Of a stretch of DNA of 64,000 nucleotides, positions 1 through 64,000 are shown one piece after another. The translations under genes and the position numbers were made by a program. The number at the start of each line of letters is the position of its first letter. The first letter of the stretch is position 1. This DNA comes from Pontiellaceae bacterium B1224 (GTDB lineage Bacteria > Verrucomicrobiota > Kiritimatiellia > Kiritimatiellales > Pontiellaceae): NCBI GenBank assembly GCA_029432815.1, contig JAROBA010000006.1, forward strand, positions 1 to 64,000, written 5' to 3'. A model generated the notes under the pieces. It had not been told where the DNA came from. It did not search any database and saw only the letters and a list, made by a program, of their open reading frames with translations.

Positions 1-839
1 AGTTTAATTAAATTTGAGCCGCGTTTTTTGAGCATGCTCTGGTAGTGGCCATCATCGTATTCGATCTGCTCTTTCCAGCATTTGTAGATGATTCGAATCC
101 ATTTGTAGGCGAGCGATCGAATGGCCTGATTATGGCCTTTGCCTTTCTCTCTGCATTGAACGTAATAGGCCCGGGCCCAGAGGCAGTGTTTGGTGGTTTC
201 GTTGGCCCATTCATGAAAACTCTGTCGTATAAAGGTGGAGCATTTATAGCGACGATGAGTTTTCGCTGTTTTGCCGCTTCGGTCCACAATCGGAGCGATC
301 CCGGAGTAGCATTCGATTTCATGGGCGGACTCGAAACGCTCGCGATCAGTGCCCAGCGCAGCAATCAGACGGGGGCCGAATACGTTGCCGGTGGCGGGGA
401 GGCTTTTTATAAGTTCCATATCCGCATGAGTGGAATACGTTTTATAGATTTCCTTGTCGTACTGTTTGATGGAGCTGCGCAACTGGCGGATCTGGGCAAC
501 TAGAGCGAGCATCTGCATGCTGTAGCTTTCAGTGATGACCGGATCGGTTGTGGCGGATTCTGCAGTACGAATCGCCTCCAACCGCTCCTGAATGACCTTT
601 GAGGAACGACTGTTTCCGCGCGTATAGAATTTTTCAATCGTAGTCAGGCGGGATCGTTTCAGCGATTCAAAGGTCGGCCACCGGGTCAGGAAGTTCAGGG
701 CGAGCGGTTCATTGAGTTTATCCCCGGTGACCTGACAGGCCAATGGGTAGTAGGTTTTAAGGCATGAACGCAGCATATTGGTCAGCTTGACCCGAAGGTC
801 CACCAGTTTGCGACGATGCGTATAAGCGTTTTGACCCCT
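1..839 (-). pseudogene. IS110-family transposase, 5'-truncated, runs off the window
   Basis: One minus-strand frame is open from about 839 to the window edge and reads as the C-terminal two thirds of an IS110/IS1111-type transposase. The central part has an HRRKLVDLRVKL helix. The Transposase_20 (helix-hairpin-helix) part contains SLPATGNVFGPRLIAALG and the serine-recombinase-like motif YSGIAPIVDRSGK. After it comes the conserved tail with FHEWANETTKHCLWARAYY. The N-terminal DEDD catalytic domain is missing: homology stops near 839, exactly where an unrelated regulator fragment starts on the other strand. The real stop codon lies beyond position 1. It is a dead remnant, because no catalytic domain could be supplied from this side. 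The family call is from motif memory and fairly secure. Confidence 0.85.
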
Positions 840-840
840 T

Positions 841-1005
841 CTGCTCGAGGAGGCCGGGCTTACGCAGGAGCAACTGGCCGAGAAACTAAAAACGAAAAAG
901 ACAGCCATCTCCCGTATTGAAAACCATGCTGAAGATATTAAACTTTCCACCTTGGAACGGTTTGCTGAAGCGCTCGGAAAACAGCTGAAGCTAGAAGTTG
1001 CATAG
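841..1005 (+). pseudogene. XRE-family HTH regulator, 3' fragment
   Basis: Reading from 841 to a TAG stop at 1003-1005 gives 54 residues of a Cro/CI-type helix-turn-helix: [20 protein letters not shown], then the typical [19 protein letters not shown] tail. There is no start codon or ribosome site, since the upstream sequence belongs to the IS110 remnant. The size and ending resemble the antitoxins of HigBA-like pairs, and the usual partner gene is absent, so a deletion probably removed it with the N-terminus. Function is inferred from family only. Confidence 0.75.
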
Positions 1006-1075
1006 TTCCGATTGAAAGGGCCCTATTACGGATCGGTCAGACCAATGGTAGCTGAACATAAAAAAGGAGAATCAG

Positions 1076-1330
1076 ATGGATGCTGAACAACTCATACTAT
1101 TTCTTATTATCGGCGGTGTTGCGGGATGGCTTGCCGGCCTGATTATGAAAGGCAGAGGACTGGGACTCGTCGGTAACATTGTGGTCGGCGTGGTTGGCGC
1201 GTTTCTCGGCGGCTGGCTGTTCGGTCTGCTGGAGATCAGCATTGGCGGAAAATGGCTTGGCCCGATTGTTACCGCGCTCGTCGGTTCCCTGATTCTTCTA
1301 TTCGCGATCGGCCTCATAAAGAAAAAGTAG
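1076..1330 (+). CDS. GlsB/YeaQ/YmgE-family small membrane protein
   Basis: This 84-residue protein is nearly all hydrophobic, with three predicted membrane segments. It has the glycine pattern of the transglycosylase-associated (YeaQ/YmgE/GlsB) family: GGVAGWLAGLIMKGRGLGLVG near the N-terminus and GAFLGGWLFG in the middle. A good ribosome site (AAAGGAG) lies 7 bases before the ATG. Family members sit in the inner membrane and are linked to general stress, but their biochemical role is unknown. The gene follows the IS/XRE wreck and is probably expressed from its own promoter. Confidence 0.85.
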   Translation: MDAEQLILFLIIGGVAGWLAGLIMKGRGLGLVGNIVVGVVGAFLGGWLFGLLEISIGGKWLGPIVTALVGSLILLFAIGLIKKK

Positions 1331-1340
1331 ATCCGAGCCG

Positions 1341-1682
1341 ATGGTTGCGTTGCCCGAAAGCTTAAAGGCATGGAATCGCGGGAGCTTTGATGCCGTCTTT
1401 AAGTCCGAACTTCCAAGGATTGGAAAAGCCCTCCCCTTGCAGGAGGGCTTAACTTCAGGAAGTTATGCACTGGAAAGCCCGCTCGACGTCGTCATTCTTC
1501 AGAAAACGGCCGATGATGAAACGATCCGGGTGAAAGCGAGTATTTTTTACCAATCACTCATGCCCGGCTGTGCCTGCGCCGGCGATCCGACGGTGGAGGA
1601 CACCCAAAACGAGCACATCACGATGCTCGTTTCGATTAACCGGAAAACTGCCGAAGCGGTTTTCCAATGCCTGGAAGACTAG
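1341..1682 (+). CDS. conserved hypothetical protein with a CxC motif
   Basis: A 113-residue soluble protein starting 10 bases after the GlsB-like gene. It resembles a conserved uncharacterised family that starts with a Leu-x-Ala-Trp segment (here SLKAWNRGSFDAVFKSEL), has a LPLQEGLTSGS segment and a central FYQSLMPGCACAGDPT with a CxC pair. Two copies of the dispersed 15-bp palindrome lie in the gene: 1411-1425, read as PRIG, and 1662-1676, read as FQCLE at the extreme C-terminus. Directly after the first copy, a 9-bp hairpin (AAGCCCTCC/GGAGGGCTT, 1426-1452) is also coding. The ribosome site is weak, so it may be translated by read-through from the gene before. Function unknown. Confidence 0.65.
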   Translation: MVALPESLKAWNRGSFDAVFKSELPRIGKALPLQEGLTSGSYALESPLDVVILQKTADDETIRVKASIFYQSLMPGCACAGDPTVEDTQNEHITMLVSINRKTAEAVFQCLED

Positions 1683-2071
1683 AGCTCACACTCATTCATC
1701 GTATCCGGGTGATGGACCAGCCGGACTTCTGCCAATCCATCAACCTCACCTTTCACCGAAAACGACTTCGGCTGACGGCTGTTCCTCATAAAGAGAGCCA
1801 CATTCGGTACGGCCTGAACCGTTTTGATCACAGTTCCGTCGGCATTGAGAAACTCAATGTCCACATGCCCCGTCCGTGATGTAGTAGCCGAAGTCGGCCT
1901 CAACGTTCCGGTCACATGCACTTCTTCACCGTGTTTATGAACTGAAACATTGGAGATCAGCACCTCACTGCTGGGCGTGATCATAATATCAACGTTTTCC
2001 GATTTCATCGTGGCACAACCGGTTAACCCAATCAGCCCACCCACGAGCAGGGTTTTCATCGTTTTATTCAT
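1679..2071 (-). CDS. putative lipoprotein
   Basis: A 130-residue protein with a lipoprotein signal: MNKTMKTLLVGGLIGLTGCA, lipobox LTGC with Cys at about residue 19. The mature part is a beta-rich stretch without recognisable domain (SSEVLISNVSVHKHGEEVHVTGTL). It is probably a small beta-sandwich resembling FxLYD-type domains. It is the last gene of the minus-strand metal efflux cluster, starting 15 bases after the RND pump gene ends. It overlaps the 3' end of the facing gene by 4 bases. It could be an accessory outer-membrane or periplasmic factor of the pump. Function is inferred from position only. Confidence 0.7.
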   Translation of the reverse strand: MNKTMKTLLVGGLIGLTGCATMKSENVDIMITPSSEVLISNVSVHKHGEEVHVTGTLRPTSATTSRTGHVDIEFLNADGTVIKTVQAVPNVALFMRNSRQPKSFSVKGEVDGLAEVRLVHHPDTMNECEL

Positions 2072-2086
2072 GATACTCTCCTGTGT

Positions 2087-5000
2087 TTATTTCTTAAACT
2101 TCCGCTCCACCCATTCGTAAATGGAGGGTAATACAAACAGTGTAAGGAAGGTAGAGGTCGTTAAACCAAATACCACTACCGCCGCCAACGGTCGCTGAAC
2201 TTCGGCTCCGGCGCCGCGCGACAGCAGTAGCGGAGTCAAGCCGAGCAGGGTCGTCAGCGTCGTCATGATGACCGGTCGGAACCGGACCAGACTGCCGTTC
2301 ACCACCGCCTCATGAATCCCCTGCCCTTCTTTCCGCAGATCGTTGAAGTCGGTCAGCAGCACCATCGCGTCCTGCATCGCGATCCCGAACAGCGCAATGA
2401 ATCCGATGGAGGCCGGGACCGACAGATACTGACCGGTGGCCCACAGCCCGATCACCCCTCCGATCAGCGCGAGCGGAACGTTCAGCATAATCATGCCAGC
2501 ATAGCGCAGCGAGTGGAACGCAATCCAGAGCAGCACAAAGATGGAAATGATCACGATCGGCACAATGTAGCTCAATCGTTTCATGGCATCCTGCTGCTGT
2601 TTAAACTGTCCGCCATATTCAATGAACACCCCTTCCGGCAGATCGATTTCGTCCGCCACGGTTTGCTGAATATTCGCGAGCACCGCACTTAAGGCCCGGT
2701 CCTGAATATTGCCCTGCACAATCCAGCGACGTTGATTATGCTCGCGGTTGACCTGCAGCGGCCCCTCCACCATGTGGATATCCGCCAACTGATCGAGCCG
2801 CAAAAGGGCCCCGTCTTCGGAGCGGATAAACAGTTGTTTCAGCGCTTCCGGTGTATCTCGGAATTCTTCCGCATAGCGGATGTGAATGCCGTATCGCCGC
2901 GTGTTTTCATACAGCGTGCTCACCACGTGTCCGCCGACCGCCGTTTCAATCAACCCCAGCACCTGCTCACCGGGAACGCCGTACCGCGCGAGGGCTTCAT
3001 GATCGAGCACCACCTGCACCTGCGGCTGGCCATAGCTCTGCTCCACCGAAAGATCAACCAACCCTTCGACCGATTCCAACGCATGCCCCAGCGATTCGGC
3101 CGTTTTACGGATTTGATCGAGGTCTTCTCCATACACTTTAATGGCCAGCTGCGCCCGCACACCGGAAAGCAGCTCATCGAACTGATTCTGGATCGGCTGA
3201 GAAATATTACCCTGCACACCAGGAAACGCTTCAAACAGCTGGCGGAGCGATTCCACCACGGCGGGTTTATCCGCCTGTTCCAGCAGTTCAATATGCAGCT
3301 CGCCGAAATTCACGGGGTGCGGATGACTGCCGGCTTCCGGCCGCCCGATCCGCGAAATGACTTCTTCAACGCCATCCATTTTCATGATGTCGTGTGTCAA
3401 GCGGTTAACCGTTTCTGTTGCTTCTTCCAGTGCAATCGACGGCGCCATATTGACCGTCGCCATAATGGAACCCTCTTCCAGCACGGGAATAAACTCCGCC
3501 CCCAGTTTCCGAAGGCTGGAAAATGCCAGTACGGTCAAAATGCCGACCATCACAAAAACCGCCGCCTTTTTCTTCAACGCACCTTCCAGCAGTTTGCGAT
3601 ACCCCGCTTTCAGCCCCTTGAAAAAGCGGGATTCAACATAGGGCTTTTCGTTCAGGAAAAAACTCGCCAGCACCGGCGCAATTCCGAGCGCAAAGACCAG
3701 CGAACCGCCCAACGCCAGCATCACGGTATAAGCCAGCGGCTTGAACATTTTTCCTTCCACCGCTTCCAGCGACAGGATCGGAAGAAATACAATGATGACA
3801 ATCAGAATGGCAAAGGCAATCGGACGCCCGACCTCCTTGGTTGCATCGTGAATCAGCCGTAGCCGATCGGCTTTTGTACCGTGATTCTGCCCCAGGAACC
3901 GGTGAATATTTTCGGTCACGACAATGGAACCGTCCACCAGCATCCCGAGCGCAATCGCAATGCCGCCCAACGACATCAGATTGGCGGAAATGCCGAAGCG
4001 TTCCATGCCGATAAAGGCGACCAGCGCGCAGAACGGCATCGCCATGGCAACAATCAGTGCGGCCCGGAAACAACCGAGGAAAGCAAACAGCACCAGCAGC
4101 ACCAGCACCATGCCCTGCAGCAAGGCCACGTTGACGGTGCGGGTGGCGTTCGAAACCAGATCGGCCTGCTCGTAATACGGCACCAGCTTCACGCCCTCCG
4201 GCAGTCCGGCCTGAACTTGATCGACCTTTTCATACAACGCTTCAATGACGTCCGATGAATTGGCGCCGAACAGTTTCATGACAATGCCGGAAACCACTTC
4301 TTCGCCATCGCCCAATGTAACCACCCCGCGGCGCAACTCCTTGCCGTATTCCACTTCCGCAACATCGGCAATCGAAACGGGCGTACCGTCGTAGGTCTTC
4401 AGCGTAATCCCGCGAATGTCGTCGAGATTACGCAGGAATCCGATACCACGCACCAGATGCTCCTCCGAATTCAGCTTCAGATACTGCCCGCCGATATTAC
4501 GGTTATTCGCCTGCACGGCGAGGGTTACATCGTCAACCGTCAGATTATATTGATGCAACAAATACGGATCGATTTTAATCTGATACTGTAGCACGTGGCC
4601 TCCAGCGCTCAAAATATCCGTCACGCCCGGGATCGTCTGCAACTGCCGCTTCACCACCCAGTCATTCACATCGCGCAGATAAGTCAGCTCATCCAGCCCT
4701 CCGGTATCCGCCCCCTCTTCCAATTCCAGGTAATAGAGAAAAACCTGGCCGAGTCCGGTGGAAATCGGGCCGAGCGATGGAGCCTCCTCCATCTCCGGCA
4801 GCTCTGCGGCAGCCGAGGCCAGCCGTTCAGCCACCAGCTGCCGCGCAAAATAGATGTCGGTATCGTCGGTGAAATAGATATAAACCACGGCCATGCCGAA
4901 GGCCGATGTCGATTTAATCAGCGTCACATTCGGCAGGCCGTTCATGGCTGTTTCGATTGGATACGTGATCAGCTTTTCCACTTCTTCCGGTGCCATGCCG

Positions 5001-5161
5001 CCCGGCTCCGCAAACACCGGAACCATCACCGGAGAAATATCTGGAAACGCCTCCGCATCCAGCTTCCGATATTCCAGCACGCCCAGTGCAACAACGCCCA
5101 ACAGGGCTATGAGCACAAGGCCTCTATTTTTAAGAACTGTATTAATTAACTTTGAAATCAT
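2087..5161 (-). CDS. heavy-metal RND efflux pump, CusA/CzcA family
   Basis: A full-length (1024 residues) inner-membrane RND transporter using proton entry to drive metal-ion export. It has the twelve-helix RND plan with two periplasmic loops. The helix-4 segment IAIALGMLVDGSIVVTEN carries the Asp and Glu/Asn residues of the heavy-metal (HME) subfamily. The loop motif FDELLSGVRAQLAIKVYG is close to CzcA. Further motifs include NREHNQRRWIVQGNI in the C-terminal half. Adaptor and outer-membrane genes follow upstream in the same direction (5266-7560), so the three make a CusCBA/CzcCBA-type complex. The metal cannot be fixed: the helix-4 motif looks CusA-like while the periplasmic motif looks CzcA-like. 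Confidence 0.93.
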   Translation of the reverse strand: MISKLINTVLKNRGLVLIALLGVVALGVLEYRKLDAEAFPDISPVMVPVFAEPGGMAPEEVEKLITYPIETAMNGLPNVTLIKSTSAFGMAVVYIYFTDDTDIYFARQLVAERLASAAAELPEMEEAPSLGPISTGLGQVFLYYLELEEGADTGGLDELTYLRDVNDWVVKRQLQTIPGVTDILSAGGHVLQYQIKIDPYLLHQYNLTVDDVTLAVQANNRNIGGQYLKLNSEEHLVRGIGFLRNLDDIRGITLKTYDGTPVSIADVAEVEYGKELRRGVVTLGDGEEVVSGIVMKLFGANSSDVIEALYEKVDQVQAGLPEGVKLVPYYEQADLVSNATRTVNVALLQGMVLVLLVLFAFLGCFRAALIVAMAMPFCALVAFIGMERFGISANLMSLGGIAIALGMLVDGSIVVTENIHRFLGQNHGTKADRLRLIHDATKEVGRPIAFAILIVIIVFLPILSLEAVEGKMFKPLAYTVMLALGGSLVFALGIAPVLASFFLNEKPYVESRFFKGLKAGYRKLLEGALKKKAAVFVMVGILTVLAFSSLRKLGAEFIPVLEEGSIMATVNMAPSIALEEATETVNRLTHDIMKMDGVEEVISRIGRPEAGSHPHPVNFGELHIELLEQADKPAVVESLRQLFEAFPGVQGNISQPIQNQFDELLSGVRAQLAIKVYGEDLDQIRKTAESLGHALESVEGLVDLSVEQSYGQPQVQVVLDHEALARYGVPGEQVLGLIETAVGGHVVSTLYENTRRYGIHIRYAEEFRDTPEALKQLFIRSEDGALLRLDQLADIHMVEGPLQVNREHNQRRWIVQGNIQDRALSAVLANIQQTVADEIDLPEGVFIEYGGQFKQQQDAMKRLSYIVPIVIISIFVLLWIAFHSLRYAGMIMLNVPLALIGGVIGLWATGQYLSVPASIGFIALFGIAMQDAMVLLTDFNDLRKEGQGIHEAVVNGSLVRFRPVIMTTLTTLLGLTPLLLSRGAGAEVQRPLAAVVVFGLTTSTFLTLFVLPSIYEWVERKFKK

Positions 5162-5265
5162 TGTTTACTCCAGTTGAACCGCAGAATCACGAACATGGAA
5201 TTTCGAACTCCGAAGGGAAATAGCCTTCAGTATTCTTCGGTTCCCTGTTCAGTCTTCAATATTCA

Positions 5266-6345
5266 TCAGTGCCCATGCCCGGCGTGCGGATCCATGCCGC
5301 CAGTGACCATCTGAGCCTTGAGAGCAAACGCGCCGACAGCAACAAATCGATCCCCCGGATTGAGGCCCGTCCGGATTTCAATAGTCCGGTCGTCCGCCAG
5401 CCCGGTTGAAACCACGGTCGGAATAAATCCGTTCGGACTCGGGACAAAAACCACGGACTCGCCATCCAGCATCTGGACGGCTGCGCGCGGTACCACCACC
5501 CGCGCATCCGTCTGTTCCACATTGATGCGCGCCCGCACAAAAGCGCCCGGCGTGAAGTCCTCATCCGCGCCCAGCAAAATGCAACGCGCGGTAAAGGTGC
5601 GGGTTTCATGGGACACAATCGGGCTGATATAGCGAATCTTGCCCTGCGCTTGATGCCCGTCATGGGCAATGAACGTGACCGGCATTCCTTTCCGCAGCAG
5701 ATGCTGGTATTGCGGGAATACGCTGATGTCGGCCCAGACACTGGAAAGGTCCGCGACTTCAAACAACACCTGGTCATCGCCCGCTGTTTCGCCGGGAGCG
5801 AGATCTTTGGTAATGATGACCCCCTCGCGCGGCGCGGCCACCGAGTAGACGGCCATAGTTTCCCGGTTTTCCAGCGAAGCGAGCGCATCGCCTTTTTTCA
5901 CTTCATCTCCGATTTCGGCAAAAACCTGAAGGACAATACTCGGGTAACGCGGCGAAACCGCCACGGTTGTATCGCGGTTCAGCTTGACCTCAGCGGGGAA
6001 CACCGACGAACGGGCCACCATGCCGCCTTCCGCCGCATGAACCTGAATTCCGAGTTTATCAAACATTTCCTGCGTGAATTTGACCCCTTCGACCTCTCCA
6101 TGATCGTGACCGCTATGGTCATCCTCCACTGCATGATCCGGCATCCCATCACCATCGTGGTCGTGCGGAACCGATTCGGCAAGTGGGGCAGATTTTCCAA
6201 TCTGTCCTTCCGGCGTATTGTGCGATTGAGCAGACTGGAAAGTCTGCTCCACATGGTCATGCCCTTCGTGGTCGTCATGACTCTGTGCTTCTGCCATTAA
6301 AACGCCGGCCATCAGCAGGCCTGTCACTGCAACTATTTTTTTCAT
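5266..6345 (-). CDS. periplasmic adaptor (CusB/CzcB-like) of the metal RND pump
   Basis: A 359-residue membrane fusion protein with a signal peptide (MKKIVAVTGLLMAGVLMAEA). A long His/Asp-rich segment follows (HDDHEGHDH, HDHDGDGMPDH, HSGHDHGEVEG) and the end is also His-rich (DPHAGHGH); both are likely metal-binding. The core has the lipoyl/barrel-sandwich pattern (VFAEIGDEVKKGDALASLEN ... GVIITKDLAPGETAGD) and the beta-barrel domain (ADISVFPQYQHLLRKGMPV). It links the RND pump to the TolC-like channel. The His-rich N-terminal segment agrees with CusB/CzcB types that hand metal to the pump. Its stop lies 105 bases before the pump gene start, and that gap looks like degenerate repeat. Confidence 0.92.
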   Translation of the reverse strand: MKKIVAVTGLLMAGVLMAEAQSHDDHEGHDHVEQTFQSAQSHNTPEGQIGKSAPLAESVPHDHDGDGMPDHAVEDDHSGHDHGEVEGVKFTQEMFDKLGIQVHAAEGGMVARSSVFPAEVKLNRDTTVAVSPRYPSIVLQVFAEIGDEVKKGDALASLENRETMAVYSVAAPREGVIITKDLAPGETAGDDQVLFEVADLSSVWADISVFPQYQHLLRKGMPVTFIAHDGHQAQGKIRYISPIVSHETRTFTARCILLGADEDFTPGAFVRARINVEQTDARVVVPRAAVQMLDGESVVFVPSPNGFIPTVVSTGLADDRTIEIRTGLNPGDRFVAVGAFALKAQMVTGGMDPHAGHGH

Positions 6346-6348
6346 CGT

Positions 6349-7560
6349 CTACCTTCCTTCTTTCATAAATCGGGTGATTTCCGCCCTGGCAATGTGGGCA
6401 TCTTTGAGGGCTTCAATCTGGCGGATACGAATTTCAGCCAAATGCTGCCGGGACGTGATCCGTTCAAACCACGAATAGCGACCTGCTTCATAGCCCGCCT
6501 GGCTCAGTGCATCGGCCTGTTCCGCTTTTGGTATCAGTTTGTCGCGCGTCATTTCGGCTTCGAGTTTAGCCCCGGAATAAACAGCAATCAGCCTGGATAG
6601 ATCCTGCTGAAGTTTTCGGCGGAGTTCCTGCCCTTCGGCCTGAAGTGCATCAACCTGCATCAGCGTGACGGCCTGTTCGGCTTTTCCGGCCCGCACAAAA
6701 TTGAGCGGTATCGAAGCGCCCATCACGAACGTACTCAGGTCAAACCCGGCATCATAGCGATAGCCGGCGGCCAGGGTAATATCTGCCGCATCCCTAGCTT
6801 TCGCCTGCGAGGCCACCGCCTTTTTTACCGCAATTTCCGCCTCCAGACGCAGGAGCACCGGATGACTCTCGGCAATCACCGTATCTTTCAAGGACTGGAG
6901 GTCATAGTAGTTCCCCTCCAGTTCCGGCATCTGTTCTTCGGTCATTCCGATCAGCGAAGCCAACTGAATACGTGCTGCTTTCAGATCGCCGAAACAACAG
7001 GTTTGCGCCAACCGGGTTTCTTCCAGGGCCAATTCGGCCTGCACCACTTCAAGTTCCGAACTTCCGCCGGCACTATGCCGGCGCTTAGCCACTTCCACGA
7101 AAGCGCGGCTGAGCTGCTCCTGCTCCTGCCGAACCGTTCCGATTTCCTGCTGCGAAAGCACCTCGATGAATGCCAGGCGGACATCTGCTAACAGCGACAT
7201 CTCTTTTTCGGCCTCGGCCTGAAAGGCGATTCCAATCGACTTCTCCGCCACCGCGCGGTTGCTTTTCAGCTTTCCACCGCGCTCGAACGTTTGCTCGATG
7301 GCCAGCGTATACTGGGAATCGGAAAACCCGTTCAGATCGCCGCCGAAATTTTCAGTTTCAAATATGAGATCGGGATTTTTCCAACGCCCGGAAGCGGATA
7401 CCGCTTTTTCGGCGGCCTGGGTATTCAGCCGCGCGGCGCGCAGCTCGGGGGAATAGATCCGGGCCTGTTCGAGCGCCTGATCGAGCGTGAGTTTACCGGA
7501 TTCCGCGAACCCGGTTGCGGCCAGCAATGTGCCGCATACTACAACAATAATGTGTTTCAT
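6349..7560 (-). CDS. TolC-family outer-membrane channel of the metal RND pump
   Basis: A 403-residue CusC/CzcC-type outer-membrane factor. The ATG at 7560 is preferred over an in-frame alternative 27 bases upstream because it has AGGAG six bases before it and begins a clean signal peptide (MKHIIVVVCGTLLAATGFAE). The body shows the two OEP repeats of long helices: LDQALEQARIYSPELRAARL, then a second LE..IAVKKAVASQAKARDAAD. It starts the efflux operon and ends 3 bases before the adaptor gene. A double copy of the dispersed palindrome lies in its 5' leader (7582-7623) and may affect expression. Confidence 0.92.
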   Translation of the reverse strand: MKHIIVVVCGTLLAATGFAESGKLTLDQALEQARIYSPELRAARLNTQAAEKAVSASGRWKNPDLIFETENFGGDLNGFSDSQYTLAIEQTFERGGKLKSNRAVAEKSIGIAFQAEAEKEMSLLADVRLAFIEVLSQQEIGTVRQEQEQLSRAFVEVAKRRHSAGGSSELEVVQAELALEETRLAQTCCFGDLKAARIQLASLIGMTEEQMPELEGNYYDLQSLKDTVIAESHPVLLRLEAEIAVKKAVASQAKARDAADITLAAGYRYDAGFDLSTFVMGASIPLNFVRAGKAEQAVTLMQVDALQAEGQELRRKLQQDLSRLIAVYSGAKLEAEMTRDKLIPKAEQADALSQAGYEAGRYSWFERITSRQHLAEIRIRQIEALKDAHIARAEITRFMKEGR

Positions 7561-7581
7561 TTGATACTCCTGATTAAATTG

Positions 7582-7623
7582 TTCCAACGATTGGAAACCC
7601 GCTGCGGGTTCCAGACCTTGGAA
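7582..7623. repeat. paired 15-bp palindromes around a GC hairpin
   Basis: Two exact copies of TTCCARNNNYTGGAA (7582-7596 and 7609-7623) flank the inverted repeat AACCCGC/GCGGGTT (7596-7608). The whole forms three stacked stem-loops in the leader between the small His/Cys protein gene and the outer-membrane channel gene. There is no T-run, so it is not a classical terminator. It is part of the dispersed family described in the findings. Confidence 0.85.
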
Positions 7624-7626
7624 AAA

Positions 7627-7995
7627 TCAAATCAGAAGCTGGATGGTCGTAAGCCTGGCCAGCGTGCCGGCGACCGGAGGGGCGACCTGACGGAATGCAG
7701 GCCGGTATTGGTTCAGTACAAAAAGGGGTGAAACGCGGGGCGGTTGAAGTGCAACAGCCGAAGAAAGCGTCAGCTCCTGTTCCGCTTCGAGCGGTTCGGT
7801 GCAGACCGTATCGGCATCGCAGGTGTGGCATTCGCAGGTGTGAACGGCTGAAAACTGATCGGTCTGGTCAGAATACGGAGAACCATGATGATGGTCTGCG
7901 GCATGCGTACACGGCATGGCCACAAGCAACAACGCAATCACCAATAGAATATTCTTCAGAATTTTCATCCGGGGAATGTTGACCAGATTTATCAC
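7627..7995 (-). CDS. small secreted His/Cys-rich protein ahead of the metal efflux operon
   Basis: A protein of 113-122 residues with a signal peptide (MKILKNILLVIALLLVAMPC). Right after it come candidate metal ligands: DHHHGSPYSDQTDQFSAVH then TCECHTCDADTVC. The remainder is low-complexity. The start may be the GTG at 7995, which has AAGG directly before it, or the ATG at 7968 that begins the signal peptide. It leads the metal efflux operon and could be a periplasmic metal sensor or chaperone. Such small proteins are common beside czc/cus operons. No named family is recognised. Confidence 0.65.
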   Translation of the reverse strand: MINLVNIPRMKILKNILLVIALLLVAMPCTHAADHHHGSPYSDQTDQFSAVHTCECHTCDADTVCTEPLEAEQELTLSSAVALQPPRVSPLFVLNQYRPAFRQVAPPVAGTLARLTTIQLLI

Positions 7996-8004
7996 CCTTT
8001 GTTC

Positions 8005-8040
8005 AAGAAAAAACCGCCCTGCTCACACAGGACGGTTTCT
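8005..8040 (-). terminator. intrinsic terminator after rubredoxin
   Basis: On the minus strand an 11-bp stem (AAACCGTCCTG / CAGGGCGGTTT, one G-T pair) is followed by TTTTTTCTTG. It lies about 20 bases past the rubredoxin stop and separates that gene from the metal efflux operon. Confidence 0.85.
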
Positions 8041-8058
8041 TATACAGGATGAGTCGGA

Positions 8059-8223
8059 TTAGACTTCAATGACGGAGAAGTCATCTTTGCCAACACCGCA
8101 TTCCGGGCATTCCCAATCGTCGGGAATATCTTCAAACTGAGTGCCCGGCGCAATTCCGCTGTCGGGATCGCCAATTTCCGGATCATAGATCCAGCCGCAT
8201 ACGTCGCAGATGTATTTCTTCAT
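8059..8223 (-). CDS. rubredoxin
   Basis: A complete 54-residue rubredoxin. Two CxxC pairs bind one iron: [10 protein letters not shown] at residues 6-9 and [11 protein letters not shown] at 39-42, with the typical [15 protein letters not shown] between. AAGGAG lies 8 bases before the ATG. It is a cytoplasmic one-electron carrier and the usual donor to flavodiiron proteins, which are encoded just upstream (8584-9771). About 240 bases separate it from that operon, so it may have its own promoter. A strong terminator follows. Confidence 0.95.
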
Positions 8224-8462
8224 TTTCTATACTCCTTGGTTCAAAAACTGGTTGAATCATTCCTGTCTTTTTAAAAGGCCGCAAGGTCATTCTGATTAGA
8301 ATTTCCCTTACATTTTCAGAAGACCAGACTTCGACTAGTGCGGGAAACTTCCCAACAGAAGATCGCTAAGAGCGCAAAGAAAAGGATTTTGAACTCTCTT
8401 GTTCCTACTTCGCGAACGTTGTGCTCTTCTGTCAAAAAGACCCTCGAATCGCTGACTCGGCG
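8224..8462. other. intergenic, nothing assignable
   Basis: About 240 bases between the two rubredoxin-type genes. I see the rubredoxin ribosome site at its left edge and no convincing promoter, hairpin or gene elsewhere in it. Confidence 0.5.
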
Positions 8463-8570
8463 CTAGTCCTCTTTCTTAAACATTTCTTTCGGCACATGGC
8501 AGAGCGGACAGGTTTCCGGCGGCTCATCGCCTTCGTGAATGTGACCACAGACAGTACATACCCATTTCAT
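8463..8570 (-). CDS. rubredoxin-like minimal iron protein (35 residues)
   Basis: A tiny stand-alone rubredoxin-like domain: WVCTVCGHIHEGDEPPETCP with a second CPLC pair. This is the pattern found at the C-terminus of rubrerythrins (WxCxxCG...P..CPxC). AGGAG lies 6 bases before the ATG, and the gene begins 13 bases after the flavodiiron gene ends, so it is co-transcribed. It probably donates electrons to that enzyme. A longer upstream reading in the same frame is only 3' sequence of the flavodiiron gene read out of frame. Confidence 0.88.
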   Translation of the reverse strand: MKWVCTVCGHIHEGDEPPETCPLCHVPKEMFKKED

Positions 8571-8583
8571 AGTGACTCCTTCG

Positions 8584-9771
8584 TTATTTAAACTGCTCGG
8601 CATATTTGCCCATTTGGCGGCCCGCTTCGCGGCACTGCTCCAGGATTTCCGGTGTCGGGACATATTGCGTGCGGATCAGATCCTGTGTGATTTCAATCTT
8701 CATCTCTTTCATGGCATCTTCCACTTCGGAAGCACCGCCGCGCTTGCTCCAGCCATAAGAACCAAAGGCAAAGCCCTGCTTATTCGTCGGCTTCAGGCCC
8801 TTCAGATAGCACAGCACGCTCGCCATGTTCGGCATCAGCGTATTGTTGAGTGTCGGCGAACCGATCGCAATGGCAGCACAGTCGAGCACCTCGGTGGCAA
8901 TATTGGTTGAGTGGGTGGCATCCACGTTATAGAACCGGGCTTCCACTTCGCACTCCTGCACCCCTTCGAGGATTGCTTCGGCCATCATTTGGGTGGATTT
9001 CCACATGGTGGCATACATCACGATCACTTTTGGCTTCGGCTTGCAAACCACCCATTTCTGATAGGCTTCGAAGACTTCCTTCAGATGGCTGCGCCAGATG
9101 ACGCCATGACTCGGGGCGATCATTTCAATATCCAGCTCGGCGGCCTTCGCCAGCGTCTGGGCAATCGGGCGGCCATAGAGCATCACGATGTTGGCATAAT
9201 AAGCCTTGGCTTCCTGAAGGACCACATCCAGCGGCTCTTCATCATCAAAACGGAACGCCGTGGCGAAGTGCTGGCCAAAGGCATCCATGGAAAAGAGAAT
9301 TTTTTCTTCCGGCACATAGGTGAACATCGATTCGGGCCAATGCACCATCGGGGTGTTCAGGAAAGAGATCGAACGCTTACCGAGCGAAATCGTGTCGCCG
9401 TCGTCGACAATTTTCCATTTCCAGTCCGCCGTATCGTAATGCTTTTCGAGGGCGTCTTTGCATTTGGCATTACACACCAGCTCCGCATTCGGGCAGACTT
9501 TCATCAGCGCCGGAATCCCGCCGGAATGGTCCGGCTCCGCGTGGTTGCACACGACATAGTCGATGTTTTCAAGCGCCGTGAATGCTTTGATGTGCTCTAT
9601 GTGTTTATCGGCATACGGACCTTTAACCCCATCGATCACCGCACATTTTTCATCTTCAATCAGATAGGAGTTATAGGTTGATCCGCTTTCGGTTTTGTAC
9701 CCGTGGAAATCGCGTACCGTCCAGTCGATGTATCCGACCCAGTTAATTCCAGCTTTCAGTTCTGTATTCAT
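8584..9771 (-). CDS. flavodiiron protein (FprA-type O2/NO reductase)
   Basis: A 395-residue type A flavoprotein. The N-terminal metallo-beta-lactamase domain has the diiron ligand motif HAEPDH (H77, E79, D81, H82). The C-terminal flavodoxin domain begins near residue 250 with the FMN-phosphate loop MYATMWKSTQ. The enzyme reduces O2 to water (or NO to N2O) in the cytoplasm with electrons from rubredoxin. Its start codon overlaps the Rrf2 gene's stop by 4 bases, and a rubredoxin-like gene follows 13 bases later, so the three form one operon for oxygen detoxification. Length and motifs are complete. Confidence 0.96.
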   Translation of the reverse strand: MNTELKAGINWVGYIDWTVRDFHGYKTESGSTYNSYLIEDEKCAVIDGVKGPYADKHIEHIKAFTALENIDYVVCNHAEPDHSGGIPALMKVCPNAELVCNAKCKDALEKHYDTADWKWKIVDDGDTISLGKRSISFLNTPMVHWPESMFTYVPEEKILFSMDAFGQHFATAFRFDDEEPLDVVLQEAKAYYANIVMLYGRPIAQTLAKAAELDIEMIAPSHGVIWRSHLKEVFEAYQKWVVCKPKPKVIVMYATMWKSTQMMAEAILEGVQECEVEARFYNVDATHSTNIATEVLDCAAIAIGSPTLNNTLMPNMASVLCYLKGLKPTNKQGFAFGSYGWSKRGGASEVEDAMKEMKIEITQDLIRTQYVPTPEILEQCREAGRQMGKYAEQFK

Positions 9772-10199
9772 TTGGTTTCCTTTCCCCAGTTAGATTCCTG
9801 TGCCAGCTGCGCCAGCGTGGTTTGTTCAAAATAATCCCGTACCTGCCGGGCCAGCCCCGGCAACAACACCCCCAAAACACAGTCGGAACGAGGGCACTCA
9901 TTCTTACCAAAAAGGCAGGGCTTGCAAAGCATGGAACCCTCCATAACTTCGTAAACCTGCAGCAGCGTGATCGCTGCGGGCTCCTTCGCCAGCGAAACGC
10001 CGCCCGCCGGTCCGCGGTGCGATTTAATCAGCCCCGCTTTTGTAAGTCGTTGATGCACCTTGGCCAAGTGATGCCGCGAGGCATCGAACAGCTCCGCGAT
10101 CTCGGCCGTCGTCGACTGCCCTTCCGGCTCAATCGCCAGATGAACCATCGAGTGCAGCGCCAGTGCGGTGGCATCTGAAATTTTTATAATATCGGCCAT
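9768..10199 (-). CDS. Rrf2-family iron-sulfur transcription regulator
   Basis: A 143-residue winged-helix regulator. The recognition region reads DASRHHLAKVHQRLTKAGLI, followed by the Rrf2 wing sequence HRGPAGGVSLAKEP. Four cysteines (C92, C95, C102, C107 in LCKPCLFGKNECPRSDC) can hold a redox-sensitive cluster as in IscR/NsrR/RsrR. It is the first gene of the flavodiiron operon and overlaps it by 4 bases, so it likely senses O2 or NO and represses its own operon. The ATG has TAGGA 8 bases upstream. Confidence 0.93.
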   Translation of the reverse strand: MADIIKISDATALALHSMVHLAIEPEGQSTTAEIAELFDASRHHLAKVHQRLTKAGLIKSHRGPAGGVSLAKEPAAITLLQVYEVMEGSMLCKPCLFGKNECPRSDCVLGVLLPGLARQVRDYFEQTTLAQLAQESNWGKETK

Positions 10200-10245
10200 G
10201 TTTTTAATCCTATAAATAAGTAATAGCGTACCTGTTTACGAATTA
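10200..10245 (-). promoter_or_regulatory. candidate promoter/operator of the Rrf2 operon
   Basis: The region just upstream of the regulator is AT-rich on the minus strand (TACGCTATTACTTATTTATA) and would be the natural place for a -10 element and an autoregulatory Rrf2 site. I cannot point to a clean consensus, so this is mostly a positional call. Confidence 0.3.
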
Positions 10246-10261
10246 AGGCCCGCCGGATCAA

Positions 10262-10276
10262 TTCCAAACCTTGGAA
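10262..10276. repeat. 15-bp dispersed palindrome
   Basis: Exact copy TTCCAAACCTTGGAA, intergenic, about 60 bases upstream of the Rrf2 operon start codon. Confidence 0.9.
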
Positions 10277-10306
10277 AAATGCGCTCATCTGCGTTTACAA
10301 GGGATT

Positions 10307-10410
10307 AAAGTAGGACAGGGTTGTTCTTGCGCAGGCTCAGACTCGCTTCGAGTCCAGCCAGTCTTCCGCAGCTCGCAGGAGCAGACAGGCTGGAAGCGCT
10401 GTCCTACTTT
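10307..10410. repeat. 104-bp element with 12-bp perfect terminal inverted repeats
   Basis: The ends are AAAGTAGGACAG (10307-10318) and its exact complement CTGTCCTACTTT (10399-10410). Inside are a perfect hairpin GACTCG-CTT-CGAGTC and an imperfect pair CCAGCCAGTCT/AGACAGGCTGG, so the element folds into a branched structure. It has no coding capacity. It looks like a miniature transposable or REP-type element. The 10200-10586 gap otherwise holds the Rrf2 leader, one 15-bp palindrome and AT-rich sequence before the next gene. Confidence 0.7.
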
Positions 10411-10586
10411 GGAAAATACCTTGCCAACCCTACCCGCGTAAAACAATATGGATTACAAAGAGAAGCGGGTGGGAAACTTGAAGCGAGTGAACAAGCGATA
10501 ATACACGAAAAGCGACTTAATATATAGGATATCAGGTAGAACGACCTAATGATGAACTGTTCCGTATGCACATAAAGGAGATGAGA

Positions 10587-11453
10587 ATGAAAATGCGATG
10601 CGTGCAAATGCTAGTAGCAGTTCTACTTCTTGAAACTTTGGGATTTGGAACTAATGACGCCCAATCCCAAGAGTTTTCCTCATTCGAATATAATCAGGTA
10701 TCCAACACTGTTATTCTTAAATGGAATAATAGCTCAAATGCTTTATATGAAATGCAAGCCTCCACAAATATAATATCAGAATTATGGGAACAAGCAGGTG
10801 GATGGACAAATACCCTTGGAACAAATTTAAACAACAGCATACAGCTTTCAACCGAGGGTTATAAAAGTGGATTTTTTCGTCTGGTAGCCCGAAGCAATTC
10901 AAGGCAATACTCAGCATTCTCAGGAATGGCTTTAAGAGCAAATTCTAATCTAGTTACTGGCGATGATTCCCTTGTAGAGGTCCCTTATGGGAGCATGATA
11001 TGTATATGGGATAATAGTAATTCGGTTTATCATTGTGCCACGAGGGGTAATAAATATCCATGGCATGGCTATTTAGAAATCACAAATAACCAGTCGTTCT
11101 TCTATTTCCCTTCAAGTGGTGAAGGCCTCCTCCCCACGGAATGGACACATGCTTATGTCAAGGACTGGCGATTAATTTCTCCAAACGATCTTCCTGTTAC
11201 CGGTAATGTACTTATCGAATGGTCTCCAATTGACAGCTACAGTACTCCTAGCAACCCCATTCCAAATATCCCCATTGTAAACATAACCATTAAGAATTCA
11301 GAATGGAGTGTTATAACAAACTGGACCTCTCAGATACCTGATGTCTCGTCTTTCATATGGGGGAGTCAGAATAATTCTAATGGCTATTATATAATCGAAG
11401 TAGATGTTGCAGGTCTAGAAACCATACAAAAACAAGTTTACCTATACAATTAG
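10587..11453 (+). CDS. secreted protein of unknown function, AT-rich
   Basis: A protein of about 288 residues. The ATG at 10587 is chosen because AAGGAG stands 6 bases before it, although other ATGs occur at 10566, 10581 and 10593. A signal peptide (CVQMLVAVLLLETLGFG) is followed by an immunoglobulin-like segment, VILKWNNSSNALYEMQASTN with FFRLVARS. That pattern resembles the beta-sandwich modules of PVC-bacteria extracellular proteins that read as xLxWxxxxxxxYxVxxSTNL...FxRV. The rest has no recognisable domain. Base composition is clearly more AT-rich than its neighbours and no dispersed palindrome lies in it, which suggests a transferred gene. Confidence 0.7.
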   Translation: MKMRCVQMLVAVLLLETLGFGTNDAQSQEFSSFEYNQVSNTVILKWNNSSNALYEMQASTNIISELWEQAGGWTNTLGTNLNNSIQLSTEGYKSGFFRLVARSNSRQYSAFSGMALRANSNLVTGDDSLVEVPYGSMICIWDNSNSVYHCATRGNKYPWHGYLEITNNQSFFYFPSSGEGLLPTEWTHAYVKDWRLISPNDLPVTGNVLIEWSPIDSYSTPSNPIPNIPIVNITIKNSEWSVITNWTSQIPDVSSFIWGSQNNSNGYYIIEVDVAGLETIQKQVYLYN

Positions 11454-11553
11454 CAGGATAACTACGTAATATTTTTCGAACCACCATTAAGCCCTTCTGA
11501 GTAAAGACAAAAATAGGATTGGCACGGTAGGCTCTGCTACTGATCAATAAACT

Positions 11554-11934
11554 ATGAAAACTGCCACCATCATTTGTATCGCATTTGAGGTGCTTCTCCT
11601 TGTTGCTGTTGTGCTGTCTTATCGCTTAAACACGCTTCTCGGCATTATTATGACCTTCTTATGGTCTTTGAGCGCTGGATTCATTTTCAAGCTTGGTGAG
11701 GAATTAGATGAACCGCCAGAACCACTGCACAAAAAAGAAACCCGGGAGCCAAAGTTCGAGCGTTTAATAGGTTCCTCTGGAATAACCGTTTCTATTCTTA
11801 ATCCTGCTGGAATGATTGAAATTGAAAACCAACGAATTGAAGCAACTGCTTTCATGGGACTCATCGAGTCAGGAAAGCACGTGGAGATCGTTGATGCAAA
11901 ATCCAATACCGTAATCGTAAAAGAACGAAGATAA
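11554..11934 (+). CDS. NfeD-like membrane protein
   Basis: A 126-residue protein with two N-terminal membrane helices (residues about 3-50). A short linker leads to a C-terminal OB-like domain with the NfeD pattern: LIGSSGITVSILNPAGMIEI ... IESGKHVEIVDAKSNTVIV. NfeD C-domains partner with SPFH/flotillin proteins or ClpP-class membrane proteases. No such gene is next to it here. The start at 11554 lacks a strong ribosome site. Family call is good, role unknown. Confidence 0.75.
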   Translation: MKTATIICIAFEVLLLVAVVLSYRLNTLLGIIMTFLWSLSAGFIFKLGEELDEPPEPLHKKETREPKFERLIGSSGITVSILNPAGMIEIENQRIEATAFMGLIESGKHVEIVDAKSNTVIVKERR

Positions 11935-12021
11935 ACCAACGGGTCAACGACCAACGAGTCAGAACGTTTATTTCATCATTTGTGGAAACGGAACAATTGG
12001 CGGAGGATGGCGGCTACCGAT

Positions 12022-12111
12022 TTCCAACCTTTGGAACCGCGTCCTCGCGACATAGATAAACGCGCCGTTTCCAATGTCTGGAAATAGAGACCGGACTTCC
12101 AACCCTTGGAA
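12022..12111. repeat. three 15-bp dispersed palindromes in 90 bases
   Basis: Exact copies TTCCAACCTTTGGAA, TTCCAATGTCTGGAA and TTCCAACCCTTGGAA, spaced 32 and 13 bases apart. This is the densest intergenic group in the window, between convergent genes for the NfeD-like protein and peroxiredoxin. Confidence 0.9.
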
Positions 12112-12220
12112 AATGAAAAGGGAACGCCCGAACTTACCGAGACTTGTCCCGGCGGAGCCTTGGCGAAGGAGGAAGCGGCGTGGGTCCGGCTTCTGCATTC
12201 AGGTGCCGAAAAAAACCGAT

Positions 12221-12284
12221 GGTGAGTGCACCCGCCAGGTAAGCTTGGGCCAGCTTATGGGGGTCTGCGGCAGGTGCACCCACC
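12221..12284. repeat. long inverted repeat with GGTGCACC-type arms
   Basis: Two 16-base arms (12221-12236 and 12269-12284, two mismatches) pair around a loop that has its own hairpin AAGCT/AGCTT. Each arm contains a self-complementary GTGCAC core. On the minus strand the structure is followed by a run of seven T, so it might act as a second terminator for the peroxiredoxin operon. Confidence 0.65.
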
Positions 12285-12304
12285 ACCGATTTATATTCTT
12301 TCCT

Positions 12305-12331
12305 TCAAAAAACGTCCGCGCAGGCGGACTA
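12305..12331 (-). terminator. intrinsic terminator overlapping the peroxiredoxin stop
   Basis: On the minus strand GTCCGC-CTGC-GCGGAC followed by GTTTTTTG begins within the TAG stop codon of the peroxiredoxin gene. Confidence 0.8.
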
Positions 12332-12979
12332 TTTTTCCAGCGGCTTGTGGCAGAACCACCAGTCGAAGCCGTCGAATTTTTCCATGCGCTGGGCGGCATC
12401 GTCCATATTGTTGGCCGGCGGAATAATGATCCGGTCACCAATCAGCTCGTTGTCGGGCCAGCCGGCAGCGACGGCACCCTGCACATCAGCAATCTGCAGA
12501 GCTTTCACGGCACGAACCACTTCGTCCATATTGCGGCCGACTTCCTGCGGGTAATACATGATCAGACGCACTTTGCTTTCCGGATCGACAATAAAGACTG
12601 CGCGCACCGTGTTGGTGCCTTTGCCCGGATGCAGCATGCCCAGCTTCAGCGCCACCGCATCGTTGGCGGCCACAATCGGAAACTGGATGTCCACCTTCAG
12701 CTCGTCTTTGATCCACTGCACCCACTTGATATGCGAGAACACCTGGTCAATCGACATACCGATCAGCTTGCAACCGAGTTCCTCAAACTGATCAAAGCGC
12801 TTCTGAAAGGCCACGAATTCCGTGGTGCACACCGGCGTGAAATCGGCCGGATGGCTGAACAGGACAAACCATTGCCCTTTCAGATCGCCCGGAATATTCA
12901 TCGGCCCGTGCGTGGTCTGGACCTTCAGCTCAGGAAATTCATCGCCGAGCAACGGCATATTTACTTTTGTTTCTTCCAT
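12329..12979 (-). CDS. 1-Cys/Prx6-type peroxiredoxin
   Basis: A 216-residue thiol peroxidase that reduces hydrogen peroxide and organic peroxides in the cytoplasm. The peroxidatic cysteine is C51 in [12 protein letters not shown]. The Prx6 C-terminal domain is present, ending in FDWWFCHKP, where C210 can act as resolving cysteine as in archaeal enzymes. Length agrees with the Prx6 class. It lies 24 bases after a NifX-like gene in a long minus-strand run, so it probably shares a transcript with the oxidoreductase-transporter genes upstream. Confidence 0.94.
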
Positions 12980-13003
12980 GGTATTCCTCCTGATGTTTTT
13001 GGG

Positions 13004-13342
13004 TTAATGATCGCAGGCGTTGGTGCCTGTTTCCAATGATCCACTCAGATAGGCTGCGATTAGCTTTTCGGGCGTTTCAGACGGCGCGCCGACAATGACG
13101 TCGATATTCTGCGCATTAAACAGCGACTGTGCACGCTGTCCCATGCCCCCGGCGATAATCAGGTTTACACCGCGCTCGCCCAGAAATTTCGGCAACAGTC
13201 CCGGTTCGTGAGGAGGGGCATCGATTTCCGTCGTGGCGGTGATAGTAATGGTGGCAGGATCTACCTCCACCAACGTGAAGGCGGCGCAATGGCCGAAGTG
13301 CATGTTGAGTTTTCCGTCTGCAGTTGGGATAGCAATTTTCAT
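13004..13342 (-). CDS. NifX/NifB-type dinitrogenase-cofactor-family protein
   Basis: A 112-residue small domain: MKIAIPTADGKLNMHFGHCAAFTLVEV at the start, then GVNLIIAGGMGQRAQSLFNAQNIDV. This is the NifX/NafY/VnfX and NifB C-terminal fold that binds iron-sulfur or FeMo cofactor precursors. The His and Cys in NMHFGHC are typical ligands. No nitrogenase genes are in the window, and such proteins are common in anaerobes without nitrogen fixation, so cluster trafficking is the safer reading. Two more family members lie at 21732 and 22480. Confidence 0.9.
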   Translation of the reverse strand: MKIAIPTADGKLNMHFGHCAAFTLVEVDPATITITATTEIDAPPHEPGLLPKFLGERGVNLIIAGGMGQRAQSLFNAQNIDVIVGAPSETPEKLIAAYLSGSLETGTNACDH

Positions 13343-13366
13343 TTTAGTTTCCTTAGGTTGTGTTTT

Positions 13367-15037
13367 TTATTTAACGATTTTTTCAAACGGCCACATCAGA
13401 ATGCCGCCGTCCATCACTTTGACATCGGTGAACCCGGCCTGCTTCAGGATCAGGGCGGCTTCATAGCCGCGCAGCGAGATCTTGCAGAAAGCAACAACCG
13501 GTTTAGTTTTATCGAGTTCCGCCATACGGCTCCGAACCGCACCCAGCGGAATGCTCACGGTCCCTTCGATCCGCATCTGTTCGACTTCTTCCGGCGAGCG
13601 GACATCGAGGAACGTGAAGTCCTGACCTTCTTCCAGCATGGCATGAACCTCCGTGGGCGTGACGCCTTCCATAAAGCCGTCGATTTTGTTCCGCAGAATA
13701 TTGGCGGCGACCAGGATATTATCCACAGCCGGGGAGAACGGCGGCGCGTACGAGAGGTCGAGATGAGCCAGCTGATCGACGGTCATCCCGGCGGAAAGGG
13801 CTGTGGCGGCAATATCAATGCGCCGATCTGCTTCCCCGGAGCCGGTGGCCTGCATGCCGAGAAACTTGCGCGTGGTGCGATCGGCAATCAGTTTCAGGAA
13901 CAGCGGCTTTGCGGTCGGCATGAAATGCGGCTTGTCGGGCGAGGGCGCCAGGCAGGTGACCACATCATAGCCGGCGTCACGCGCTTCCTTTTCCCCCAAC
14001 CCGGTGCGGGCCACAGTGAAGTCGAAGATCTTGCAGATGGCGCTGCCGAGGACTCCGGGGAAGGCGTCGTTCACGCCGCAGATGGCATTGGCCGCAACAC
14101 GCCCTTCTTTATTGGCGGTGGATCCGAGCGGCACATAGCACGGTTTGCCGGTAACAATGTTTTTCTTTTCGGCACAGTCGCCGACGGCGAAGATGTCGGG
14201 GTCCGAGGTCTGCATCTGATCGTTCACCGCAATGGCGCGGGTCGGCCCGATTTTCAGTCCGGACTCTTCGGCCAGCTTGGTGGCAGGGCGGATACCAACG
14301 GCCATAATCACCAGATCTGCCGGGAATTCGCCCTGGTCGGTGATGACTTTTTCCACCTTGTCGGTTCCAACAAATTCAGTCACCTTGGTGCCGGTTTGGA
14401 TTTTAACGCCCTTGGCCTCGAAGTGTCCTTCAACCAGTGTCGCCATTTCGGGGTCCATCATCGGCAGAATATGCGGCAGGAACTCAACCACCGTAATGCG
14501 GCATCCCATTTCGTGGAAGGCTTCCGCCACTTCCACGCCAATCAGACCGCCGCCGACAATCACGGCGTTCAGCGCTTTGTGCTCCGCCAGCCGCTCCTTG
14601 ATCGCATCCGCATCGTGGATGTCTTTGAGGTTGAAAATATTTTTCAGCCCGACGCCAGGAATCGGGGGGATGAAGGACGATGCACCGGTGGCAAGCACCA
14701 GTTTGTCGTAGGCAAGCTGCTGCGTTTCTCCATCCTCTTTCCGGATGGCGACGGTTTTATTTTCGCGGTCGATGGCGGTGGCCTCGGTCCGGTTCATCAC
14801 CTGCACATCTTTCACGTTCCGGAAAAAGACGCTGTCGCGCACGGTGCCCACCGGGGTGGCCATGAGTTCCTTCTGATCCTTCACCATGCCTGAAATATAA
14901 TAGGGCAAGCCGCAGCCGGCGTAGGATAGAAACTCTCCCTTTTCAACAACGGTTACTTCGGCATCATCGCAAAGACGGCGAATGCGGGAGGCGGTTTTCG
15001 GTCCAGCGGCCACGCCGCCAATAACAACTACTTTCAT
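13367..15037 (-). CDS. CoA-disulfide reductase-like flavoprotein fused to rhodanese
   Basis: A 556-residue fusion. Residues 1 to about 440 form a pyridine nucleotide-disulfide oxidoreductase with FAD motif VVIGGVAAGPKTASRIRRL and the single active cysteine C42 in SYAGCGLPYYISG. It has an NAD site VIVGGGLIGVEVAEAF and a second FAD motif DIFAVGDCAE. Residues about 455-556 are a rhodanese with catalytic C518 in VVAFCKISLRG. The architecture is that of CoA-disulfide/CoA-persulfide reductases (Cdr/Npsr), which use NAD(P)H to handle CoA-bound sulfane sulfur. Neighbours suggest a redox or sulfur role. The start has AGGAG 8 bases upstream. Confidence 0.92.
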   Translation of the reverse strand: MKVVVIGGVAAGPKTASRIRRLCDDAEVTVVEKGEFLSYAGCGLPYYISGMVKDQKELMATPVGTVRDSVFFRNVKDVQVMNRTEATAIDRENKTVAIRKEDGETQQLAYDKLVLATGASSFIPPIPGVGLKNIFNLKDIHDADAIKERLAEHKALNAVIVGGGLIGVEVAEAFHEMGCRITVVEFLPHILPMMDPEMATLVEGHFEAKGVKIQTGTKVTEFVGTDKVEKVITDQGEFPADLVIMAVGIRPATKLAEESGLKIGPTRAIAVNDQMQTSDPDIFAVGDCAEKKNIVTGKPCYVPLGSTANKEGRVAANAICGVNDAFPGVLGSAICKIFDFTVARTGLGEKEARDAGYDVVTCLAPSPDKPHFMPTAKPLFLKLIADRTTRKFLGMQATGSGEADRRIDIAATALSAGMTVDQLAHLDLSYAPPFSPAVDNILVAANILRNKIDGFMEGVTPTEVHAMLEEGQDFTFLDVRSPEEVEQMRIEGTVSIPLGAVRSRMAELDKTKPVVAFCKISLRGYEAALILKQAGFTDVKVMDGGILMWPFEKIVK

Positions 15038-15052
15038 GAATTGATCTCCTGG

Positions 15053-16402
15053 TTATTTAAAGTTTGTTTCGGCCATATGCCGAATAATTTCTTCCTGTGT
15101 TAAAACATGCGAAGGGACATTCTGCTGATCCAGAACAACGACCTTGTATTCGTGGTTTTGTTTCATCGCGGCCAGCGCTTCTTTCAGCGGGGTTTTGGCC
15201 GAGGCGTAAACGACCGGCTCCAACGCCAGTTCTGAAAGTGCGGTGTTTTGATCGGTTTCATCGGCCAGCGCATCCAGTACGGTGGCGGTGGAAAACATAC
15301 CGGTTGCCTTTTCGTGCTCGTCGAGCACCACAAAGGAATGGATATGCTCCTCGGCCAACAGCCGCAGGGCGTGTTTCAGCGTGTCGCCGATATGCAGCGA
15401 AAAGACGCCTTCCTGCATCAGGTTGCCGACAGTGGCTTCCGGCCCCGGCCCGAAAATTCGATCGGTAAATTTGACGTACCACGCGGCGGCCTGAACCTGA
15501 ATGATGTAGGCCAGCGCAATAATCAGCGCAATATCAGCCCCCTCTTTTCCAAAGGCCGTCATGGCAATCGCCAGCGCGATCGAAAGGTTCCGCATAACTG
15601 TTCCGTAAACGAGGGCAATAGCGTCGCCGCGGTTAAAAAAGAATTTCCCGACGAGCGTACTGATCAGAAAGTTCAGGCCATACAAGGCCAGCAGCGGACC
15701 GATGAGGGTGATGAGTTGTCCCGGATTCGAAGCAATGGACTGCGCCTTCAGGGCCATGGCCACAAAAACAACGCCCAGCACACCCAGCGTAGAGAACGGC
15801 GGGAAGATCGGTTTCAGGTCCTTCTGGTAATGCGCCATGCCGTAGCGTTTGATCAGAACGCGTTGCGTCACATTGCCGAGCACCAGCGGAAGCACCACCA
15901 CCACCATGATCTGTTTAAAGATGTTTGCCATCGGAATTTCAATAACCGTTCCCATCAGCCCTTTGATATAGAGCGGCGTGAGCACCGAACCGATCAGCAG
16001 ACCGAAAACGGTCATCTTCACAGCAGCGGCCATATTTCCGTTCGCCATGCCGGTCCAGGAAATCGTCATTCCGGAGGTCGGCAACAGGCTCGCCAGCAAT
16101 AAACCGAGCGCAATATACGGTGCGTCGGGAAAAGCCCATTTGCCCAGCGCAAATGCAAAGAGCGGAATGATCGTGAAGTTCAGCAGCTGCGTCACCAACT
16201 GCACTTTTCCATCCCCGCCCTCAATCACCTTTTTTAACTGGAGGTTCACCATCATCGGATAAACCATCAGAAAGGTGAGCGGAATAATGAGCTGTTTCAA
16301 CGGCGCGGGATTCCAGGCCAGCCCCGCACCAAACCCCAGCAGCATGATTACAGGAATCGCTACGATGAGCCGTTTTTGAATCTGTTTAATCAGTTTGAGC
16401 AC
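15053..16402 (-). CDS. BASS/ACR3-type transporter with C-terminal CBS pair
   Basis: A 449-residue protein. Residues 1 to about 315 form some ten membrane helices of the bile acid:sodium symporter/arsenite permease superfamily: LLASLLPTSGMTISWTGMAN is the conserved helix-4 region and YGTVMRNLSIALAIAM the helix-9 region. Residues about 325-449 are two CBS motifs (LLAEEHIHSFVVLDEHEKATGMFST and EYKVVVLDQQNVPSHVLTQ), which usually sense adenine nucleotides. The substrate is unknown: arsenite, thiosulfate-like or organic anions are possible. It starts 6 bases after Mrp ends and is followed by the CoA-disulfide reductase 15 bases later, so it is in one operon. Confidence 0.88.
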   Translation of the reverse strand: MLKLIKQIQKRLIVAIPVIMLLGFGAGLAWNPAPLKQLIIPLTFLMVYPMMVNLQLKKVIEGGDGKVQLVTQLLNFTIIPLFAFALGKWAFPDAPYIALGLLLASLLPTSGMTISWTGMANGNMAAAVKMTVFGLLIGSVLTPLYIKGLMGTVIEIPMANIFKQIMVVVVLPLVLGNVTQRVLIKRYGMAHYQKDLKPIFPPFSTLGVLGVVFVAMALKAQSIASNPGQLITLIGPLLALYGLNFLISTLVGKFFFNRGDAIALVYGTVMRNLSIALAIAMTAFGKEGADIALIIALAYIIQVQAAAWYVKFTDRIFGPGPEATVGNLMQEGVFSLHIGDTLKHALRLLAEEHIHSFVVLDEHEKATGMFSTATVLDALADETDQNTALSELALEPVVYASAKTPLKEALAAMKQNHEYKVVVLDQQNVPSHVLTQEEIIRHMAETNFK

Positions 16403-16408
16403 GGGTTC

Positions 16409-17239
16409 TTATTTTCCCGGAAGGGACAGGATCGGTTTGATGATGTCGCGCAGCATGTGCGCGGTTTCGGAGGCACCGTGACTTTGAATAAAAGGCTGTC
16501 CGGAATCGCACGCCTTTCCAATGGCGGGATCGATCGGCAGTTTTCCAAGGAATGGAACGCCGAAATCGGCCGCAATTTTTTCGCCGCCGCCCGAGTGAAA
16601 GATATCCACCACCTCGCCGCATTTCGGGCAGGCAAATCCGCTCATATTTTCCACCACACCGAGCACCGGCATTTCCAGCGTCTCACAGAACTTCATCGAT
16701 TTGCGCACATCCACCGCGGCCACCTGCTGCGGCGTGGTCACAATCACAGCACCGGTCGGCTCTTCAATCAGCTGGCAGATGGAAAGCGGTTCGTCGCCGG
16801 TGCCGGGCGGGCAGTCGATGATCAGATAATCCAGCTCGCCCCACTCCACATCGCCGAGAAACTGTTTGATGACGCCCATCTTCATCGGCCCGCGCCAGAT
16901 GAACGGATTGTCTTCGTCCTGATTCAGGAATCCGACCGACATCACTTTCAGGTTTCCGGCATAAATCGGATCCACGGAATACTCATTGGAAATCAGCGGG
17001 GCGGTCCCGAGGCCGAGCATGGTCGGGATACTCGGGCCGTGGATATCGACATCCAGCAGTCCCACTTTTTTACCGGCATCCGACAGCGCGGTCGCCAGGT
17101 TTACAGCCACAGTGCTTTTGCCCACACCCCCCTTACCGGACAGCACACAGATCTTATGTTTCACCTGCGCCATACGGGCATTAATTTTACGTTGGTCTTC
17201 CACCGGGTCCACTTGCGGCTGCGCTACACATTCACTCAT
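16409..17239 (-). CDS. Mrp/NBP35-type iron-sulfur carrier ATPase
   Basis: A 276-residue P-loop ATPase of the Mrp/Nbp35/ApbC group. It has the deviant Walker [10 protein letters not shown] (residues 35-43), Asp in [23 protein letters not shown] as switch II, and the cluster-binding pair CPKC near residue 200. Such dimers bind a labile 4Fe-4S cluster between CxxC pairs and hand it to apoproteins in the cytoplasm. It lies in the redox operon. An apparent one-mismatch copy of the 15-bp palindrome (16543-16557) falls on the universally conserved PFLGKLP stretch and is likely chance. Confidence 0.94.
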
Positions 17240-17264
17240 TTACAAATCTCCTGTATGTTATTTC

Positions 17265-17344
17265 AGGCAGAATGAATTACGGGCAGAATAATTTTCTGTA
17301 GTGAAGATGCCCCAAACCATTCTGCCCCCAAATTATTCTGCCTT
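17265..17344. repeat. inverted quartet of GGCAGAATnATT units
   Basis: Two units point right (17265-17278 and 17281-17294) and two point left (17315-17329 and 17330-17344). They form a 20-base spaced dyad between the Mrp and metallo-beta-lactamase genes. The outermost left-pointing unit supplies the final Ala-Glu codons and the stop of the upstream gene. I recall similar GGCAGAAT repeats from intergenic regions of other PVC-type genomes, but cannot check. Confidence 0.75.
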
Positions 17345-18175
17345 TAATTTATAGCCGGCGTAGCCGGTTCTGATTTCGCTGTTCAAGTTCTCTTTAAAAT
17401 AGGTAATGGCGGACTCGCCGGTGCAATGGCACGGAACCATGAGTTCGGGATTATAAGTGCGCAGCACATTGGCGGTGGTTTCGAGCCGCTGCTTCGAAGC
17501 ATTTTTCAGATGCAGCCCGCCGACGATTCCCCAAATTCGTTTTTGACCGCTGACTGCCACAATGTGATTCAGCGTATTGATCAATCCCGAATGACAACAG
17601 CCGCACACCACTAACAGCCCTTTCGGTGTTTCAATCCACATCGCCATATCGTCTTCAATCGGATCAGGTATCTTGCCTTCAGGGTCGATGAAAAACGGAC
17701 CGCCGGTATCTTCCAGAGTTTGGAAACGCGGGATCGGGCCGGTCAACCAGACGTTATCTGTAATTTGTTTCGGCTCGCGGATCCAATGCAAGTGCGAGTC
17801 GGGCAGGTTTCCCACAATCAGCCGCTCTTCAGCGGGCATCGAAATCTCTTTAGGGGCCTTGCCCGGATAGATGCTGAAGCGCTGGCTGAAAATTTTTGGG
17901 TGGGCATAGACCGCAACCTCGGGATTTTCCTGCAGCACAAAGTCCACTGCCCCGGTGTGGTCATAGTGCCCGTGGCTCAGCGCAAAGGCATCGATATGCA
18001 TCAGGTTCACTCCCAACGCCTTCGTGTTCTGTTCCAGCGCATCGTTCTGTCCCGCATCGAACAGTAGCTTTTTTCCGCCTACGTTGATCAGCATTGAAAG
18101 CCCATGCTCGGCCACAAGCCCGCCGGTCGCCTGGTTATCCACCAGAATTTCCAATGATTGGAACTCCGCACTCAT
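17333..18175 (-). CDS. metallo-beta-lactamase-fold hydrolase
   Basis: A 280-residue protein of the MBL subgroup related to archaeal ribofuranosyl-aminobenzene phosphate synthase-like enzymes. The metal motif HGHYDH is at residues 68-73. Further ligand segments are VVCGCCHSG and PCHCTGE near the end. Substrate unknown. It is the last gene of a chain of overlapping genes (18172-21616). Two exact palindromes lie in it: 18149-18163 as FQSLE at residues 5-9, and 17711-17725 as FQTLE at 151-155, the second inside an otherwise conserved IPR...E segment. The stop codon sits inside a GGCAGAAT repeat. Confidence 0.9.
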   Translation of the reverse strand: MSAEFQSLEILVDNQATGGLVAEHGLSMLINVGGKKLLFDAGQNDALEQNTKALGVNLMHIDAFALSHGHYDHTGAVDFVLQENPEVAVYAHPKIFSQRFSIYPGKAPKEISMPAEERLIVGNLPDSHLHWIREPKQITDNVWLTGPIPRFQTLEDTGGPFFIDPEGKIPDPIEDDMAMWIETPKGLLVVCGCCHSGLINTLNHIVAVSGQKRIWGIVGGLHLKNASKQRLETTANVLRTYNPELMVPCHCTGESAITYFKENLNSEIRTGYAGYKLKAE

Positions 18176-18573
18176 GCCACCTCTCCTGTTTGCATAAAAC
18201 GAGCCTCACCCCGCGCCATGGTTTTTCCGTTCATAAGAATACTGGCCTTGAGCCGGTACAGCGGCGGGCGGCTTTCCTCCAGCACCGCCTGCACATCCAC
18301 CTGCTCTCCAACCGGGACCAAATGCTTATAGCGAATCCGCAGATCCGCCGTTACCGCCCGGATACCCTCGTGAAAAAGGCAGTTGGTCATCGCCGAATCC
18401 AGCAGCGAAGCAATAATACCCCCGTGCAGAATGCCATCATAGCCCTGCAGATCCGGCCTTCCCTTGAAGAGGGCTCCAACGCCTCCTCCATCACGTCGCG
18501 TAAATTTCAACCGCAGCGAACTCGGGTTGCGGTCGCCGCACAGCAAGCAATTCCGATGTTCATTTTCAGGCAT
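18172..18573 (-). CDS. PaaI-type hotdog thioesterase
   Basis: A 133-residue single hotdog domain: GYDGILHGGIIASLLDSAMTNCLF is the PaaI helix motif with HGG, followed by LRIRYKHLVPVGEQVDVQAV. Members hydrolyse acyl-CoA thioesters. The N-terminus has two cysteines in CLLCGD. It overlaps the MBL gene by 4 bases and the NifU-like gene by 8 bases, so it is translationally coupled within the iron-sulfur cluster operon. Its substrate cannot be read from sequence. Confidence 0.9.
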   Translation of the reverse strand: MPENEHRNCLLCGDRNPSSLRLKFTRRDGGGVGALFKGRPDLQGYDGILHGGIIASLLDSAMTNCLFHEGIRAVTADLRIRYKHLVPVGEQVDVQAVLEESRPPLYRLKASILMNGKTMARGEARFMQTGEVA

Positions 18574-18988
18574 GGGGCCGCTCCCGGTTTATGAGCCTTT
18601 TCAACTGCTCGCTGAGGGAAATTTTTTCCGGCGGGTTCAGATAGTTTTCCGCCGCCAGCGCAACCGTATGGGCGGCCAGCAACGCGCAGTGCACATGATC
18701 CTCCGGCAGCGGGCCGGTGGCTTCGAGCACTTGCGCCTGGGTCATGGCTTTGGCCTGATCCGGCGTCATGCCTTCCGCGAGCTGCACTGCTTCATTGCAA
18801 CAGTGTTTAGAAAAGCCGCAACCGTTGGTAATGAACGTTCCGCTGCGGATCTTGCCGCCATCGATTCGCAGCCAGATTTCAACAATGTCACCGCACGTGC
18901 CGTGTACCTTGGCATAGCCGTTGGCATCGCGCATCGGACCGAAGCGCTTGGCGCGTGCTTCGATGGCCGCTAGTGCATCTTCGAACAT
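18566..18988 (-). CDS. NifU/IscU-like iron-sulfur scaffold
   Basis: A protein of about 140 residues with the three cluster cysteines of the IscU/NifU N-domain arranged as HGTCGD, NGCGFSKHCC and HCALLA. I choose the ATG at 18988 (MFEDALAAI) because GGAG stands 6 bases before it; a GTG 12 bases further up is the alternative. It overlaps the end of the MinD-like ATPase gene by 19 bases. This branch is common beside MinD-ferredoxin ATPases in anaerobes and may build or carry clusters, but it has no IscS partner here. Confidence 0.88.
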   Translation of the reverse strand: MFEDALAAIEARAKRFGPMRDANGYAKVHGTCGDIVEIWLRIDGGKIRSGTFITNGCGFSKHCCNEAVQLAEGMTPDQAKAMTQAQVLEATGPLPEDHVHCALLAAHTVALAAENYLNPPEKISLSEQLKRLINRERPHA

Positions 18989-19827
18989 ATTCCACTCCAC
19001 ATGTCCCGCACCGCCTGTGCGGCCTCGCCCGCGGATTCTTCGACCAATGCCCGGGCATTCACCTGTGCAGCCGTCACCGCCGCGTCATAGGGAATACGGC
19101 CCACCGGTGCAGCGCCGAATTCCTTTGCCAGATCCTCAATCCGATCCGTCATCACCGGATTAATGTCCCACTTGTTCACGCAGACCATCGCCGGAATTTT
19201 AAAGTGAGCCGCCAGTTCCAATACGCGGTGCAAATCGTGCTCCCCGGAGAGCGTTGGCTCGGAGACGACCAGCACGGCATCGGCGCCCGTAATGGAAGCG
19301 ATAACCGGACAACCGATGCCGGGAGGTCCATCTACCAGAAGAAATTCGCTGTTCTGCTGCGCGGCCATCTTCCGCGCTTCCTGACGCACCAGACTCACCA
19401 GTTTGCCGGAATTCTCCGCACCGGGATTCATGTGCGCATGAACCATCGGCCCATGCCTTGTGGTGGAGATGTTCCAAACCCCGCAATCCTGCTCCGGGAA
19501 ATCAATCGCACCAACCGGACAAAATTCAACACATGCGCCGCACCCCTCGCAGCTGAGCGGATCGACCGTGAAATCGGCAATCGCATCGAACCGGCAGACT
19601 TCTTCGCACAAACCGCACTGTGTACAATCAGCGGCACGGATCTCAGCGGCGCGGCCGCTCGTGAAGGTTTCCGAAGTCTGGATGGTCGGTTCCAGCACCA
19701 AATGCAGGTCGGCCGCATCGACATCGCAGTCGGCCAAAGTCGACGTTTCGGCCAGCGCGGCCAACGAAGCCGTAATGCTTGTTTTTCCCGTCCCGCCTTT
19801 TCCACTAATAATTACGAGTTCTTTCAT
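18970..19827 (-). CDS. MinD-superfamily ATPase with inserted ferredoxin domain (copy 2)
   Basis: A 285-residue P-loop ATPase. The Walker A is ISGKGGTGKTS (residues 7-17). Two 4Fe-4S ferredoxin motifs are inserted after strand 2: CTQCGLCEEVC and CEGCGACVEFCPVGAI. Switch II is LLVDGPPGIGCPV and the C-terminal part is that of MinD/ParA. Such proteins couple ATP hydrolysis to an electron or cluster transfer step that is still undefined. It overlaps its paralogue (19824-20696) by 4 bases. The two probably act as a heterodimer, because both keep their own ferredoxin insert and are always found in tandem in related loci. Confidence 0.92.
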   Translation of the reverse strand: MKELVIISGKGGTGKTSITASLAALAETSTLADCDVDAADLHLVLEPTIQTSETFTSGRAAEIRAADCTQCGLCEEVCRFDAIADFTVDPLSCEGCGACVEFCPVGAIDFPEQDCGVWNISTTRHGPMVHAHMNPGAENSGKLVSLVRQEARKMAAQQNSEFLLVDGPPGIGCPVIASITGADAVLVVSEPTLSGEHDLHRVLELAAHFKIPAMVCVNKWDINPVMTDRIEDLAKEFGAAPVGRIPYDAAVTAAQVNARALVEESAGEAAQAVRDMWSGICSKMH

Positions 19828-20696
19828 ACCAAAACCCCTTGCCCTTCATGTACCGGGCGGCCTTCTGCTAATTTTTGCAATTGTTCGGGTATTGAAACGA
19901 GCGCGTCGCTCAGCTCGGGCATCACTTTGTTCAGGGCCTGCCCGCGGGAATAGGCTTGAGCCACCCGGCGGTCTTCCGGAATCTGGAGCAGCAGCGGAAT
20001 GCCTTCGGCCTCGCAGTATTCGCTGATCGGGTTTTTCTCCCCGTTGGCGCGATTCACCGCCACACCGAACGGAATGCCCAGTTCACGGATCGTATCAACC
20101 GCCAGCTTCAAATCATGCAAACCGAAGGGCGTCGGCTCCGTAACCAGCAACGCGGCATCGCAGCCTTTCACTGCTGTGACATACGGACACGATGTGCCCG
20201 GCGGGCAATCGACAATGGTCAGCCCATCTTCCGACGCATATTTCAGCGTCTCGCGAATCACCGGCGGCGACATCGCCTGCCCGACGTCCAGCTTGCCCGA
20301 TATAAAGCGAATCGAGCCTTTCTTTCCAACCGTCAGCATTCCGGTTTTTTTCTCTACTTCCGTAATCGCACCTTCCGGGCAGATCCGGGCGCAGGCTCCA
20401 CAGCTGTGGCACAGCTCGCTGAAAACCATCGTCTTTTTGCCCATCGAAATAATGGCACTGAACTGGCAGACCCGGGCGCACTCGCCGCAACCGGTGCATT
20501 TTTCTGTATCGACTTCCGGCACCAGACTGAAGGTCTTTTCCATGCGTTCGATGGTGGGTTGAATAAAGAAATGACTGTTCGGCTCTTCGACATCGCAGTC
20601 GAGCAGCGTCACCTCGCCCGGCACCGCCAGCGCGAGTGCGCAGGAGATGGTCGTTTTTCCGGTGCCGCCTTTTCCTGAGGCGATGGCAATTTTCAT
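19824..20696 (-). CDS. MinD-superfamily ATPase with inserted ferredoxin domain (copy 1)
   Basis: A 290-residue paralogue of the next gene. The start is the ATG at 20696 (MKIAIASGKGGTGKT); a longer in-frame reading upstream is only overlap with the DUF89 gene. Two 4Fe-4S motifs, CTGCGECARVCQF and CHSCGACARICPEGAI, follow residue 60. Switch II is TIVDCPPGTSCP. It overlaps the DUF89 gene by 4 bases (ATGA) and copy 2 by 4 bases. Predicted role is ATP-dependent metallocluster or electron transfer in the cytoplasm, inferred from the family. Confidence 0.92.
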   Translation of the reverse strand: MKIAIASGKGGTGKTTISCALALAVPGEVTLLDCDVEEPNSHFFIQPTIERMEKTFSLVPEVDTEKCTGCGECARVCQFSAIISMGKKTMVFSELCHSCGACARICPEGAITEVEKKTGMLTVGKKGSIRFISGKLDVGQAMSPPVIRETLKYASEDGLTIVDCPPGTSCPYVTAVKGCDAALLVTEPTPFGLHDLKLAVDTIRELGIPFGVAVNRANGEKNPISEYCEAEGIPLLLQIPEDRRVAQAYSRGQALNKVMPELSDALVSIPEQLQKLAEGRPVHEGQGVLV

Positions 20697-21616
20697 GATA
20701 GGGCTCCTTTGGGTCCAAGGTCTGACATTGACTTTTGACCTTGGACATTCCGACTTTCGACGACATGCTCTTTGACGACCCAACTGCCGACCGGTTCGCC
20801 GAGATCTCTTCCAATGACTGGACATTTTACGCGGGTCAGAAAAAAGAGCGGACGCGAGCAGCTGCTGAGCGATTCATAGTTGGCCTGCCCTTTGGCAATC
20901 ACCAGATCGGCTTCATTGAAGAGTTGGCGGAATGCATCCGAACAATCGTCCAGAATGGTGCCCGGTGCATCGGACCCGTTTTCAACCAGCTTCGCGACCG
21001 TATCGAGCCCGGCTGCCTCGGCATCGGCCAGCGTGGCATCGTTGATGACCGGTGCACCTTTAACCGCATAGAAAATTTCTGCGTCGCCGAGCTGTTCGAT
21101 CAGCAGCTTGTCAAAAACCGTTTCGCCGGCATTGTCGCCCAGCACCAGAATCGAGCGCGCGTTTTTAACTGCGGCCCGCAGTTGTTCAACCGGTTTTTTT
21201 TCCAAGGCCTGGAAACACGTGTCTTCGATAAAAGAATCGAGCGCAAGCTGACTCCATTTCGTAGTCAGCGCGAAATCCATAATGTTTCCGGCAATGGAAA
21301 AGCGCAACGCCATCTGAAATGGATTGATCGAAGCCTTGATTACGCCGCGCGCCTCCTCGGCCAGCTCCAGCGCCAACCGGGTCGACTCCGCTTTAATTTC
21401 GGCATAAGGATCCGGATTGCCCGTCTCTTCACGAATGATACGATGCGTAATCTGCGCCATAACCGGAGGCGTTTCGCTCAGCGGAAATTCCGCCGCCTCA
21501 CGCATCACCCGTTGCAGGGTCCGGTGAACCAGCGCTTCATCATCTTTTGTAACCTGCCGCAACGCATCGTGCGCCTGCCGGACAAAACATGGAATACAGT
21601 CTGTGTAACTTTGCAT
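20693..21616 (-). CDS. DUF89/ARMT1-type metal-dependent phosphatase
   Basis: A 307-residue protein of the DUF89 damage-control phosphatase family. The Cys motif TDCIPCFVRQA is at the N-terminus. The metal-binding signature LGDNAGETVFDKLL (around residues 159-172) is followed by VIAKGQANYE. Family members remove phosphate from damaged or overflow sugar phosphates. The ATG at 21616 is preferred over a TTG two codons earlier. Its C-terminal 20 residues come from an intergenic-type repeat (20713-20760) that contributes the stop and the next gene's overlap. An exact palindrome at 21200-21214 is read as FQALE. Confidence 0.9.
   Translation of the reverse strand: MQSYTDCIPCFVRQAHDALRQVTKDDEALVHRTLQRVMREAAEFPLSETPPVMAQITHRIIREETGNPDPYAEIKAESTRLALELAEEARGVIKASINPFQMALRFSIAGNIMDFALTTKWSQLALDSFIEDTCFQALEKKPVEQLRAAVKNARSILVLGDNAGETVFDKLLIEQLGDAEIFYAVKGAPVINDATLADAEAAGLDTVAKLVENGSDAPGTILDDCSDAFRQLFNEADLVIAKGQANYESLSSCSRPLFFLTRVKCPVIGRDLGEPVGSWVVKEHVVESRNVQGQKSMSDLGPKGALS
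20713..20746. repeat. inverted repeat at the DUF89 gene's 3' end
   Basis: Perfect 10-base arms GTCCAAGGTC (20713-20722) and GACCTTGGAC (20737-20746). The surrounding GTCGAAAGTC/AAAAGTCA words match the intergenic repeat on the other side of the gene (21630-21715). Confidence 0.7.
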
Positions 21617-21629
21617 AATCAATTCTCTG

Positions 21630-21715
21630 TCGAAGGTCTATGGGTCAAAAGTCGAAGGTCCTAAGACAACATATCGGAGACTTTTAACCTTCGACCTTTT
21701 AGACATTCGACTACT
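21630..21715. repeat. GTCGAAGGTC-type intergenic inverted repeat
   Basis: Two direct TCGAAGGTC words (21630-21638, 21652-21660) face ACCTTCGAC (21687-21695) and ATTCGACTAC. The structure fills the gap between the DUF89 gene and the NifX-like gene upstream of it. It has no T-run. Confidence 0.65.
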
Positions 21716-21731
21716 TGCTCAGCACTTCTGC

Positions 21732-22094
21732 CTAAACCCAATGCCCTTCAACGTTTGCTTTTTCGACGGGGGTCAGCTCATTTTTTTTCAACAGATCCAG
21801 TGCGTGGGCAATGGTGCAGTCGGAACAGATATAAACCTTGATTTTCGCGGCATCCAATACCGCGAAAGCCTTCGGTCCGCAGTTGCCGGTAATTACAGCA
21901 TCTACCTTTGCATTGGCCAGGTGCATGGCCGACTGAATGCCCGCGCCCTGCGCCGCATTGAGGTTCTGTGTGTTTTCTTTAATCGTGAATGCACCGGTTT
22001 TTGAATAATAGATCAAAAAATGCGGTGCACGCCCGAAGCGCGAATCGACCATGGCATCAAGGTCATGTCCAGCCGTTGTAATTGCAATTTCCAT
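21732..22094 (-). CDS. NifX/NifB-type cofactor-family protein
   Basis: A 120-residue NifX-fold protein: MEIAITTAGHDLDAMVDSRF is the typical start with the DSRFGRAPHF signature. The rest includes VDAVITGNCGPKAFAVLDAA, where the Cys sits in the usual GNCGPKA turn. Expected to bind an iron-sulfur cofactor precursor or act as chaperone for one. It stands between a DUF5320 protein and the DUF89-MinD operon, an arrangement seen in many strict anaerobes without nitrogenase. Confidence 0.92.
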   Translation of the reverse strand: MEIAITTAGHDLDAMVDSRFGRAPHFLIYYSKTGAFTIKENTQNLNAAQGAGIQSAMHLANAKVDAVITGNCGPKAFAVLDAAKIKVYICSDCTIAHALDLLKKNELTPVEKANVEGHWV

Positions 22095-22112
22095 TTTGTT
22101 TTCTCTTTTCCT

Positions 22113-22168
22113 AATCCACAGATTGCCCGGATTGCTCAGATTAAAAATCGGGCAAATCTATAGATGGT
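22113..22168. repeat. ATCCACAGATT-type intergenic inverted repeat
   Basis: CCACAGATTGCCCG (22116-22129) pairs imperfectly with CGGGCAAATCTATAGATGG. Repeats of this CCACAGATT kind are widespread intergenic elements in several phyla. It separates the DUF5320 and NifX-like genes. Confidence 0.6.
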
Positions 22169-22173
22169 TAGCA

Positions 22174-22464
22174 TTAGTTAGCTTTCTTTGCTCCGAGTTT
22201 CGCGAGCTGCTGTTCGAGCGATGCAACCTGCAGGTTGAGATCATCGATCTTTTCCTGCAGCAGCATGGCATCGGACGAAGCCACGGCATGCTGAGCATGA
22301 TTGCGGAAATATCCCTGCGGACGACCGCCGCAACGATTCCCACGTCCCATTCCACGGCCACCGGCACTCTGCCGGCCCGCCGTTGCATTTCCTGCGCATT
22401 TTCCAGCGCCTCTTCCTGTCATTGGTCCGGCTCCAACCGGCCCTGTTCCATTTCCATTTGGCAT
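22174..22464 (-). CDS. DUF5320-type protein
   Basis: A 96-residue protein with the hallmark DUF5320 start, MPNGNGTGPVGAGPMTGRGA. A Gly/Arg/Cys-rich segment follows, then a C-terminal coiled coil of about 30 residues (LLQEKIDDLNLQVASLEQQL). Function is unknown. These proteins are regular neighbours of NifX-like and MinD-ferredoxin genes in anaerobes. The coiled coil suggests oligomerisation or a docking role. Confidence 0.85.
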   Translation of the reverse strand: MPNGNGTGPVGAGPMTGRGAGKCAGNATAGRQSAGGRGMGRGNRCGGRPQGYFRNHAQHAVASSDAMLLQEKIDDLNLQVASLEQQLAKLGAKKAN

Positions 22465-22479
22465 CCTATGCCTCCTTGA

Positions 22480-22839
22480 TTATTTACATTGTCCTTTTCT
22501 GCGCCGACAGTGACGGCATCCGGGCATGGAGTAGCAGGCTTCGTCTAACGTGCCGTCTCTCCAGGCGCTCCAGACTTCCTCGATCTCGCCGGAAACAAAG
22601 GGATTGATGCGAATGCCGAGCATTTCAGCGTATTCGCGCATCCGTCGGGTAATGGCTCCGCAGATCAAAACATGGATTCCCTGCTCGGTCAGAAAGACCA
22701 GCTTGCTTCGCGGGTCTAAGGTGGGTAACGCGGCGGTTTCCAACATTTCTCCGGACTTCGTTTCAAAAATTAAAACGGTACCGGCCACATCAAAAACCGG
22801 AGCAACCCGGCCCTGCCATTCTGTAATTGCAACTTTCAT
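22480..22839 (-). CDS. NifX-like protein with Cys-rich tail
   Basis: A 119-residue NifX-fold protein: MKVAITEWQGRVAPVFDVAG is the PVFD-type start of one branch of the family, and HVLICGAITRRMREYAEMLG the middle. The end, CYSMPGCRHCRRRKGQCK, adds four cysteines that could bind a metal or cluster. It is the first gene of the NifX-DUF5320-MinD run as transcribed. A candidate sigma-54 promoter lies directly in front (22853-22868). Confidence 0.9.
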   Translation of the reverse strand: MKVAITEWQGRVAPVFDVAGTVLIFETKSGEMLETAALPTLDPRSKLVFLTEQGIHVLICGAITRRMREYAEMLGIRINPFVSGEIEEVWSAWRDGTLDEACYSMPGCRHCRRRKGQCK

Positions 22840-22852
22840 TGAGTAGCCCTAA

Positions 22853-22868
22853 TGCACAAAGGGTGCCA
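22853..22868 (-). promoter_or_regulatory. candidate sigma-54 promoter
   Basis: Minus-strand TGGCACCCTTTGTGCA has the -24 GG and the -12 GC exactly ten bases apart, as in the TGGCAC-N5-TTGC consensus (one mismatch at the -12 element). It lies just upstream of the NifX-like gene and next to a sigma-54 activator gene. The weak point is distance: transcription would start only a few bases before the ATG at 22839. Confidence 0.5.
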
Positions 22869-23150
22869 CCGTAAATCGGCCGAGATATGAATGGTTCAAA
22901 ATGTTTATAGATAGTATGTTGCTACAATACAGCATATAAAACATCGCGGGCAATAAGTGCAATAACGCTACCTCGCACCACTCTACAGTAGCGATATTGC
23001 AACTCTTCTATTCCGCTAGTGGGTATGTTCAAACCGGGGGATTTTGTTGTGGGTTCATGGCCTGAATACTTCAAGCTCCTTAGAACAGCTCTCCGGACCG
23101 TTTCCCATTCGAAACTGCCGACCGACAGATTCACGGCGCGGAGCTCCGTG
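22869..23150. other. intergenic region between NifX-like gene and sigma-54 activator
   Basis: About 280 bases. The part around 22910-23000 is AT-rich with short dyads (GTTGCTACAATACAGC, ATTGCAAC) and could hold activator-binding sites for the sigma-54 promoter. A GC-rich hairpin-like stretch (CACGGAGCTCCGCGCCGTG, minus strand) follows the activator's stop. No gene is convincing here. Confidence 0.4.
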
Positions 23151-24497
23151 CTACGACTTCGGTAGCTGCAACCCCAACGCCTTGATTTTACGGTAGAGGG
23201 TGGTTTTATGGATGCCGAGCTCGCGCGCAGTGGCGAGGCGGTTGAAGTTGTTTTTTTCCAAGGTCTGGAAAATCGCCTGCGCTTCGGCGGAGCGGCGGGC
23301 GGTTCCAATGTCTGGAACTTTTGTATCGTGCTGGGCCGGAGCAGAACCGTGCAGCTCCTGCGGTAAATGACGGATTTCAATGGTTGATCCGTTACAGAGC
23401 ACAAAGGCGCGCTCAATCATATTTTCCAGTTCGCGGACGTTGCCGGGCCAGTCGTGCCCCATCAGCAACGAGTTGGCCCCGACAGAAAGACCTTCAATGC
23501 TTTTATCATGCAGACGGTTGAAGCGCTCGATGAAATGATTTACCAGCAACGGGAGATCTTCTTTCCGGTCGCGCAACGGTGGAAGGTCGATCCGGATCAC
23601 ATTAACACGATAGAAAAGATCTTCGCGGAAATCGCCGGATGCAACCAGTGCAGATAGATCGCGGTGAGTGGCGGCAATAATCCGGGCTTCAGAGCGGCGG
23701 GTTTCGTTGCTGCCGAGCGGCTCGTAGGTACGTTCCTGCAAAACGCGCAACAGGCGAACCTGCACAGCCGGGCTGATTTCACCGATTTCATCAAGAAAGA
23801 TGGTGCCGTTTTTTGCCTGTGCAAAGCGTCCCTCCCGATCCTGAATGGCGCCGGTGAACGCGCCCTTTTTATAGCCGAACAGCTCGGATTCAAGCAGGGT
23901 GTCGGGCAGTGCGGCGCAGTTGATGGCCACAAATGGTTTCCCGACTCTGGAACTCATACCGTGGATCGCTCGGGCCAATAGTTCTTTTCCGGTTCCGGTT
24001 TCGCCGTGAATGAGGGCGGTAATATCTGAATGGGCCACCGAAGAAGTCATTTCGAAAACCGGTTGCATGGCGCGACTGTGGCTGACGAGGTCGCCGAGCG
24101 TGTATTGACCGGAAACCTGTTTGCGCAGCGTTTCAAGTTCGCTGAGATCGCGGAAGGTTTCGACGCCTCCGATTACCTTGCCGCTATTATCTTTGAGCAC
24201 GCCCGTGGAAACGCTGGCTGGAATCCGCTCGCCTTCGGCATTCACCAGATAGCACGGATGCGCAATCATCGGCTGTCCGGTTTCGAGCGTTTTTCGCAAT
24301 GCGCAGGCCGCCTCGCACATATTCGAGCGGAAGACTTCGGAACAGGGATGCCCTATGGCCTCCTCGCGCGGAACGCCGGTAATTTTTTCGGCGGCACGAT
24401 TGAACGACGTGATGCACCAATCGTCGTCGACGGTGAAAACGCCGTCTGAAATACTTTCGAGGATGGCCTCGGTTGTGGCTGGAGAATCCGTGCTCAT
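23151..24497 (-). CDS. sigma-54-dependent activator with PAS sensor
   Basis: A 448-residue bacterial enhancer-binding protein. An N-terminal PAS domain (residues about 10-120) carries several cysteines, including C61 and C65 in SNMCEAACALRKTL, suggesting redox or cluster sensing. The AAA+ domain has Walker A GETGTGK (165-171) and the sigma-54 contact loop GAFTGA (212-217). A Fis-type HTH closes the protein. Two exact palindromes lie near the end: 23256-23270 as FQTLE (residues 410-414) and 23303-23317 as PDIG. It most likely controls the NifX/MinD operon next to it. Confidence 0.94.
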   Translation of the reverse strand: MSTDSPATTEAILESISDGVFTVDDDWCITSFNRAAEKITGVPREEAIGHPCSEVFRSNMCEAACALRKTLETGQPMIAHPCYLVNAEGERIPASVSTGVLKDNSGKVIGGVETFRDLSELETLRKQVSGQYTLGDLVSHSRAMQPVFEMTSSVAHSDITALIHGETGTGKELLARAIHGMSSRVGKPFVAINCAALPDTLLESELFGYKKGAFTGAIQDREGRFAQAKNGTIFLDEIGEISPAVQVRLLRVLQERTYEPLGSNETRRSEARIIAATHRDLSALVASGDFREDLFYRVNVIRIDLPPLRDRKEDLPLLVNHFIERFNRLHDKSIEGLSVGANSLLMGHDWPGNVRELENMIERAFVLCNGSTIEIRHLPQELHGSAPAQHDTKVPDIGTARRSAEAQAIFQTLEKNNFNRLATARELGIHKTTLYRKIKALGLQLPKS

Positions 24498-24664
24498 TAA
24501 ACCGTAGCGTACTCCGATTTATGCGCTTGTCTAATTTTTTATGGAATCGCAGAGTAACGGAGCACTTTATTCAACATGAAGACACTACGTACTCGAAGAA
24601 TGCAGTATTTAAATCTTAGTGTTTTTTGTGCCTTGTATGCCTATTCCCCGCCGAGAGAGTTTCC

Positions 24665-25627
24665 TTATGTTGTCGCGATTTCGAGGCCGAGGGACTGGAT
24701 CATTTCCAGATCGGACTCATATTGCGAGCCGGCGACGGTGAGGTAGTTGCCGGTCATCATGCCGTTGGCGCCGGCGGAAAACAGGTCGGCCTGGCGATCG
24801 CCAAGAATATGCGAGCGACCGCCGCAGATGCGCAGGGTGACCTTCGGCAGGAGATAGCGATAGACCGCGATAATTTTCAGCGCTTCTTCGGCGGAAAGCG
24901 GCTCCTGATCCTTCAACGGCGTTCCGGGATGCGCATAAAGAAAGTTGATCGGCACACTGTCGACCCCGAGTTCGCGCAAAGCAATCGCCAGATCAATCCG
25001 GTCTTCCCAGCTTTCGCCCATTCCAAAGAGACCGCCGCTGCAGACTTTCAGTCCGGCGGCCTGCGCGGCTTTGACTGTGGCAAGCCGTTCCGACCAATCC
25101 TGCGTGGTGCAGACCTCGGAATAAAAATGTTCCGACGCTTCCAGATTGTGGTGAAACCGGGTCACACCCGATTCTTTGAGCATCGCCAAATCCTCAGGTG
25201 TCAACCGACCGAGCGATCCACAGACCGGTGCTTCTTCACCGCCGCCGATTTTTTCAACGGTATCGGCGAGTTTCCGAAGTTCGGAAGAAGAAAGCTTTCC
25301 CCCGCTCGTCACGACGCCGCATTTTCGGTCACCGTCTTTAATGTCTCTGCGGATCTGATTTTCCAATGTCTGGGAATCCATGAAGGGATAGACTTCGATT
25401 TCGGTGGAGTTGTGCCCGCTCTGGGAGCAGAACCGGCAGTCCATATCGCACTTACCGCTCTTGGCATTAATGATCGAACAAAGTTCAATCTGCGATCCGA
25501 AAAAAGCTTCGCGAATTTTTTTGGCCCCGGCCAGCAACTCAGTTTCACAACAGTTCACCAGCTCTTGCGCGTCTTTTTTCGAGCAGCCGATTCCGGCAAT
25601 ACATTTCGTTGTAATGGTTTCGAGCAT
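24665..25627 (-). CDS. bioB: biotin synthase
   Basis: A 320-residue radical SAM enzyme that inserts sulfur into dethiobiotin. The SAM-cluster motif is CDMDCRFC (C60, C64, C67). The second-cluster ligands follow in the usual places, as CGVVTSGGK, CGSLG and CSGGLFGMGE. No other bio gene is in the window. The E. coli-type enzyme is longer at the C-terminus; this form matches shorter anaerobe versions. A one-mismatch palindrome (25371-25385) is read as SQTLE. No biotin operator or riboswitch is visible. Confidence 0.93.
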   Translation of the reverse strand: MLETITTKCIAGIGCSKKDAQELVNCCETELLAGAKKIREAFFGSQIELCSIINAKSGKCDMDCRFCSQSGHNSTEIEVYPFMDSQTLENQIRRDIKDGDRKCGVVTSGGKLSSSELRKLADTVEKIGGGEEAPVCGSLGRLTPEDLAMLKESGVTRFHHNLEASEHFYSEVCTTQDWSERLATVKAAQAAGLKVCSGGLFGMGESWEDRIDLAIALRELGVDSVPINFLYAHPGTPLKDQEPLSAEEALKIIAVYRYLLPKVTLRICGGRSHILGDRQADLFSAGANGMMTGNYLTVAGSQYESDLEMIQSLGLEIATT

Positions 25628-25724
25628 CGTCTTTTCCCTGTTTCAAAGCGGCGGAGTAAACCACGAAAGCGATTTCGGCACAAAGGGAAATTTTCGCCGG
25701 CTTTCGCTTATAATCTACTCACCG

Positions 25725-25739
25725 TTCCAGAGATTGGAA
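25725..25739. repeat. 15-bp dispersed palindrome
   Basis: Exact copy TTCCAGAGATTGGAA between bioB and the sensor kinase, about 20 bases past the kinase stop codon. Confidence 0.9.
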
Positions 25740-25758
25740 GATTGCTCAATACCTTCGT

Positions 25759-28290
25759 TTACGCTTCCAACGGCGCCGACACCACAACTTCTGTTCCTTC
25801 ACCGGGAGTGGATTCAATCTCCAGGCTTCCGCCGTTGTGCTGGATATTTTCGCGAATACTGAAAAGTCCAAAACCACCCGATGGAGAAAAACCTTTTCCG
25901 GCCAAAGAAGCGTCAAATCCCTGACCATCGTCTTTCACACTGATCCGCACATTGCCATTCACCCGTTTCAGTGCCACTTGCGCGCTCTTGGCATCGGAAT
26001 GCCTCATGACATTGGTCAGCAGTTCCCGCACGGATCGGAAAAGCACGACTTTCCGGTCAAACGGCAGCGGTAATAATTTCGTTTCTCCACTGAACTCAAA
26101 GCGGGTTGTATGCTTTCCGGTCATGCTTGAACACAGTTCCTCCAAAGCAGAGGCCAGTCCCAGTTCTGTCAGCATGGGGCAGCTAAGATCGAACGTGAGC
26201 GCACGGATCTGCTGCAGGGATTCATGCAGAATGTTGCTAATCTTATCGAGCGATTTGATTGTTTCCTCTGGCAGAGCGGTTTCCTTAAGCGCTCCGAGCT
26301 GAATATAGGATGAACTCAGAAACTGGCTTACGCCATCATGCAACTGGGCGGTAATCTGCTGCCGCTCATGTTGCCCGGCCAGGGACAGTTCGGAGGCCAG
26401 ATGCCGTAGTTCTTCCCGGTTGAGATTGATTTCTTCCTCACGGGCCACCCGTTGAGAGATATCGCGGACTACGCCGCAGACTACCGGACGCCCTTTCCAG
26501 GAAAAAGAGCAGGGGGTAATTTCGACAGGAAAGACCGAACCGTCTTTCTTTCGGTGCCGGCTCTTGAGCATGCCTATAGACTTCCCTGCCAACACTTCCG
26601 GAATGGCTCGATCCGCCACATCCGGCTCGACGGAGATTTCCCTATGCGTGAGATCCAGAAATTCCTCACGCGAATGGCCGTAAAGCTCCACCGCTGCGTT
26701 GTTCACATCAATAAACCGTCGGCTCTTGGCATCAAAAATTATAATGGCATCGGACTCCGACTCGAAAACCAGACGGTATTTTTCTTCGCTTTCCTTTTGT
26801 GCCTGCTCGGCTTTTTTCTGCGCGGCGATGAAGCGCGCCTGCTGCATATTCTGGTAAGCGGAGGTTGAAAGTTGTTTGGCCAGTGTGAAGAGGGCTTGCG
26901 CAATCTCTTCAAAGTGTTTACGCGACATGGTTGGAACGCGGTGGAATGCCTCCAGAATTGCCTGTTCATCGGCTCCGATCTCCCGAGCATAGGCGCATAC
27001 CTGTTCATCGGTCTGATTTTCGTCGCGTACCTGCCCGACCAGCCAGTTGGCAATGTGCCGCCCCCCGACTTCAATCGTGGCCCCGGCATCCCACAACCCG
27101 GCGCTCAGACAAACCTGGATATTCGGACCTTCGGGCTCATGCTGCACCCCGATTTGGGCATCCGATTTCATGCAGTTGGCACATCCCTTTTCAGTTCCTC
27201 GAATGATCTTTGAGCAAAAATCGGTAAAATTACTCGGTTTAGTGATCGGACTTCCATCCGGGTGGGTAATAAGCGAGGCCACTCCGGTCGCTCGGGCAAA
27301 CTCATCCTGTATTCGCTGGATATCTTCGAAGTTAAAAAGATCCTCAAATGAAACGGAACCTATCCCGTCGAGCGGTTGCGTCAGGGCCAGAACTCGTTTT
27401 TCCAATGCTTTCCGCAAGCGCTGGCGTTCGGTGATATCGCGAACGTGACCAATCAGATACTGCTTACCGTCGAGAACGATCCGAAAAGCTTTCATATCTG
27501 CATAAAAGACTTCGCCGTTACTGCGTAGAAACGGGATATCGTAGACTTCGTCAACCTCCCCTCGTGCTTGTTTTTCAAACGATTCTATCACGTACGGTAG
27601 ATCTTCTGCGGGATGGATACCCTCGGATCCAATCTCAATGACTTCTTTCTCGCTATAACCCAGCAGGGTGCAGATGGCTTTGCTTGCCATACGGAATTTT
27701 CTTGTTTCGGGGTCGGCCAGCAGAATTCCGTCAGGGACCTCGTCGAAGATTCTTCTGAAACGTTCTTCGCTCTCGCGCTGGGTTTTTTCAACTATCTTGT
27801 GTTGCGTCCGATCCCGGGCAGAACACATATAAACGGGTTTACCATTCACAACAAGGGGTACGGCAGTGACCTCGACAATCAACGCGGTCCCATCGCTGTG
27901 AAGCAGATTATATTCAATTGGCGTAAGCGTTTCTCCCTTCCGGAGTTTATCCATCCGCTTCACTGCGATTTCGCGGGCGGCAGGCGGAAAAATTCCGCAT
28001 TCAAAAACGCTTTGGCCCTTCAGTTCCTCACAGCGATAGCCGGTCAGCTTTTCCACCGCCATGTTGCCATCAATAAAACGACTGTCGGTGTCGAGCAGGA
28101 AACAGGCATCCGATGTTTCTTCGAACAGCATGCGGAAACGCTCCTCGGATTCGCGAAGAGCAATGGTTTGTATCTTGAGACGCCGCTCCAGTTCAAGATT
28201 GAGTGCGGAGACTTCTTCAAGAGTGCTGTCTTCCGGTTCATCCCTCGCCTGGTTCAGCTCTGAAGAGCTTTCTGGTTTCTTGCTGGACAT
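25759..28290 (-). CDS. PAS/PocR sensor histidine kinase (NarX/DegS type)
   Basis: An 843-residue soluble kinase without membrane helices. Order: coiled start, PAS 1 (about 45-160), PAS 2 (about 170-290), a PocR ligand domain (about 300-480; FEDLFNFEDIQRIQDEFARA, CANCMKSD), then PAS 3 (about 500-620). A HisKA_3 domain with phospho-accepting His in ITAQLHDGVSQFLSS and an HATPase_c domain (DDGQGFDAS, GFGLFSIREN) finish it. PocR domains are thought to bind small organic ligands. The kinase is a shorter paralogue of the one at 30091. The only NarL-type regulator nearby is at 29445. Confidence 0.92.
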   Translation of the reverse strand: MSSKKPESSSELNQARDEPEDSTLEEVSALNLELERRLKIQTIALRESEERFRMLFEETSDACFLLDTDSRFIDGNMAVEKLTGYRCEELKGQSVFECGIFPPAAREIAVKRMDKLRKGETLTPIEYNLLHSDGTALIVEVTAVPLVVNGKPVYMCSARDRTQHKIVEKTQRESEERFRRIFDEVPDGILLADPETRKFRMASKAICTLLGYSEKEVIEIGSEGIHPAEDLPYVIESFEKQARGEVDEVYDIPFLRSNGEVFYADMKAFRIVLDGKQYLIGHVRDITERQRLRKALEKRVLALTQPLDGIGSVSFEDLFNFEDIQRIQDEFARATGVASLITHPDGSPITKPSNFTDFCSKIIRGTEKGCANCMKSDAQIGVQHEPEGPNIQVCLSAGLWDAGATIEVGGRHIANWLVGQVRDENQTDEQVCAYAREIGADEQAILEAFHRVPTMSRKHFEEIAQALFTLAKQLSTSAYQNMQQARFIAAQKKAEQAQKESEEKYRLVFESESDAIIIFDAKSRRFIDVNNAAVELYGHSREEFLDLTHREISVEPDVADRAIPEVLAGKSIGMLKSRHRKKDGSVFPVEITPCSFSWKGRPVVCGVVRDISQRVAREEEINLNREELRHLASELSLAGQHERQQITAQLHDGVSQFLSSSYIQLGALKETALPEETIKSLDKISNILHESLQQIRALTFDLSCPMLTELGLASALEELCSSMTGKHTTRFEFSGETKLLPLPFDRKVVLFRSVRELLTNVMRHSDAKSAQVALKRVNGNVRISVKDDGQGFDASLAGKGFSPSGGFGLFSIRENIQHNGGSLEIESTPGEGTEVVVSAPLEA

Positions 28291-28476
28291 ACAAGCCTTT
28301 CCAAAAATAGCGGACAGAAATTGGGCTGATCATTAGGAAAGAACGGGAATGGTAAGTCAAGCCATTCCACCTAACAGTGGTTTCCACGCGACTGCACATA
28401 GGAATTCTACATGGCCAGTAATGGAGCCGGGCTGAAACGGCGTCGAAGCCCCTGAAACGCAGAGAGGACTATTTTT

Positions 28477-28854
28477 TCAGACGGAAAACTCATGTTCGAC
28501 CGAGCCAATGCTCTGGATTGCTTTGACGAGTGCATCGCTATTAGCCGGCGCGGAAATATAGATCGCTCCATTCGTAAGCAACACCTCATATTTAACGGTA
28601 AAGGAGTCAATTTCAGTTGCAACAACCACGTGTACTTCCGGGTTTTGGGCGCAGGTGCGTTCAATAAATCTACTAAGGTTAGGTAACATACCATCGAACA
28701 GAACAATCTCACCCGGTTTGGCATAGATGGATTGAAGTTCCAGAGCCATGGGAGTTACATTGCACATCGTAAATCCGGCATCTTCGAGCGCCTCGATCCA
28801 GCCCGCCCATTGGCGGCTTGGCGTTCCCATTTGTACTAATCTGATTGTTTTCAT
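28477..28854 (-). CDS. atypical receiver-like protein A
   Basis: A 125-residue protein with the core of a response-regulator receiver: EIVLFDGMLPNLSRFIE holds the central Asp as in DxMLPxLxG, and VHVVVATEIDSFTVKYEVLL follows as strand 4 and helix 4. The paired acidic residues expected near the N-terminus are absent, and the conserved Lys after strand 5 is Ala in YISAP. So it may not be phosphorylated normally. No output domain. A sister gene lies at 28941. Both sit between two related histidine kinases, so they may act as decoy or adaptor receivers. No named family recognised. Confidence 0.65.
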   Translation of the reverse strand: MKTIRLVQMGTPSRQWAGWIEALEDAGFTMCNVTPMALELQSIYAKPGEIVLFDGMLPNLSRFIERTCAQNPEVHVVVATEIDSFTVKYEVLLTNGAIYISAPANSDALVKAIQSIGSVEHEFSV

Positions 28855-28940
28855 AAGATGACTATGTGATCACACATTCAATAACTCGGACTATCACACA
28901 CAACATGAAATCACTTCATAAAATTTATGATAGAACGGAA

Positions 28941-29342
28941 TCAGCAAGCCACCCGTTCATGCCCCGACTCCACGATTCGGGCGGGCGGCTTTACCTCTCC
29001 ACAAATGGTTTCCATGGAATTGCTGGAAAGGACCGGCCCGAAAATATTGATGCAACCGCTCAGCAGCATCACTTCGTATTTAATGACAATGGAACCGACC
29101 GTTGATGCAACGATGATCTGCATTTCCGGGTAACGGGCGAATATGCTCAAAATCAGGCCCGATAGGTTAGGCAGCATTCCGTCAAGCAGAACGGTCCCTT
29201 CATCTCTCTCGGAAGGGTTCTGCGTTTCCATGGCTCGGGGCCGAACCATATTGACCTGAAAATCGGACCCGGAAAGCTCATCCACCCATACACACCATTG
29301 AGTACAGGTCTCTGTTTGAGTTGAACTGTTCGCCGTATTCAT
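28941..29342 (-). CDS. atypical receiver-like protein B
   Basis: A 133-residue paralogue of protein A. Shared features are a W-x-x-W(V/I)(D/E)EL start, VxPxAxExQ, the block LLDGMLPNLSGLI, and then IIVASTVGSIVIKYEVMLLSG. Differences are concentrated at both ends. As in protein A, the acidic pair and the conserved Lys of true receivers are missing. Tandem duplication within a two-component locus is clear from the order. The C-terminal 20 residues have no counterpart in A. Confidence 0.65.
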   Translation of the reverse strand: MNTANSSTQTETCTQWCVWVDELSGSDFQVNMVRPRAMETQNPSERDEGTVLLDGMLPNLSGLILSIFARYPEMQIIVASTVGSIVIKYEVMLLSGCINIFGPVLSSNSMETICGEVKPPARIVESGHERVAC

Positions 29343-29444
29343 AAAGTAATGAAAGAACGGATGCAGAAATATGTATATCCTGCCGGATATGAAACCGGCT
29401 CATAATAAACATGAGGGTGCGGGCTTCCGACGAGACAGGCAGCT

Positions 29445-30098
29445 TTAGGTGTCGGAAGAAATGATCCCCTCACGGATTGCATAGCGAACGAGATCGGCCA
29501 CCCCGCGGGCCCCGAGCTTTTGCATCATATGCTGCCGATGGGTGTGAATGGTCGGCAGGCTCAGGCAGAGCTTATCGGCGATTTCCTTGGAGGAATCGCC
29601 TTCGGCCAGCAGCTGCAGTACTTCCCGCTCGCGCTCAGTCAGCTTCACGAAAGCAGTTTCACCGGTCGCGGCGCGGGTACGCGTTTCCACTAAATCAGCA
29701 AGAACCTCCGGGCTGACATACATCTTGCCGGCCATAATGGCATTGATGGCCGCAATCAGTTCGCCTGCCGCACTGCTTTTGGGAACATAGCCATGCGCGC
29801 CGGCCTTGAGGATTTCCGAAACCATGCGGCCTCTCAAATGGATGGACAAGCCCAGCACCTTGATGTGCGGGAAACGGGCCACTAACTGCCGGGTGGCCTC
29901 AATACCGTTGAGTTCCGGCAAGTTGATATCCATGATCACCACATCCGGTGCGGCTTTTTCAACCATGCCTAACAGTTCGCGCCCATTGTCCGCTTCGCCT
30001 ACCACCGCGAACTCCTCGTGAGCATTGAGCAAGCTGCACAAAGCCGCCCGCATCACCTCATGATCTTCCACCAGCAGGATTCTGATTTGTTTATTCAT
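29445..30098 (-). CDS. NarL/LuxR-type response regulator
   Basis: A 217-residue regulator. Receiver: acidic pair in LLVEDHE, phospho-acceptor D57 in VVIMDINLPELNG, and conserved Lys in GYVPKSS. Output: a LuxR-type HTH with LTEREREVLQLLAEGDSSKE and LSLPTIHTHRQHMMQKLG. It overlaps the 5' gene, the large kinase, by 8 bases, so the two are co-translated and form the cognate pair. The smaller kinase at 25759 may feed into the same regulator. Confidence 0.95.
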   Translation of the reverse strand: MNKQIRILLVEDHEVMRAALCSLLNAHEEFAVVGEADNGRELLGMVEKAAPDVVIMDINLPELNGIEATRQLVARFPHIKVLGLSIHLRGRMVSEILKAGAHGYVPKSSAAGELIAAINAIMAGKMYVSPEVLADLVETRTRAATGETAFVKLTEREREVLQLLAEGDSSKEIADKLCLSLPTIHTHRQHMMQKLGARGVADLVRYAIREGIISSDT

Positions 30099-33000
30099 GC
30101 TTTTCCTCCAATGGAACCGTCAGCACCACCTTGGTTCCACCACCTGAAACAGATTCAACCTGCAGCTCACCACCGGCATTCCGGAGGTGTTCGCTCATAC
30201 TAAACAACCCGAACCCGCCCGAGGGGGAAAATCCTTTGCCTGCTGTGGAAGCATCGAATCCTTTGCCATCGTCCTCGACGCAGATGCGCGCGCTGTTTCC
30301 CTCTCGGTCGAGCCTCACACACGCCCTTTCGGCACCGGAATGTTTCATGACATTGATGAGCAGCTCCCGAACTGTGCGATAGAGCACCACTTTCCGGCTC
30401 ATGTGCAAAGGCAGCAATTCCGTTTCGCCCATGAACTCGAAACAGATGGTATTTCCATGACTCATGCCGGCACAAAGTTCTTCCAGAGCCGCTGCCAGGC
30501 CGAGCTCGTTGAGCATGGGGCAGCTTAATTCAAACGTCAACGATCGGATTTCCTGCAACGCCTGATGGGTAATATCTGCAATTTGATCGACCGCATCAAC
30601 GGTGGCTTTGGAAAGGGCGGAATTTTCACGGAGCGTACCCAACCGCAAAGCGGAGGAGCTCAGCAGCTGACTCACGCTGTCGTGCAGTTCCCGCGCAATT
30701 CGCTCGCGCTCGCGCTGCTCGGCCACCGAGAGTTCGGAAGCCAGTTTTCTGAGATCTCCCCGGCTGCGAACCAGCTCCTCCTCATGCATCATGCGTTCCG
30801 TAATGTCCCGAATTACCGCGCAGATCACAGGACGCCCTTTCAGCAAAAACGAGCACGCTGTGATTTCAACGGGAAAGACCGTGCCGTCCTTCTTTCGATG
30901 TTGGCTAATGAATGAGGAGAGGCGTTTCCCTGCCAGCGTTTGAGGAATATTTACATTCGCCATTTCCGAATCAGCGGAGATCTCCCCATGCGTGATATTC
31001 AGGAATTGCTCGTGCGTATAGCCATATAACTGTTCCGTCGCGACGTTCACATCCACAAAGCGGCGGGTTTCGCCGTCGAAGATCATAATCGCGTCCGTCT
31101 CCGACTCGAACAACATCCGATATTTTTCTTCGCTTTCCTTCAGGGCCTGTTCGACCAGCCGGCGTTGTGTTAAGTCCCGCGCGGTGCTCAGGAAAACCAT
31201 CTTTCCCTTAAAGCGAATAGGCATGGTGGAGACTTCAACCGAGAGCAGTGAACCGTCTTTACGAACCAGCTCATATTCAATCGGCTCAAGTTGTTCTCCT
31301 CCCGCCATCCGCTTCATCCGCTTCATCCGCAGCGTAATCGTTTTCCGGGCGGCTGAGGGGAAAATCCCGGATTCAAATACACTCTGACCGTCGAGCTCCT
31401 CCCGCGAATATCCGGTCTGAAACTCTACAGCCCTGTTCCCTTCGATGAACCGCCCCTCCTCGCTGATCAGGAAACAGGCATCGGGAGCTTCCTCAAACAG
31501 GGCCCGGAAACGTTCTTCGCTCTCATGCAGATCCCGTTCAGCCTGTTTCTGTTCGGCAATAAAACGTGCCTGCTGTACATTCTGGTAGGCGGAAGTCGAG
31601 AGCTGGTTGGCCACCATAAAGAGTGCCTGCGAAATCTCTTTGAAGTGCTCACTCGTCATAACCGGAACGCGGTGGAACGCCTCCGCAACGGCGTCTTCAT
31701 CGGCACCGATCTCGCGCGCATAGGCACGCATCTGCTCCTCGTTCTGGGATTCGTCGCGTACCTGCCCGATCACCCAGTTGGCGATGTGCCGTCCGCCGAC
31801 CTCGATGCTGGCTCCGGCAGCCCATAAACCGCAGCTCAAGCATTGCTGAACGATCGGACCTTCCGAGTGATGCTGCCCGATAGCTGCATCTGATTTGAGG
31901 CAGTTGGCGCGGCCCTTTTCAGTTTGCCGAATAATATCCCAGCAAAGTTCGGTGAAATTGCTCGGCTCGGTGATCGGAGTTCCGTCCGGAAGGGAGATGA
32001 TCGAAGCCACGCCGGTCGCATTGGAGAATTCGTCCTGAATGCGCTGGATTTCCTTTCGATCAAACAGGTCGTCGAAACTGATCGCTTCCGGTTGGTCGAA
32101 GGGCTGCGTCAGGGCCAGCACCCGTTTTTCCAGCGCGTCCTGCATCCCTCGGCGTTCGGTAATATCGGCAACGGTTCCGGAAAAAGCGGTTGCGTGCCGC
32201 TCTTCGCCCTCGCCATCGAATACGGCCAGACCATGGGCTTCGATCCATCGTAGCGAACCGTCGGGGTGGTTCAGGCGGTATTCGGTTGCATAGGGTTGCG
32301 GATCGCGGGGATTGAGAGCCGCATTGAGCGCCGTTTCGACACCGGCACGGTCGTCGGGATGAATGGTCGCAAAAAAATCTTCCACAGGACATTCGCGTCG
32401 CGGAATCCCGTAGATGGTTGCCAGGCACTCATCAAACGATGAAATTCCGGTTTTCGGATTAAAGTGCCACCAACCCAGCTCAGCCGCATCCAGCGCGAGC
32501 TGCCGTTGCCGCCCGAGAAACTCCCGCTCGGCCTCGGCCAGCTTACGTTCGGTAACGTCCGTATAGGTTCCGACCGTACCGATGATTTTTCCTTCATTGT
32601 CGTGCAGCGGAATTTTATTGGTTTCAGCCCAACGGGTTTCCCCTTCAGTCCGCATCATGACTTCCTGAATCCCCAACTTGGGCCGACCGGATGCAATGAC
32701 TTCGCGATCATCCGAAACAAAGTGGTCGGCCAGCTCTTTCCGGCACAGGTCATGGTCGGTTTTTCCGATCAGCTGGTCCGGATGCTCCAGCCCGGCATCG
32801 TGTGCAAAGTTCAGGTTGCAGCCCAGATAAACGGAATTGAGATCCTTCCACCATACGCGGTCGTGCATCGTATCAATCACCCCGCGGAGCAGACGCTGCG
32901 ATTTAATGACCTCCTGCTGCGCATGTTTTTTTTCCGTGATGTCAAAGGAGATTCCCAAGGTTCCTACCACCCCGCCGCTCGCGTCGTATCGGGGCGCCTT

Positions 33001-34605
33001 GGTGGTCTGGAACCATTGGTCGCCATGCTGCTCTTCAAGCTGAATCGGTTGGCGGGTCTGCATAATCTGCTGTTCATCAAGGCGCCTCTCTTCCGCTTCT
33101 TCCTCCGGATAAAAGTCGGCATCGGTTTTCCCGATCAGGTTTTCCTTTTCCACTCCGAAAATCGCGGCGGTCGGCTGGTTTGCACGGATGAACCGGCTGT
33201 CTCGATCCTTGAAATATACGCAGGCGGGAAGAATTTCCATGAAGGAAAGGAAAAGGTTCTGCTCAAACCGAACCTGCTTTTCAGCTTCTCTGCGCTCCGT
33301 GATGTCTCGAACATGGCCCAACAGATACCGCTTGCCGTCGAGCAGGATCGGAAATGCTTTCATATCCGCATAAAAGATTGCGCCGTCACTGCGTAAAAAC
33401 GGGATGTCTAAAACCTCGTCAACTTCGCCTCGCGCCTGTTTTTCAAACGCGTCTATCACGTACGGCAGATCTTCTGCAGGATGAATGCCCTCAGATCCCA
33501 TCTCCAGCACCTGTTCCTCGCTGTAGCCCATCAGCGTACAGAAAGCCTGGCTGGCCATGTGAAATTTTCCGGATTCGGAATCGGCCAGCAGAATCCCGTC
33601 CGGGACTTGGTCAAAGATGGTCCTGAATCGTTCTTCGCTCTCACGCAATGTCTTTTCGGCTTGTTTGCGTTGCGTTAAGTTTCGCGCACTGCAGAGCGCC
33701 AGCGTCTGGCCCTGAATACGGATGGGCACGGCGGTGGCCTCAACTGGAATTTCGGTCCCATCATTATGTATCATGCCCAGTTCAGTCGAGCCGACCCGCT
33801 CGCCTTGTTCAAGACAGGACAGATGATCCCGGATAATCGCGATGGAAGCCTCCGAAATCAGCCCGGATTCAATAAGGCTGAGGCCAACCAGCTTTTCCCG
33901 GGAACAGCCCACCAGCTCCCCTGCCGCTTTGTTTCCATCCAATATGCGTCCATTCAAACTATGTAGAAAGCAGGCATCCGGGGCTTCGTCAAATAAAAGT
34001 CGGAAGCGTTCCTCGGAATCCCGAAGCTCGGCGGAACGCTCTTCGACAAGCTCTTCCAGTTCCACGCTGAGCGTCGCCAGATTCCTCTCACTTTTTTTCA
34101 AGGAAATTTCGGTCTTCACCCGCTTGCTGATATCCACCAGTGCTATCAGGAAGCGATCGATTTGCTGTTCGTCATTCAGGTGCGGGGAGCATTCGACATA
34201 GGCGGTCAACACGCTGCCATCCGGACGCTGGAGTAGCAGGTCGGTGCCGTGTTTTTCGGGGTGTTCTGCCAGGTACAGACGATGCCGCTCCCACGTCTTA
34301 AGGGAATCGGGATGAACAAAACTGACGAAAAGCTCGACCATCAGTTTCCCTCGCTCCATCCCCAATGCCGCAGCCGCGGCAGAGTTGGCTTCGGTAATCC
34401 GCCCTTTAGGATCGAGGGTCAGATAGCCGACCGGAGCAAAATCGTAGAGCTCCTCATAGGCATCGCGCTTGGTGGCCAGCTCGGTCTGATACACCTCCAG
34501 TTCCTGAAGGAGTTTCTGCACCTCCACGGTGGAGAGAACAGGTGTTTCCTGCGGATTCTTCCGGAGCAGTTCTTCGACTTTCGTTCTTAGTTTATTATCA
34601 ACCAT
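30091..34605 (-). CDS. very large multi-PAS/PocR sensor histidine kinase
   Basis: A 1504-residue cytoplasmic kinase. The ATG at 34605 is preferred because GAGG stands 5 bases before it; an in-frame ATG 30 bases upstream has no such site. About seven PAS domains come in a row, several with ESEERFR linkers. A PocR domain (FDDLFDRKEIQRIQDEFSNA, CLKSDAAIG) lies around residues 860-1030, followed by two further PAS domains. A HisKA_3 dimerisation region with His in IARELHDSVSQLLSS and the HATPase domain (EDDGKGFDAS, GFGLFSMSEH) end it. It arose by duplication with the 843-residue kinase. Its input is unknown; many PAS domains suggest several cues. Confidence 0.92.
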   Translation of the reverse strand: MVDNKLRTKVEELLRKNPQETPVLSTVEVQKLLQELEVYQTELATKRDAYEELYDFAPVGYLTLDPKGRITEANSAAAAALGMERGKLMVELFVSFVHPDSLKTWERHRLYLAEHPEKHGTDLLLQRPDGSVLTAYVECSPHLNDEQQIDRFLIALVDISKRVKTEISLKKSERNLATLSVELEELVEERSAELRDSEERFRLLFDEAPDACFLHSLNGRILDGNKAAGELVGCSREKLVGLSLIESGLISEASIAIIRDHLSCLEQGERVGSTELGMIHNDGTEIPVEATAVPIRIQGQTLALCSARNLTQRKQAEKTLRESEERFRTIFDQVPDGILLADSESGKFHMASQAFCTLMGYSEEQVLEMGSEGIHPAEDLPYVIDAFEKQARGEVDEVLDIPFLRSDGAIFYADMKAFPILLDGKRYLLGHVRDITERREAEKQVRFEQNLFLSFMEILPACVYFKDRDSRFIRANQPTAAIFGVEKENLIGKTDADFYPEEEAEERRLDEQQIMQTRQPIQLEEQHGDQWFQTTKAPRYDASGGVVGTLGISFDITEKKHAQQEVIKSQRLLRGVIDTMHDRVWWKDLNSVYLGCNLNFAHDAGLEHPDQLIGKTDHDLCRKELADHFVSDDREVIASGRPKLGIQEVMMRTEGETRWAETNKIPLHDNEGKIIGTVGTYTDVTERKLAEAEREFLGRQRQLALDAAELGWWHFNPKTGISSFDECLATIYGIPRRECPVEDFFATIHPDDRAGVETALNAALNPRDPQPYATEYRLNHPDGSLRWIEAHGLAVFDGEGEERHATAFSGTVADITERRGMQDALEKRVLALTQPFDQPEAISFDDLFDRKEIQRIQDEFSNATGVASIISLPDGTPITEPSNFTELCWDIIRQTEKGRANCLKSDAAIGQHHSEGPIVQQCLSCGLWAAGASIEVGGRHIANWVIGQVRDESQNEEQMRAYAREIGADEDAVAEAFHRVPVMTSEHFKEISQALFMVANQLSTSAYQNVQQARFIAEQKQAERDLHESEERFRALFEEAPDACFLISEEGRFIEGNRAVEFQTGYSREELDGQSVFESGIFPSAARKTITLRMKRMKRMAGGEQLEPIEYELVRKDGSLLSVEVSTMPIRFKGKMVFLSTARDLTQRRLVEQALKESEEKYRMLFESETDAIMIFDGETRRFVDVNVATEQLYGYTHEQFLNITHGEISADSEMANVNIPQTLAGKRLSSFISQHRKKDGTVFPVEITACSFLLKGRPVICAVIRDITERMMHEEELVRSRGDLRKLASELSVAEQRERERIARELHDSVSQLLSSSALRLGTLRENSALSKATVDAVDQIADITHQALQEIRSLTFELSCPMLNELGLAAALEELCAGMSHGNTICFEFMGETELLPLHMSRKVVLYRTVRELLINVMKHSGAERACVRLDREGNSARICVEDDGKGFDASTAGKGFSPSGGFGLFSMSEHLRNAGGELQVESVSGGGTKVVLTVPLEEKHE

Positions 34606-34960
34606 TGGGCCTCTCTCTCCTCGGTCGTTTCCCACATCGAAAAGACTCGATCCTGCTTGCTCACGACCGGGTCTGTATGTTTACCGATCATCACCGCTCC
34701 CTCTTCAGGTGAAGATTAGTATGACACGCGGAACACACCTCATACGAGGAAAGAAAAGTTTAAAAACGAGCGGAATATTCATCTCCTCACACATGAAGAT
34801 TTCATGCCTGGTGTTATCTCTGCGGCCTATCGCTCGCAGAAACAATGCTCATTCAGCCGCCCTGCTATAGTCGGCTCATTTCCCCATGGGCAGCACACAA
34901 CAGCGGCTGGTCTCCACTTTGTTCTGTTCATTTCCGGCATCGGATTTTATCTTATTGTTT

Positions 34961-34975
34961 TTCCAACCCCTGGAG
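34961..34975. repeat. 15-bp palindrome variant covering the dnaE ribosome site
   Basis: TTCCAACCCCTGGAG, one mismatch from the family pattern. The CTGGAG part is the only plausible ribosome site for the GTG at 34986, so a hairpin here would hide it. Confidence 0.6.
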
Positions 34976-34985
34976 ACCGAATTCC

Positions 34986-37900
34986 GTGAGTAGTGTACCC
35001 TTTGCCCATCTTCATTTTCATACGTGTTACAGCCTGCTCGACAGCACGGCCAAGGTGAAACCGTCGGTTCAGGCGGCGGCGGATATGGGCATGCAATATC
35101 TGGCAATGACCGACCACGCGGTACTTTTCGGGGCGGTGGAATTCTATAAAGCGTGTTTTGCCGCGGGCCTGAAACCGATCATCGGCTGCGATATGTATGT
35201 GGCCCGAAAGGGCGTCGAGGTCCGCGAATCGCAGCGCGACAATATGAGTCTGGTGCTGTTGGCGGAAACGCAGGAAGGCTACGAGAATCTGGTTAAGCTG
35301 GTTTCAATTGCCCACCTCGAAGGCATGTATTATAAGCCGCGCACGGAAAAAGCGCTTTTGCGTAAATACAGCAAAGGTCTGATTGCGCTTTCTGGCGATA
35401 TGCGCGGCGAGGTGGCCGAGGCCTGCCGAAACGACGATGTGGAAGCGGCCTGCAAACTGGCGATGGAATATTCAGACATTTTCGGGCCGGGAAATTTTTT
35501 CCTCGAGATTTTCGACCATGGGCTGGATGAGGAAAAAACCATCCTCAAAAACATGCTGGAGGTTTCCAGGCAGACCGGTCTGCCGCTGGTGGCGACCAAC
35601 GATGTGCACTATGTCCGCAAAGAGCACGCCGAAGCGCACGATGTACTGACCTGCCTGCAGCGGTCCTATCTGGTGGCCGACCCAAATCGCTACCGCTATC
35701 ACGGCGAAGAGTATTATCTGAAAAGCGGTGAGGAAATGGCCGCCCTTTTCCCGGATCATCCGCAGGCGATTTCCAACACCATCGAAATTGCGCAGCGCTG
35801 CAACGTGGAATTTTTCTTCCCGGAAAAGGCCGAAGATCTTCACTTCCCCTTTTTCCCGCTGCCGGAAGGATTTAAGTCGGACTACGACTATCTGGTGCAT
35901 CTAGGCAAGGAAGGGCTGCGCAAACTGTACGGCATACAGGACCTGGATAATCCGAAGGACGAGGAAGAGCAGGTCATTAACACGCGCTTTTATTATGAAG
36001 TGAGCGTGATCAAGAAAACCAACTACATCAACTATTTCCTCGTGGTGGCCGACTTTATTCAGTGGGCGCGGCGTCAGGGCATTCCGGTGGGGCCGGGGCG
36101 TGGATCGGGCGCGGGCTCATTGCTGGCCTATTCGCTGGCGATTACCACCGTTGAACCGCTGAAATATAACCTGATTTTCGAACGGTTCCTCAACCCGGAC
36201 CGCGTTTCGCCGCCCGACTTCGATATCGACTTCTGCCCAACCAAACGGCAGGAAGTGATTCAGTATGTGCGCGATAAATACGGCGAAGAGTGCGTCGGCC
36301 AGATTATTACCTTCGGAACGCTGGGCGCCAAAACACTGATGCGCGACCTCGGCCGCGTGCTCGAAATCCCGCTGCCCTACTGCGACCGCCTGGCCAAGAT
36401 GATTCCGGACACCCCCGGCACCAACATGGAAAAGGCGCTGGCGGAGAGCCCCGAATTCAAGCTGGCTACCAGCACCGAGCCGGATGCGCTGCGTATCATG
36501 AAATATGCCCGCTTGCTGGAGGGGTTGCCGCGCCATACGGGCATGCACGCCGCCGGCGTGGTGATCGGCGAAAAACCGTTGATTGAAATCATCCCGCTGA
36601 CCAAAGAGGCCAAGGAAGGCCTGACGGTCGTTCAGTTCGAAAAGGGCCCGACCGAAGAGATCGGCCTGTTGAAGATGGACTTCCTGGGGTTGAAAAACCT
36701 GACGATCATCTACGAGGCCTGCGCGCTGATTAAGCGGAACCACGGCATCGATATCGACCCGGAAAAGCTGGATATTGAAGATGCAAAAGCATTTGAGCTG
36801 CTGGCCCGCGGCGACACGGTCGGCGTATTCCAATTGGAATCGGGCGGCATGCGCGACACCCTGCGCCAAATGGCGCCGGACTGTATTGAAGACATTATCG
36901 CCATTCTCGCGCTCTACCGCCCGGGACCGATGCAGTTTATCCCAACCTATATTAAGCGGAAACACGGGCAGGAAACCGTTGAATATGACCACCCGTTGCT
37001 CGAACCGATTCTGAACGAAACCAACGGCATCATCGTTTATCAGGAACAGATTCAGCAGGCCGCACAGAAACTGGCGGGCTTCACACTCGGCGAGGGGGAT
37101 ATTCTCCGCCGCGCCATGGGCAAGAAAAAGCCGGAGGTGATGGACCAGCAACGCGGAAAGTTTGTGCAGGGCTGCAAAGATACAAATGATATGACCGAAA
37201 AACTCGCCAACGCGATTTTCGATAATATCACCGAGTTTGCGAAATACGGTTTCAACAAGTCGCACTCCACCGCCTATGGTTTTGTGACCTACCAGACCGC
37301 CTGGCTGAAGGCGCACTATCCGGCCGAATTTATGGCTGCCCTGCTCTCCGGGGAAATGGGCAACTCAGATAAGCTGACCGGGTTCATTTCCGAAGCCAAA
37401 GAAATGGGTATCGATGTGCTGGCGCCCTGCGTGAATGAATCGATCGGTCGGTTTAATGCCGTTCAGGATGGCAGCGGCATCCGCTTCGGTATGGCAGCCA
37501 TTAAGGGCGTCGGCGAAGGCGTCGTGGAAGAAATTGTGAAAGAGCGCGATGAAAACGGCCCGTTTCTAGGACTGATGGACTTCTGTTCCCGCATTTCCAG
37601 TGCAAATAAAAAGGTGATTGAAAGCCTGATCCGCTCCGGCGCCTTCGATTTTTGCAAAGTGCATCGTGCTCGGCTGTTCAACGGAATCGAGACGGCCATC
37701 GGCCGCGCGGCAGAAGCGCTGAAGGACAAGCAGGCCGGTCAGGTTTCCATGTTTGATATGATGGGCGGCGGGGAAGAGGAATCCGTCGTCGGCTCCGACG
37801 AAGAACTGCCGGACGTTCCCGAATGGAGCGAATCCGATATGCTGGCCGCCGAAAAAGAGCTGATCGGCTTCTTCATATCCGGCCATCCGCTCGCCCGCTA

Positions 37901-38528
37901 TGAATGGATACTCAAAAAATTTGCGCTCAAGAAAATTAAGGATATCCAAACCCTCAGTGCCGGCGAACGCACCCGCGTGGGCGGCATGATTACAGAAGTC
38001 CGGAAGCTGTTTACCAAGAAGGACCAGAAACCGATGGCGACGTTCCGCATTGAGGGACTGGAAGGGTCGACCAGCGCCATCATTTTCCCGGGCCCTTTCG
38101 AAGAATACGGGCAGCATATCATTGAAGATGCCACCGCCATGTTCGGCGGGATTATGATGGAGGAAGACAGCGGCGACCTGAAGTTCCAGGTCATGGAAAT
38201 CTTTCCGCTCGATCAGGCGGCATCGCTCTTTTGCGAACGCGTCAGCATTCATCTACCGGAAATGGGAGTGAATGAACAGGTGATGAATAGCCTGAAGGAA
38301 ACCGTTCAGGAATTCCGCGGTACCACTGTGCTGAACCTGTGCATTGAATTTGTGGATGGGCAAAAAGTTTTTCTGAATACCGACCATGATTACAAAGTCA
38401 GACCCTGTGCCGAACTCGAACATCAGATCGAGCATACCCTCGGCGAAGGCCTGGTTTATATCGCCTCCAAATCAGATCCGCTCAAAAACCCTCCCAAGCC
38501 CCGGAAATGGGAAAGGAAGAAGGGGTAA
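34986..38528 (+). CDS. dnaE: DNA polymerase III alpha subunit
   Basis: About 1180 residues, normal for DnaE. The protein should start at the GTG at 34986 (SSVPFAHLHFHTCYSLLDS); a longer reading from 34845 adds 47 residues without similarity. The PHP domain begins with HLHFHT. The polymerase core has GPGRGSGAGSLLAYSLAI and the catalytic Asp pair in PPDFDIDFC. The C-terminal third has the helix-hairpin-helix and OB domain (RVGGMITEVRKLF). It is the replicative polymerase of the chromosome. The palindromic TTCCAATTGGAA at 36828-36839 encodes the conserved FQLES and is not a family member. An acyltransferase gene follows. Confidence 0.95.
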   Translation: MSSVPFAHLHFHTCYSLLDSTAKVKPSVQAAADMGMQYLAMTDHAVLFGAVEFYKACFAAGLKPIIGCDMYVARKGVEVRESQRDNMSLVLLAETQEGYENLVKLVSIAHLEGMYYKPRTEKALLRKYSKGLIALSGDMRGEVAEACRNDDVEAACKLAMEYSDIFGPGNFFLEIFDHGLDEEKTILKNMLEVSRQTGLPLVATNDVHYVRKEHAEAHDVLTCLQRSYLVADPNRYRYHGEEYYLKSGEEMAALFPDHPQAISNTIEIAQRCNVEFFFPEKAEDLHFPFFPLPEGFKSDYDYLVHLGKEGLRKLYGIQDLDNPKDEEEQVINTRFYYEVSVIKKTNYINYFLVVADFIQWARRQGIPVGPGRGSGAGSLLAYSLAITTVEPLKYNLIFERFLNPDRVSPPDFDIDFCPTKRQEVIQYVRDKYGEECVGQIITFGTLGAKTLMRDLGRVLEIPLPYCDRLAKMIPDTPGTNMEKALAESPEFKLATSTEPDALRIMKYARLLEGLPRHTGMHAAGVVIGEKPLIEIIPLTKEAKEGLTVVQFEKGPTEEIGLLKMDFLGLKNLTIIYEACALIKRNHGIDIDPEKLDIEDAKAFELLARGDTVGVFQLESGGMRDTLRQMAPDCIEDIIAILALYRPGPMQFIPTYIKRKHGQETVEYDHPLLEPILNETNGIIVYQEQIQQAAQKLAGFTLGEGDILRRAMGKKKPEVMDQQRGKFVQGCKDTNDMTEKLANAIFDNITEFAKYGFNKSHSTAYGFVTYQTAWLKAHYPAEFMAALLSGEMGNSDKLTGFISEAKEMGIDVLAPCVNESIGRFNAVQDGSGIRFGMAAIKGVGEGVVEEIVKERDENGPFLGLMDFCSRISSANKKVIESLIRSGAFDFCKVHRARLFNGIETAIGRAAEALKDKQAGQVSMFDMMGGGEEESVVGSDEELPDVPEWSESDMLAAEKELIGFFISGHPLARYEWILKKFALKKIKDIQTLSAGERTRVGGMITEVRKLFTKKDQKPMATFRIEGLEGSTSAIIFPGPFEEYGQHIIEDATAMFGGIMMEEDSGDLKFQVMEIFPLDQAASLFCERVSIHLPEMGVNEQVMNSLKETVQEFRGTTVLNLCIEFVDGQKVFLNTDHDYKVRPCAELEHQIEHTLGEGLVYIASKSDPLKNPPKPRKWERKKG

Positions 38529-38584
38529 ACGTGAAACGTGATTTTGTTTGCTCTAACCTTCAATGCAATACGTAATACCAATTC

Positions 38585-39490
38585 ATGAAGCATCGACCGA
38601 AACATATTATTGAATACGTGCTGCTGGTGGGCACCGGAGGGCTGATCCGGATCCTGCCCCTGCGCATCGCTTTGTGTCTTGGCTGGTTGGTGGCCGCCTG
38701 CATGCACTACATCGGCGGTTTCCGAAGGTTGGAAGCGATCCGCCGACTGAAGCTCGTTTTCGGAGATCGTTTCAATGAGAAAGAGCGGAAGCATATCGCC
38801 TGGATCTCCTGGCGAAACCTTTGCTTTAACGCCATTGAAGCCATCCGCTTTTCCAAGCTAACCGTAGAGGATGTCAAAAAACAGCCGCTGGCCAACGAAG
38901 CGCCCCGACTTATCCAGGCATTGGAAAAAGAGGCACACGGCTATATCTTCGCCACCATCCATATGGGTAACTGGGATATGGCCGGGGTTACCGCCGATCT
39001 CCTGGGCCTGCCGATTTTCTCCATCGCCCGCCGTCAGAAAAATCCGCTCACCGATGCCTACCTGAACAAAGCGCGCAATGCCTTTAATATGGAAGTCATC
39101 CTCAACGATTCAAAAGTCCTGAAGGGCGTCATTCGCCGCATCCGGGCCGGCAAGGTATTGGCGATTCTCCCGGATGTGCGGAATAAGACCGAAGCCTTCC
39201 CGATCCGCTTCCTCAACGGCGAAGCCAACCTCGGCGCCGGCGTCGCCCTGTTCGCCCGGCAATGCAATTGCCCCATTTATCCAGCCATCGTCCGCCGTGT
39301 TGGATGGACCAGGCATGAAGCCGTCATTTTCGACCCCATTCGCCCCGATGCCTCACTGGAAAAAACCGAGGATTGGAAACGCATCATGCAGCAGATGATG
39401 GATCTGTTTGATACCGAAATTGCCAAAACGCCGGAGCAGTATTTCTGGTACAACAAGCGCTGGGTCCTCGATCCGATTGAAAAATCCTAG
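38585..39490 (+). CDS. lipid A biosynthesis (LpxL/HtrB-like) acyltransferase
   Basis: A 301-residue inner-membrane acyltransferase. An N-terminal membrane segment (about 9-45) is followed by the catalytic HxxxxD motif HMGNWD (H126, D131), then RRQKNPLTD and the segment ILPDVRNKTEAFPIRFLNG. This pattern is the LpxL/LpxM family that adds secondary acyl chains to lipid A, so the cell makes an outer membrane. Two one-mismatch palindromes are in frame, read as FRRLE (46-50) and IQALE (110-114). It follows dnaE by 56 bases. Confidence 0.9.
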   Translation: MKHRPKHIIEYVLLVGTGGLIRILPLRIALCLGWLVAACMHYIGGFRRLEAIRRLKLVFGDRFNEKERKHIAWISWRNLCFNAIEAIRFSKLTVEDVKKQPLANEAPRLIQALEKEAHGYIFATIHMGNWDMAGVTADLLGLPIFSIARRQKNPLTDAYLNKARNAFNMEVILNDSKVLKGVIRRIRAGKVLAILPDVRNKTEAFPIRFLNGEANLGAGVALFARQCNCPIYPAIVRRVGWTRHEAVIFDPIRPDASLEKTEDWKRIMQQMMDLFDTEIAKTPEQYFWYNKRWVLDPIEKS

Positions 39491-39508
39491 AAACGAGATG
39501 GGAACTTT

Positions 39509-39523
39509 TTCCAACTATTGGAA
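39509..39523. repeat. 15-bp dispersed palindrome
   Basis: Exact copy TTCCAACTATTGGAA between the acyltransferase gene and tRNA-Thr. Confidence 0.9.
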
Positions 39524-39604
39524 CGGCCCAATTGAAGAAAGCGGGAAATGTGGATTGACCGCACCAAAGCTTTTTCGTAAACAGTCCTTCCCCTTTTTTA
39601 AAAG

Positions 39605-39680
39605 GCCAATGTAGCTCAGTTGGTAGAGCAATTCACTCGTAATGAATAGGTCGTCCGTTCGACTCGGATCATTGGCTCCA
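39605..39680 (+). tRNA. tRNA-Thr (anticodon CGT)
   Basis: A 76-base cloverleaf with encoded CCA. The acceptor stem GCCAATG pairs with CATTGGC, D-arm GCTC/GAGC, anticodon stem ATTCA/TGAAT around loop CTCGTAA (anticodon CGT, reads ACG), and T-arm GTCCG/CGGAT around TTCGACT. The 3' part from 39633 is duplicated at 47642-47691, so an element has integrated into this gene and restored it. Confidence 0.95.
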
Positions 39681-39682
39681 CT
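39633..39682. repeat. attL: 50-bp direct repeat in tRNA-Thr
   Basis: The last 48 bases of the tRNA plus CT are identical to 47642-47691. This is the left boundary of the island. The copy begins in the anticodon stem, as usual for tyrosine integrases. Confidence 0.93.
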
Positions 39683-39739
39683 CTTTTCCTAACAAAACCC
39701 AGTTATTACAGGGTGATGTCGAAATTCCCAAAACCCAAC

Positions 39740-39799
39740 TGTCTGTTGCTGTCGCTTGTTGTGCTAACTGTATGTTGCAACTTAACACAACATTAAACA
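39740..39799. repeat. left arm-type integrase repeats
   Basis: TGTCTGTTGCTGTCGCT (39740-39756) and ACAACATTAAACA (39787-39799) recur in the same order and orientation near attR (47527-47543 and 47590-47602). GCTAACTGT is also shared. Probably binding sites for integrase or excisionase. The rest of the 39683-39913 gap shows nothing more. Confidence 0.7.
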
Positions 39800-39913
39800 T
39801 CAAGGTTTCAGCGCCAAAAAAAATCTTGAAAAACTACCATACGATTTTCATCAAGCAATTGATGTTCGCCGAACTATCATTCCCTCTTTGAAGTGTCAAT
39901 CATGGAGGGAATA

Positions 39914-40444
39914 ATGTTGCCTGTGAATGTGATAGGCGCAATTATTTTAATACAGAACTGGATACGCGTACAAAATATGAACCATTACATTCTCATTGCA
40001 GCAGACATTGATAGGGCTAGACTGTATTTGCCGTCAGCATATGACATTGCTATGCATAGGCTAGAGATAATGAAGTGGGGGCTTAACAATAGGACCTTTC
40101 ATCGAAAGAGGTTAACACCCGATGATAAAGCCCTGATTTATATTTCTGGGAGGAGAGATCATTGTCAAAATTTTGTTGGCGAAGTTCAACTTGCTTCTGC
40201 GGCTATGATTCTTCGGTCCTCTGATAGAAAAAAGGTTTCAGCACCAAGCGGAGAAGGTGTTGTAAGCGAGTACTATGTTAATCTGAAAAATGTGAATTTA
40301 TTTAACAATAACGTTAGCATCCGAGAGATAGCGACTGATTTAGATTTTATTAAACGATCAGAGCAGTGGTGGCGTTACATGCAGGGCGGGGTGATCCGAA
40401 TATCTGGGCGAGATTGGAGTTACATTGTCAATAAATCTAAATAG
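39914..40444 (+). CDS. EVE-like (PUA-fold) protein of the island
   Basis: A 176-residue protein. The ATG at 39914 is chosen because GGAGG lies 6 bases before it. From about residue 22 (MNHYILIAADIDRARLYLPS) it reads like an EVE/PUA-like domain: a middle segment DKALIYISGRRDHCQNFVGE and a late aromatic-rich FIKRSEQWWRYMQGG. EVE domains bind modified cytosine in DNA or RNA and are often linked to modification-dependent restriction. It leads an operon with an HNH nuclease and a cytosine methyltransferase. The family call is by pattern and not certain. Confidence 0.6.
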   Translation: MLPVNVIGAIILIQNWIRVQNMNHYILIAADIDRARLYLPSAYDIAMHRLEIMKWGLNNRTFHRKRLTPDDKALIYISGRRDHCQNFVGEVQLASAAMILRSSDRKKVSAPSGEGVVSEYYVNLKNVNLFNNNVSIREIATDLDFIKRSEQWWRYMQGGVIRISGRDWSYIVNKSK

Positions 40445-40486
40445 ATGCTTACCGAATGGTTTCTGTAATTCATTTTAGCGGTCTGC

Positions 40487-41689
40487 GTGAGTAAGTTTTT
40501 ATTACCAAGTTTACATCAAGAGGTGAGAGACATGAGATGGCGGTGGGACCAGGGACGGTTGGCATATTTTAACTTCGGCAATATTGTAACGATCGCCAAG
40601 GTACTGCACTCACTGGATGGAGCAGATTTAAGCGGTTCTGACAGCTTTTTTCGTGATGCCCTCTGCAATGCAACAGGGCTTCCATTTGCCCCGAATAATT
40701 ATAAGGTATGGCGGAACTACAGCCGAGTTTTTCAATGCTGTATGCTCGCTACGCGCATTGACGGCAAACTAGTTGTGACAGATCTCTGTCGAGATATTGC
40801 TCGATCTCCCTTTTATGACCCAGACCAGTACTTCACCTTTGTATTCAGGCGGTTTGCTTTGCCTTATCCAGCTTTCCAAGATTATGAGCATGATGCAGAG
40901 CCAGTTTATCCATTTGTTGCGATTTTCAAGTACCTTTCCGCAAAAGCGCTATCTGGGGACATACCCAAGGCGAGCCTAGAAGAGGTCTTTACCAAGGTAA
41001 TAGGTAATCGATGCTCAGGCCTAGAGCCTGTAGAGCATTACCTCACGCTTCCTTCCGTGAAAAACGCTCCATCGGGAGATGAGTGGCGGCAAGTTCGAGA
41101 AATGATGAGCTTTATGGGGCAATCGGCTTACTGCAAATGGATTAGCGGCGAATTATTTATGGAGGTCAATGCCGAAACTTGTATTCAAAATATAATGCCA
41201 GAACTGTTTACTGCTCGAAGACACAATCGTGTTGAAGAATTTTTACGCATCACATCAGAAACACAGTTTCTTAAATACAACGCGTTTATTCAAACTGCCC
41301 CGATCGCATACGAAAATGTTAACATACGGGAAGGGCGAAGGCAGGTTCGACTGCATCGCAGAATCGAACGCAGCCCTAAATTGCGCTCAATCTACTTTAA
41401 TCAGCACCCAGAGATCATTTGTGATATGTGTTCACTAGAACCTTGCAACGTATACATGTGGACAAATAATTTGCTCGAACTGCATCACTTGCTACCTCTC
41501 TCTTCTACAATAACCGTAACAGCAGGAGGGACATCATTAGCTGACCTAGTGCCGCTTTGTCCAACCTGTCACAAAAGCGTTCACACATTCTATCGACAGA
41601 AGCTTCAGGAGTATCGCATTGTAGATTTCGAGTCACGAGAGATGGCTTCTGATTTTTATTTACAAGCAAAACACCAGCTTAACACATGA
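40487..41689 (+). CDS. HNH restriction endonuclease
   Basis: A 400-residue protein starting at a GTG. The N-terminal 300 residues have no recognisable domain, presumably DNA recognition. The C-terminal HNH module has CDMCSLEPCN, the catalytic LELHHLLPLS and PLCPTCHKSVH, so the zinc cysteines and HH are intact. Its last codon overlaps the methyltransferase start by 4 bases (ATGA), the classical layout of a type II restriction-modification pair. It most likely cuts DNA lacking the partner's methylation. The recognition sequence is unknown. Confidence 0.85.
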   Translation: MSKFLLPSLHQEVRDMRWRWDQGRLAYFNFGNIVTIAKVLHSLDGADLSGSDSFFRDALCNATGLPFAPNNYKVWRNYSRVFQCCMLATRIDGKLVVTDLCRDIARSPFYDPDQYFTFVFRRFALPYPAFQDYEHDAEPVYPFVAIFKYLSAKALSGDIPKASLEEVFTKVIGNRCSGLEPVEHYLTLPSVKNAPSGDEWRQVREMMSFMGQSAYCKWISGELFMEVNAETCIQNIMPELFTARRHNRVEEFLRITSETQFLKYNAFIQTAPIAYENVNIREGRRQVRLHRRIERSPKLRSIYFNQHPEIICDMCSLEPCNVYMWTNNLLELHHLLPLSSTITVTAGGTSLADLVPLCPTCHKSVHTFYRQKLQEYRIVDFESREMASDFYLQAKHQLNT

Positions 41690-42879
41690 AAAAACTATCA
41701 TTTAAAAAACAACAAACCCTGATCGAAGAAAGCATTCAAAGCAAAGTTCACCTTGCAAAGGTCTTAGAAGGCAACGGCTATAGTTATGACTCTCTGGTGT
41801 ATCGCCATAACGAAACAAGCTTCAGGGAAATGTCCTCCCAAAAGAACGCAGGAAACCCATTTATAGGAAGGGAAAGAGTGGCGGGGAATATACCTGCGGT
41901 TAGCTTTTTTTCTGGTGCAGGTGGATTGGATCTGGGGTTTAAAGCAGCAGGTTTCGATTGCGTGGCTAGCGTTGAGTATAATGAGATGTTTTGCGACACT
42001 CTTAGAGCAAACAGCTTTGCGAATGTAATAGGACCTCCAAACTTTTCTGGTGATGTCAAAAATAAAGATGAAATCGTAAGTGCCTTGAAGCAAGTTGGTA
42101 TTTCAAAGGGATTTAATGGTGTGTTTCACGGGGGACCACCATGTCAACCGTTTAGCATTGCCTCTAACCAGAGATTTTCAATGTCTGGGGAAAACTTTAA
42201 GCGCACAGGCTTTAACCATTCCGAATATGGAAACCTACTTTTTGATTTTATCGAGTTGATCCTGTATTTTAAGCCAACGGCTTTCATGATTGAAAACGTT
42301 GAAGGGTTACTTTCGTTTGATAATGGAGAGCAAGTGTCCTATGCATGCGATCTACTTACATCGGGCGGGTACGGCGTTGCCAACCCAGTTGTGGTAAATG
42401 CCGCAGATTATGGCGTCCCTCAAAATCGGTTGAGAACGATAATAGTCGGTTCGCGGAAGGGGGAGTTCGTCCTTCCCGCTCATTCTGCACGTAAGGTTAG
42501 TTGTCATGAGGTTTTGAATGCTGATTTCAATGAAGCATCAAATCACATAACGCGGAAGCATAATGCAGAGTCCGTAAAGCGATACATGGAATTGGAGTAT
42601 GGCAAGCGAGACAAATTAGGTCGCGTAGATAGGCTGAACCCCATTCTTCCATCCAAAACAGTGATCGCAGGAGGAACAGGAGGAGGTGGCCGATCTCACC
42701 TGCACCCACACATCCCTAGAACTTTATCAGTTAGAGAGTCCGCCAGGCTACAGACATTTCCTGATAGCCACATCTTTACTGGACCTGTCGCGCGACAGTT
42801 TACGCAGTCAGGAAATGCAGTCCCCCCAGTACTGGCTTATGAAATTGCCAGAGCTATATTTAAGGGAGTCTTTATCTAA
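41686..42879 (+). CDS. DNA cytosine-5 methyltransferase
   Basis: A 397-residue Dcm-family enzyme with all main motifs: I (SFFSGAGGLDLGF, about 73-85), IV with catalytic C153 in GGPPCQPFS, VI (IENVEGLL), VIII (QNRLRTIIVGS) and X (GNAVPPVLAYEIARAI). An extra N-terminal 70 residues may bind the nuclease or DNA. It transfers a methyl group from SAM to cytosine C5 in the partner nuclease's site. The 4-base overlap with the HNH gene suggests coupled translation. Confidence 0.95.
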   Translation: MKKLSFKKQQTLIEESIQSKVHLAKVLEGNGYSYDSLVYRHNETSFREMSSQKNAGNPFIGRERVAGNIPAVSFFSGAGGLDLGFKAAGFDCVASVEYNEMFCDTLRANSFANVIGPPNFSGDVKNKDEIVSALKQVGISKGFNGVFHGGPPCQPFSIASNQRFSMSGENFKRTGFNHSEYGNLLFDFIELILYFKPTAFMIENVEGLLSFDNGEQVSYACDLLTSGGYGVANPVVVNAADYGVPQNRLRTIIVGSRKGEFVLPAHSARKVSCHEVLNADFNEASNHITRKHNAESVKRYMELEYGKRDKLGRVDRLNPILPSKTVIAGGTGGGGRSHLHPHIPRTLSVRESARLQTFPDSHIFTGPVARQFTQSGNAVPPVLAYEIARAIFKGVFI

Positions 42880-43528
42880 GCTCCTACTAGATAATCCTGA
42901 ATAAAAAATAATTATTTTCAACAATGGCGATGGAGGATTCACCTTCCCCTTCTTGATATACTATATTTTTCAAACGCCGTTTAGCATTTTCTCGTACGTT
43001 GCAGTCACCGCCCAGCATTCCCCTATAACACCATATGAAGTTACAGCATCTTTACGGCGGCATTCTTTGCGTTTAAAAGAAATTGTTCGGACGGCAGTAT
43101 AGTATTGGGAGCATGTCTGATTAACCCCGTATTTATTTAGCGTCATGGCTATTGAAGATTCAAAACAGATCATTAAAACGCAGATTCGATGTAGATTTCA
43201 CAAAAACAGGGGTATTTATTGCAAGTTTTGGTCATACATGGAACTTCTTTTCGTTTAACACTGTAAGATGATGATTCTTAAACGGAAGGTATGCTGACCC
43301 TCGATTTCCAAGATGAAAACTTATCAAAACTATAACTTATAGTAGCGTGAGCAAAGCTCACCCTGTAAGAAGTACCATCCCTATTATATATTTAAAGTGT
43401 TTGACGACAAAACCGAATTACAGTCGCTTACATTGTCGAAATTCGGAGTAAATACCGATGAACCATGTCCCGCATATTTGCAAATGAGTGATGATTGTTG
43501 CCGAGCAACCGAGTGGGGTTTTCGGTGG
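42880..43528. other. AT-rich intergenic region of the island
   Basis: About 650 bases between the convergent methyltransferase and zinc-ribbon genes. A 67-codon minus-strand reading (42970-43173) ends in ECWAVTATYEKMLNGV. It looks protein-like but has no homologue I recognise and no ribosome site, so I leave it uncalled. A perfect hairpin GTGAGC-AAA-GCTCAC stands near 43348. It may contain a dead gene. Confidence 0.4.
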
Positions 43529-44188
43529 TTATTCCTGTTTTTGCGGGACATCGTTTTGCCGCATCTGCCTAGACTCTCTTTTTAACTTAGCTCTGCAAAC
43601 TTTGCATTTAGATTCATAACCATCGCGCTGTTTTGAGAAATACGTTAAATCCTTTTCGCTTCCACACTCCGTGCATGTCTTAACTGGTGGATCTTCAAGC
43701 AAGAGATTGTATAGCTTCCCAGTTGCAACTAATACGGTGGATCGATGATGAGTCCATGTGTCTTTTTCAAGGTTATGCTCCTGAAAGGCTTTGTAGAATC
43801 TAATGTATTCTTGCTTGATTAGCCAATTCACGACTCGTTCGACCTGTCCATCTGTAATGCCCTTCGTTCCTTTAGCTTGGATGGAATAAGAAGATTTTTC
43901 GTCAAGAGCCAGTTCAACGCCATGTGGATCAGTTGGGTTACGATTATATCCATCCACAAAATGAGATATTAAAATTTCGCCAAACCGAACCGCTGATGGA
44001 ATGGACGTTTTTTGTGTCCATGATTTTTCTATTTGAGGCTGTAAGTGTTGCCGAAATCGCTTGCCAATTTTCCCTTTTAGGCGTTTCTGAATATCTATAT
44101 CACCGTGCGGTATGTATGGGATCTCTTTGGGATCTCGGTAGCCCTTCTTAAGCTCGTTGAATATAGGTTTTGTAAATCTGTTATTCAT
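43529..44188 (-). CDS. island protein with C-terminal zinc ribbon, unknown function
   Basis: A 219-residue protein. The ATG at 44188 is preferred because AAGGAG stands 6 bases before it; the longer in-frame reading runs through a hairpin. The first 170 residues are basic with no clear domain (KRLKGKIGKRFRQHLQPQIE, ITDGQVERVVNWLIKQEYIRF, the latter like a winged helix). The end has CTECGSEKDLTYFSKQ and SKCKVCRAKLK, a zinc ribbon common in phage HNH and other DNA-binding proteins. It might be a replication or regulatory protein of the island. Confidence 0.65.
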   Translation of the reverse strand: MNNRFTKPIFNELKKGYRDPKEIPYIPHGDIDIQKRLKGKIGKRFRQHLQPQIEKSWTQKTSIPSAVRFGEILISHFVDGYNRNPTDPHGVELALDEKSSYSIQAKGTKGITDGQVERVVNWLIKQEYIRFYKAFQEHNLEKDTWTHHRSTVLVATGKLYNLLLEDPPVKTCTECGSEKDLTYFSKQRDGYESKCKVCRAKLKRESRQMRQNDVPQKQE

Positions 44189-44200
44189 CTTTACTCCTTT

Positions 44201-44246
44201 GAAGAGGAATGCGCAGCGCGCATTCCGGCGCAGCCGAAACCTCTTC
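44201..44246 (-). promoter_or_regulatory. double hairpin between two island genes
   Basis: A perfect GGAATGCGC-AGC-GCGCATTCC stem lies inside an outer GAAGAGG/CCTCTTC stem. It directly precedes the ribosome site of the zinc-ribbon gene and follows the stop of the upstream gene, without a T-run. It may process or stabilise the transcript, or regulate translation of the next gene. Confidence 0.55.
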
Positions 44247-44249
44247 CCG

Positions 44250-44657
44250 TTAAATTTTACCCAGTTCATATAGTCCAATGATGTATTCTTGATTCCACAA
44301 GAAATATGAACTTCCATCTAATTGCCTATGGCATCCTTGAACTTGATCGAGTAATAGGGGATGCAGATCGGCCAAAAACATATCTCGGAAATAGTTCTCC
44401 TGAAAAAGCTCGCGGGATGCGTATGAGTTTTCATCAAACCACTGATACCTGGTATCGGTTTCGCTAAACAACAATTCCCATCTTTTTTCAGATGAATCAT
44501 AATGCAACCGATAGTCAATCGCGGGATCGTCAGCGCACTTCGTAAACACCCACTTGATAAAGGTAAGCCATCCGATTTTGAAATGATCAACCAAGGCTGA
44601 TGCAGTTGCCCAGTACTCATCACCGTCTGCGTAAACTCCTTTAGTAAGCTGTCTCAT
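44250..44657 (-). CDS. island protein of unknown function
   Basis: A 135-residue acidic, aromatic-rich protein (WATASALVDHFKIGWLTFIKW, SYFLWNQEYIIGLYELG). No domain recognised. Its start overlaps the stop of the preceding HTH gene by one base, so the two are coupled. Position between regulators and the zinc-ribbon gene suggests a role in island maintenance, but this is a guess. Confidence 0.65.
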   Translation of the reverse strand: MRQLTKGVYADGDEYWATASALVDHFKIGWLTFIKWVFTKCADDPAIDYRLHYDSSEKRWELLFSETDTRYQWFDENSYASRELFQENYFRDMFLADLHPLLLDQVQGCHRQLDGSSYFLWNQEYIIGLYELGKI

Positions 44658-45058
44658 TACAACACCTCGCTTACTTCAGGGATCTCGTTTGCGAAATCTT
44701 GTAGCTGTTTGAGATTCCAAAACCACTGACCCTTTCCGATTCGCCTTGGGGTCACTATTTTGTTGCGGGCGAGGCGTTTTAAGACACCTAGTCCAATTCC
44801 GAATTTTTCCTCTACTTGGGCTGTTGTGATCCAACTCGATGATACGGCAGGCATTACCCTGTTCGCCATTGAATACAACTCGCCTACATTCCAAAGGGGG
44901 TTCCCGTCGTCATCATATTTTACAGTTAGATATAGATCCAAAGCCCATCGTCCCAGATCGCTTTCCGAAAACTCACTGAATTGCTTTAAAGCTTTTTGAG
45001 TGGTGATGAATTTCGGGCTTTCGCCGTCCTCGTTAAGCAGCCGATTAATATTAATCAT
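44657..45058 (-). CDS. HTH_17/MerR-like DNA-binding protein
   Basis: A 133-residue protein. The C-terminal 55 residues form an excisionase-like winged helix, WITTAQVEEKFGIGLGVLKRLARN followed by WFWNLKQLQDFANE. The first part is acidic and of unknown fold. It overlaps the small Xis-like gene by 8 bases and the next gene by one. Probably regulates the island operon or helps excision. Confidence 0.7.
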   Translation of the reverse strand: MININRLLNEDGESPKFITTQKALKQFSEFSESDLGRWALDLYLTVKYDDDGNPLWNVGELYSMANRVMPAVSSSWITTAQVEEKFGIGLGVLKRLARNKIVTPRRIGKGQWFWNLKQLQDFANEIPEVSEVL

Positions 45059-45266
45059 TTGTCACCACGCTCTCTTTTAAGAATTGTAATACATCCTCTC
45101 GTTCAAATCTCAGTATGTGAGGGCTGAGGCGATATGATCGAAGCACACCCTCGTTGGCCCATATTCTGACTTGATGCACACTTACTGAAAGAATGGTCGA
45201 AACCTCTTTCGCGGATAATTTTTGCGATACGCCAGCCGTATCGACTTTTCTCTCTTCACTTTTCAT
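45051..45266 (-). CDS. small excisionase-like HTH protein
   Basis: A 71-residue protein of the HTH_17/AlpA type: LSAKEVSTILSVSVHQVRIW then RFEREDVLQFLKES. This is the size and fold of Xis and AlpA proteins. AAAGGAA stands 9 bases before the ATG. It could bend DNA at att sites or switch on the integrase. Confidence 0.82.
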   Translation of the reverse strand: MKSEERKVDTAGVSQKLSAKEVSTILSVSVHQVRIWANEGVLRSYRLSPHILRFEREDVLQFLKESVVTND

Positions 45267-45372
45267 ATGCTGTATTCCTTTAGTTTAATCGCGATAAACG
45301 ATCTTCTTTTGAGTATTTACCATTCTCGACTTACTTTTCGGAAAACAGCTGAATTTGACCAAGCGTAGGCAC

Positions 45373-45406
45373 AAAAAAATCTGCTCTGATTTTCGCCAGA
45401 GCAGAT
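45373..45406 (-). terminator. strong intrinsic terminator inside the island operon
   Basis: On the minus strand a perfect 10-bp stem (ATCTGCTCTG/CAGAGCAGAT with an 8-base loop) is followed by seven T. It directly follows a seven-codon leader ORF and lies between two regulator genes of the same strand, so downstream genes need read-through or another promoter. Confidence 0.9.
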
Positions 45407-45426
45407 CAAGTAGTCATGGTTTTCAT
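45406..45426 (-). CDS. seven-codon leader ORF in front of a terminator
   Basis: AGGAGACGTC then ATG opens a reading frame Met-Lys-Thr-Met-Thr-Thr-stop whose stop codon touches the terminator stem. The good ribosome site and the exact placement suggest a leader peptide of an attenuator. It could also be a chance ORF. Confidence 0.5.
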   Translation of the reverse strand: MKTMTT

Positions 45427-45500
45427 GACGTCTCCTATTGATTGCTGTTACAAGGCTAGCTTCATTTTAATGTCATGGGTCTTTGGTGTTCGGTGATGGT

Positions 45501-45821
45501 TCATGCGGCATCCATGCAGTCATAAGAACCTGAGTACTTTAATTCAAGTATGTCATCCTTATCCCATCGAATACGTCTTTTGTTATATCGGATTGCACTG
45601 ATTATCCCCCGCCGTTCGTAGCGGCGCAGTGTTACGGGATTCACTCCCAAAATAGCGCAAGCCTCTTTAGTCGTGATTAACTCTCGTTTTTGTTTTCCGT
45701 GATTGTTCCCCAGAGCTTTTTTCAAAAACCTGAGTGTTCCTTCGGGAATGCTGTTGTCGTTATCTATAACATTTTGAATTGCTCCTCGTGTTAGTTCATT
45801 AAGTTCCTGTTCTTTCCGCAT
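45501..45821 (-). CDS. HTH_17/MerR-type regulator of the island
   Basis: A 106-residue protein. Residues about 45-95 are a helix-turn-helix: LITTKEACAILGVNPVTLRRYERR then RRIRWDKDDILELK. The N-terminus is helical. An ideal AGGAGG site is placed 5 bases before the ATG. It is the gene nearest the integrase upstream region and would be a good candidate for the island's main regulator or an AlpA-like activator. Confidence 0.78.
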   Translation of the reverse strand: MRKEQELNELTRGAIQNVIDNDNSIPEGTLRFLKKALGNNHGKQKRELITTKEACAILGVNPVTLRRYERRGIISAIRYNKRRIRWDKDDILELKYSGSYDCMDAA

Positions 45822-45863
45822 ATGACCTCCTGTGGGTTGGTGTTCATCCTTTCGTTATGACAC

Positions 45864-45894
45864 AAAAAATTCTCTACCATTGGACGTGATAGAG
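45864..45894 (-). terminator. weak terminator or attenuator in the HTH gene's leader
   Basis: CTCTATC/GGTAGAG (minus strand, one wobble pair) followed by AATTTTTTG. It lies 43 bases upstream of the regulator's ATG and downstream of a possible promoter (TTGATT 45940-45945, TATACC 45919-45924, spacing 15). It would cut transcription before the gene unless overridden. Confidence 0.45.
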
Positions 45895-45959
45895 AGGTTT
45901 GCTGTCGATGGGAATGAAGGTATACGACGAGAGGGTCAGAATCAAGGATTATTTAAGAC

Positions 45960-46066
45960 TTTCAACTTTGTAACATGTTGGCATTAAATGTTTTAACAAT
46001 ATACAAAAGATGGTCTGGGGTGACCAAAAGTTGCATGTTTTCACCTTTGTAGCCTAAAGGTTGCAT
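45960..46066. repeat. two interleaved direct repeat pairs upstream of the integrase operon
   Basis: TTTCAACTTTGTAAC (45960-45974) matches TTTCACCTTTGTAGC (46039-46053), and AAAAGTTGCAT (46026-46036) matches AAAGGTTGCAT (46056-46066). Such spaced pairs between an integrase gene and excisionase-type regulators usually bind Xis or repressor. The remainder of the 45822-46103 gap holds the leader described above. Confidence 0.65.
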
Positions 46067-46103
46067 AAAGCTGTTATAGGTCGCGCACCATTGTAGGTTT
46101 TCA

Positions 46104-47510
46104 TTATGCACTGGTATCTTTTAGCACTTCGTTGATAACCGACTCCCAGTTATCCTTGTTTGCCGTTTTTAGCTTCTCGATTGCCCAGTCTGGCAACACA
46201 TCGCTTGAAGGATTGCTGATCTGGAAGGTGGCGGAGGTTGTTGAAGTATTCTCTGACAAGCTGTTGGCAAGCACTGAAAACATCTTCTTATCAATGGTGG
46301 TATAATGATCTAGCATCTCTTCAGAAGAATGGCCGCTAATCGTCTTGATTGCCGAGTCTGGCAAGCCAGCATTTCGGGCTACTGTGATAAAGGTGTGTCG
46401 CAAGCTGTGTGCGCCAGTCTCCAATATAGGCTTTGCTGTGGGCAGTTCTGTTTCCTTGTGAGCGTTAAGCCCTGCGGCATTAAAGATTTTCCGAAGCTGT
46501 TTGGTAATTGCTGACTTGTCTCGATTATATTTTTCCACCAACTCGGGCAAGACATAATTATCGGCAGGAATAATTGACCCCAATTCCTCTCTCAGCACTG
46601 GAATAATCGGAATATAGACGACTTTACCCGTTCGATTTCGGGTTTTGACGGGTTTTAGGGTGATCAGCTTTTCCCGCAAATCGATTGATTTCCATTGTAG
46701 TTTGACGCAATCAACAAGCCTCTGTCCCGTACATAGAAGAATAATCAAAAGAGTACGATAGTCTCCCTCAGCATTTTCTATAACTCGATTTGCTTCCGCC
46801 AGCGTGAGCGGCCTTTTCTTTCGGTCTATTGTCTGAGCCTTGATGTTCTTTCGGTCTATGCCTGAACGCGTAGCTTTGTCCCAAGCAAACGGATTCTGTT
46901 GAATTAATGCTTTTTTGGACAGTGTAGCCCAAACAGTTGAAAGAGCGTTTAAGTAGATGTTAAATGATGAGGGTGACAGTTTTTTCCCTTCAAGATGATC
47001 GGCATAGGCTTCTGCATGTTCGGTATTCACCGCCCGCATTTCCTTAATCTCAGGATAATGTTCTTTCATCCATTTAGTGAATGCACTGATCACTGATTCA
47101 TATCGGTTGAGAGTGCTTTTTCCAGATTGCGGACGATTGCGTGATTTCTTATATGCAGTCCATACTTCAGACAGTTTAAGGGCGGGTTTGCTATCATGCT
47201 CAGCTTGGGCGGTCTTTTTCTTCGCAGCTTCAAGTTGGGCAACAACGTTTTCCAGTCGCTTTTCATCATCCTTAGCTATTAGAGGGGCAAGGATTTCATT
47301 TCGCTTGGCTTCCGCATCTTTGCGGTTAGTGATGGGACTGCCATCATCATATCTCAAAGCTTGTTTTTTCGGGCGTCCACCAGATGTAGGACGGTACTCA
47401 ATATAGATGGTGCTGTTTACGTTGGAATCGATGGAAACTTCTTTCCCCGATTTATCCCGTTTGTATAATCGTCCTAAACCGCGCTTCCCTCTGGATTTGC
47501 CTTTTGCCAT
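46104..47510 (-). CDS. tyrosine recombinase/integrase of the island
   Basis: A 468-residue phage-type integrase. The basic N-terminus (GKSRGKRGLGRLYKRDKSG) is an arm-binding region. A core-binding SAM-like domain comes next (about 105-215, KSTLNRYESVISAFTKWMKE). The catalytic domain has Arg in LCTGQRLVDCVKL, HSLRHTFITVARNAG (His-x-x-Arg), SGHSS and the nucleophile Tyr in LDHYTTID. Gene end lies about 130 bases from attR. It should integrate and excise the island at tRNA-Thr. Confidence 0.95.
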   Translation of the reverse strand: MAKGKSRGKRGLGRLYKRDKSGKEVSIDSNVNSTIYIEYRPTSGGRPKKQALRYDDGSPITNRKDAEAKRNEILAPLIAKDDEKRLENVVAQLEAAKKKTAQAEHDSKPALKLSEVWTAYKKSRNRPQSGKSTLNRYESVISAFTKWMKEHYPEIKEMRAVNTEHAEAYADHLEGKKLSPSSFNIYLNALSTVWATLSKKALIQQNPFAWDKATRSGIDRKNIKAQTIDRKKRPLTLAEANRVIENAEGDYRTLLIILLCTGQRLVDCVKLQWKSIDLREKLITLKPVKTRNRTGKVVYIPIIPVLREELGSIIPADNYVLPELVEKYNRDKSAITKQLRKIFNAAGLNAHKETELPTAKPILETGAHSLRHTFITVARNAGLPDSAIKTISGHSSEEMLDHYTTIDKKMFSVLANSLSENTSTTSATFQISNPSSDVLPDWAIEKLKTANKDNWESVINEVLKDTSA

Positions 47511-47526
47511 CTGTCGAACCTCACCT

Positions 47527-47602
47527 TGTCTGTTGCTGTCGCTAACTGTTTAAAACAGTAGCTCAACAAGGCATCTGATTCAAGTTAATACAACATTAAA
47601 CA
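47527..47602. repeat. right arm-type integrase repeats
   Basis: Copies of the two motifs near attL: TGTCTGTTGCTGTCGCT at 47527-47543 and ACAACATTAAACA at 47590-47602. Also GTTTAAAAC and a TAACTGTTTAAAACAGTA dyad at 47543-47560. They would be integrase arm sites on the P' side. Confidence 0.7.
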
Positions 47603-47641
47603 ACAAATGCAATAAACACCCAATATAATGCATTTTTCCAC

Positions 47642-47691
47642 TCACTCGTAATGAATAGGTCGTCCGTTCGACTCGGATCATTGGCTCCACT
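47642..47691. repeat. attR: 50-bp direct repeat
   Basis: Identical to 39633-39682. Right boundary of the island. It is followed after 5 bases by what was the tRNA's own terminator. Confidence 0.93.
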
Positions 47692-47695
47692 TTTC

Positions 47696-47722
47696 AAGCC
47701 TCGCTTCTGCGAGGCTTTTTTT
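47696..47722 (+). terminator. original tRNA-Thr terminator, displaced by the island
   Basis: AAGCCTCGC-TTCT-GCGAGGCTT followed by TTTTT on the plus strand. Before integration it would have stood 15 bases after the tRNA. It now follows attR and faces the 3' end of atpC. Confidence 0.88.
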
Positions 47723-47756
47723 GTCCGGCACAGTCTGCGAGAGGGACAAAGCTGCG

Positions 47757-48068
47757 TTACTGCCGGTGCTGCAGCTCTTTGGCTTTGACCTTGGCTTCTT
47801 CCAATGTTTGGAAAGGCTCGGCGTAGTCTGTGAGAACCACGACCCATTTGTCCGTGCGCACTTCAAGCACACCTTCTCCGGCCGCATAGAAACGGGTTTC
47901 ATCTTCACCGCGAACGACCAGAACTCCCGGCTTCAGCGCCGCAATCATCGGCGCATGGTTTGCCATTACGCCGAATGAGCCTTCAGCGCCATTGGCTTTC
48001 ACCGAAACCGCGTCGCCGTCCCAGTTATTCCCTTCGGGCGTGGTGATATGTAGATGGAAAGCAGCCAT
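47757..48068 (-). CDS. atpC: ATP synthase F1 epsilon subunit
   Basis: A 103-residue epsilon subunit: an N-terminal beta-sandwich (LHITTPEGNNWDGDAVSVKA, SFGVMANHAPMIAALKPGVL) and a short helical tail. An exact palindrome at 47799-47813 is read as FQTLE (residues 86-90) at the start of the C-terminal helices. The tail is short, so one of the two regulatory helices is missing. It is the last gene of the operon, and the island lies directly downstream. Confidence 0.95.
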   Translation of the reverse strand: MAAFHLHITTPEGNNWDGDAVSVKANGAEGSFGVMANHAPMIAALKPGVLVVRGEDETRFYAAGEGVLEVRTDKWVVVLTDYAEPFQTLEEAKVKAKELQHRQ

Positions 48069-48071
48069 CGC

Positions 48072-49508
<1,437 letters not shown>

Positions 49509-50384
49509 CTACAGCGCCTCGGCGCCTGCAATAATTTCAATCAATTCGGTGGTGATGGCCGCCTGCCGTGCGCGATTGCGCAGCAGCGTATTTTCGTCAA
49601 TCATCTTGCTGGCGTTGGTGGTGGCATTGTCCATCGCCGTCATACGCGCGCCGTGCTCGCCCGCCGCATTTTCGAGCAACGCATAAAACAGCTTGAACAC
49701 CACCAGCATCGGGACCAGCGTGGTCAACAGTTGCGGCAGGGCCGGCTCTGCAATGAAATCATCCGCCTTAATGGTTTCAACCTGATCGTGATTCTCCAGC
49801 GTCGCCATCGGCAGGGGAAGCAACTGATCGATCTGCGGAACCTGCGAAAGCGGGCTCACAAAGTGGTTATAGACCATGTGCACTTCATCAAACTGGCCGG
49901 CGGAAAACGCTTCGATCAACTCTTCAGAAATTGCGGTGGCATCGCGCGAATGCGGGGCGGCCGTTACGCCCTCGTAGTTTTTAAACACCTCAACTTCATT
50001 GGCAAAAGCAAGGTGCCCGCGCCGACCGCAGAAGGCCATGCTGACTTCCTTGCCATCTGCTTCGAGTTCATTCTTGCGGGTGCTCACGTATTTAATCAGA
50101 TTATTATTAAATCCGCCGCACAGCCCTTTGTCGGAAGAAAAAACCAGCAGCAAAACCTTGCGAATATGGTCGCGCGGCATCAGCAGCGGATGCATGTCCT
50201 GCTCGACCGATTCCGCAATCCGGAAAATCAGATTATTCACCGCATGCGCGTAGGCCTTCGCCCTGTTTTCCGCGTCCTGCGCACGGCGCAGTTTACTTGC
50301 CGAGACCATTTTCATGGTCTTGGTGATCTTCACCGTATTCTTCAGGCTGCTCAGTTTGCGGTTATATTCTTTGATGCTTGCCAT
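49509..50384 (-). CDS. atpG: ATP synthase F1 gamma subunit
   Basis: The 291-residue central shaft. The N-terminal helix KEYNRKLSSLKNTVKITKTM and the C-terminal RNRARQAAITTELIEIIAGA are the conserved coiled-coil ends. SSDKGLCGGFN marks the Rossmann-like part. It lies 12 bases after atpA. Confidence 0.97.
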   Translation of the reverse strand: MASIKEYNRKLSSLKNTVKITKTMKMVSASKLRRAQDAENRAKAYAHAVNNLIFRIAESVEQDMHPLLMPRDHIRKVLLLVFSSDKGLCGGFNNNLIKYVSTRKNELEADGKEVSMAFCGRRGHLAFANEVEVFKNYEGVTAAPHSRDATAISEELIEAFSAGQFDEVHMVYNHFVSPLSQVPQIDQLLPLPMATLENHDQVETIKADDFIAEPALPQLLTTLVPMLVVFKLFYALLENAAGEHGARMTAMDNATTNASKMIDENTLLRNRARQAAITTELIEIIAGAEAL

Positions 50385-50396
50385 GGTTGCCTGGGG

Positions 50397-51911
<1,515 letters not shown>

Positions 51912-51915
51912 GATT

Positions 51916-52482
51916 TTAACCTTCTAACTTAGGGTGTTCGTGCTTTGCATTGATCACGCTTTGTTCAAACTGATCGAGTTTGGTGGCCATGCTGAAATCG
52001 CGAATATGATCGCCCACCTTGATTTTAAATCCGCCGATGAGTGCCGGCTCCACGGTTACCTCGGCATCAATATCTTTCTGATACCGATCATGAAGCTTCT
52101 GCTTCATCGCGGTCAGTTGCGTATCGGTCAGTTCGTGCGCCGCCGTAACCTGTACCTTGAGAATGCCGAGCTCTTCACAGATCATCTGTTCATAAACCTC
52201 GCAAACCGCAGAAAGCTGATCCAGCCGTCGCTTGGAAACCAGAAAGCGTAAAAACAGCAGGGTTGCCGGTCGGGCCTTTCCTTCGAACAGGGCCACCACT
52301 GTTTGTTCCGCTTCCGGCAGGGGAACCGTCGGATCCGATACAAACGTGGCAAATTCAACCGAATCGGTGAATAGCGTACGGATGGCCGCGCAATCTTTGC
52401 GGACCGCGTTGCACTCATCCTGCTCTGCGGCAAAATCGTAGAGCGCGGCTCCATATCGTCTGGAAACGGAAGTAATGGCCAT
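51916..52482 (-). CDS. atpH: ATP synthase delta subunit
   Basis: A 188-residue OSCP/delta subunit linking F1 to the peripheral stalk: [20 protein letters not shown] at the N-terminus and [20 protein letters not shown] at the end. The ATG at 52482 is used; a TTG 21 bases upstream overlaps atpF and is less likely. Close packing with atpF and atpA. Confidence 0.94.
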
Positions 52483-52489
52483 GGTTTTA

Positions 52490-53056
52490 CTAAAGCTCTG
52501 CAATCAGTTTATCGGTCAACGCCCGGTTTTTTTCGTCGTCGAGGTTTTCATCGATCAGTTTACCGGCCAGTTTGCGGGCCCAGGCTGCGCTTTTAATGCG
52601 TAGCGCATCTTCCGCCAGTGCCTGGGAAGTTTCAATTTCCCGATGAGCATTTTCGGTCAGAATGGCCGCTTCGTCACGGGCTTTTTCCTCGATAAGGTGC
52701 GCCTGTTCGTGTGCGCCCTGCCGGGCTTTTTCCAGAATCTTTTTGGATTTCTCGTCCGATTCCGCCAGCTGTTTCGCCTTCACAGCTTCGAGCTCTGCCA
52801 TTTCCTGACGCAGCACCTCGGCATTATCGATGCTTTTCTGGATCTCCTCTTCCCGCTTATCCAACGCGCTGAGAATCGGCTTCCACGCCACTTTGTAGAG
52901 CGCCCCCAACGTGATGGCGAAAAGAACCCAGGTCCAGATTACCATCTGGCCGGAAATCTCCATTGGATTGATTTCCACATGGGCGTCCTGCCCATGCCCG
53001 ACATGCGCCTGGGTGGTTTCCTGCGTCAGTTCGGTTTTTTGTGCCGAATCAGCCAT
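52490..53056 (-). CDS. atpF: ATP synthase F0 b subunit
   Basis: A 188-residue b subunit. An unusual His-containing N-terminal extension (VGHGQDAHVEINPMEISG) precedes the single membrane helix (MVIWTWVLFAITLGALYKVA). A long charged helix for the peripheral stalk follows. It lies 34 bases after atpE. Confidence 0.94.
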   Translation of the reverse strand: MADSAQKTELTQETTQAHVGHGQDAHVEINPMEISGQMVIWTWVLFAITLGALYKVAWKPILSALDKREEEIQKSIDNAEVLRQEMAELEAVKAKQLAESDEKSKKILEKARQGAHEQAHLIEEKARDEAAILTENAHREIETSQALAEDALRIKSAAWARKLAGKLIDENLDDEKNRALTDKLIAEL

Positions 53057-53090
53057 ACTTACTCCTGAAAAGTCGTGCGTCTAATTCGGA

Positions 53091-53297
53091 TTAGTTGGCC
53101 AGGAAACAGATCACCGCGCCAAACAGGGCCACCCCTTCAATCAGGGCTGCGGCAATCAGCATGGCGGTCTGAATCTGCGGAGCCGCTTCGGGCTGACGGG
53201 ACATGGCTTTCATAGCGGCGGATCCAATCCAGCCGATTCCGAACGCGGCTCCAAATACGACAAGTCCTGCACCTAATACTGCAATATTACCTTCCAT
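53091..53297 (-). CDS. atpE: ATP synthase F0 c subunit
   Basis: A 68-residue hairpin of two membrane helices with the polar loop SRQPEA and the ion-binding Glu in AALIEGVALFG. The positions that make sodium-type c subunits (a Gln in helix 1 and Ser-Thr after the Glu) are Ile and Gly-Val here, so proton coupling is more likely. This comparison is from memory of known sodium-type sequences. Confidence 0.95.
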   Translation of the reverse strand: MEGNIAVLGAGLVVFGAAFGIGWIGSAAMKAMSRQPEAAPQIQTAMLIAAALIEGVALFGAVICFLAN

Positions 53298-53342
53298 AAT
53301 AATCTCCTGACTCTTATCTAGTTCTATAGTTTCATTTCAAAA

Positions 53343-54161
53343 TTAATGCGCCGGATGATACATCTGGCCGATAAACATGGCCGAAAGCAGGGTGAACACA
53401 TAGGCCTGCAAAAAGGCGATAAACACTTCCATCAGATTAATTGCCAGTGCCATGGCCAGCGCCGGCAGCGCGGCATAGCCAAACGAAACCAGCAGGCCGA
53501 CCAGCGAAAAGACCACAATATGTCCCGCCAGCATGTTGGCAAACAGCCGGATCGTCAGGGCCGCGCATTTAATAACCAGCCCGATCATTTCCAATGGCAT
53601 GATGAGGATGAGAATCGGCCAAGGGACGCCCGACGGCGCAAAGCTCTTGAAAAACTTCACCGGGCCGTTGACGTAGAGTGCACCGAATACCATGAAAAAA
53701 AAGGTGATGGATGCCAGGCCGAAGGTGACATTGATGTTACCCGTCGAGGTCGAAAACAACGGACAGAGCCCCATCAGATTCGCCGTGAGAATGAAGAAAA
53801 AGAACGTTAGAAAGAGCGGCGCCATTTTACGTCCGTCTTTTTTCCCGAGATACTGAATACAGATATCATCGCGCACAAATTTAGCCAGTGCTTCCAGCGC
53901 ATTGGTCCATCCGCGGGGGGCTTTTCCTTTCTGATAGCGGAAAAAAGACCCGAACCCGATAATCATGAAAAAGCTGGTGATAATGAGCATCACACCGTTA
54001 TTACTAACCCAGTCGGGGAGGTGCAGGCTCCATAGGGGCGTATGCCATTCGCCGGAATCAGTCACATGATGCATCACCCACTGATTCACGTAGTGGGCCC
54101 GGTCGGCCGTTTCGTGCACCTGGTGCTGCATCCCCTCTACAATGTGTACTGAATTGGTCAT
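53343..54161 (-). CDS. atpB: ATP synthase F0 a subunit
   Basis: A 272-residue a subunit with six membrane helices. The essential Arg is in ALTIRLFANMLAGHIVV. A His-rich, polar N-terminus of about 50 residues precedes the first helix. The N-terminal 100 bases overlap the reading frame of the next upstream gene, so the start could be internal (ATG at 54131 or 54073). The start at 54161 has only a weak ribosome site. Confidence 0.93.
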   Translation of the reverse strand: MTNSVHIVEGMQHQVHETADRAHYVNQWVMHHVTDSGEWHTPLWSLHLPDWVSNNGVMLIITSFFMIIGFGSFFRYQKGKAPRGWTNALEALAKFVRDDICIQYLGKKDGRKMAPLFLTFFFFILTANLMGLCPLFSTSTGNINVTFGLASITFFFMVFGALYVNGPVKFFKSFAPSGVPWPILILIMPLEMIGLVIKCAALTIRLFANMLAGHIVVFSLVGLLVSFGYAALPALAMALAINLMEVFIAFLQAYVFTLLSAMFIGQMYHPAH

Positions 54162-54612
54162 CTTTTTTACCGCACTGCGGGTCTTTCGCTATCTCTTTGG
54201 TGTGTTTAAGGAGACCGCTGATCTCTGCCGCGAGGAAGGCGAAATACCCGAAAAAGGTCATCAGCACAAACGCACGGACATTCGAAACGTCCCATTTTAC
54301 AACGCTTAACAGCAGAAACAGAAAAACGCCGGCCCGAAGTCCGTTCATCAAAAAAGTCCATACCAAAAAGCCGATGGAATCCCGTTTGATCGCCTGATTC
54401 GCTATAAAAGTACCGATATATGCATTAAAAAAAACGAGTAGCCAACAATAAAACAGGTCTTTTTTCTGGGTAATGTGATCACTTAACTCGGCAATCATCA
54501 AAGATCCTGCAATAAAAGCCACAGAAGCGACTGATATTCCTCGCCCCCATAACCTTATGAAAGAGCTACTGCAGAGGCGCATCAGGAGGCTGCTCTTTAT
54601 TTTTGGCTTCAC
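54058..54612 (-). CDS. AtpI-like membrane protein
   Basis: A protein of up to 184 residues. Residues about 20-135 form four membrane helices typical of the ATP synthase I family (GISVASVAFIAGSLMIAEL ... FVLMTFFGYFAFLAAEISGL). Such proteins assist ring assembly or magnesium handling. The last 35 residues are read inside the start of atpB, an overlap of about 100 bases. They look like non-native composition, so the stop may once have been earlier. The start is also uncertain because it overlaps the atpZ-like gene. Confidence 0.7.
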   Translation of the reverse strand: MKPKIKSSLLMRLCSSSFIRLWGRGISVASVAFIAGSLMIAELSDHITQKKDLFYCWLLVFFNAYIGTFIANQAIKRDSIGFLVWTFLMNGLRAGVFLFLLLSVVKWDVSNVRAFVLMTFFGYFAFLAAEISGLLKHTKEIAKDPQCGKKDDQFSTHCRGDAAPGARNGRPGPLRESVGDASCD

Positions 54613-54853
54613 GCTTCGCCTGCTCGTTGGTCATGGCAATCAGTTTCCACAGTTCCCAGGCTCCGTAGAGCAGACCCAGCCCGATCCCAATCAGTGTAAA
54701 AAAAGACTCGCGGCCCGTCTTTTTATCCAGCCAGTGACCACCCAAAGCGAAGACAGCCATGCCGACGGCAAAAGAAGTTCCGAATCCAACTGCCGGCCCG
54801 CCCCGCTGTTGATTAGCGGGCGGCGCTTCTTCCTCTTTTTTCCGGTTCAGCAT
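54566..54853 (-). CDS. AtpZ/AtpR-like small membrane protein
   Basis: A 95-residue protein with a charged start and end and two membrane helices (VGFGTSFAVGMAVFALGGHW, FFTLIGIGLGLLYGAWELW). The GGHWLDKKTG loop is the signature of the AtpZ/F0F1-ATPase accessory family. It heads the ATP synthase operon, as in many bacteria. It overlaps the AtpI-like gene. Confidence 0.85.
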   Translation of the reverse strand: MLNRKKEEEAPPANQQRGGPAVGFGTSFAVGMAVFALGGHWLDKKTGRESFFTLIGIGLGLLYGAWELWKLIAMTNEQAKREAKNKEQPPDAPLQ

Positions 54854-54914
54854 CAGCCCATCTCTTCAGCAAGCAGGCGGGACGCATAGTCTCTTGCCTG
54901 GTATTTCCGTTCTG

Positions 54915-55487
54915 CTAAAACTCAACCACCGGAGCGGTTTCAGCTCCCTGCGCCGCTTCAAACGGAGTTTTCTGTTCGTAGCCCTTCATACCCGCGACGA
55001 ACGAACCCGGGTATTTGCGGATCTTTTTGTTATAGGCCGCAACGGCTTCGTTATAACGACGGCGCTCCACCGAGATCCGATTTTCCGTACCCGAAAGTTC
55101 TTCCTGCAACGCGAGGAAGTTCTGGTTGGATTTAATGTCGGGATATTTTTCAACGACCACCATCAATCGGCCCAGCGCACCTTCAAGCATTCCGGCGGTC
55201 TTGACGGCCTGATCCGTATTGCCGGACGCTTTGGCTTCGCCCCACTGACTGCGCAGGCGGGTGACTTCTGTCAGCAGTTCTTTTTCGTGATCCGCGAAGC
55301 CTTTCACGGTATTCACCAGATTCGGGATCAGGTCGAAGCGACGCTGCAGTACGGTTTCCACGTTTGCCCACGACTGATTCACATTCTCGTCCATATCAAT
55401 TATGCCGTTATTGATGCTGATAAACATCATGAATAATATCACAACAACGGCGATAAATCCGCCAATTCCAATCCAAATCGCTTTCAT
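54915..55487 (-). CDS. LemA-family protein
   Basis: A 190-residue protein. One N-terminal membrane helix (WIGIGGFIAVVVILFMMF) is followed by the LemA core: NQSWANVETVLQRRFDLIPNLVNTVKGF and the ending MKGYEQKTPFEAAQGAE. LemA proteins are anchored with their helical bundle outside the membrane. They are often co-encoded with TPM-domain proteins, as here. Function unknown. Confidence 0.93.
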   Translation of the reverse strand: MKAIWIGIGGFIAVVVILFMMFISINNGIIDMDENVNQSWANVETVLQRRFDLIPNLVNTVKGFADHEKELLTEVTRLRSQWGEAKASGNTDQAVKTAGMLEGALGRLMVVVEKYPDIKSNQNFLALQEELSGTENRISVERRRYNEAVAAYNKKIRKYPGSFVAGMKGYEQKTPFEAAQGAETAPVVEF

Positions 55488-55490
55488 AAT

Positions 55491-56204
55491 CTACTCTCCT
55501 TTATTGATATAGGCGTCAACGGCATCGATGACGCGTTCAATGGTTTTTAAATACATACTGAACAGCTCGCCGACATCCATATCTTTCGGCTTCTTCGAGC
55601 CCTCTTTGAGTTGCTGAACCGTTCGGAATACAGACGCATCAAATTTCAAATGGTTCGATAAAAGTTCCAAGGCCTGGAACTTTTGTTGCGGTACAGCATC
55701 TTCGAATAAACGCAGCGAAGCGCGAAACAGCACGAGGAAGGTGGAAAGCGAATCCACCATCAGCTCGGCAACCGCTTTGGGTTTTACGCCGGTCAATAAA
55801 TAGCTCTGGCGCAGTTTAATCAGTTTCCCGCGCAATTCGTGCTCAATCTCCAGCCGCAGGTTTTTTGTATCGATTTCCAATCCCTGGACAAGATCGTCGC
55901 CAAACAGAATTTTGTGGCATTCGCGAATATCCAAGAGCTCGATCGGAAAAACGTCGGTGGATTGCGCCAGCCGATCCTCGGTGAAAAGCAGCGGCGCCGG
56001 ATTTCCGGCCTGCGACCACTTGGATGCCGTTTTAGAAATAGCATCCAGCGTCGCAATGCCCAAGTCCTCAGTAACGACCAGCACGTTATAATCCGAGCGC
56101 TTTCCAACATAATCGCCCCCCGCGGCCGAACCGTAGAGCACAACTGATTTGAGCCCCGTCGGGCAGGCCTGTTTTAATTCTTCAACCAGTTTTTCAGGTG
56201 TCAT
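55491..56204 (-). CDS. nucleotidyltransferase-fold protein
   Basis: A 237-residue protein with a pol-beta type start: VVLYGSAAGGDYVGKRSDYN. The second acidic residue of the usual SDxD metal motif is Asn here, so catalytic activity is doubtful. Helical C-terminal half. An exact palindrome (55665-55679) gives FQALE at residues 176-180; a one-mismatch copy at 55875 gives VQGLE. It lies between LemA and TPM genes in the same direction and is probably co-transcribed. Possible role as regulator or nucleotide sensor, not shown. Confidence 0.8.
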   Translation of the reverse strand: MTPEKLVEELKQACPTGLKSVVLYGSAAGGDYVGKRSDYNVLVVTEDLGIATLDAISKTASKWSQAGNPAPLLFTEDRLAQSTDVFPIELLDIRECHKILFGDDLVQGLEIDTKNLRLEIEHELRGKLIKLRQSYLLTGVKPKAVAELMVDSLSTFLVLFRASLRLFEDAVPQQKFQALELLSNHLKFDASVFRTVQQLKEGSKKPKDMDVGELFSMYLKTIERVIDAVDAYINKGE

Positions 56205-56226
56205 TGTTTTTCTCCTTCAAAAAATA

Positions 56227-56994
56227 TTACCATCCGCCACTCGATCCGCCGCCGCCGGACATGCCGCCGCCAAAACCACCGCCGCCTCCGCCAAAACCGC
56301 CACCGCCTCCGGAGCCCCGCCCTCCTCCGCTGCTGAGCAATAGAAGCATCGCTAAATGCGGATGACGAATGGCAAAAATCACGAAACCGATGCCCAGTAT
56401 AAGCAGAACCAGCGGATGAACTTCCCTTTCTGATTTTCGCTGCGAACTCGGATTATAGCGGTACTGCGTCGCGGACCCCGTCAGGGTAACGCCGTATTCT
56501 TTCGCAATTTCCTGCGACAGCACCGCAATCCCTGCCGTGATGCCCTTACCCGGATTTCCGGCTTTAAAATAGGGTGTAATCACATCGCGGCGGATGCGCC
56601 CCGCTTTCGAATCGGGAATCGCCCCTTCCAAACCATAGCCGACTTCGATCCGCATTTTGCGATCCTGCATCGCCGCCAGAAACATCAGGCCATTGTCTTT
56701 ACCCTTCTGCCCGACGCCCCACTTTTCAAAAAGGCGGTTCGTGAAATCGTCGATCTGCCCGCCGTCCAACGATTGGAGAGTTACCACGGCAATTTCCGCC
56801 CCGGTTTTCTGCTCCAGCTCATCAATCATCGACTCCAGCTGCTGCTTTTCCGAAGAGGAAATCACGTTGGCATAATCATAAACCGCCACACCGTTTCGCG
56901 GGTTGAGCGAATTAAGCAGTTGATCGGATGCCCCGGCGGTAATCGCCAGCAACAGGATTCCAAGGATTGGAAGTATGGTTTTTAATCTAAACAT
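56227..56994 (-). CDS. TPM-domain (YgcG-type) protein 1
   Basis: A 255-residue protein. The signal peptide includes an exact palindrome (56958-56972) read as PILG. The TPM domain runs from about 35 to 160 (VYDYANVISSSEKQQLESMI, GAEIAVVTLQSLDGGQIDDF, NGLMFLAAMQDRKMRIEVGY). A membrane helix (about 195-212) follows and the tail is glycine-rich, ending GGMSGGGGSSGGW. TPM proteins usually pair with LemA. It is a tandem paralogue of the next gene. Confidence 0.92.
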   Translation of the reverse strand: MFRLKTILPILGILLLAITAGASDQLLNSLNPRNGVAVYDYANVISSSEKQQLESMIDELEQKTGAEIAVVTLQSLDGGQIDDFTNRLFEKWGVGQKGKDNGLMFLAAMQDRKMRIEVGYGLEGAIPDSKAGRIRRDVITPYFKAGNPGKGITAGIAVLSQEIAKEYGVTLTGSATQYRYNPSSQRKSEREVHPLVLLILGIGFVIFAIRHPHLAMLLLLSSGGGRGSGGGGGFGGGGGGFGGGMSGGGGSSGGW

Positions 56995-57039
56995 TCTCGA
57001 ACACTACACGTTGTAATTCCAATTTCAAATTTCATATCA

Positions 57040-57810
57040 CTACCATCCGCCACTGGAACCGCCCCCGCCGGAACAGCCGCCTCCGAAACCACCACCGCCG
57101 CTAAACCCACCGCCTCCACCGGCCCATCCTCCAGATCCCGATGATCCAACGCCATAATTCCCATCCCATGTATAACGCCCTCGCCGTGCGGGCTGAACGC
57201 CATCCTTGATACCAAGATAGATCAAATATCCAATGAAGGCGGCAGGAATTAGAAGAAACAAGATGAATACCCAATCAGAACCGGATACGTTCCCAAGCCC
57301 TTTTTCAACCGGCAGATTTAACGCCTTGCCCTGCACAACGGCCGACAACGCTTCCACGCCGGCCAGAATTCCAGCCGCAGGTTTTCCAGCTTTAAAATGC
57401 GGCGTAATGATATCCCGTCGAATGACGCCGGCTTTCGAATCCGGAATAATTCCCTCCAGCCCATAACCGACTTCAATGCGCATTTTGCGATCCTGCATCG
57501 CCGCCAGAAACATCAGACCATTATCTTTGCCCTTTTGCCCGATGCCCCACTTTTCAAAAAGGCGGTTTGTAAAGTCGTCGATCTGTCCGCCGTCCAATGA
57601 TTGGAGGGTGACGACCGCAATCTCAGCTCCGGTTTTCTGCTGCAAATCTTCGATGACTGCGTTGATGCGCCGTTCATATTCAGCAGGTATAACATCCGCG
57701 AAATCATTCACATAACCGGCCGGTTCCAGCTTGTTGAGCAACGCATCGGATGCCAACACAGAAACCGCACAGGCCATTAACAGCAAATAAACGAGGATTT
57801 GTTTTCGCAT
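57040..57810 (-). CDS. TPM-domain (YgcG-type) protein 2
   Basis: A 256-residue paralogue with the same architecture: signal peptide, TPM domain (VNDFADVIPAEYERRINAVI ... GAEIAVVTLQSLDGGQIDDF), a membrane helix, and a Gly-rich tail. The middle 80 residues are almost identical to protein 1, so gene duplication or conversion is recent there. It is the first gene of the LemA-TPM cluster. Confidence 0.92.
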   Translation of the reverse strand: MRKQILVYLLLMACAVSVLASDALLNKLEPAGYVNDFADVIPAEYERRINAVIEDLQQKTGAEIAVVTLQSLDGGQIDDFTNRLFEKWGIGQKGKDNGLMFLAAMQDRKMRIEVGYGLEGIIPDSKAGVIRRDIITPHFKAGKPAAGILAGVEALSAVVQGKALNLPVEKGLGNVSGSDWVFILFLLIPAAFIGYLIYLGIKDGVQPARRGRYTWDGNYGVGSSGSGGWAGGGGGFSGGGGFGGGCSGGGGSSGGW

Positions 57811-57875
57811 GAGAAAAGACTAACCCATCGCACTTCAATTTCTATTACAAAGAAATCAGGAATTTATAGACCCCC

Positions 57876-57921
57876 TTCCAATGTCTGGAAATGTGCTTTC
57901 TATTTTTTCCAAGGTTTGGAA
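57876..57921. repeat. two 15-bp dispersed palindromes upstream of murA
   Basis: Exact copies TTCCAATGTCTGGAA (57876-57890) and TTCCAAGGTTTGGAA (57907-57921), 16 bases apart. They sit in the divergent gap between TPM protein 2 and murA, 38 bases from the murA start. Confidence 0.9.
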
Positions 57922-57958
57922 CATTCAGTACTTTACGTTTCAAAGGGAATAACAAGCA

Positions 57959-59236
57959 GTGGCTAAATTCATCATAAACGGCGGGAATCCGATCGGCGGC
58001 ATCTTTAACCCGCGCGGCAATAAAAACGCCGTGCTTCCTATGCTGGCCAGTTGTGTGCTCACCGATCAGCCGGTCATTCTTCATAACGTCCCGCTCATCA
58101 ACGATGTTAATGTGATGCTGGAGTTGCTGGAAAGCATTGGGGTTGAAATTTCACTGGAAGACCACACCGTCACCCTTTGCGCTAAAGGACTGAAGACGAC
58201 CGAGCTGGATCCGGAGCTTTGCGCCAAAGTCCGCACCTCCATTCTGCTGGCCGGTCCCCTGACCGCCGGGCACGGCGGCGCCACCATTTACCCCCCCGGC
58301 GGCGATGTGATTGGCCGCCGGCGGCTCGATACCCATTTCTACGGACTGCGCTCACTCGGCGCAGACATCACGACCGATTCAGCCTACCGCTTTAAAGCCG
58401 GGCCGCTCCGTGCCTGGAAAATGGTATTCGACGAAGCGAGTGTGACCGCCACGGAAAACGTGCTGATGGCGGCAACTTTGGCGGAAGGCACCTCCACCAT
58501 TTATAACGCCGCCTGCGAACCGCACGTGCAGGATCTGGCCAATCTGCTCAATGCAATGGGCGCACAAATTTCAGGCATTGGAACCAATATGCTGGCGATC
58601 CAGGGCGTTGCAGCACTGCATGGGGCCGAATATACGGTACAGCCGGATTTCATCGAGGTGGGCAGCTATATCGCCGCTTCGGTGGCCACCGGCGGATCGC
58701 TGACGATTCCAAGCGCCGGCGAACCGCAGACCCTGCAAGTGATGCAGCGCGCATTTTCAAAACTGGGCGTGGACTGGACGCGCGATGGACGAGATCTTAT
58801 TGTTCCACAGCAACCCGACCGCATCATTCGTCCGGACGAAGGCAACGCCACCCCGAAAATCGAAGACGGCATCTGGCCGGCCTTCCCTTCCGACCTGATG
58901 AGTGTCTGCATCGTGCTGGCCACGCAGACGCAGGGCACCGCCCTCTTCTTCGAAAAAATGTTTGAAAGCCGCATGTATTTTGTCGATCACCTGATGGCGA
59001 TGGGCGCGAACATTATCCAGTGCGATCCGCACCGCGTGGTCGTCATCGGCCCGACCCAGCTGCGCGGCAGCTCGCTCACCAGCCCGGATATTCGCGCTGG
59101 AATGGCCATGCTGATTGCGGCGTGCTGCGCCGATGGGCAAAGTGTGATCAATAATGCCCAGGTTATTGACCGTGGATATGAATCAATTGAAGGTAGACTT
59201 ACTGAACTCGGCGCAGATATTGTGCGTATAAATTAA
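57959..59236 (+). CDS. murA: UDP-GlcNAc enolpyruvyl transferase with Asp at the fosfomycin site
   Basis: A 425-residue MurA that starts peptidoglycan synthesis by adding enolpyruvate to UDP-GlcNAc. It begins at a GTG with AAAGGG 11 bases upstream. The substrate Lys is K22 in GNKNAVLPML. The loop that normally holds the catalytic Cys (GGCxIG) reads YPPGGDVIGRR here, so residue 116 is Asp, not Cys. MurA enzymes with this natural Cys-to-Asp change occur in Mycobacterium and Chlamydia and are resistant to fosfomycin. The rest is normal for the family. Confidence 0.95.
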   Translation: MAKFIINGGNPIGGIFNPRGNKNAVLPMLASCVLTDQPVILHNVPLINDVNVMLELLESIGVEISLEDHTVTLCAKGLKTTELDPELCAKVRTSILLAGPLTAGHGGATIYPPGGDVIGRRRLDTHFYGLRSLGADITTDSAYRFKAGPLRAWKMVFDEASVTATENVLMAATLAEGTSTIYNAACEPHVQDLANLLNAMGAQISGIGTNMLAIQGVAALHGAEYTVQPDFIEVGSYIAASVATGGSLTIPSAGEPQTLQVMQRAFSKLGVDWTRDGRDLIVPQQPDRIIRPDEGNATPKIEDGIWPAFPSDLMSVCIVLATQTQGTALFFEKMFESRMYFVDHLMAMGANIIQCDPHRVVVIGPTQLRGSSLTSPDIRAGMAMLIAACCADGQSVINNAQVIDRGYESIEGRLTELGADIVRIN

Positions 59237-59266
59237 TCATCCGAATAAAGAGAGAGGATACGAATT

Positions 59267-59875
59267 ATGGCATTTCCGAAAACATTCTACCGCTGGCGCC
59301 CGCATCCCTGGCATGGTCTCGAAGCTCATGGCGGAGAAGAAGGCGTTGTGAACGCTTATATTGAAATGACGCCTTTTGACGCCGTTAAATATGAAGTCGA
59401 TAAAACCACTGGCTACCTCCGGGTGGATCGGCCGCAGTTGACGTCTTCCATGACGCCCACTCTCTACGGCTTTGTTCCGCAGACCTACTGTGCCGCCCGC
59501 GTTCATGCCCTTTCGCCCTCCTCGGAAAAAGGCGATGGCGACCCGCTGGATATCTGCGTGATCACGGAACGCCCGATTAACCGCGGTGAAGTCATTCTGA
59601 AAGCACGCGTCATCGGCGGCATGCAGATGGTCGACAACGGCGAGGCAGACGATAAAATTATTGCCGTACTGGACAATGATCAGTTCTGGCAGGACGCGAA
59701 CGATATTAAGGATATTTCCCCCGCCCTGATTGAGCGCATGCGCCACTACTTTGAAACCTATAAACTGGTTCCCGGCCAACCGTCCGACGTAACCATTCCG
59801 GAAATCTACGGCCGCGACCACGCCCTCAAAGTGCTTGGCGCCTCCATGGAAGACTATACCGACGAATACGGTTAA
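59267..59875 (+). CDS. ppa: inorganic pyrophosphatase (family I)
   Basis: A 202-residue cytoplasmic enzyme hydrolysing pyrophosphate. The metal motif DGDPLDICV and the segments KYEVDKTTGYLRVDRP and DDKIIAVLDNDQ are complete. A ribosome site (AGAGAGG) stands 11 bases before the ATG. It follows murA by 30 bases, so it is likely co-transcribed. Confidence 0.95.
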   Translation: MAFPKTFYRWRPHPWHGLEAHGGEEGVVNAYIEMTPFDAVKYEVDKTTGYLRVDRPQLTSSMTPTLYGFVPQTYCAARVHALSPSSEKGDGDPLDICVITERPINRGEVILKARVIGGMQMVDNGEADDKIIAVLDNDQFWQDANDIKDISPALIERMRHYFETYKLVPGQPSDVTIPEIYGRDHALKVLGASMEDYTDEYG

Positions 59876-59939
59876 TCGTCCAAAAAACAGAGCCTGGACT
59901 CAGGGCGGGTCGCCCGTGAGCCCGGCTTGAGTTCACCAG

Positions 59940-59969
59940 AAAAGCCGGTTGCAGAACCGGCTTTTTTTT
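59940..59969. terminator. bidirectional terminator between ppa and the ligase gene
   Basis: AAAGCCGGTT-GCAG-AACCGGCTTT followed by a T-run on the plus strand and AAAA/TTTT on the other side. It serves the convergent genes ppa and the NAD-dependent ligase. Confidence 0.88.
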
Positions 59970-61194
59970 ATTCCGGATCGTCAATGGGCTTTTCTTCACC
60001 GGTTCGAGGGGCGGAGGTGCGGCCAATGATTTCGGGGACGGAGCCGCCGGCACGAACCACTTCGATGCGGTCGCCGATCATGAGATCCAGCGCGCGCAGA
60101 TGGTCGAGGCTATGCAGACTGGCGCGTTGCAGGGTGGCGCCATCCACTTCAACCGGCTCAAAATGAGCCACAGGCGTGAGGCGGCCGGTGTCGCCGGTCG
60201 TCCATTCGATACTCAACAGCGTAGTCTCAACGGGCACCGCCCGATATTTGCGGGCGATCGCTCCCCTCGGATATTTTGCCGTGGCCCCGAGCTGTTTAAA
60301 TGCCGTGCGATCATCGAGCCTGATCACCAGGCCATCGGTCGGGAAACTGGAATCCGCTCTAAGGCGATTCATTTCGGTCAATACCGGCAGCACCTCGGCA
60401 CCGGAAAACGTACGGCTTTTGACGACAGGCAATCCGAAGGCAGATACGCGAGCCAGTGCTTCGGTGTGGGTCGGCACTTCCCGCTCAATCTGAATCACTT
60501 CAAAGATCCGGAGCTGCAAACCGCGCTGTGCAATCTCGGCAAGGTCCTTCAATCGCAAGGTTCCGGCCGCACTGTTTCGCGGGCTTTTTAAGGCTGTTAA
60601 TCCGTCCTTCGTCCGCCGCTCGTTTAAAGCTTCGAAGGCGGAAAAGGACATCAGTATTTCCCCGCGCAGCTCCATTGACTCCGGCGCATTTTCCAAACGG
60701 GTTGGTACACAGCCGGATGCCATCACCGCCGTGGTAACGTCGCTCCCCTGCTTTCCATCGCCGCGGGTCAGCGCCTGAACCAGCAAGCCATTTTGATAGC
60801 GCAGCACTACGGTCAGCCCATCAAGTTTGGGTTCAATACAATAGGTTTGTTCCACTCCACAGCGTTTTACAAAAGCCAATACCTCATCGTCCGAATAGGC
60901 TTTTTTCAGACTGAGCACCGGTTCGGTATGCGCAGTCGGTCCGCCATCTTCCGGCACAACGGCTCCCACGTCTGAAAGTGCGGGGAGTTCGGGATAATCG
61001 ACGAGCAGCTTTTCATACTGCGAACGCAGGGCGTCGTAAGCCGCGTCGCCCATGATCGGTTCGCCGTTATTATAATACGCCGCATCCGCCTGCTGCAGCA
61101 GAACCCGCAGTTGCGTCGCATGCCGCTCCACCGGTTCGGGAGCTGCTAAACATGATCCGCAGATCACCCAATAGAGTACGATCCGTTTAAACAT
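59968..61194 (-). CDS. secreted, short NAD-dependent DNA ligase (LigB-like)
   Basis: A 408-residue NAD-dependent ligase core. The first 18 residues are a signal peptide (MFKRIVLYWVICGSCLAAPE). Domain Ia (DAAYYNNGEPIMGDAAYDAL), the nucleotidyltransferase with K123 in EPKLDG and the OB domain (TGDTGRLTPVAHFEPVEVDG ... GDRIEVVRAGGSVPEII) are present. The zinc finger, HhH and BRCT domains of LigA are missing. The layout is like LigB of E. coli, which also starts with a signal-like sequence. Periplasmic location would be odd for an NAD-dependent ligase, so location and function deserve a test. Confidence 0.88.
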   Translation of the reverse strand: MFKRIVLYWVICGSCLAAPEPVERHATQLRVLLQQADAAYYNNGEPIMGDAAYDALRSQYEKLLVDYPELPALSDVGAVVPEDGGPTAHTEPVLSLKKAYSDDEVLAFVKRCGVEQTYCIEPKLDGLTVVLRYQNGLLVQALTRGDGKQGSDVTTAVMASGCVPTRLENAPESMELRGEILMSFSAFEALNERRTKDGLTALKSPRNSAAGTLRLKDLAEIAQRGLQLRIFEVIQIEREVPTHTEALARVSAFGLPVVKSRTFSGAEVLPVLTEMNRLRADSSFPTDGLVIRLDDRTAFKQLGATAKYPRGAIARKYRAVPVETTLLSIEWTTGDTGRLTPVAHFEPVEVDGATLQRASLHSLDHLRALDLMIGDRIEVVRAGGSVPEIIGRTSAPRTGEEKPIDDPE

Positions 61195-61225
61195 GAAAGG
61201 AAACTCTCATATCAAGCCTCCCATT

Positions 61226-61672
61226 TCAATGGGCAGTTTCTCCGGACCGTTTAAACCCAATTAACGCCAAGCCGACCAATGCCATTAGCGCTGCGTTGCG
61301 AGCCACACTCATCCAGTCCATGGGAGGCGCATCGGGCGCATTGCTGAAGCAACCACAACTGAATGCGGTTCCTCGAACCAGATTAATGCCAATCGCTCCG
61401 GAGAAAACAAGCAACAGCACCAAAGCAATCCAAAGGGCCGCCACGCGCAACTTTGGAACAAACAGTAAGCAAAGGCCGCAGATGATTTCCAACCATTGGA
61501 AATAGATCGCCGAAATATTCACCAACTCCTCCGGCAGCAAATGAAATCGGTAGACCGCCAGCGCGAAGTCCGCCGGATAAAGAATCTTGTGGTAGCCCGA
61601 CAGCAATGTTGCCGCGATAATAAAACAGGCCAGCCAATACGCGAACCGATAGATTTTCTGATCGGCGGTCAT
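61226..61672 (-). CDS. MauE/DoxX-like membrane protein
   Basis: A 148-residue protein with four membrane helices. The conserved SGYHKILYPADFALAVYRFH and the Cys pair in AFSCGCFSNAP match the MauE/DoxX family, which handles disulfide exchange with redox partners. An exact palindrome (61487-61501) is read as FQWLE (58-62) at the start of helix 2. It follows a rhodanese gene and may form a redox/sulfur pair with it. Confidence 0.88.
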   Translation of the reverse strand: MTADQKIYRFAYWLACFIIAATLLSGYHKILYPADFALAVYRFHLLPEELVNISAIYFQWLEIICGLCLLFVPKLRVAALWIALVLLLVFSGAIGINLVRGTAFSCGCFSNAPDAPPMDWMSVARNAALMALVGLALIGFKRSGETAH

Positions 61673-61686
61673 GAAAGGAAACTCCT

Positions 61687-61752
61687 ACCACAGAGACACA
61701 GAGGCACAGAGAGAAGAGATTTAAAACCTCCGCGCCTCTGTGTCTCCGTGGT
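61687..61752. repeat. CACAGAGACACAGAGG-type hairpin repeat
   Basis: Nineteen-base arms ACCACAGAGACACAGAGGC (61687-61705) and its near complement (61734-61752, one G-T pair). Repeats of this sequence occur in intergenic regions of many unrelated bacteria and often yield false ORFs. It lies between the MauE/DoxX and rhodanese genes and may slow or end transcription. Confidence 0.8.
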
Positions 61753-61769
61753 GAAGAAATAAATCATGG

Positions 61770-62246
61770 TCATTGCTCCACCACCCCGCCGTATTTCTGC
61801 CATACTTCAAATCCATCGATGTAGAGAACCAGGTTCTCCGCACCCATCGCCTGCAATTCCATAGCCAGAAGCAGCGAATCATCGCACTCACGGTTTTGGC
61901 AATAGACAATCAGCTCCTGCCCGGAATCGATCAAACTTCCAATCATTGGAAATTCCTCTTCCAGAGATTGAAAAGGAATTGAGAGCGCACCGGGAATGTG
62001 GCCCGCTTCAAATTCATCAACCGAACGGGCATCGACAAAGGTTGCCGGCTCTTCCAAGGATTGGAACTTTTGAAGTGCCACCGAAAGCGGAATCACTTTG
62101 ATCCCGTTCTGCTTCGCTTTAGCTTCCACCTGATTCGACCAGCTCTGCACCCACGGAATTTTGCGCGGATGCACACTGTTGGCCAAAAAAGAAACCACCC
62201 CGCTGATCAACAGGATGATCCCAATCTGCTTGAGGATGGTTTTCAT
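61770..62246 (-). CDS. membrane-anchored rhodanese-like protein
   Basis: A 158-residue protein. A signal or anchor helix (residues about 4-24) is followed by a rhodanese domain: FVDARSVDEFEAGHIPGALSI and the active loop VYCQNRECDDS with C116. Three members of the palindrome family fall in this one gene: FQSLE at 61-65 (62052-62066, exact), FQSLE at 92-96 (61959-61973, one synonymous mismatch) and PMIG at 100-103 (61937-61951, exact). It precedes the MauE-like gene and probably delivers sulfane sulfur or redox equivalents outside the membrane. Confidence 0.88.
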   Translation of the reverse strand: MKTILKQIGIILLISGVVSFLANSVHPRKIPWVQSWSNQVEAKAKQNGIKVIPLSVALQKFQSLEEPATFVDARSVDEFEAGHIPGALSIPFQSLEEEFPMIGSLIDSGQELIVYCQNRECDDSLLLAMELQAMGAENLVLYIDGFEVWQKYGGVVEQ

Positions 62247-62266
62247 AAAAAACTCATTTCGTCAAT

Positions 62267-64000
62267 TTACTTATTAAGTGCTGACGTATAAGCCTGTCGC
62301 TCATGTGTTGGCGTTGTCGGAAAAGCTAACGCTAGCTTCCTCTCCTTTACCAAATCACGCAAATATTGCCCTCGAAGAGTTTCCGGCTCCCTGTTCACTA
62401 ATCCCGCCAGGCTACGTAATGTTACGAATCGGCCCTCGCAAATTTTTAAAATCACCTGAATTAAAGTCTCTCTATTGAGTTTTTTCTTCTCCCGTGGTTC
62501 ATCCGCCAAAGTCTCAAGGTGAGCTCGAAGCGTATCGGACAATTGCCCTAAGTCATCAATAACCGGAAGATTTAGATGCTCAGAAAGTAAACACCCATCT
62601 TTATCACGCTTATCAGATGAATTCGGGGAGCTGTGGTCCAAATTCGGGGAGCTGTGGTCCAAATTCGGGGAGCTGTGGTCCAAATTCGGGAGGCTGTGAT
62701 CTAAATTCGGGGAGGTGGTTCCAAACACATCTTCCGGCTTCGGAATCGCCTCTCCCTTTACATGATAGATTGCGCCCCGACCACCAGTTGATTCCAGCAT
62801 CCCCATAGTTGTAAGATGTTGCAACATTTTCGAAAGGTCTACCGGATGCTCAGTCGTCACAGCTTTTAGTCGGGCATGATTGACAGTTCCTTCACTGGAA
62901 GCCAATGCAAGCGCCACGCGCTCCACATATTCCAGTTGATCAAATGCTGCTGCTCCAAACTTATTACGGAGCCCTGCAAGGACCTGCTCTGGGAACAGAT
63001 CAATCATTCTTAGTTCCAATAAAGTTTGGTTATAGGGTTCTACCAACTCGTAAAGTTTCGGAGGGTTCCAGTGCTGTGACTGCCAACCATGAAGAATTTT
63101 TGGAATCCCAGTTCCTGCCTGCTCACCCACTCCAATAAAACGGAACATTTTATGTAACGTACGGTTCCTGCAATCTGGCTCGCCACCCAATAATGCGATC
63201 TCAACCGGAATACGCATCAATCCCGGGTTGCGGAATCCAAACATATCCGGGCGCTTCACAACAAATACTGAAGCCCGATCAGAATAGTCGGCATGTACAA
63301 TTACATTAGCCAGAGCTTCGCGTAATGCTTCATGAACTGGAGTTTCATCCTTTCGTTCACCCTTTTTTAGATTGAATGGCACTGGTAACTCAGCGGTTAG
63401 CTTCAAATATACTTTACGGTAGAAATCATAAAGATTCCCCGACCACTTACCATCCAAAGTAATCCGGTCAACCCAACGTTTTTCTGCCTTGGCCTCTTCC
63501 CGCTCCTGATAATCGACCATATAGTTAGGGAATTCGTCCTGAATTGATGCCATTTCCCCGAACATCAACAAACCAGCAACAGTAATGCCCGCAACCTTTG
63601 TTTCCCTGTCCTTTCGCCAACCACCAATCTGCCGAAGAAACGCTCGGTCTTCCAGCGAGTTCCACGGATGTGATGGTTCGCGGTTAGCAAAAACCTGCCG
63701 ATATGCTCGAAATGTTCCTATATCTAGGTCATCCCAATCATAGCCAGTCAGAATTCTGTCATCACGACTATCCTCCACCTGTTCGGCTAACATCCGCTTG
63801 ACTTCATCATCAGGAAGCCGACGATCTCCTTCATTTAGTCGCCGGTAGGTGTTTCCATCAAAAGGATTTCGCGTCAAATGTACTGGACGTTGCTTCCGCG
63901 TTGCTCGGGGAATATCCACCACAAGAATAATTTTCCCCTGCAACAAAACTTCCGAGACCATTGCATCAGTGACCAAGCAGGAACTTACTGTTTTCGGGTT
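62267..64000 (-). CDS. AlbA_2/RecG-like ATP-binding regulator, N-terminus beyond the window
   Basis: A partial protein of at least 577 residues. The start lies outside the window. The N-terminal part visible is the end of an AlbA_2 (Schlafen-type) domain (GKIILVVDIPRATRKQRPVH, GNTYRRLNEGDRRL). A HATPase-like part follows (HEALREALANVIVHADYSDR, FGFRNPGLMRIPVEIALLGG, GEQAGTGIPKI) and then winged-helix segments. Close to the C-terminus is a stretch of four PNLDHSS repeats (62620-62703). Proteins with this domain order are often transcriptional regulators or parts of defence islands. Confidence 0.85.
   Translation of the reverse strand, partial: NPKTVSSCLVTDAMVSEVLLQGKIILVVDIPRATRKQRPVHLTRNPFDGNTYRRLNEGDRRLPDDEVKRMLAEQVEDSRDDRILTGYDWDDLDIGTFRAYRQVFANREPSHPWNSLEDRAFLRQIGGWRKDRETKVAGITVAGLLMFGEMASIQDEFPNYMVDYQEREEAKAEKRWVDRITLDGKWSGNLYDFYRKVYLKLTAELPVPFNLKKGERKDETPVHEALREALANVIVHADYSDRASVFVVKRPDMFGFRNPGLMRIPVEIALLGGEPDCRNRTLHKMFRFIGVGEQAGTGIPKILHGWQSQHWNPPKLYELVEPYNQTLLELRMIDLFPEQVLAGLRNKFGAAAFDQLEYVERVALALASSEGTVNHARLKAVTTEHPVDLSKMLQHLTTMGMLESTGGRGAIYHVKGEAIPKPEDVFGTTSPNLDHSLPNLDHSSPNLDHSSPNLDHSSPNSSDKRDKDGCLLSEHLNLPVIDDLGQLSDTLRAHLETLADEPREKKKLNRETLIQVILKICEGRFVTLRSLAGLVNREPETLRGQYLRDLVKERKLALAFPTTPTHERQAYTSALNK
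62620..62718. repeat. 21-bp tandem repeat inside the AlbA_2 gene
   Basis: Four full units of AATTCGGGGAGCTGTGGTCCA (62620-62703, the fourth with changes) plus a partial fifth. The repeat is in frame and encodes PNLDHSS. A length-variable linker is the simplest reading. Confidence 0.9.

Follow-up and report, generated by a model that had tools for sequence, protein, structure and literature searches.

Gene content of the locus

The window, the whole stretch of 64,000 nucleotides from Pontiellaceae bacterium B1224 that we analysed, carries a run of about 14 minus-strand genes behind a putative sigma-54 promoter. The features are, from the activator gene down:

23151..24497, minus strand: sigma-54 dependent activator (PAS-AAA+-Fis; PF00158 E 6e-69, PAS, HTH_8)
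22853..22868, minus strand: putative sigma-54 promoter, TGGCACCCTTTGTGCA (10/11 consensus positions, GG-N10-GC)
22480..22839, minus strand: NifX-like protein a, which starts the unit (PF02579)
22174..22464, minus strand: DUF5320 protein (PF17253)
21732..22094, minus strand: NifX-like protein b, ORP-like (PF02579 E 8e-21; D. gigas ORP structure 2WFB, E 4e-14)
20693..21616, minus strand: predicted DUF89 / ARMT1-like metal-dependent phosphatase (PF01937 E 1e-63)
19824..20696, minus strand: MinD-ferredoxin ATPase 1, Orp3/Orp4 type (CbiA and two 4Fe-4S motifs)
18970..19827, minus strand: MinD-ferredoxin ATPase 2 (CbiA and two 4Fe-4S motifs)
18566..18988, minus strand: NifU/IscU-like scaffold, NifU_N (PF01592 E 2e-13)
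18172..18573, minus strand: predicted PaaI-like hotdog thioesterase, 4HBT (PF03061 E 2e-8; THEM4-like)
17333..18175, minus strand: predicted MBL-fold hydrolase (PF00753 E 6e-10)
16409..17239, minus strand: Mrp/NBP35 Fe-S carrier, corresponding to the ATPase half of MrpORP (NF041136)
15053..16402, minus strand: SBF/ACR3-like permease with two CBS domains (PF01758, PF00571)
13367..15037, minus strand: CoA-disulfide reductase-like flavoprotein with C-terminal rhodanese
13004..13342, minus strand: NifX-like protein c, corresponding to the C-terminal half of MrpORP (NF041136)
12329..12979, minus strand: peroxiredoxin, final gene of the run (PF00578)
12314..12329, minus strand: terminator-like hairpin with T-run, 3' of the peroxiredoxin stop

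Six overlapping genes (17333-21616), from DUF89 to the MBL-fold hydrolase, form the middle of the run. ORF and domain searches verified their families and coordinates, all on the minus strand, with successive overlaps of 4, 4, 19, 8 and 4 bases, exactly as in an earlier note on this DNA, which had reported these families with overlaps of 4 to 19 bases. The two NifX-like proteins (22839-22480 and 22094-21732) and the DUF5320 protein (22464-22174) that it placed upstream are also real, each with a domain match. That note had passed over the ORP identity of the locus, the sigma-54 activator and promoter, and the downstream genes of the unit. The latter (Mrp/NBP35, permease, CoA-disulfide reductase with rhodanese, NifX-like c and peroxiredoxin) follow on the same strand with intergenic gaps of at most 115 bases.

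The six-gene order recurs in L162 and L164, two further genomes of the window's genus, and the overlaps in L162 are 4, 4, 16, 8 and 4 bases. Since every ORF holds a curated domain and the order is kept with similar overlaps in L162, the set did not arise by chance. The overlaps suggest that the six genes may be translated as a unit.

Sites comparable to the putative promoter were found at 13 of 16 activator-linked loci versus 11 of 361 control upstream regions. The activator gene occupies an equivalent position in many other loci, and a comparison of loci showed that NifX-like a goes together with it (Fisher p 3e-9). Terminator-like hairpins were no commoner than in shuffled sequence, and the one at 12314..12329 fits by position alone.

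Relation to the ORP system

The ORP complex of Desulfovibrio is an already described system of anaerobes (PMC6345978, PMC3897727). The window has in common with the D. vulgaris orp operons (DVU2103-DVU2109) two MinD-type ATPases that both carry two 4Fe-4S motifs, a single-domain ORP/NifX-like protein (NifX-like b, which matches 2WFB), an Mrp carrier with a Di-Nase partner domain, and a sigma-54 activator (the counterpart of DVU2106) with its promoter. In MrpORP the Mrp ATPase is fused to the Di-Nase domain, whereas in the window the two are split into separate genes: Mrp/NBP35 matched positions 1-250 of the MrpORP model NF041136 (E 9e-115) and NifX-like c positions 265-365 (E 5e-37). In genus member L162, the counterpart of NifX-like c is fused behind Mrp. 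The D. vulgaris genes form two divergent operons while those of the window form one co-directional run, a difference of arrangement and not of essential function.

Judged by these matches, the MinD-ferredoxin pair, the NifX-like proteins, Mrp/NBP35 and the sigma-54 activator are the ORP system of Desulfovibrio. The theme of cluster assembly or electron delivery put forward in the earlier note is supported, the clusters being of the metal-sulfur kind. The window goes beyond the D. vulgaris operons in its NifU-like scaffold, DUF89, PaaI-like, MBL-fold and DUF5320 proteins, permease and CoA-disulfide reductase-rhodanese. We conclude that the locus is, by gene content, an expanded orp (orange-protein) locus. 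The ORP complex of Desulfovibrio is further marked by a Mo-Cu sulfide cluster, by the physical association of its proteins and by the small Fe-S protein Orp5 (DVU2105). The DUF5320 gene was present in 45 of 96 surveyed loci, which are phylogenetically clumped and many of which lie on short contigs. A literature search on DUF5320, and on DUF89 together with MinD/NifX, found no relevant report.

The MinD-ferredoxin pair and NifH

Both MinD-ferredoxins are NifH-like in two features, a deviant Walker A motif and a cysteine at Walker-B Asp+7. This cysteine lies in switch II (Cys170 in MinD-ferredoxin 1, Cys173 in MinD-ferredoxin 2) and aligns with the cluster-binding cysteine of NifH, the analogy being drawn from this one residue position. 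It was found in 123 of 123 MinD-ferredoxins, and all 52 of the remaining proteins of the type had Asp at the position. Unlike NifH, the MinD-ferredoxins are a putative heteromeric pair, have a two-cluster ferredoxin module inserted in the region of NifH's other cluster ligand (Cys97), and come without a nitrogenase partner.

The window's own genome contains nifH (G000:C135). Within its phylum, nifH and the MinD pair occurred together in four genomes, the pair without nifH in 12 and nifH (over cut-off) without the pair in seven. This distribution ruled out a tie to nitrogen fixation.

The NifU-like protein and its proposed role in Fe-S supply

PMC6345978 described the factors that mature the ORP complex as unknown and put MrpORP forward for the role. 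The NifU-like protein of the window matched PDB 7C8M (E 8e-14) and resembles IscU/NifU scaffolds (7C8M, 4EB5) in its three cluster-ligand cysteines and Cys-Gly-Asp motif. The ligand residues are Cys32, Asp34, Cys57 and Cys101, and the three cysteines and the aspartate were conserved in 29 of 29 homologues. Unlike those scaffolds, it belongs to a divergent subgroup whose genes go with the MinD pair and are at times fused to Mrp, and the window has no cysteine desulfurase gene beside it. Of 80 loci from various phyla, 23 had the NifU-like gene next to the MinD pair, and this gene was associated with Mrp (Fisher p 0.001); NifU+Mrp fusions occurred in L021, L024, L040 and L119.

DUF89, PaaI-like and MBL-fold proteins

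The predicted DUF89 phosphatase resembles DUF89 / ARMT1-like damage-control phosphatases over the whole domain (PDB 2FFJ and 2G8L, E 2e-40), and the metal-site motifs DN, ND and KGQ-N are conserved. Its score against the NCBIfam damage-control equivalog NF040824 was 172 bits, far below the cut-off of 440. The 3' end of the gene was ruled out as part of the enzyme, the final 20-odd residues being missing from 27 homologues. The PaaI-like protein has the HGG...D active-site motif (HGGIIASLLD), with Gly51-Gly52 and Asp59 unchanged across 12 homologues. Another hotdog subfamily, with YGG for HGG, accounts for the hotdog proteins of L053 and L114 and for a second one in L040; the PaaI count of 8 in 96 loci includes two not of the window's type. 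The MBL-fold protein matched Tflp (2P4Z, E 3e-35) and TM1679 (3H3E, E 8e-33) over its full length, including HxHxDH and the further metal-site residues (His68, His70, Asp72, His73, His195, His222 and His250, invariant in 35 homologues) and further conserved cysteines. It differs from both in its operon context, and neither structure record names a function.

Across phyla, the genes of the four extra families (NifU-like, MBL, DUF89 and PaaI) are concentrated around the MinD pair, at distances of up to about 5 kb. Densities per 100 kb at up to 2.5 kb, compared with 5-7.5 kb, were 7.0 versus 0.4 for NifU-like, 4.8 versus 0.75 for MBL and 3.9 versus 0.4 for DUF89. Genome-wide counts, which cover the window's phylum (16 genomes with the MinD pair and 99 without), gave MBL in 15/16 versus 10/99 (p 2e-11), PaaI in 6/16 versus 1/99 (p 2e-5) and DUF89 in 12/16 versus 26/99 (p 3e-4). 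The distance decay and these counts ruled out neighbourhood noise as the source of the co-occurrence. On this evidence from gene position, DUF89, PaaI and MBL are non-accidental partners of the MinD pair. The four extra families are nevertheless dispensable, since all of them are missing from 41 of the 80 loci compared across phyla. Beyond the window's phylum, the hydrolases are weakly associated with one another in pairs (DUF89-MBL p 0.2). The partners that the earlier note called unexpected are thus genuine, as the statistics, one fusion and the genus-conserved order indicate, but optional. It had regarded genomes in which the families are unlinked beyond the MinD pair and NifX as counter-evidence; linkage is indeed not universal, yet lies far above chance.

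If the three hydrolases were metabolically unrelated passengers, retained for the suitable anaerobic expression of the operon, their patchy distribution and the occurrence of the same families far from the MinD pair in other genomes would be expected. We consider this very improbable given their enrichment near the MinD pair in many phyla and co-occurrence with it in the window's phylum, the MBL+NifX fusion in L028, and the grouping of DUF89s beside the MinD pair (from many phyla) apart from other DUF89s, including those of the window's phylum.

The earlier note proposed that the set might make a small sulfur- or CoA-linked metallocofactor; on this reading, DUF89, PaaI and MBL would take part in its biosynthesis. 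The tight overlaps and the six-gene order kept in three genomes agree with this, as do PaaI-NifX(-DUF89) mini-clusters that persist without the MinD pair (L115, L134). However, the hydrolases stand single, paired or absent beside the same core, no ligase or synthase was common to the loci compared, and the ORP cluster as described in PMC6345978 is inorganic. Dedicated cofactor making is therefore improbable. The alternative of repair, which the note also allowed, fits better because of the damage-control phosphatase fold of DUF89 and its neighbours elsewhere, which include Nudix (L142), Nudix-PanD (L147), YggS-like (L101, L144, L145) and PaaI (L024, L115) proteins. MBL adjoins DUF89 in L139 and L145.

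Discussion

We consider it probable that the expanded orp locus works as one sigma-54-controlled unit, in which a NifU/Mrp relay serves a MinD-ferredoxin/NifX machine accompanied by optional clean-up enzymes. The NifU-like protein would build Fe-S clusters and pass them to Mrp/NBP35, which may insert them into the MinD-ferredoxins, a step shown by others for MrpORP in Desulfovibrio. The MinD-ferredoxins would then act as an ATP-driven, NifH-like pair that supplies the NifX-like proteins, the presumed holders of a metal-sulfide cluster, with electrons or a cluster. In the last and weakest step, DUF89, PaaI and MBL, together with CoA-disulfide reductase/rhodanese, would serve as optional clean-up enzymes. 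Their candidate substrates are phosphorylated metabolites, thioesters or thiols, probably of the CoA type, that the chemistry of sulfide, persulfide and metals has damaged or trapped.

The permease raises the alternative that the unit handles metals or metalloids (thio-oxyanions), which the NifX-like proteins bind and the ACR3-like permease exports while thiol enzymes mend collateral damage. The permease with CBS domains and the CoA-disulfide reductase-rhodanese lie within the unit, related DUF89 genes adjoin ArsP_2 heavy-metal exporters in L136 and L137, DUF364 heavy-metal chelation proteins occur in several loci, and Fur and FeoB homologues recur near the MinD pair. The permease is conserved in L019, L170 and L172. 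However, a model search found it in only one of 96 surveyed loci, plus genus members, its match to TIGR00832 (ACR3; E 2e-22) is under the cut-off, and the NifU-like, Mrp and MinD-ferredoxin genes indicate assembly over export. We therefore regard metal handling as unlikely.

Among anaerobes the ORP complex is widespread, and descriptions of it have so far centred on its colour and on a role suggested for it in cell division. The NifU-like neighbour and the NifU+Mrp fusions provide a testable scaffold candidate for its maturation, and the recurrent DUF89, MBL and PaaI proteins and the NifH-like cysteine offer concrete handles on ORP through substrates, mutants and structures. We tentatively raise the possibility that the MinD-ferredoxins together make up a heteromeric, NifH-like reductase driven by ATP. 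Cys170/Cys173 would hold a cluster or form a thiol pair at the interface, a dedicated NifU-Mrp relay would feed the reductase, and a metabolite-repair set of PaaI, MBL and an ORP-associated group of DUF89 proteins would accompany it. If true, this set would have spread with the MinD pair across bacteria and archaea, guarding CoA-type thiols from metal-sulfide chemistry.

Gene organization and identity of the locus

The earlier note had described six overlapping genes (17333-21616) for DUF89, two MinD-ferredoxin ATPases (the MinD pair), NifU-like, PaaI-like thioesterase and MBL proteins. We confirmed these genes and their coordinates on the minus strand (21616 down to 17333), with overlaps of 4, 4, 19, 8 and 4 bases, and found that they form the middle part of a longer co-directional run (22839 down to 12329) with gaps of at most 115 bases between genes. 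A PAS-AAA+-Fis activator gene precedes the sigma-54 site of the run, and a terminator-like hairpin directly follows the peroxiredoxin gene.

22868-22853, minus strand: sigma-54 site TGGCACCCTTTGTGCA, directly ahead of NifX-like a
Minus strand, first to tenth gene: NifX-like a, DUF5320, NifX-like b, DUF89, MinD-ferredoxin 1, MinD-ferredoxin 2, NifU-like, PaaI-like, MBL, Mrp
Minus strand, after Mrp: SBF/ACR3-like permease with CBS domains, CoA-disulfide reductase with rhodanese, NifX-like c, peroxiredoxin

The Desulfovibrio vulgaris orange protein (ORP) complex comprises Orp3, Orp4, Orp5, Orp8 and Orp9 (MrpORP); Orp3 and Orp4 are MinD-type proteins, each with two ferredoxin 4Fe-4S motifs, Orp8 is a NifX-family relative of proteins that hold a Mo-Cu sulfide cluster, and the genes lie in two divergent sigma-54 operons with the activator DVU2106 (PMC6345978, PMC3897727). 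The MinD pair of the window fits the description of Orp3/Orp4, and NifX-like b hits 2WFB, the structure of D. gigas ORP. The first part of the NCBIfam MrpORP model is matched by Mrp and the last part by NifX-like c, which are a single fused gene in the relative L162. Because of these matches, we read the run as an orp locus which, unlike that of D. vulgaris, has MrpORP split into two genes and everything arranged in one unit. The locus is real and recurrent and extends a known system.

In the activator (23151-24497), PAS-domain Cys 52, 61 and 65 are kept in 17-18 of 19 linked activators and may serve to sense a metal or an Fe-S cluster. Upstream lie a bioB-type radical SAM gene (24665-25627; TIGR00433 above cut-off), at the same or a near position in six genus members, and, on the same strand, a histidine kinase (25759-28290) that carries three PAS domains and a PocR sensory domain. 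The hairpin-forming repeat GACCTTCGACTTTTGACC ahead of DUF89 (21617-21731) has three exact copies in the genome; a similar-looking stretch (20693-20760) encodes about 20 extra C-terminal DUF89 residues absent from homologues. Between MBL and Mrp, the palindromic repeat GGCAGAAT (17281-17342) folds better than shuffles (z -3), and a similar pattern is present at one other place in the genome.

Distribution and linkage of the additional families

Three loci of one genus, those of the window, L162 and L164, have the exact order DUF89-MinD1-MinD2-NifU-PaaI-MBL; in other members, the locus lacks PaaI, DUF89, MBL or Mrp. L163 has a NifX-NifU-PaaI-Mrp-NifX-MBL group, with the MinD pair elsewhere in its genome. 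In the best 80 loci from many phyla, NifU-like occurred in 23, MBL in 15, DUF89 in 11, PaaI in 4 and none of the four in 41, frequencies that are rough since the best 80 matches were taken and many contigs are short.

Linkage was judged by four independent tests: phylum co-occurrence, distance, fusions and trees. Within the phylum of the window, 16 of 115 genomes carry the MinD pair. An MBL relative (E 1e-10) was present in 15/16 of these vs 10/99 others (Fisher p 2e-11), DUF89 in 12/16 vs 26/99 (p 3e-4) and PaaI (E 1e-20) in 6/16 vs 1/99 (p 2e-5), although these p-values overstate independence because the genomes are kin. Across 96 loci, DUF89, MBL and NifU-like genes were about six to twenty times denser within 2.5 kb of the pair than at 5-7.5 kb. 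Fusions joined NifU and Mrp (L021, L024, L040, L119), MBL and NifX (L028), and MinD1 and MinD2 (L032-L034).

DUF89 proteins adjoining the MinD pair (from Planctomycetota, Spirochaetota, Acidobacteriota, Omnitrophota, Bacillota, Thermodesulfobacteriota, Bipolaricaulota and one methanophagal archaeon) form a group apart from six DUF89s of the window's phylum that are not linked to the pair (SH-aLRT 100). Three rows within this group were scored as unlinked: two short contigs, whose genomes do have the pair, and L115, where DUF89 adjoins PaaI and NifX. Against linkage, many MinD-pair genomes have a related DUF89 elsewhere, and in part of the MBL tree linked and unlinked rows are intermixed.

NifX-PaaI-DUF89 (L115, 8873-10237) and NifX-PaaI (L134, 8772-9678) mini-clusters occur in genomes in which no MinD pair was found; NifX, rather than the ATPases, may be the partner of the PaaI-like hotdog protein. 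Other recurrent neighbours of the pair, noted in loci from L024 to L113, were a radical SAM protein starting YGPVPSRRLG (21 of 96 loci), DUF134 (14), SAM methyltransferase (10), Fur family (9), FeoB (6) and DUF364 heavy-metal chelation (5) proteins. A same-strand membrane protein of ~226 aa with no Pfam match lies near the pair in five loci, including L032 (5060-5740).

Probable Fe-S supply and possible role of the hydrolases

Of the new elements, Fe-S supply has the best support. In 29/29 sequences, the NifU-like protein retains its three ligand Cys and Asp, and its gene is associated with Mrp (p 0.001) and fused to it in several phyla. MrpORP has been shown to pass clusters to the Orp3-Orp4-Orp8 complex (PMC6345978). 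Clusters would move from NifU via Mrp to the MinD-ferredoxins. Besides eight ferredoxin Cys, all 123 MinD-ferredoxins have a ninth invariant Cys at Walker-B Asp+7 (Cys170 in 19824-20696 and Cys173 in 18970-19827 of the window), a position that is Asp in 52/52 other proteins of this type (Mrp and similar). With the ferredoxin insertion taken out, it aligns with the switch-II Cys of the NifH GDVVC motif, a cluster ligand in NifH, and by analogy it may likewise be a cluster ligand.

Catalytic motifs are kept in DUF89, PaaI and MBL. Located elsewhere, DUF89 genes of the linked group adjoin a Nudix gene (4-base overlap, L142), a Nudix-PanD fusion (L147), YggS-like Ala_racemase_N proteins (L101, L144, L145), MBL (L139, L145), PaaI (L024, L115) and ArsP_2 exporters (L136, L137). 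The DUF89 domain of PANK4 acts on 4'-phosphopantetheine. The earlier note had suggested that the set might make or repair a small sulfur- or CoA-linked metallocofactor; the DUF89 neighbours and the window's CoA-disulfide reductase/rhodanese favour metabolite clean-up over cofactor synthesis for the three hydrolases, plausibly with CoA-type thiols as targets.

Three of the new points are strongest: the NifU-like protein as a dedicated scaffold, an ORP-associated group of DUF89 enzymes accompanied by MBL and PaaI, and the Cys at the NifH position.
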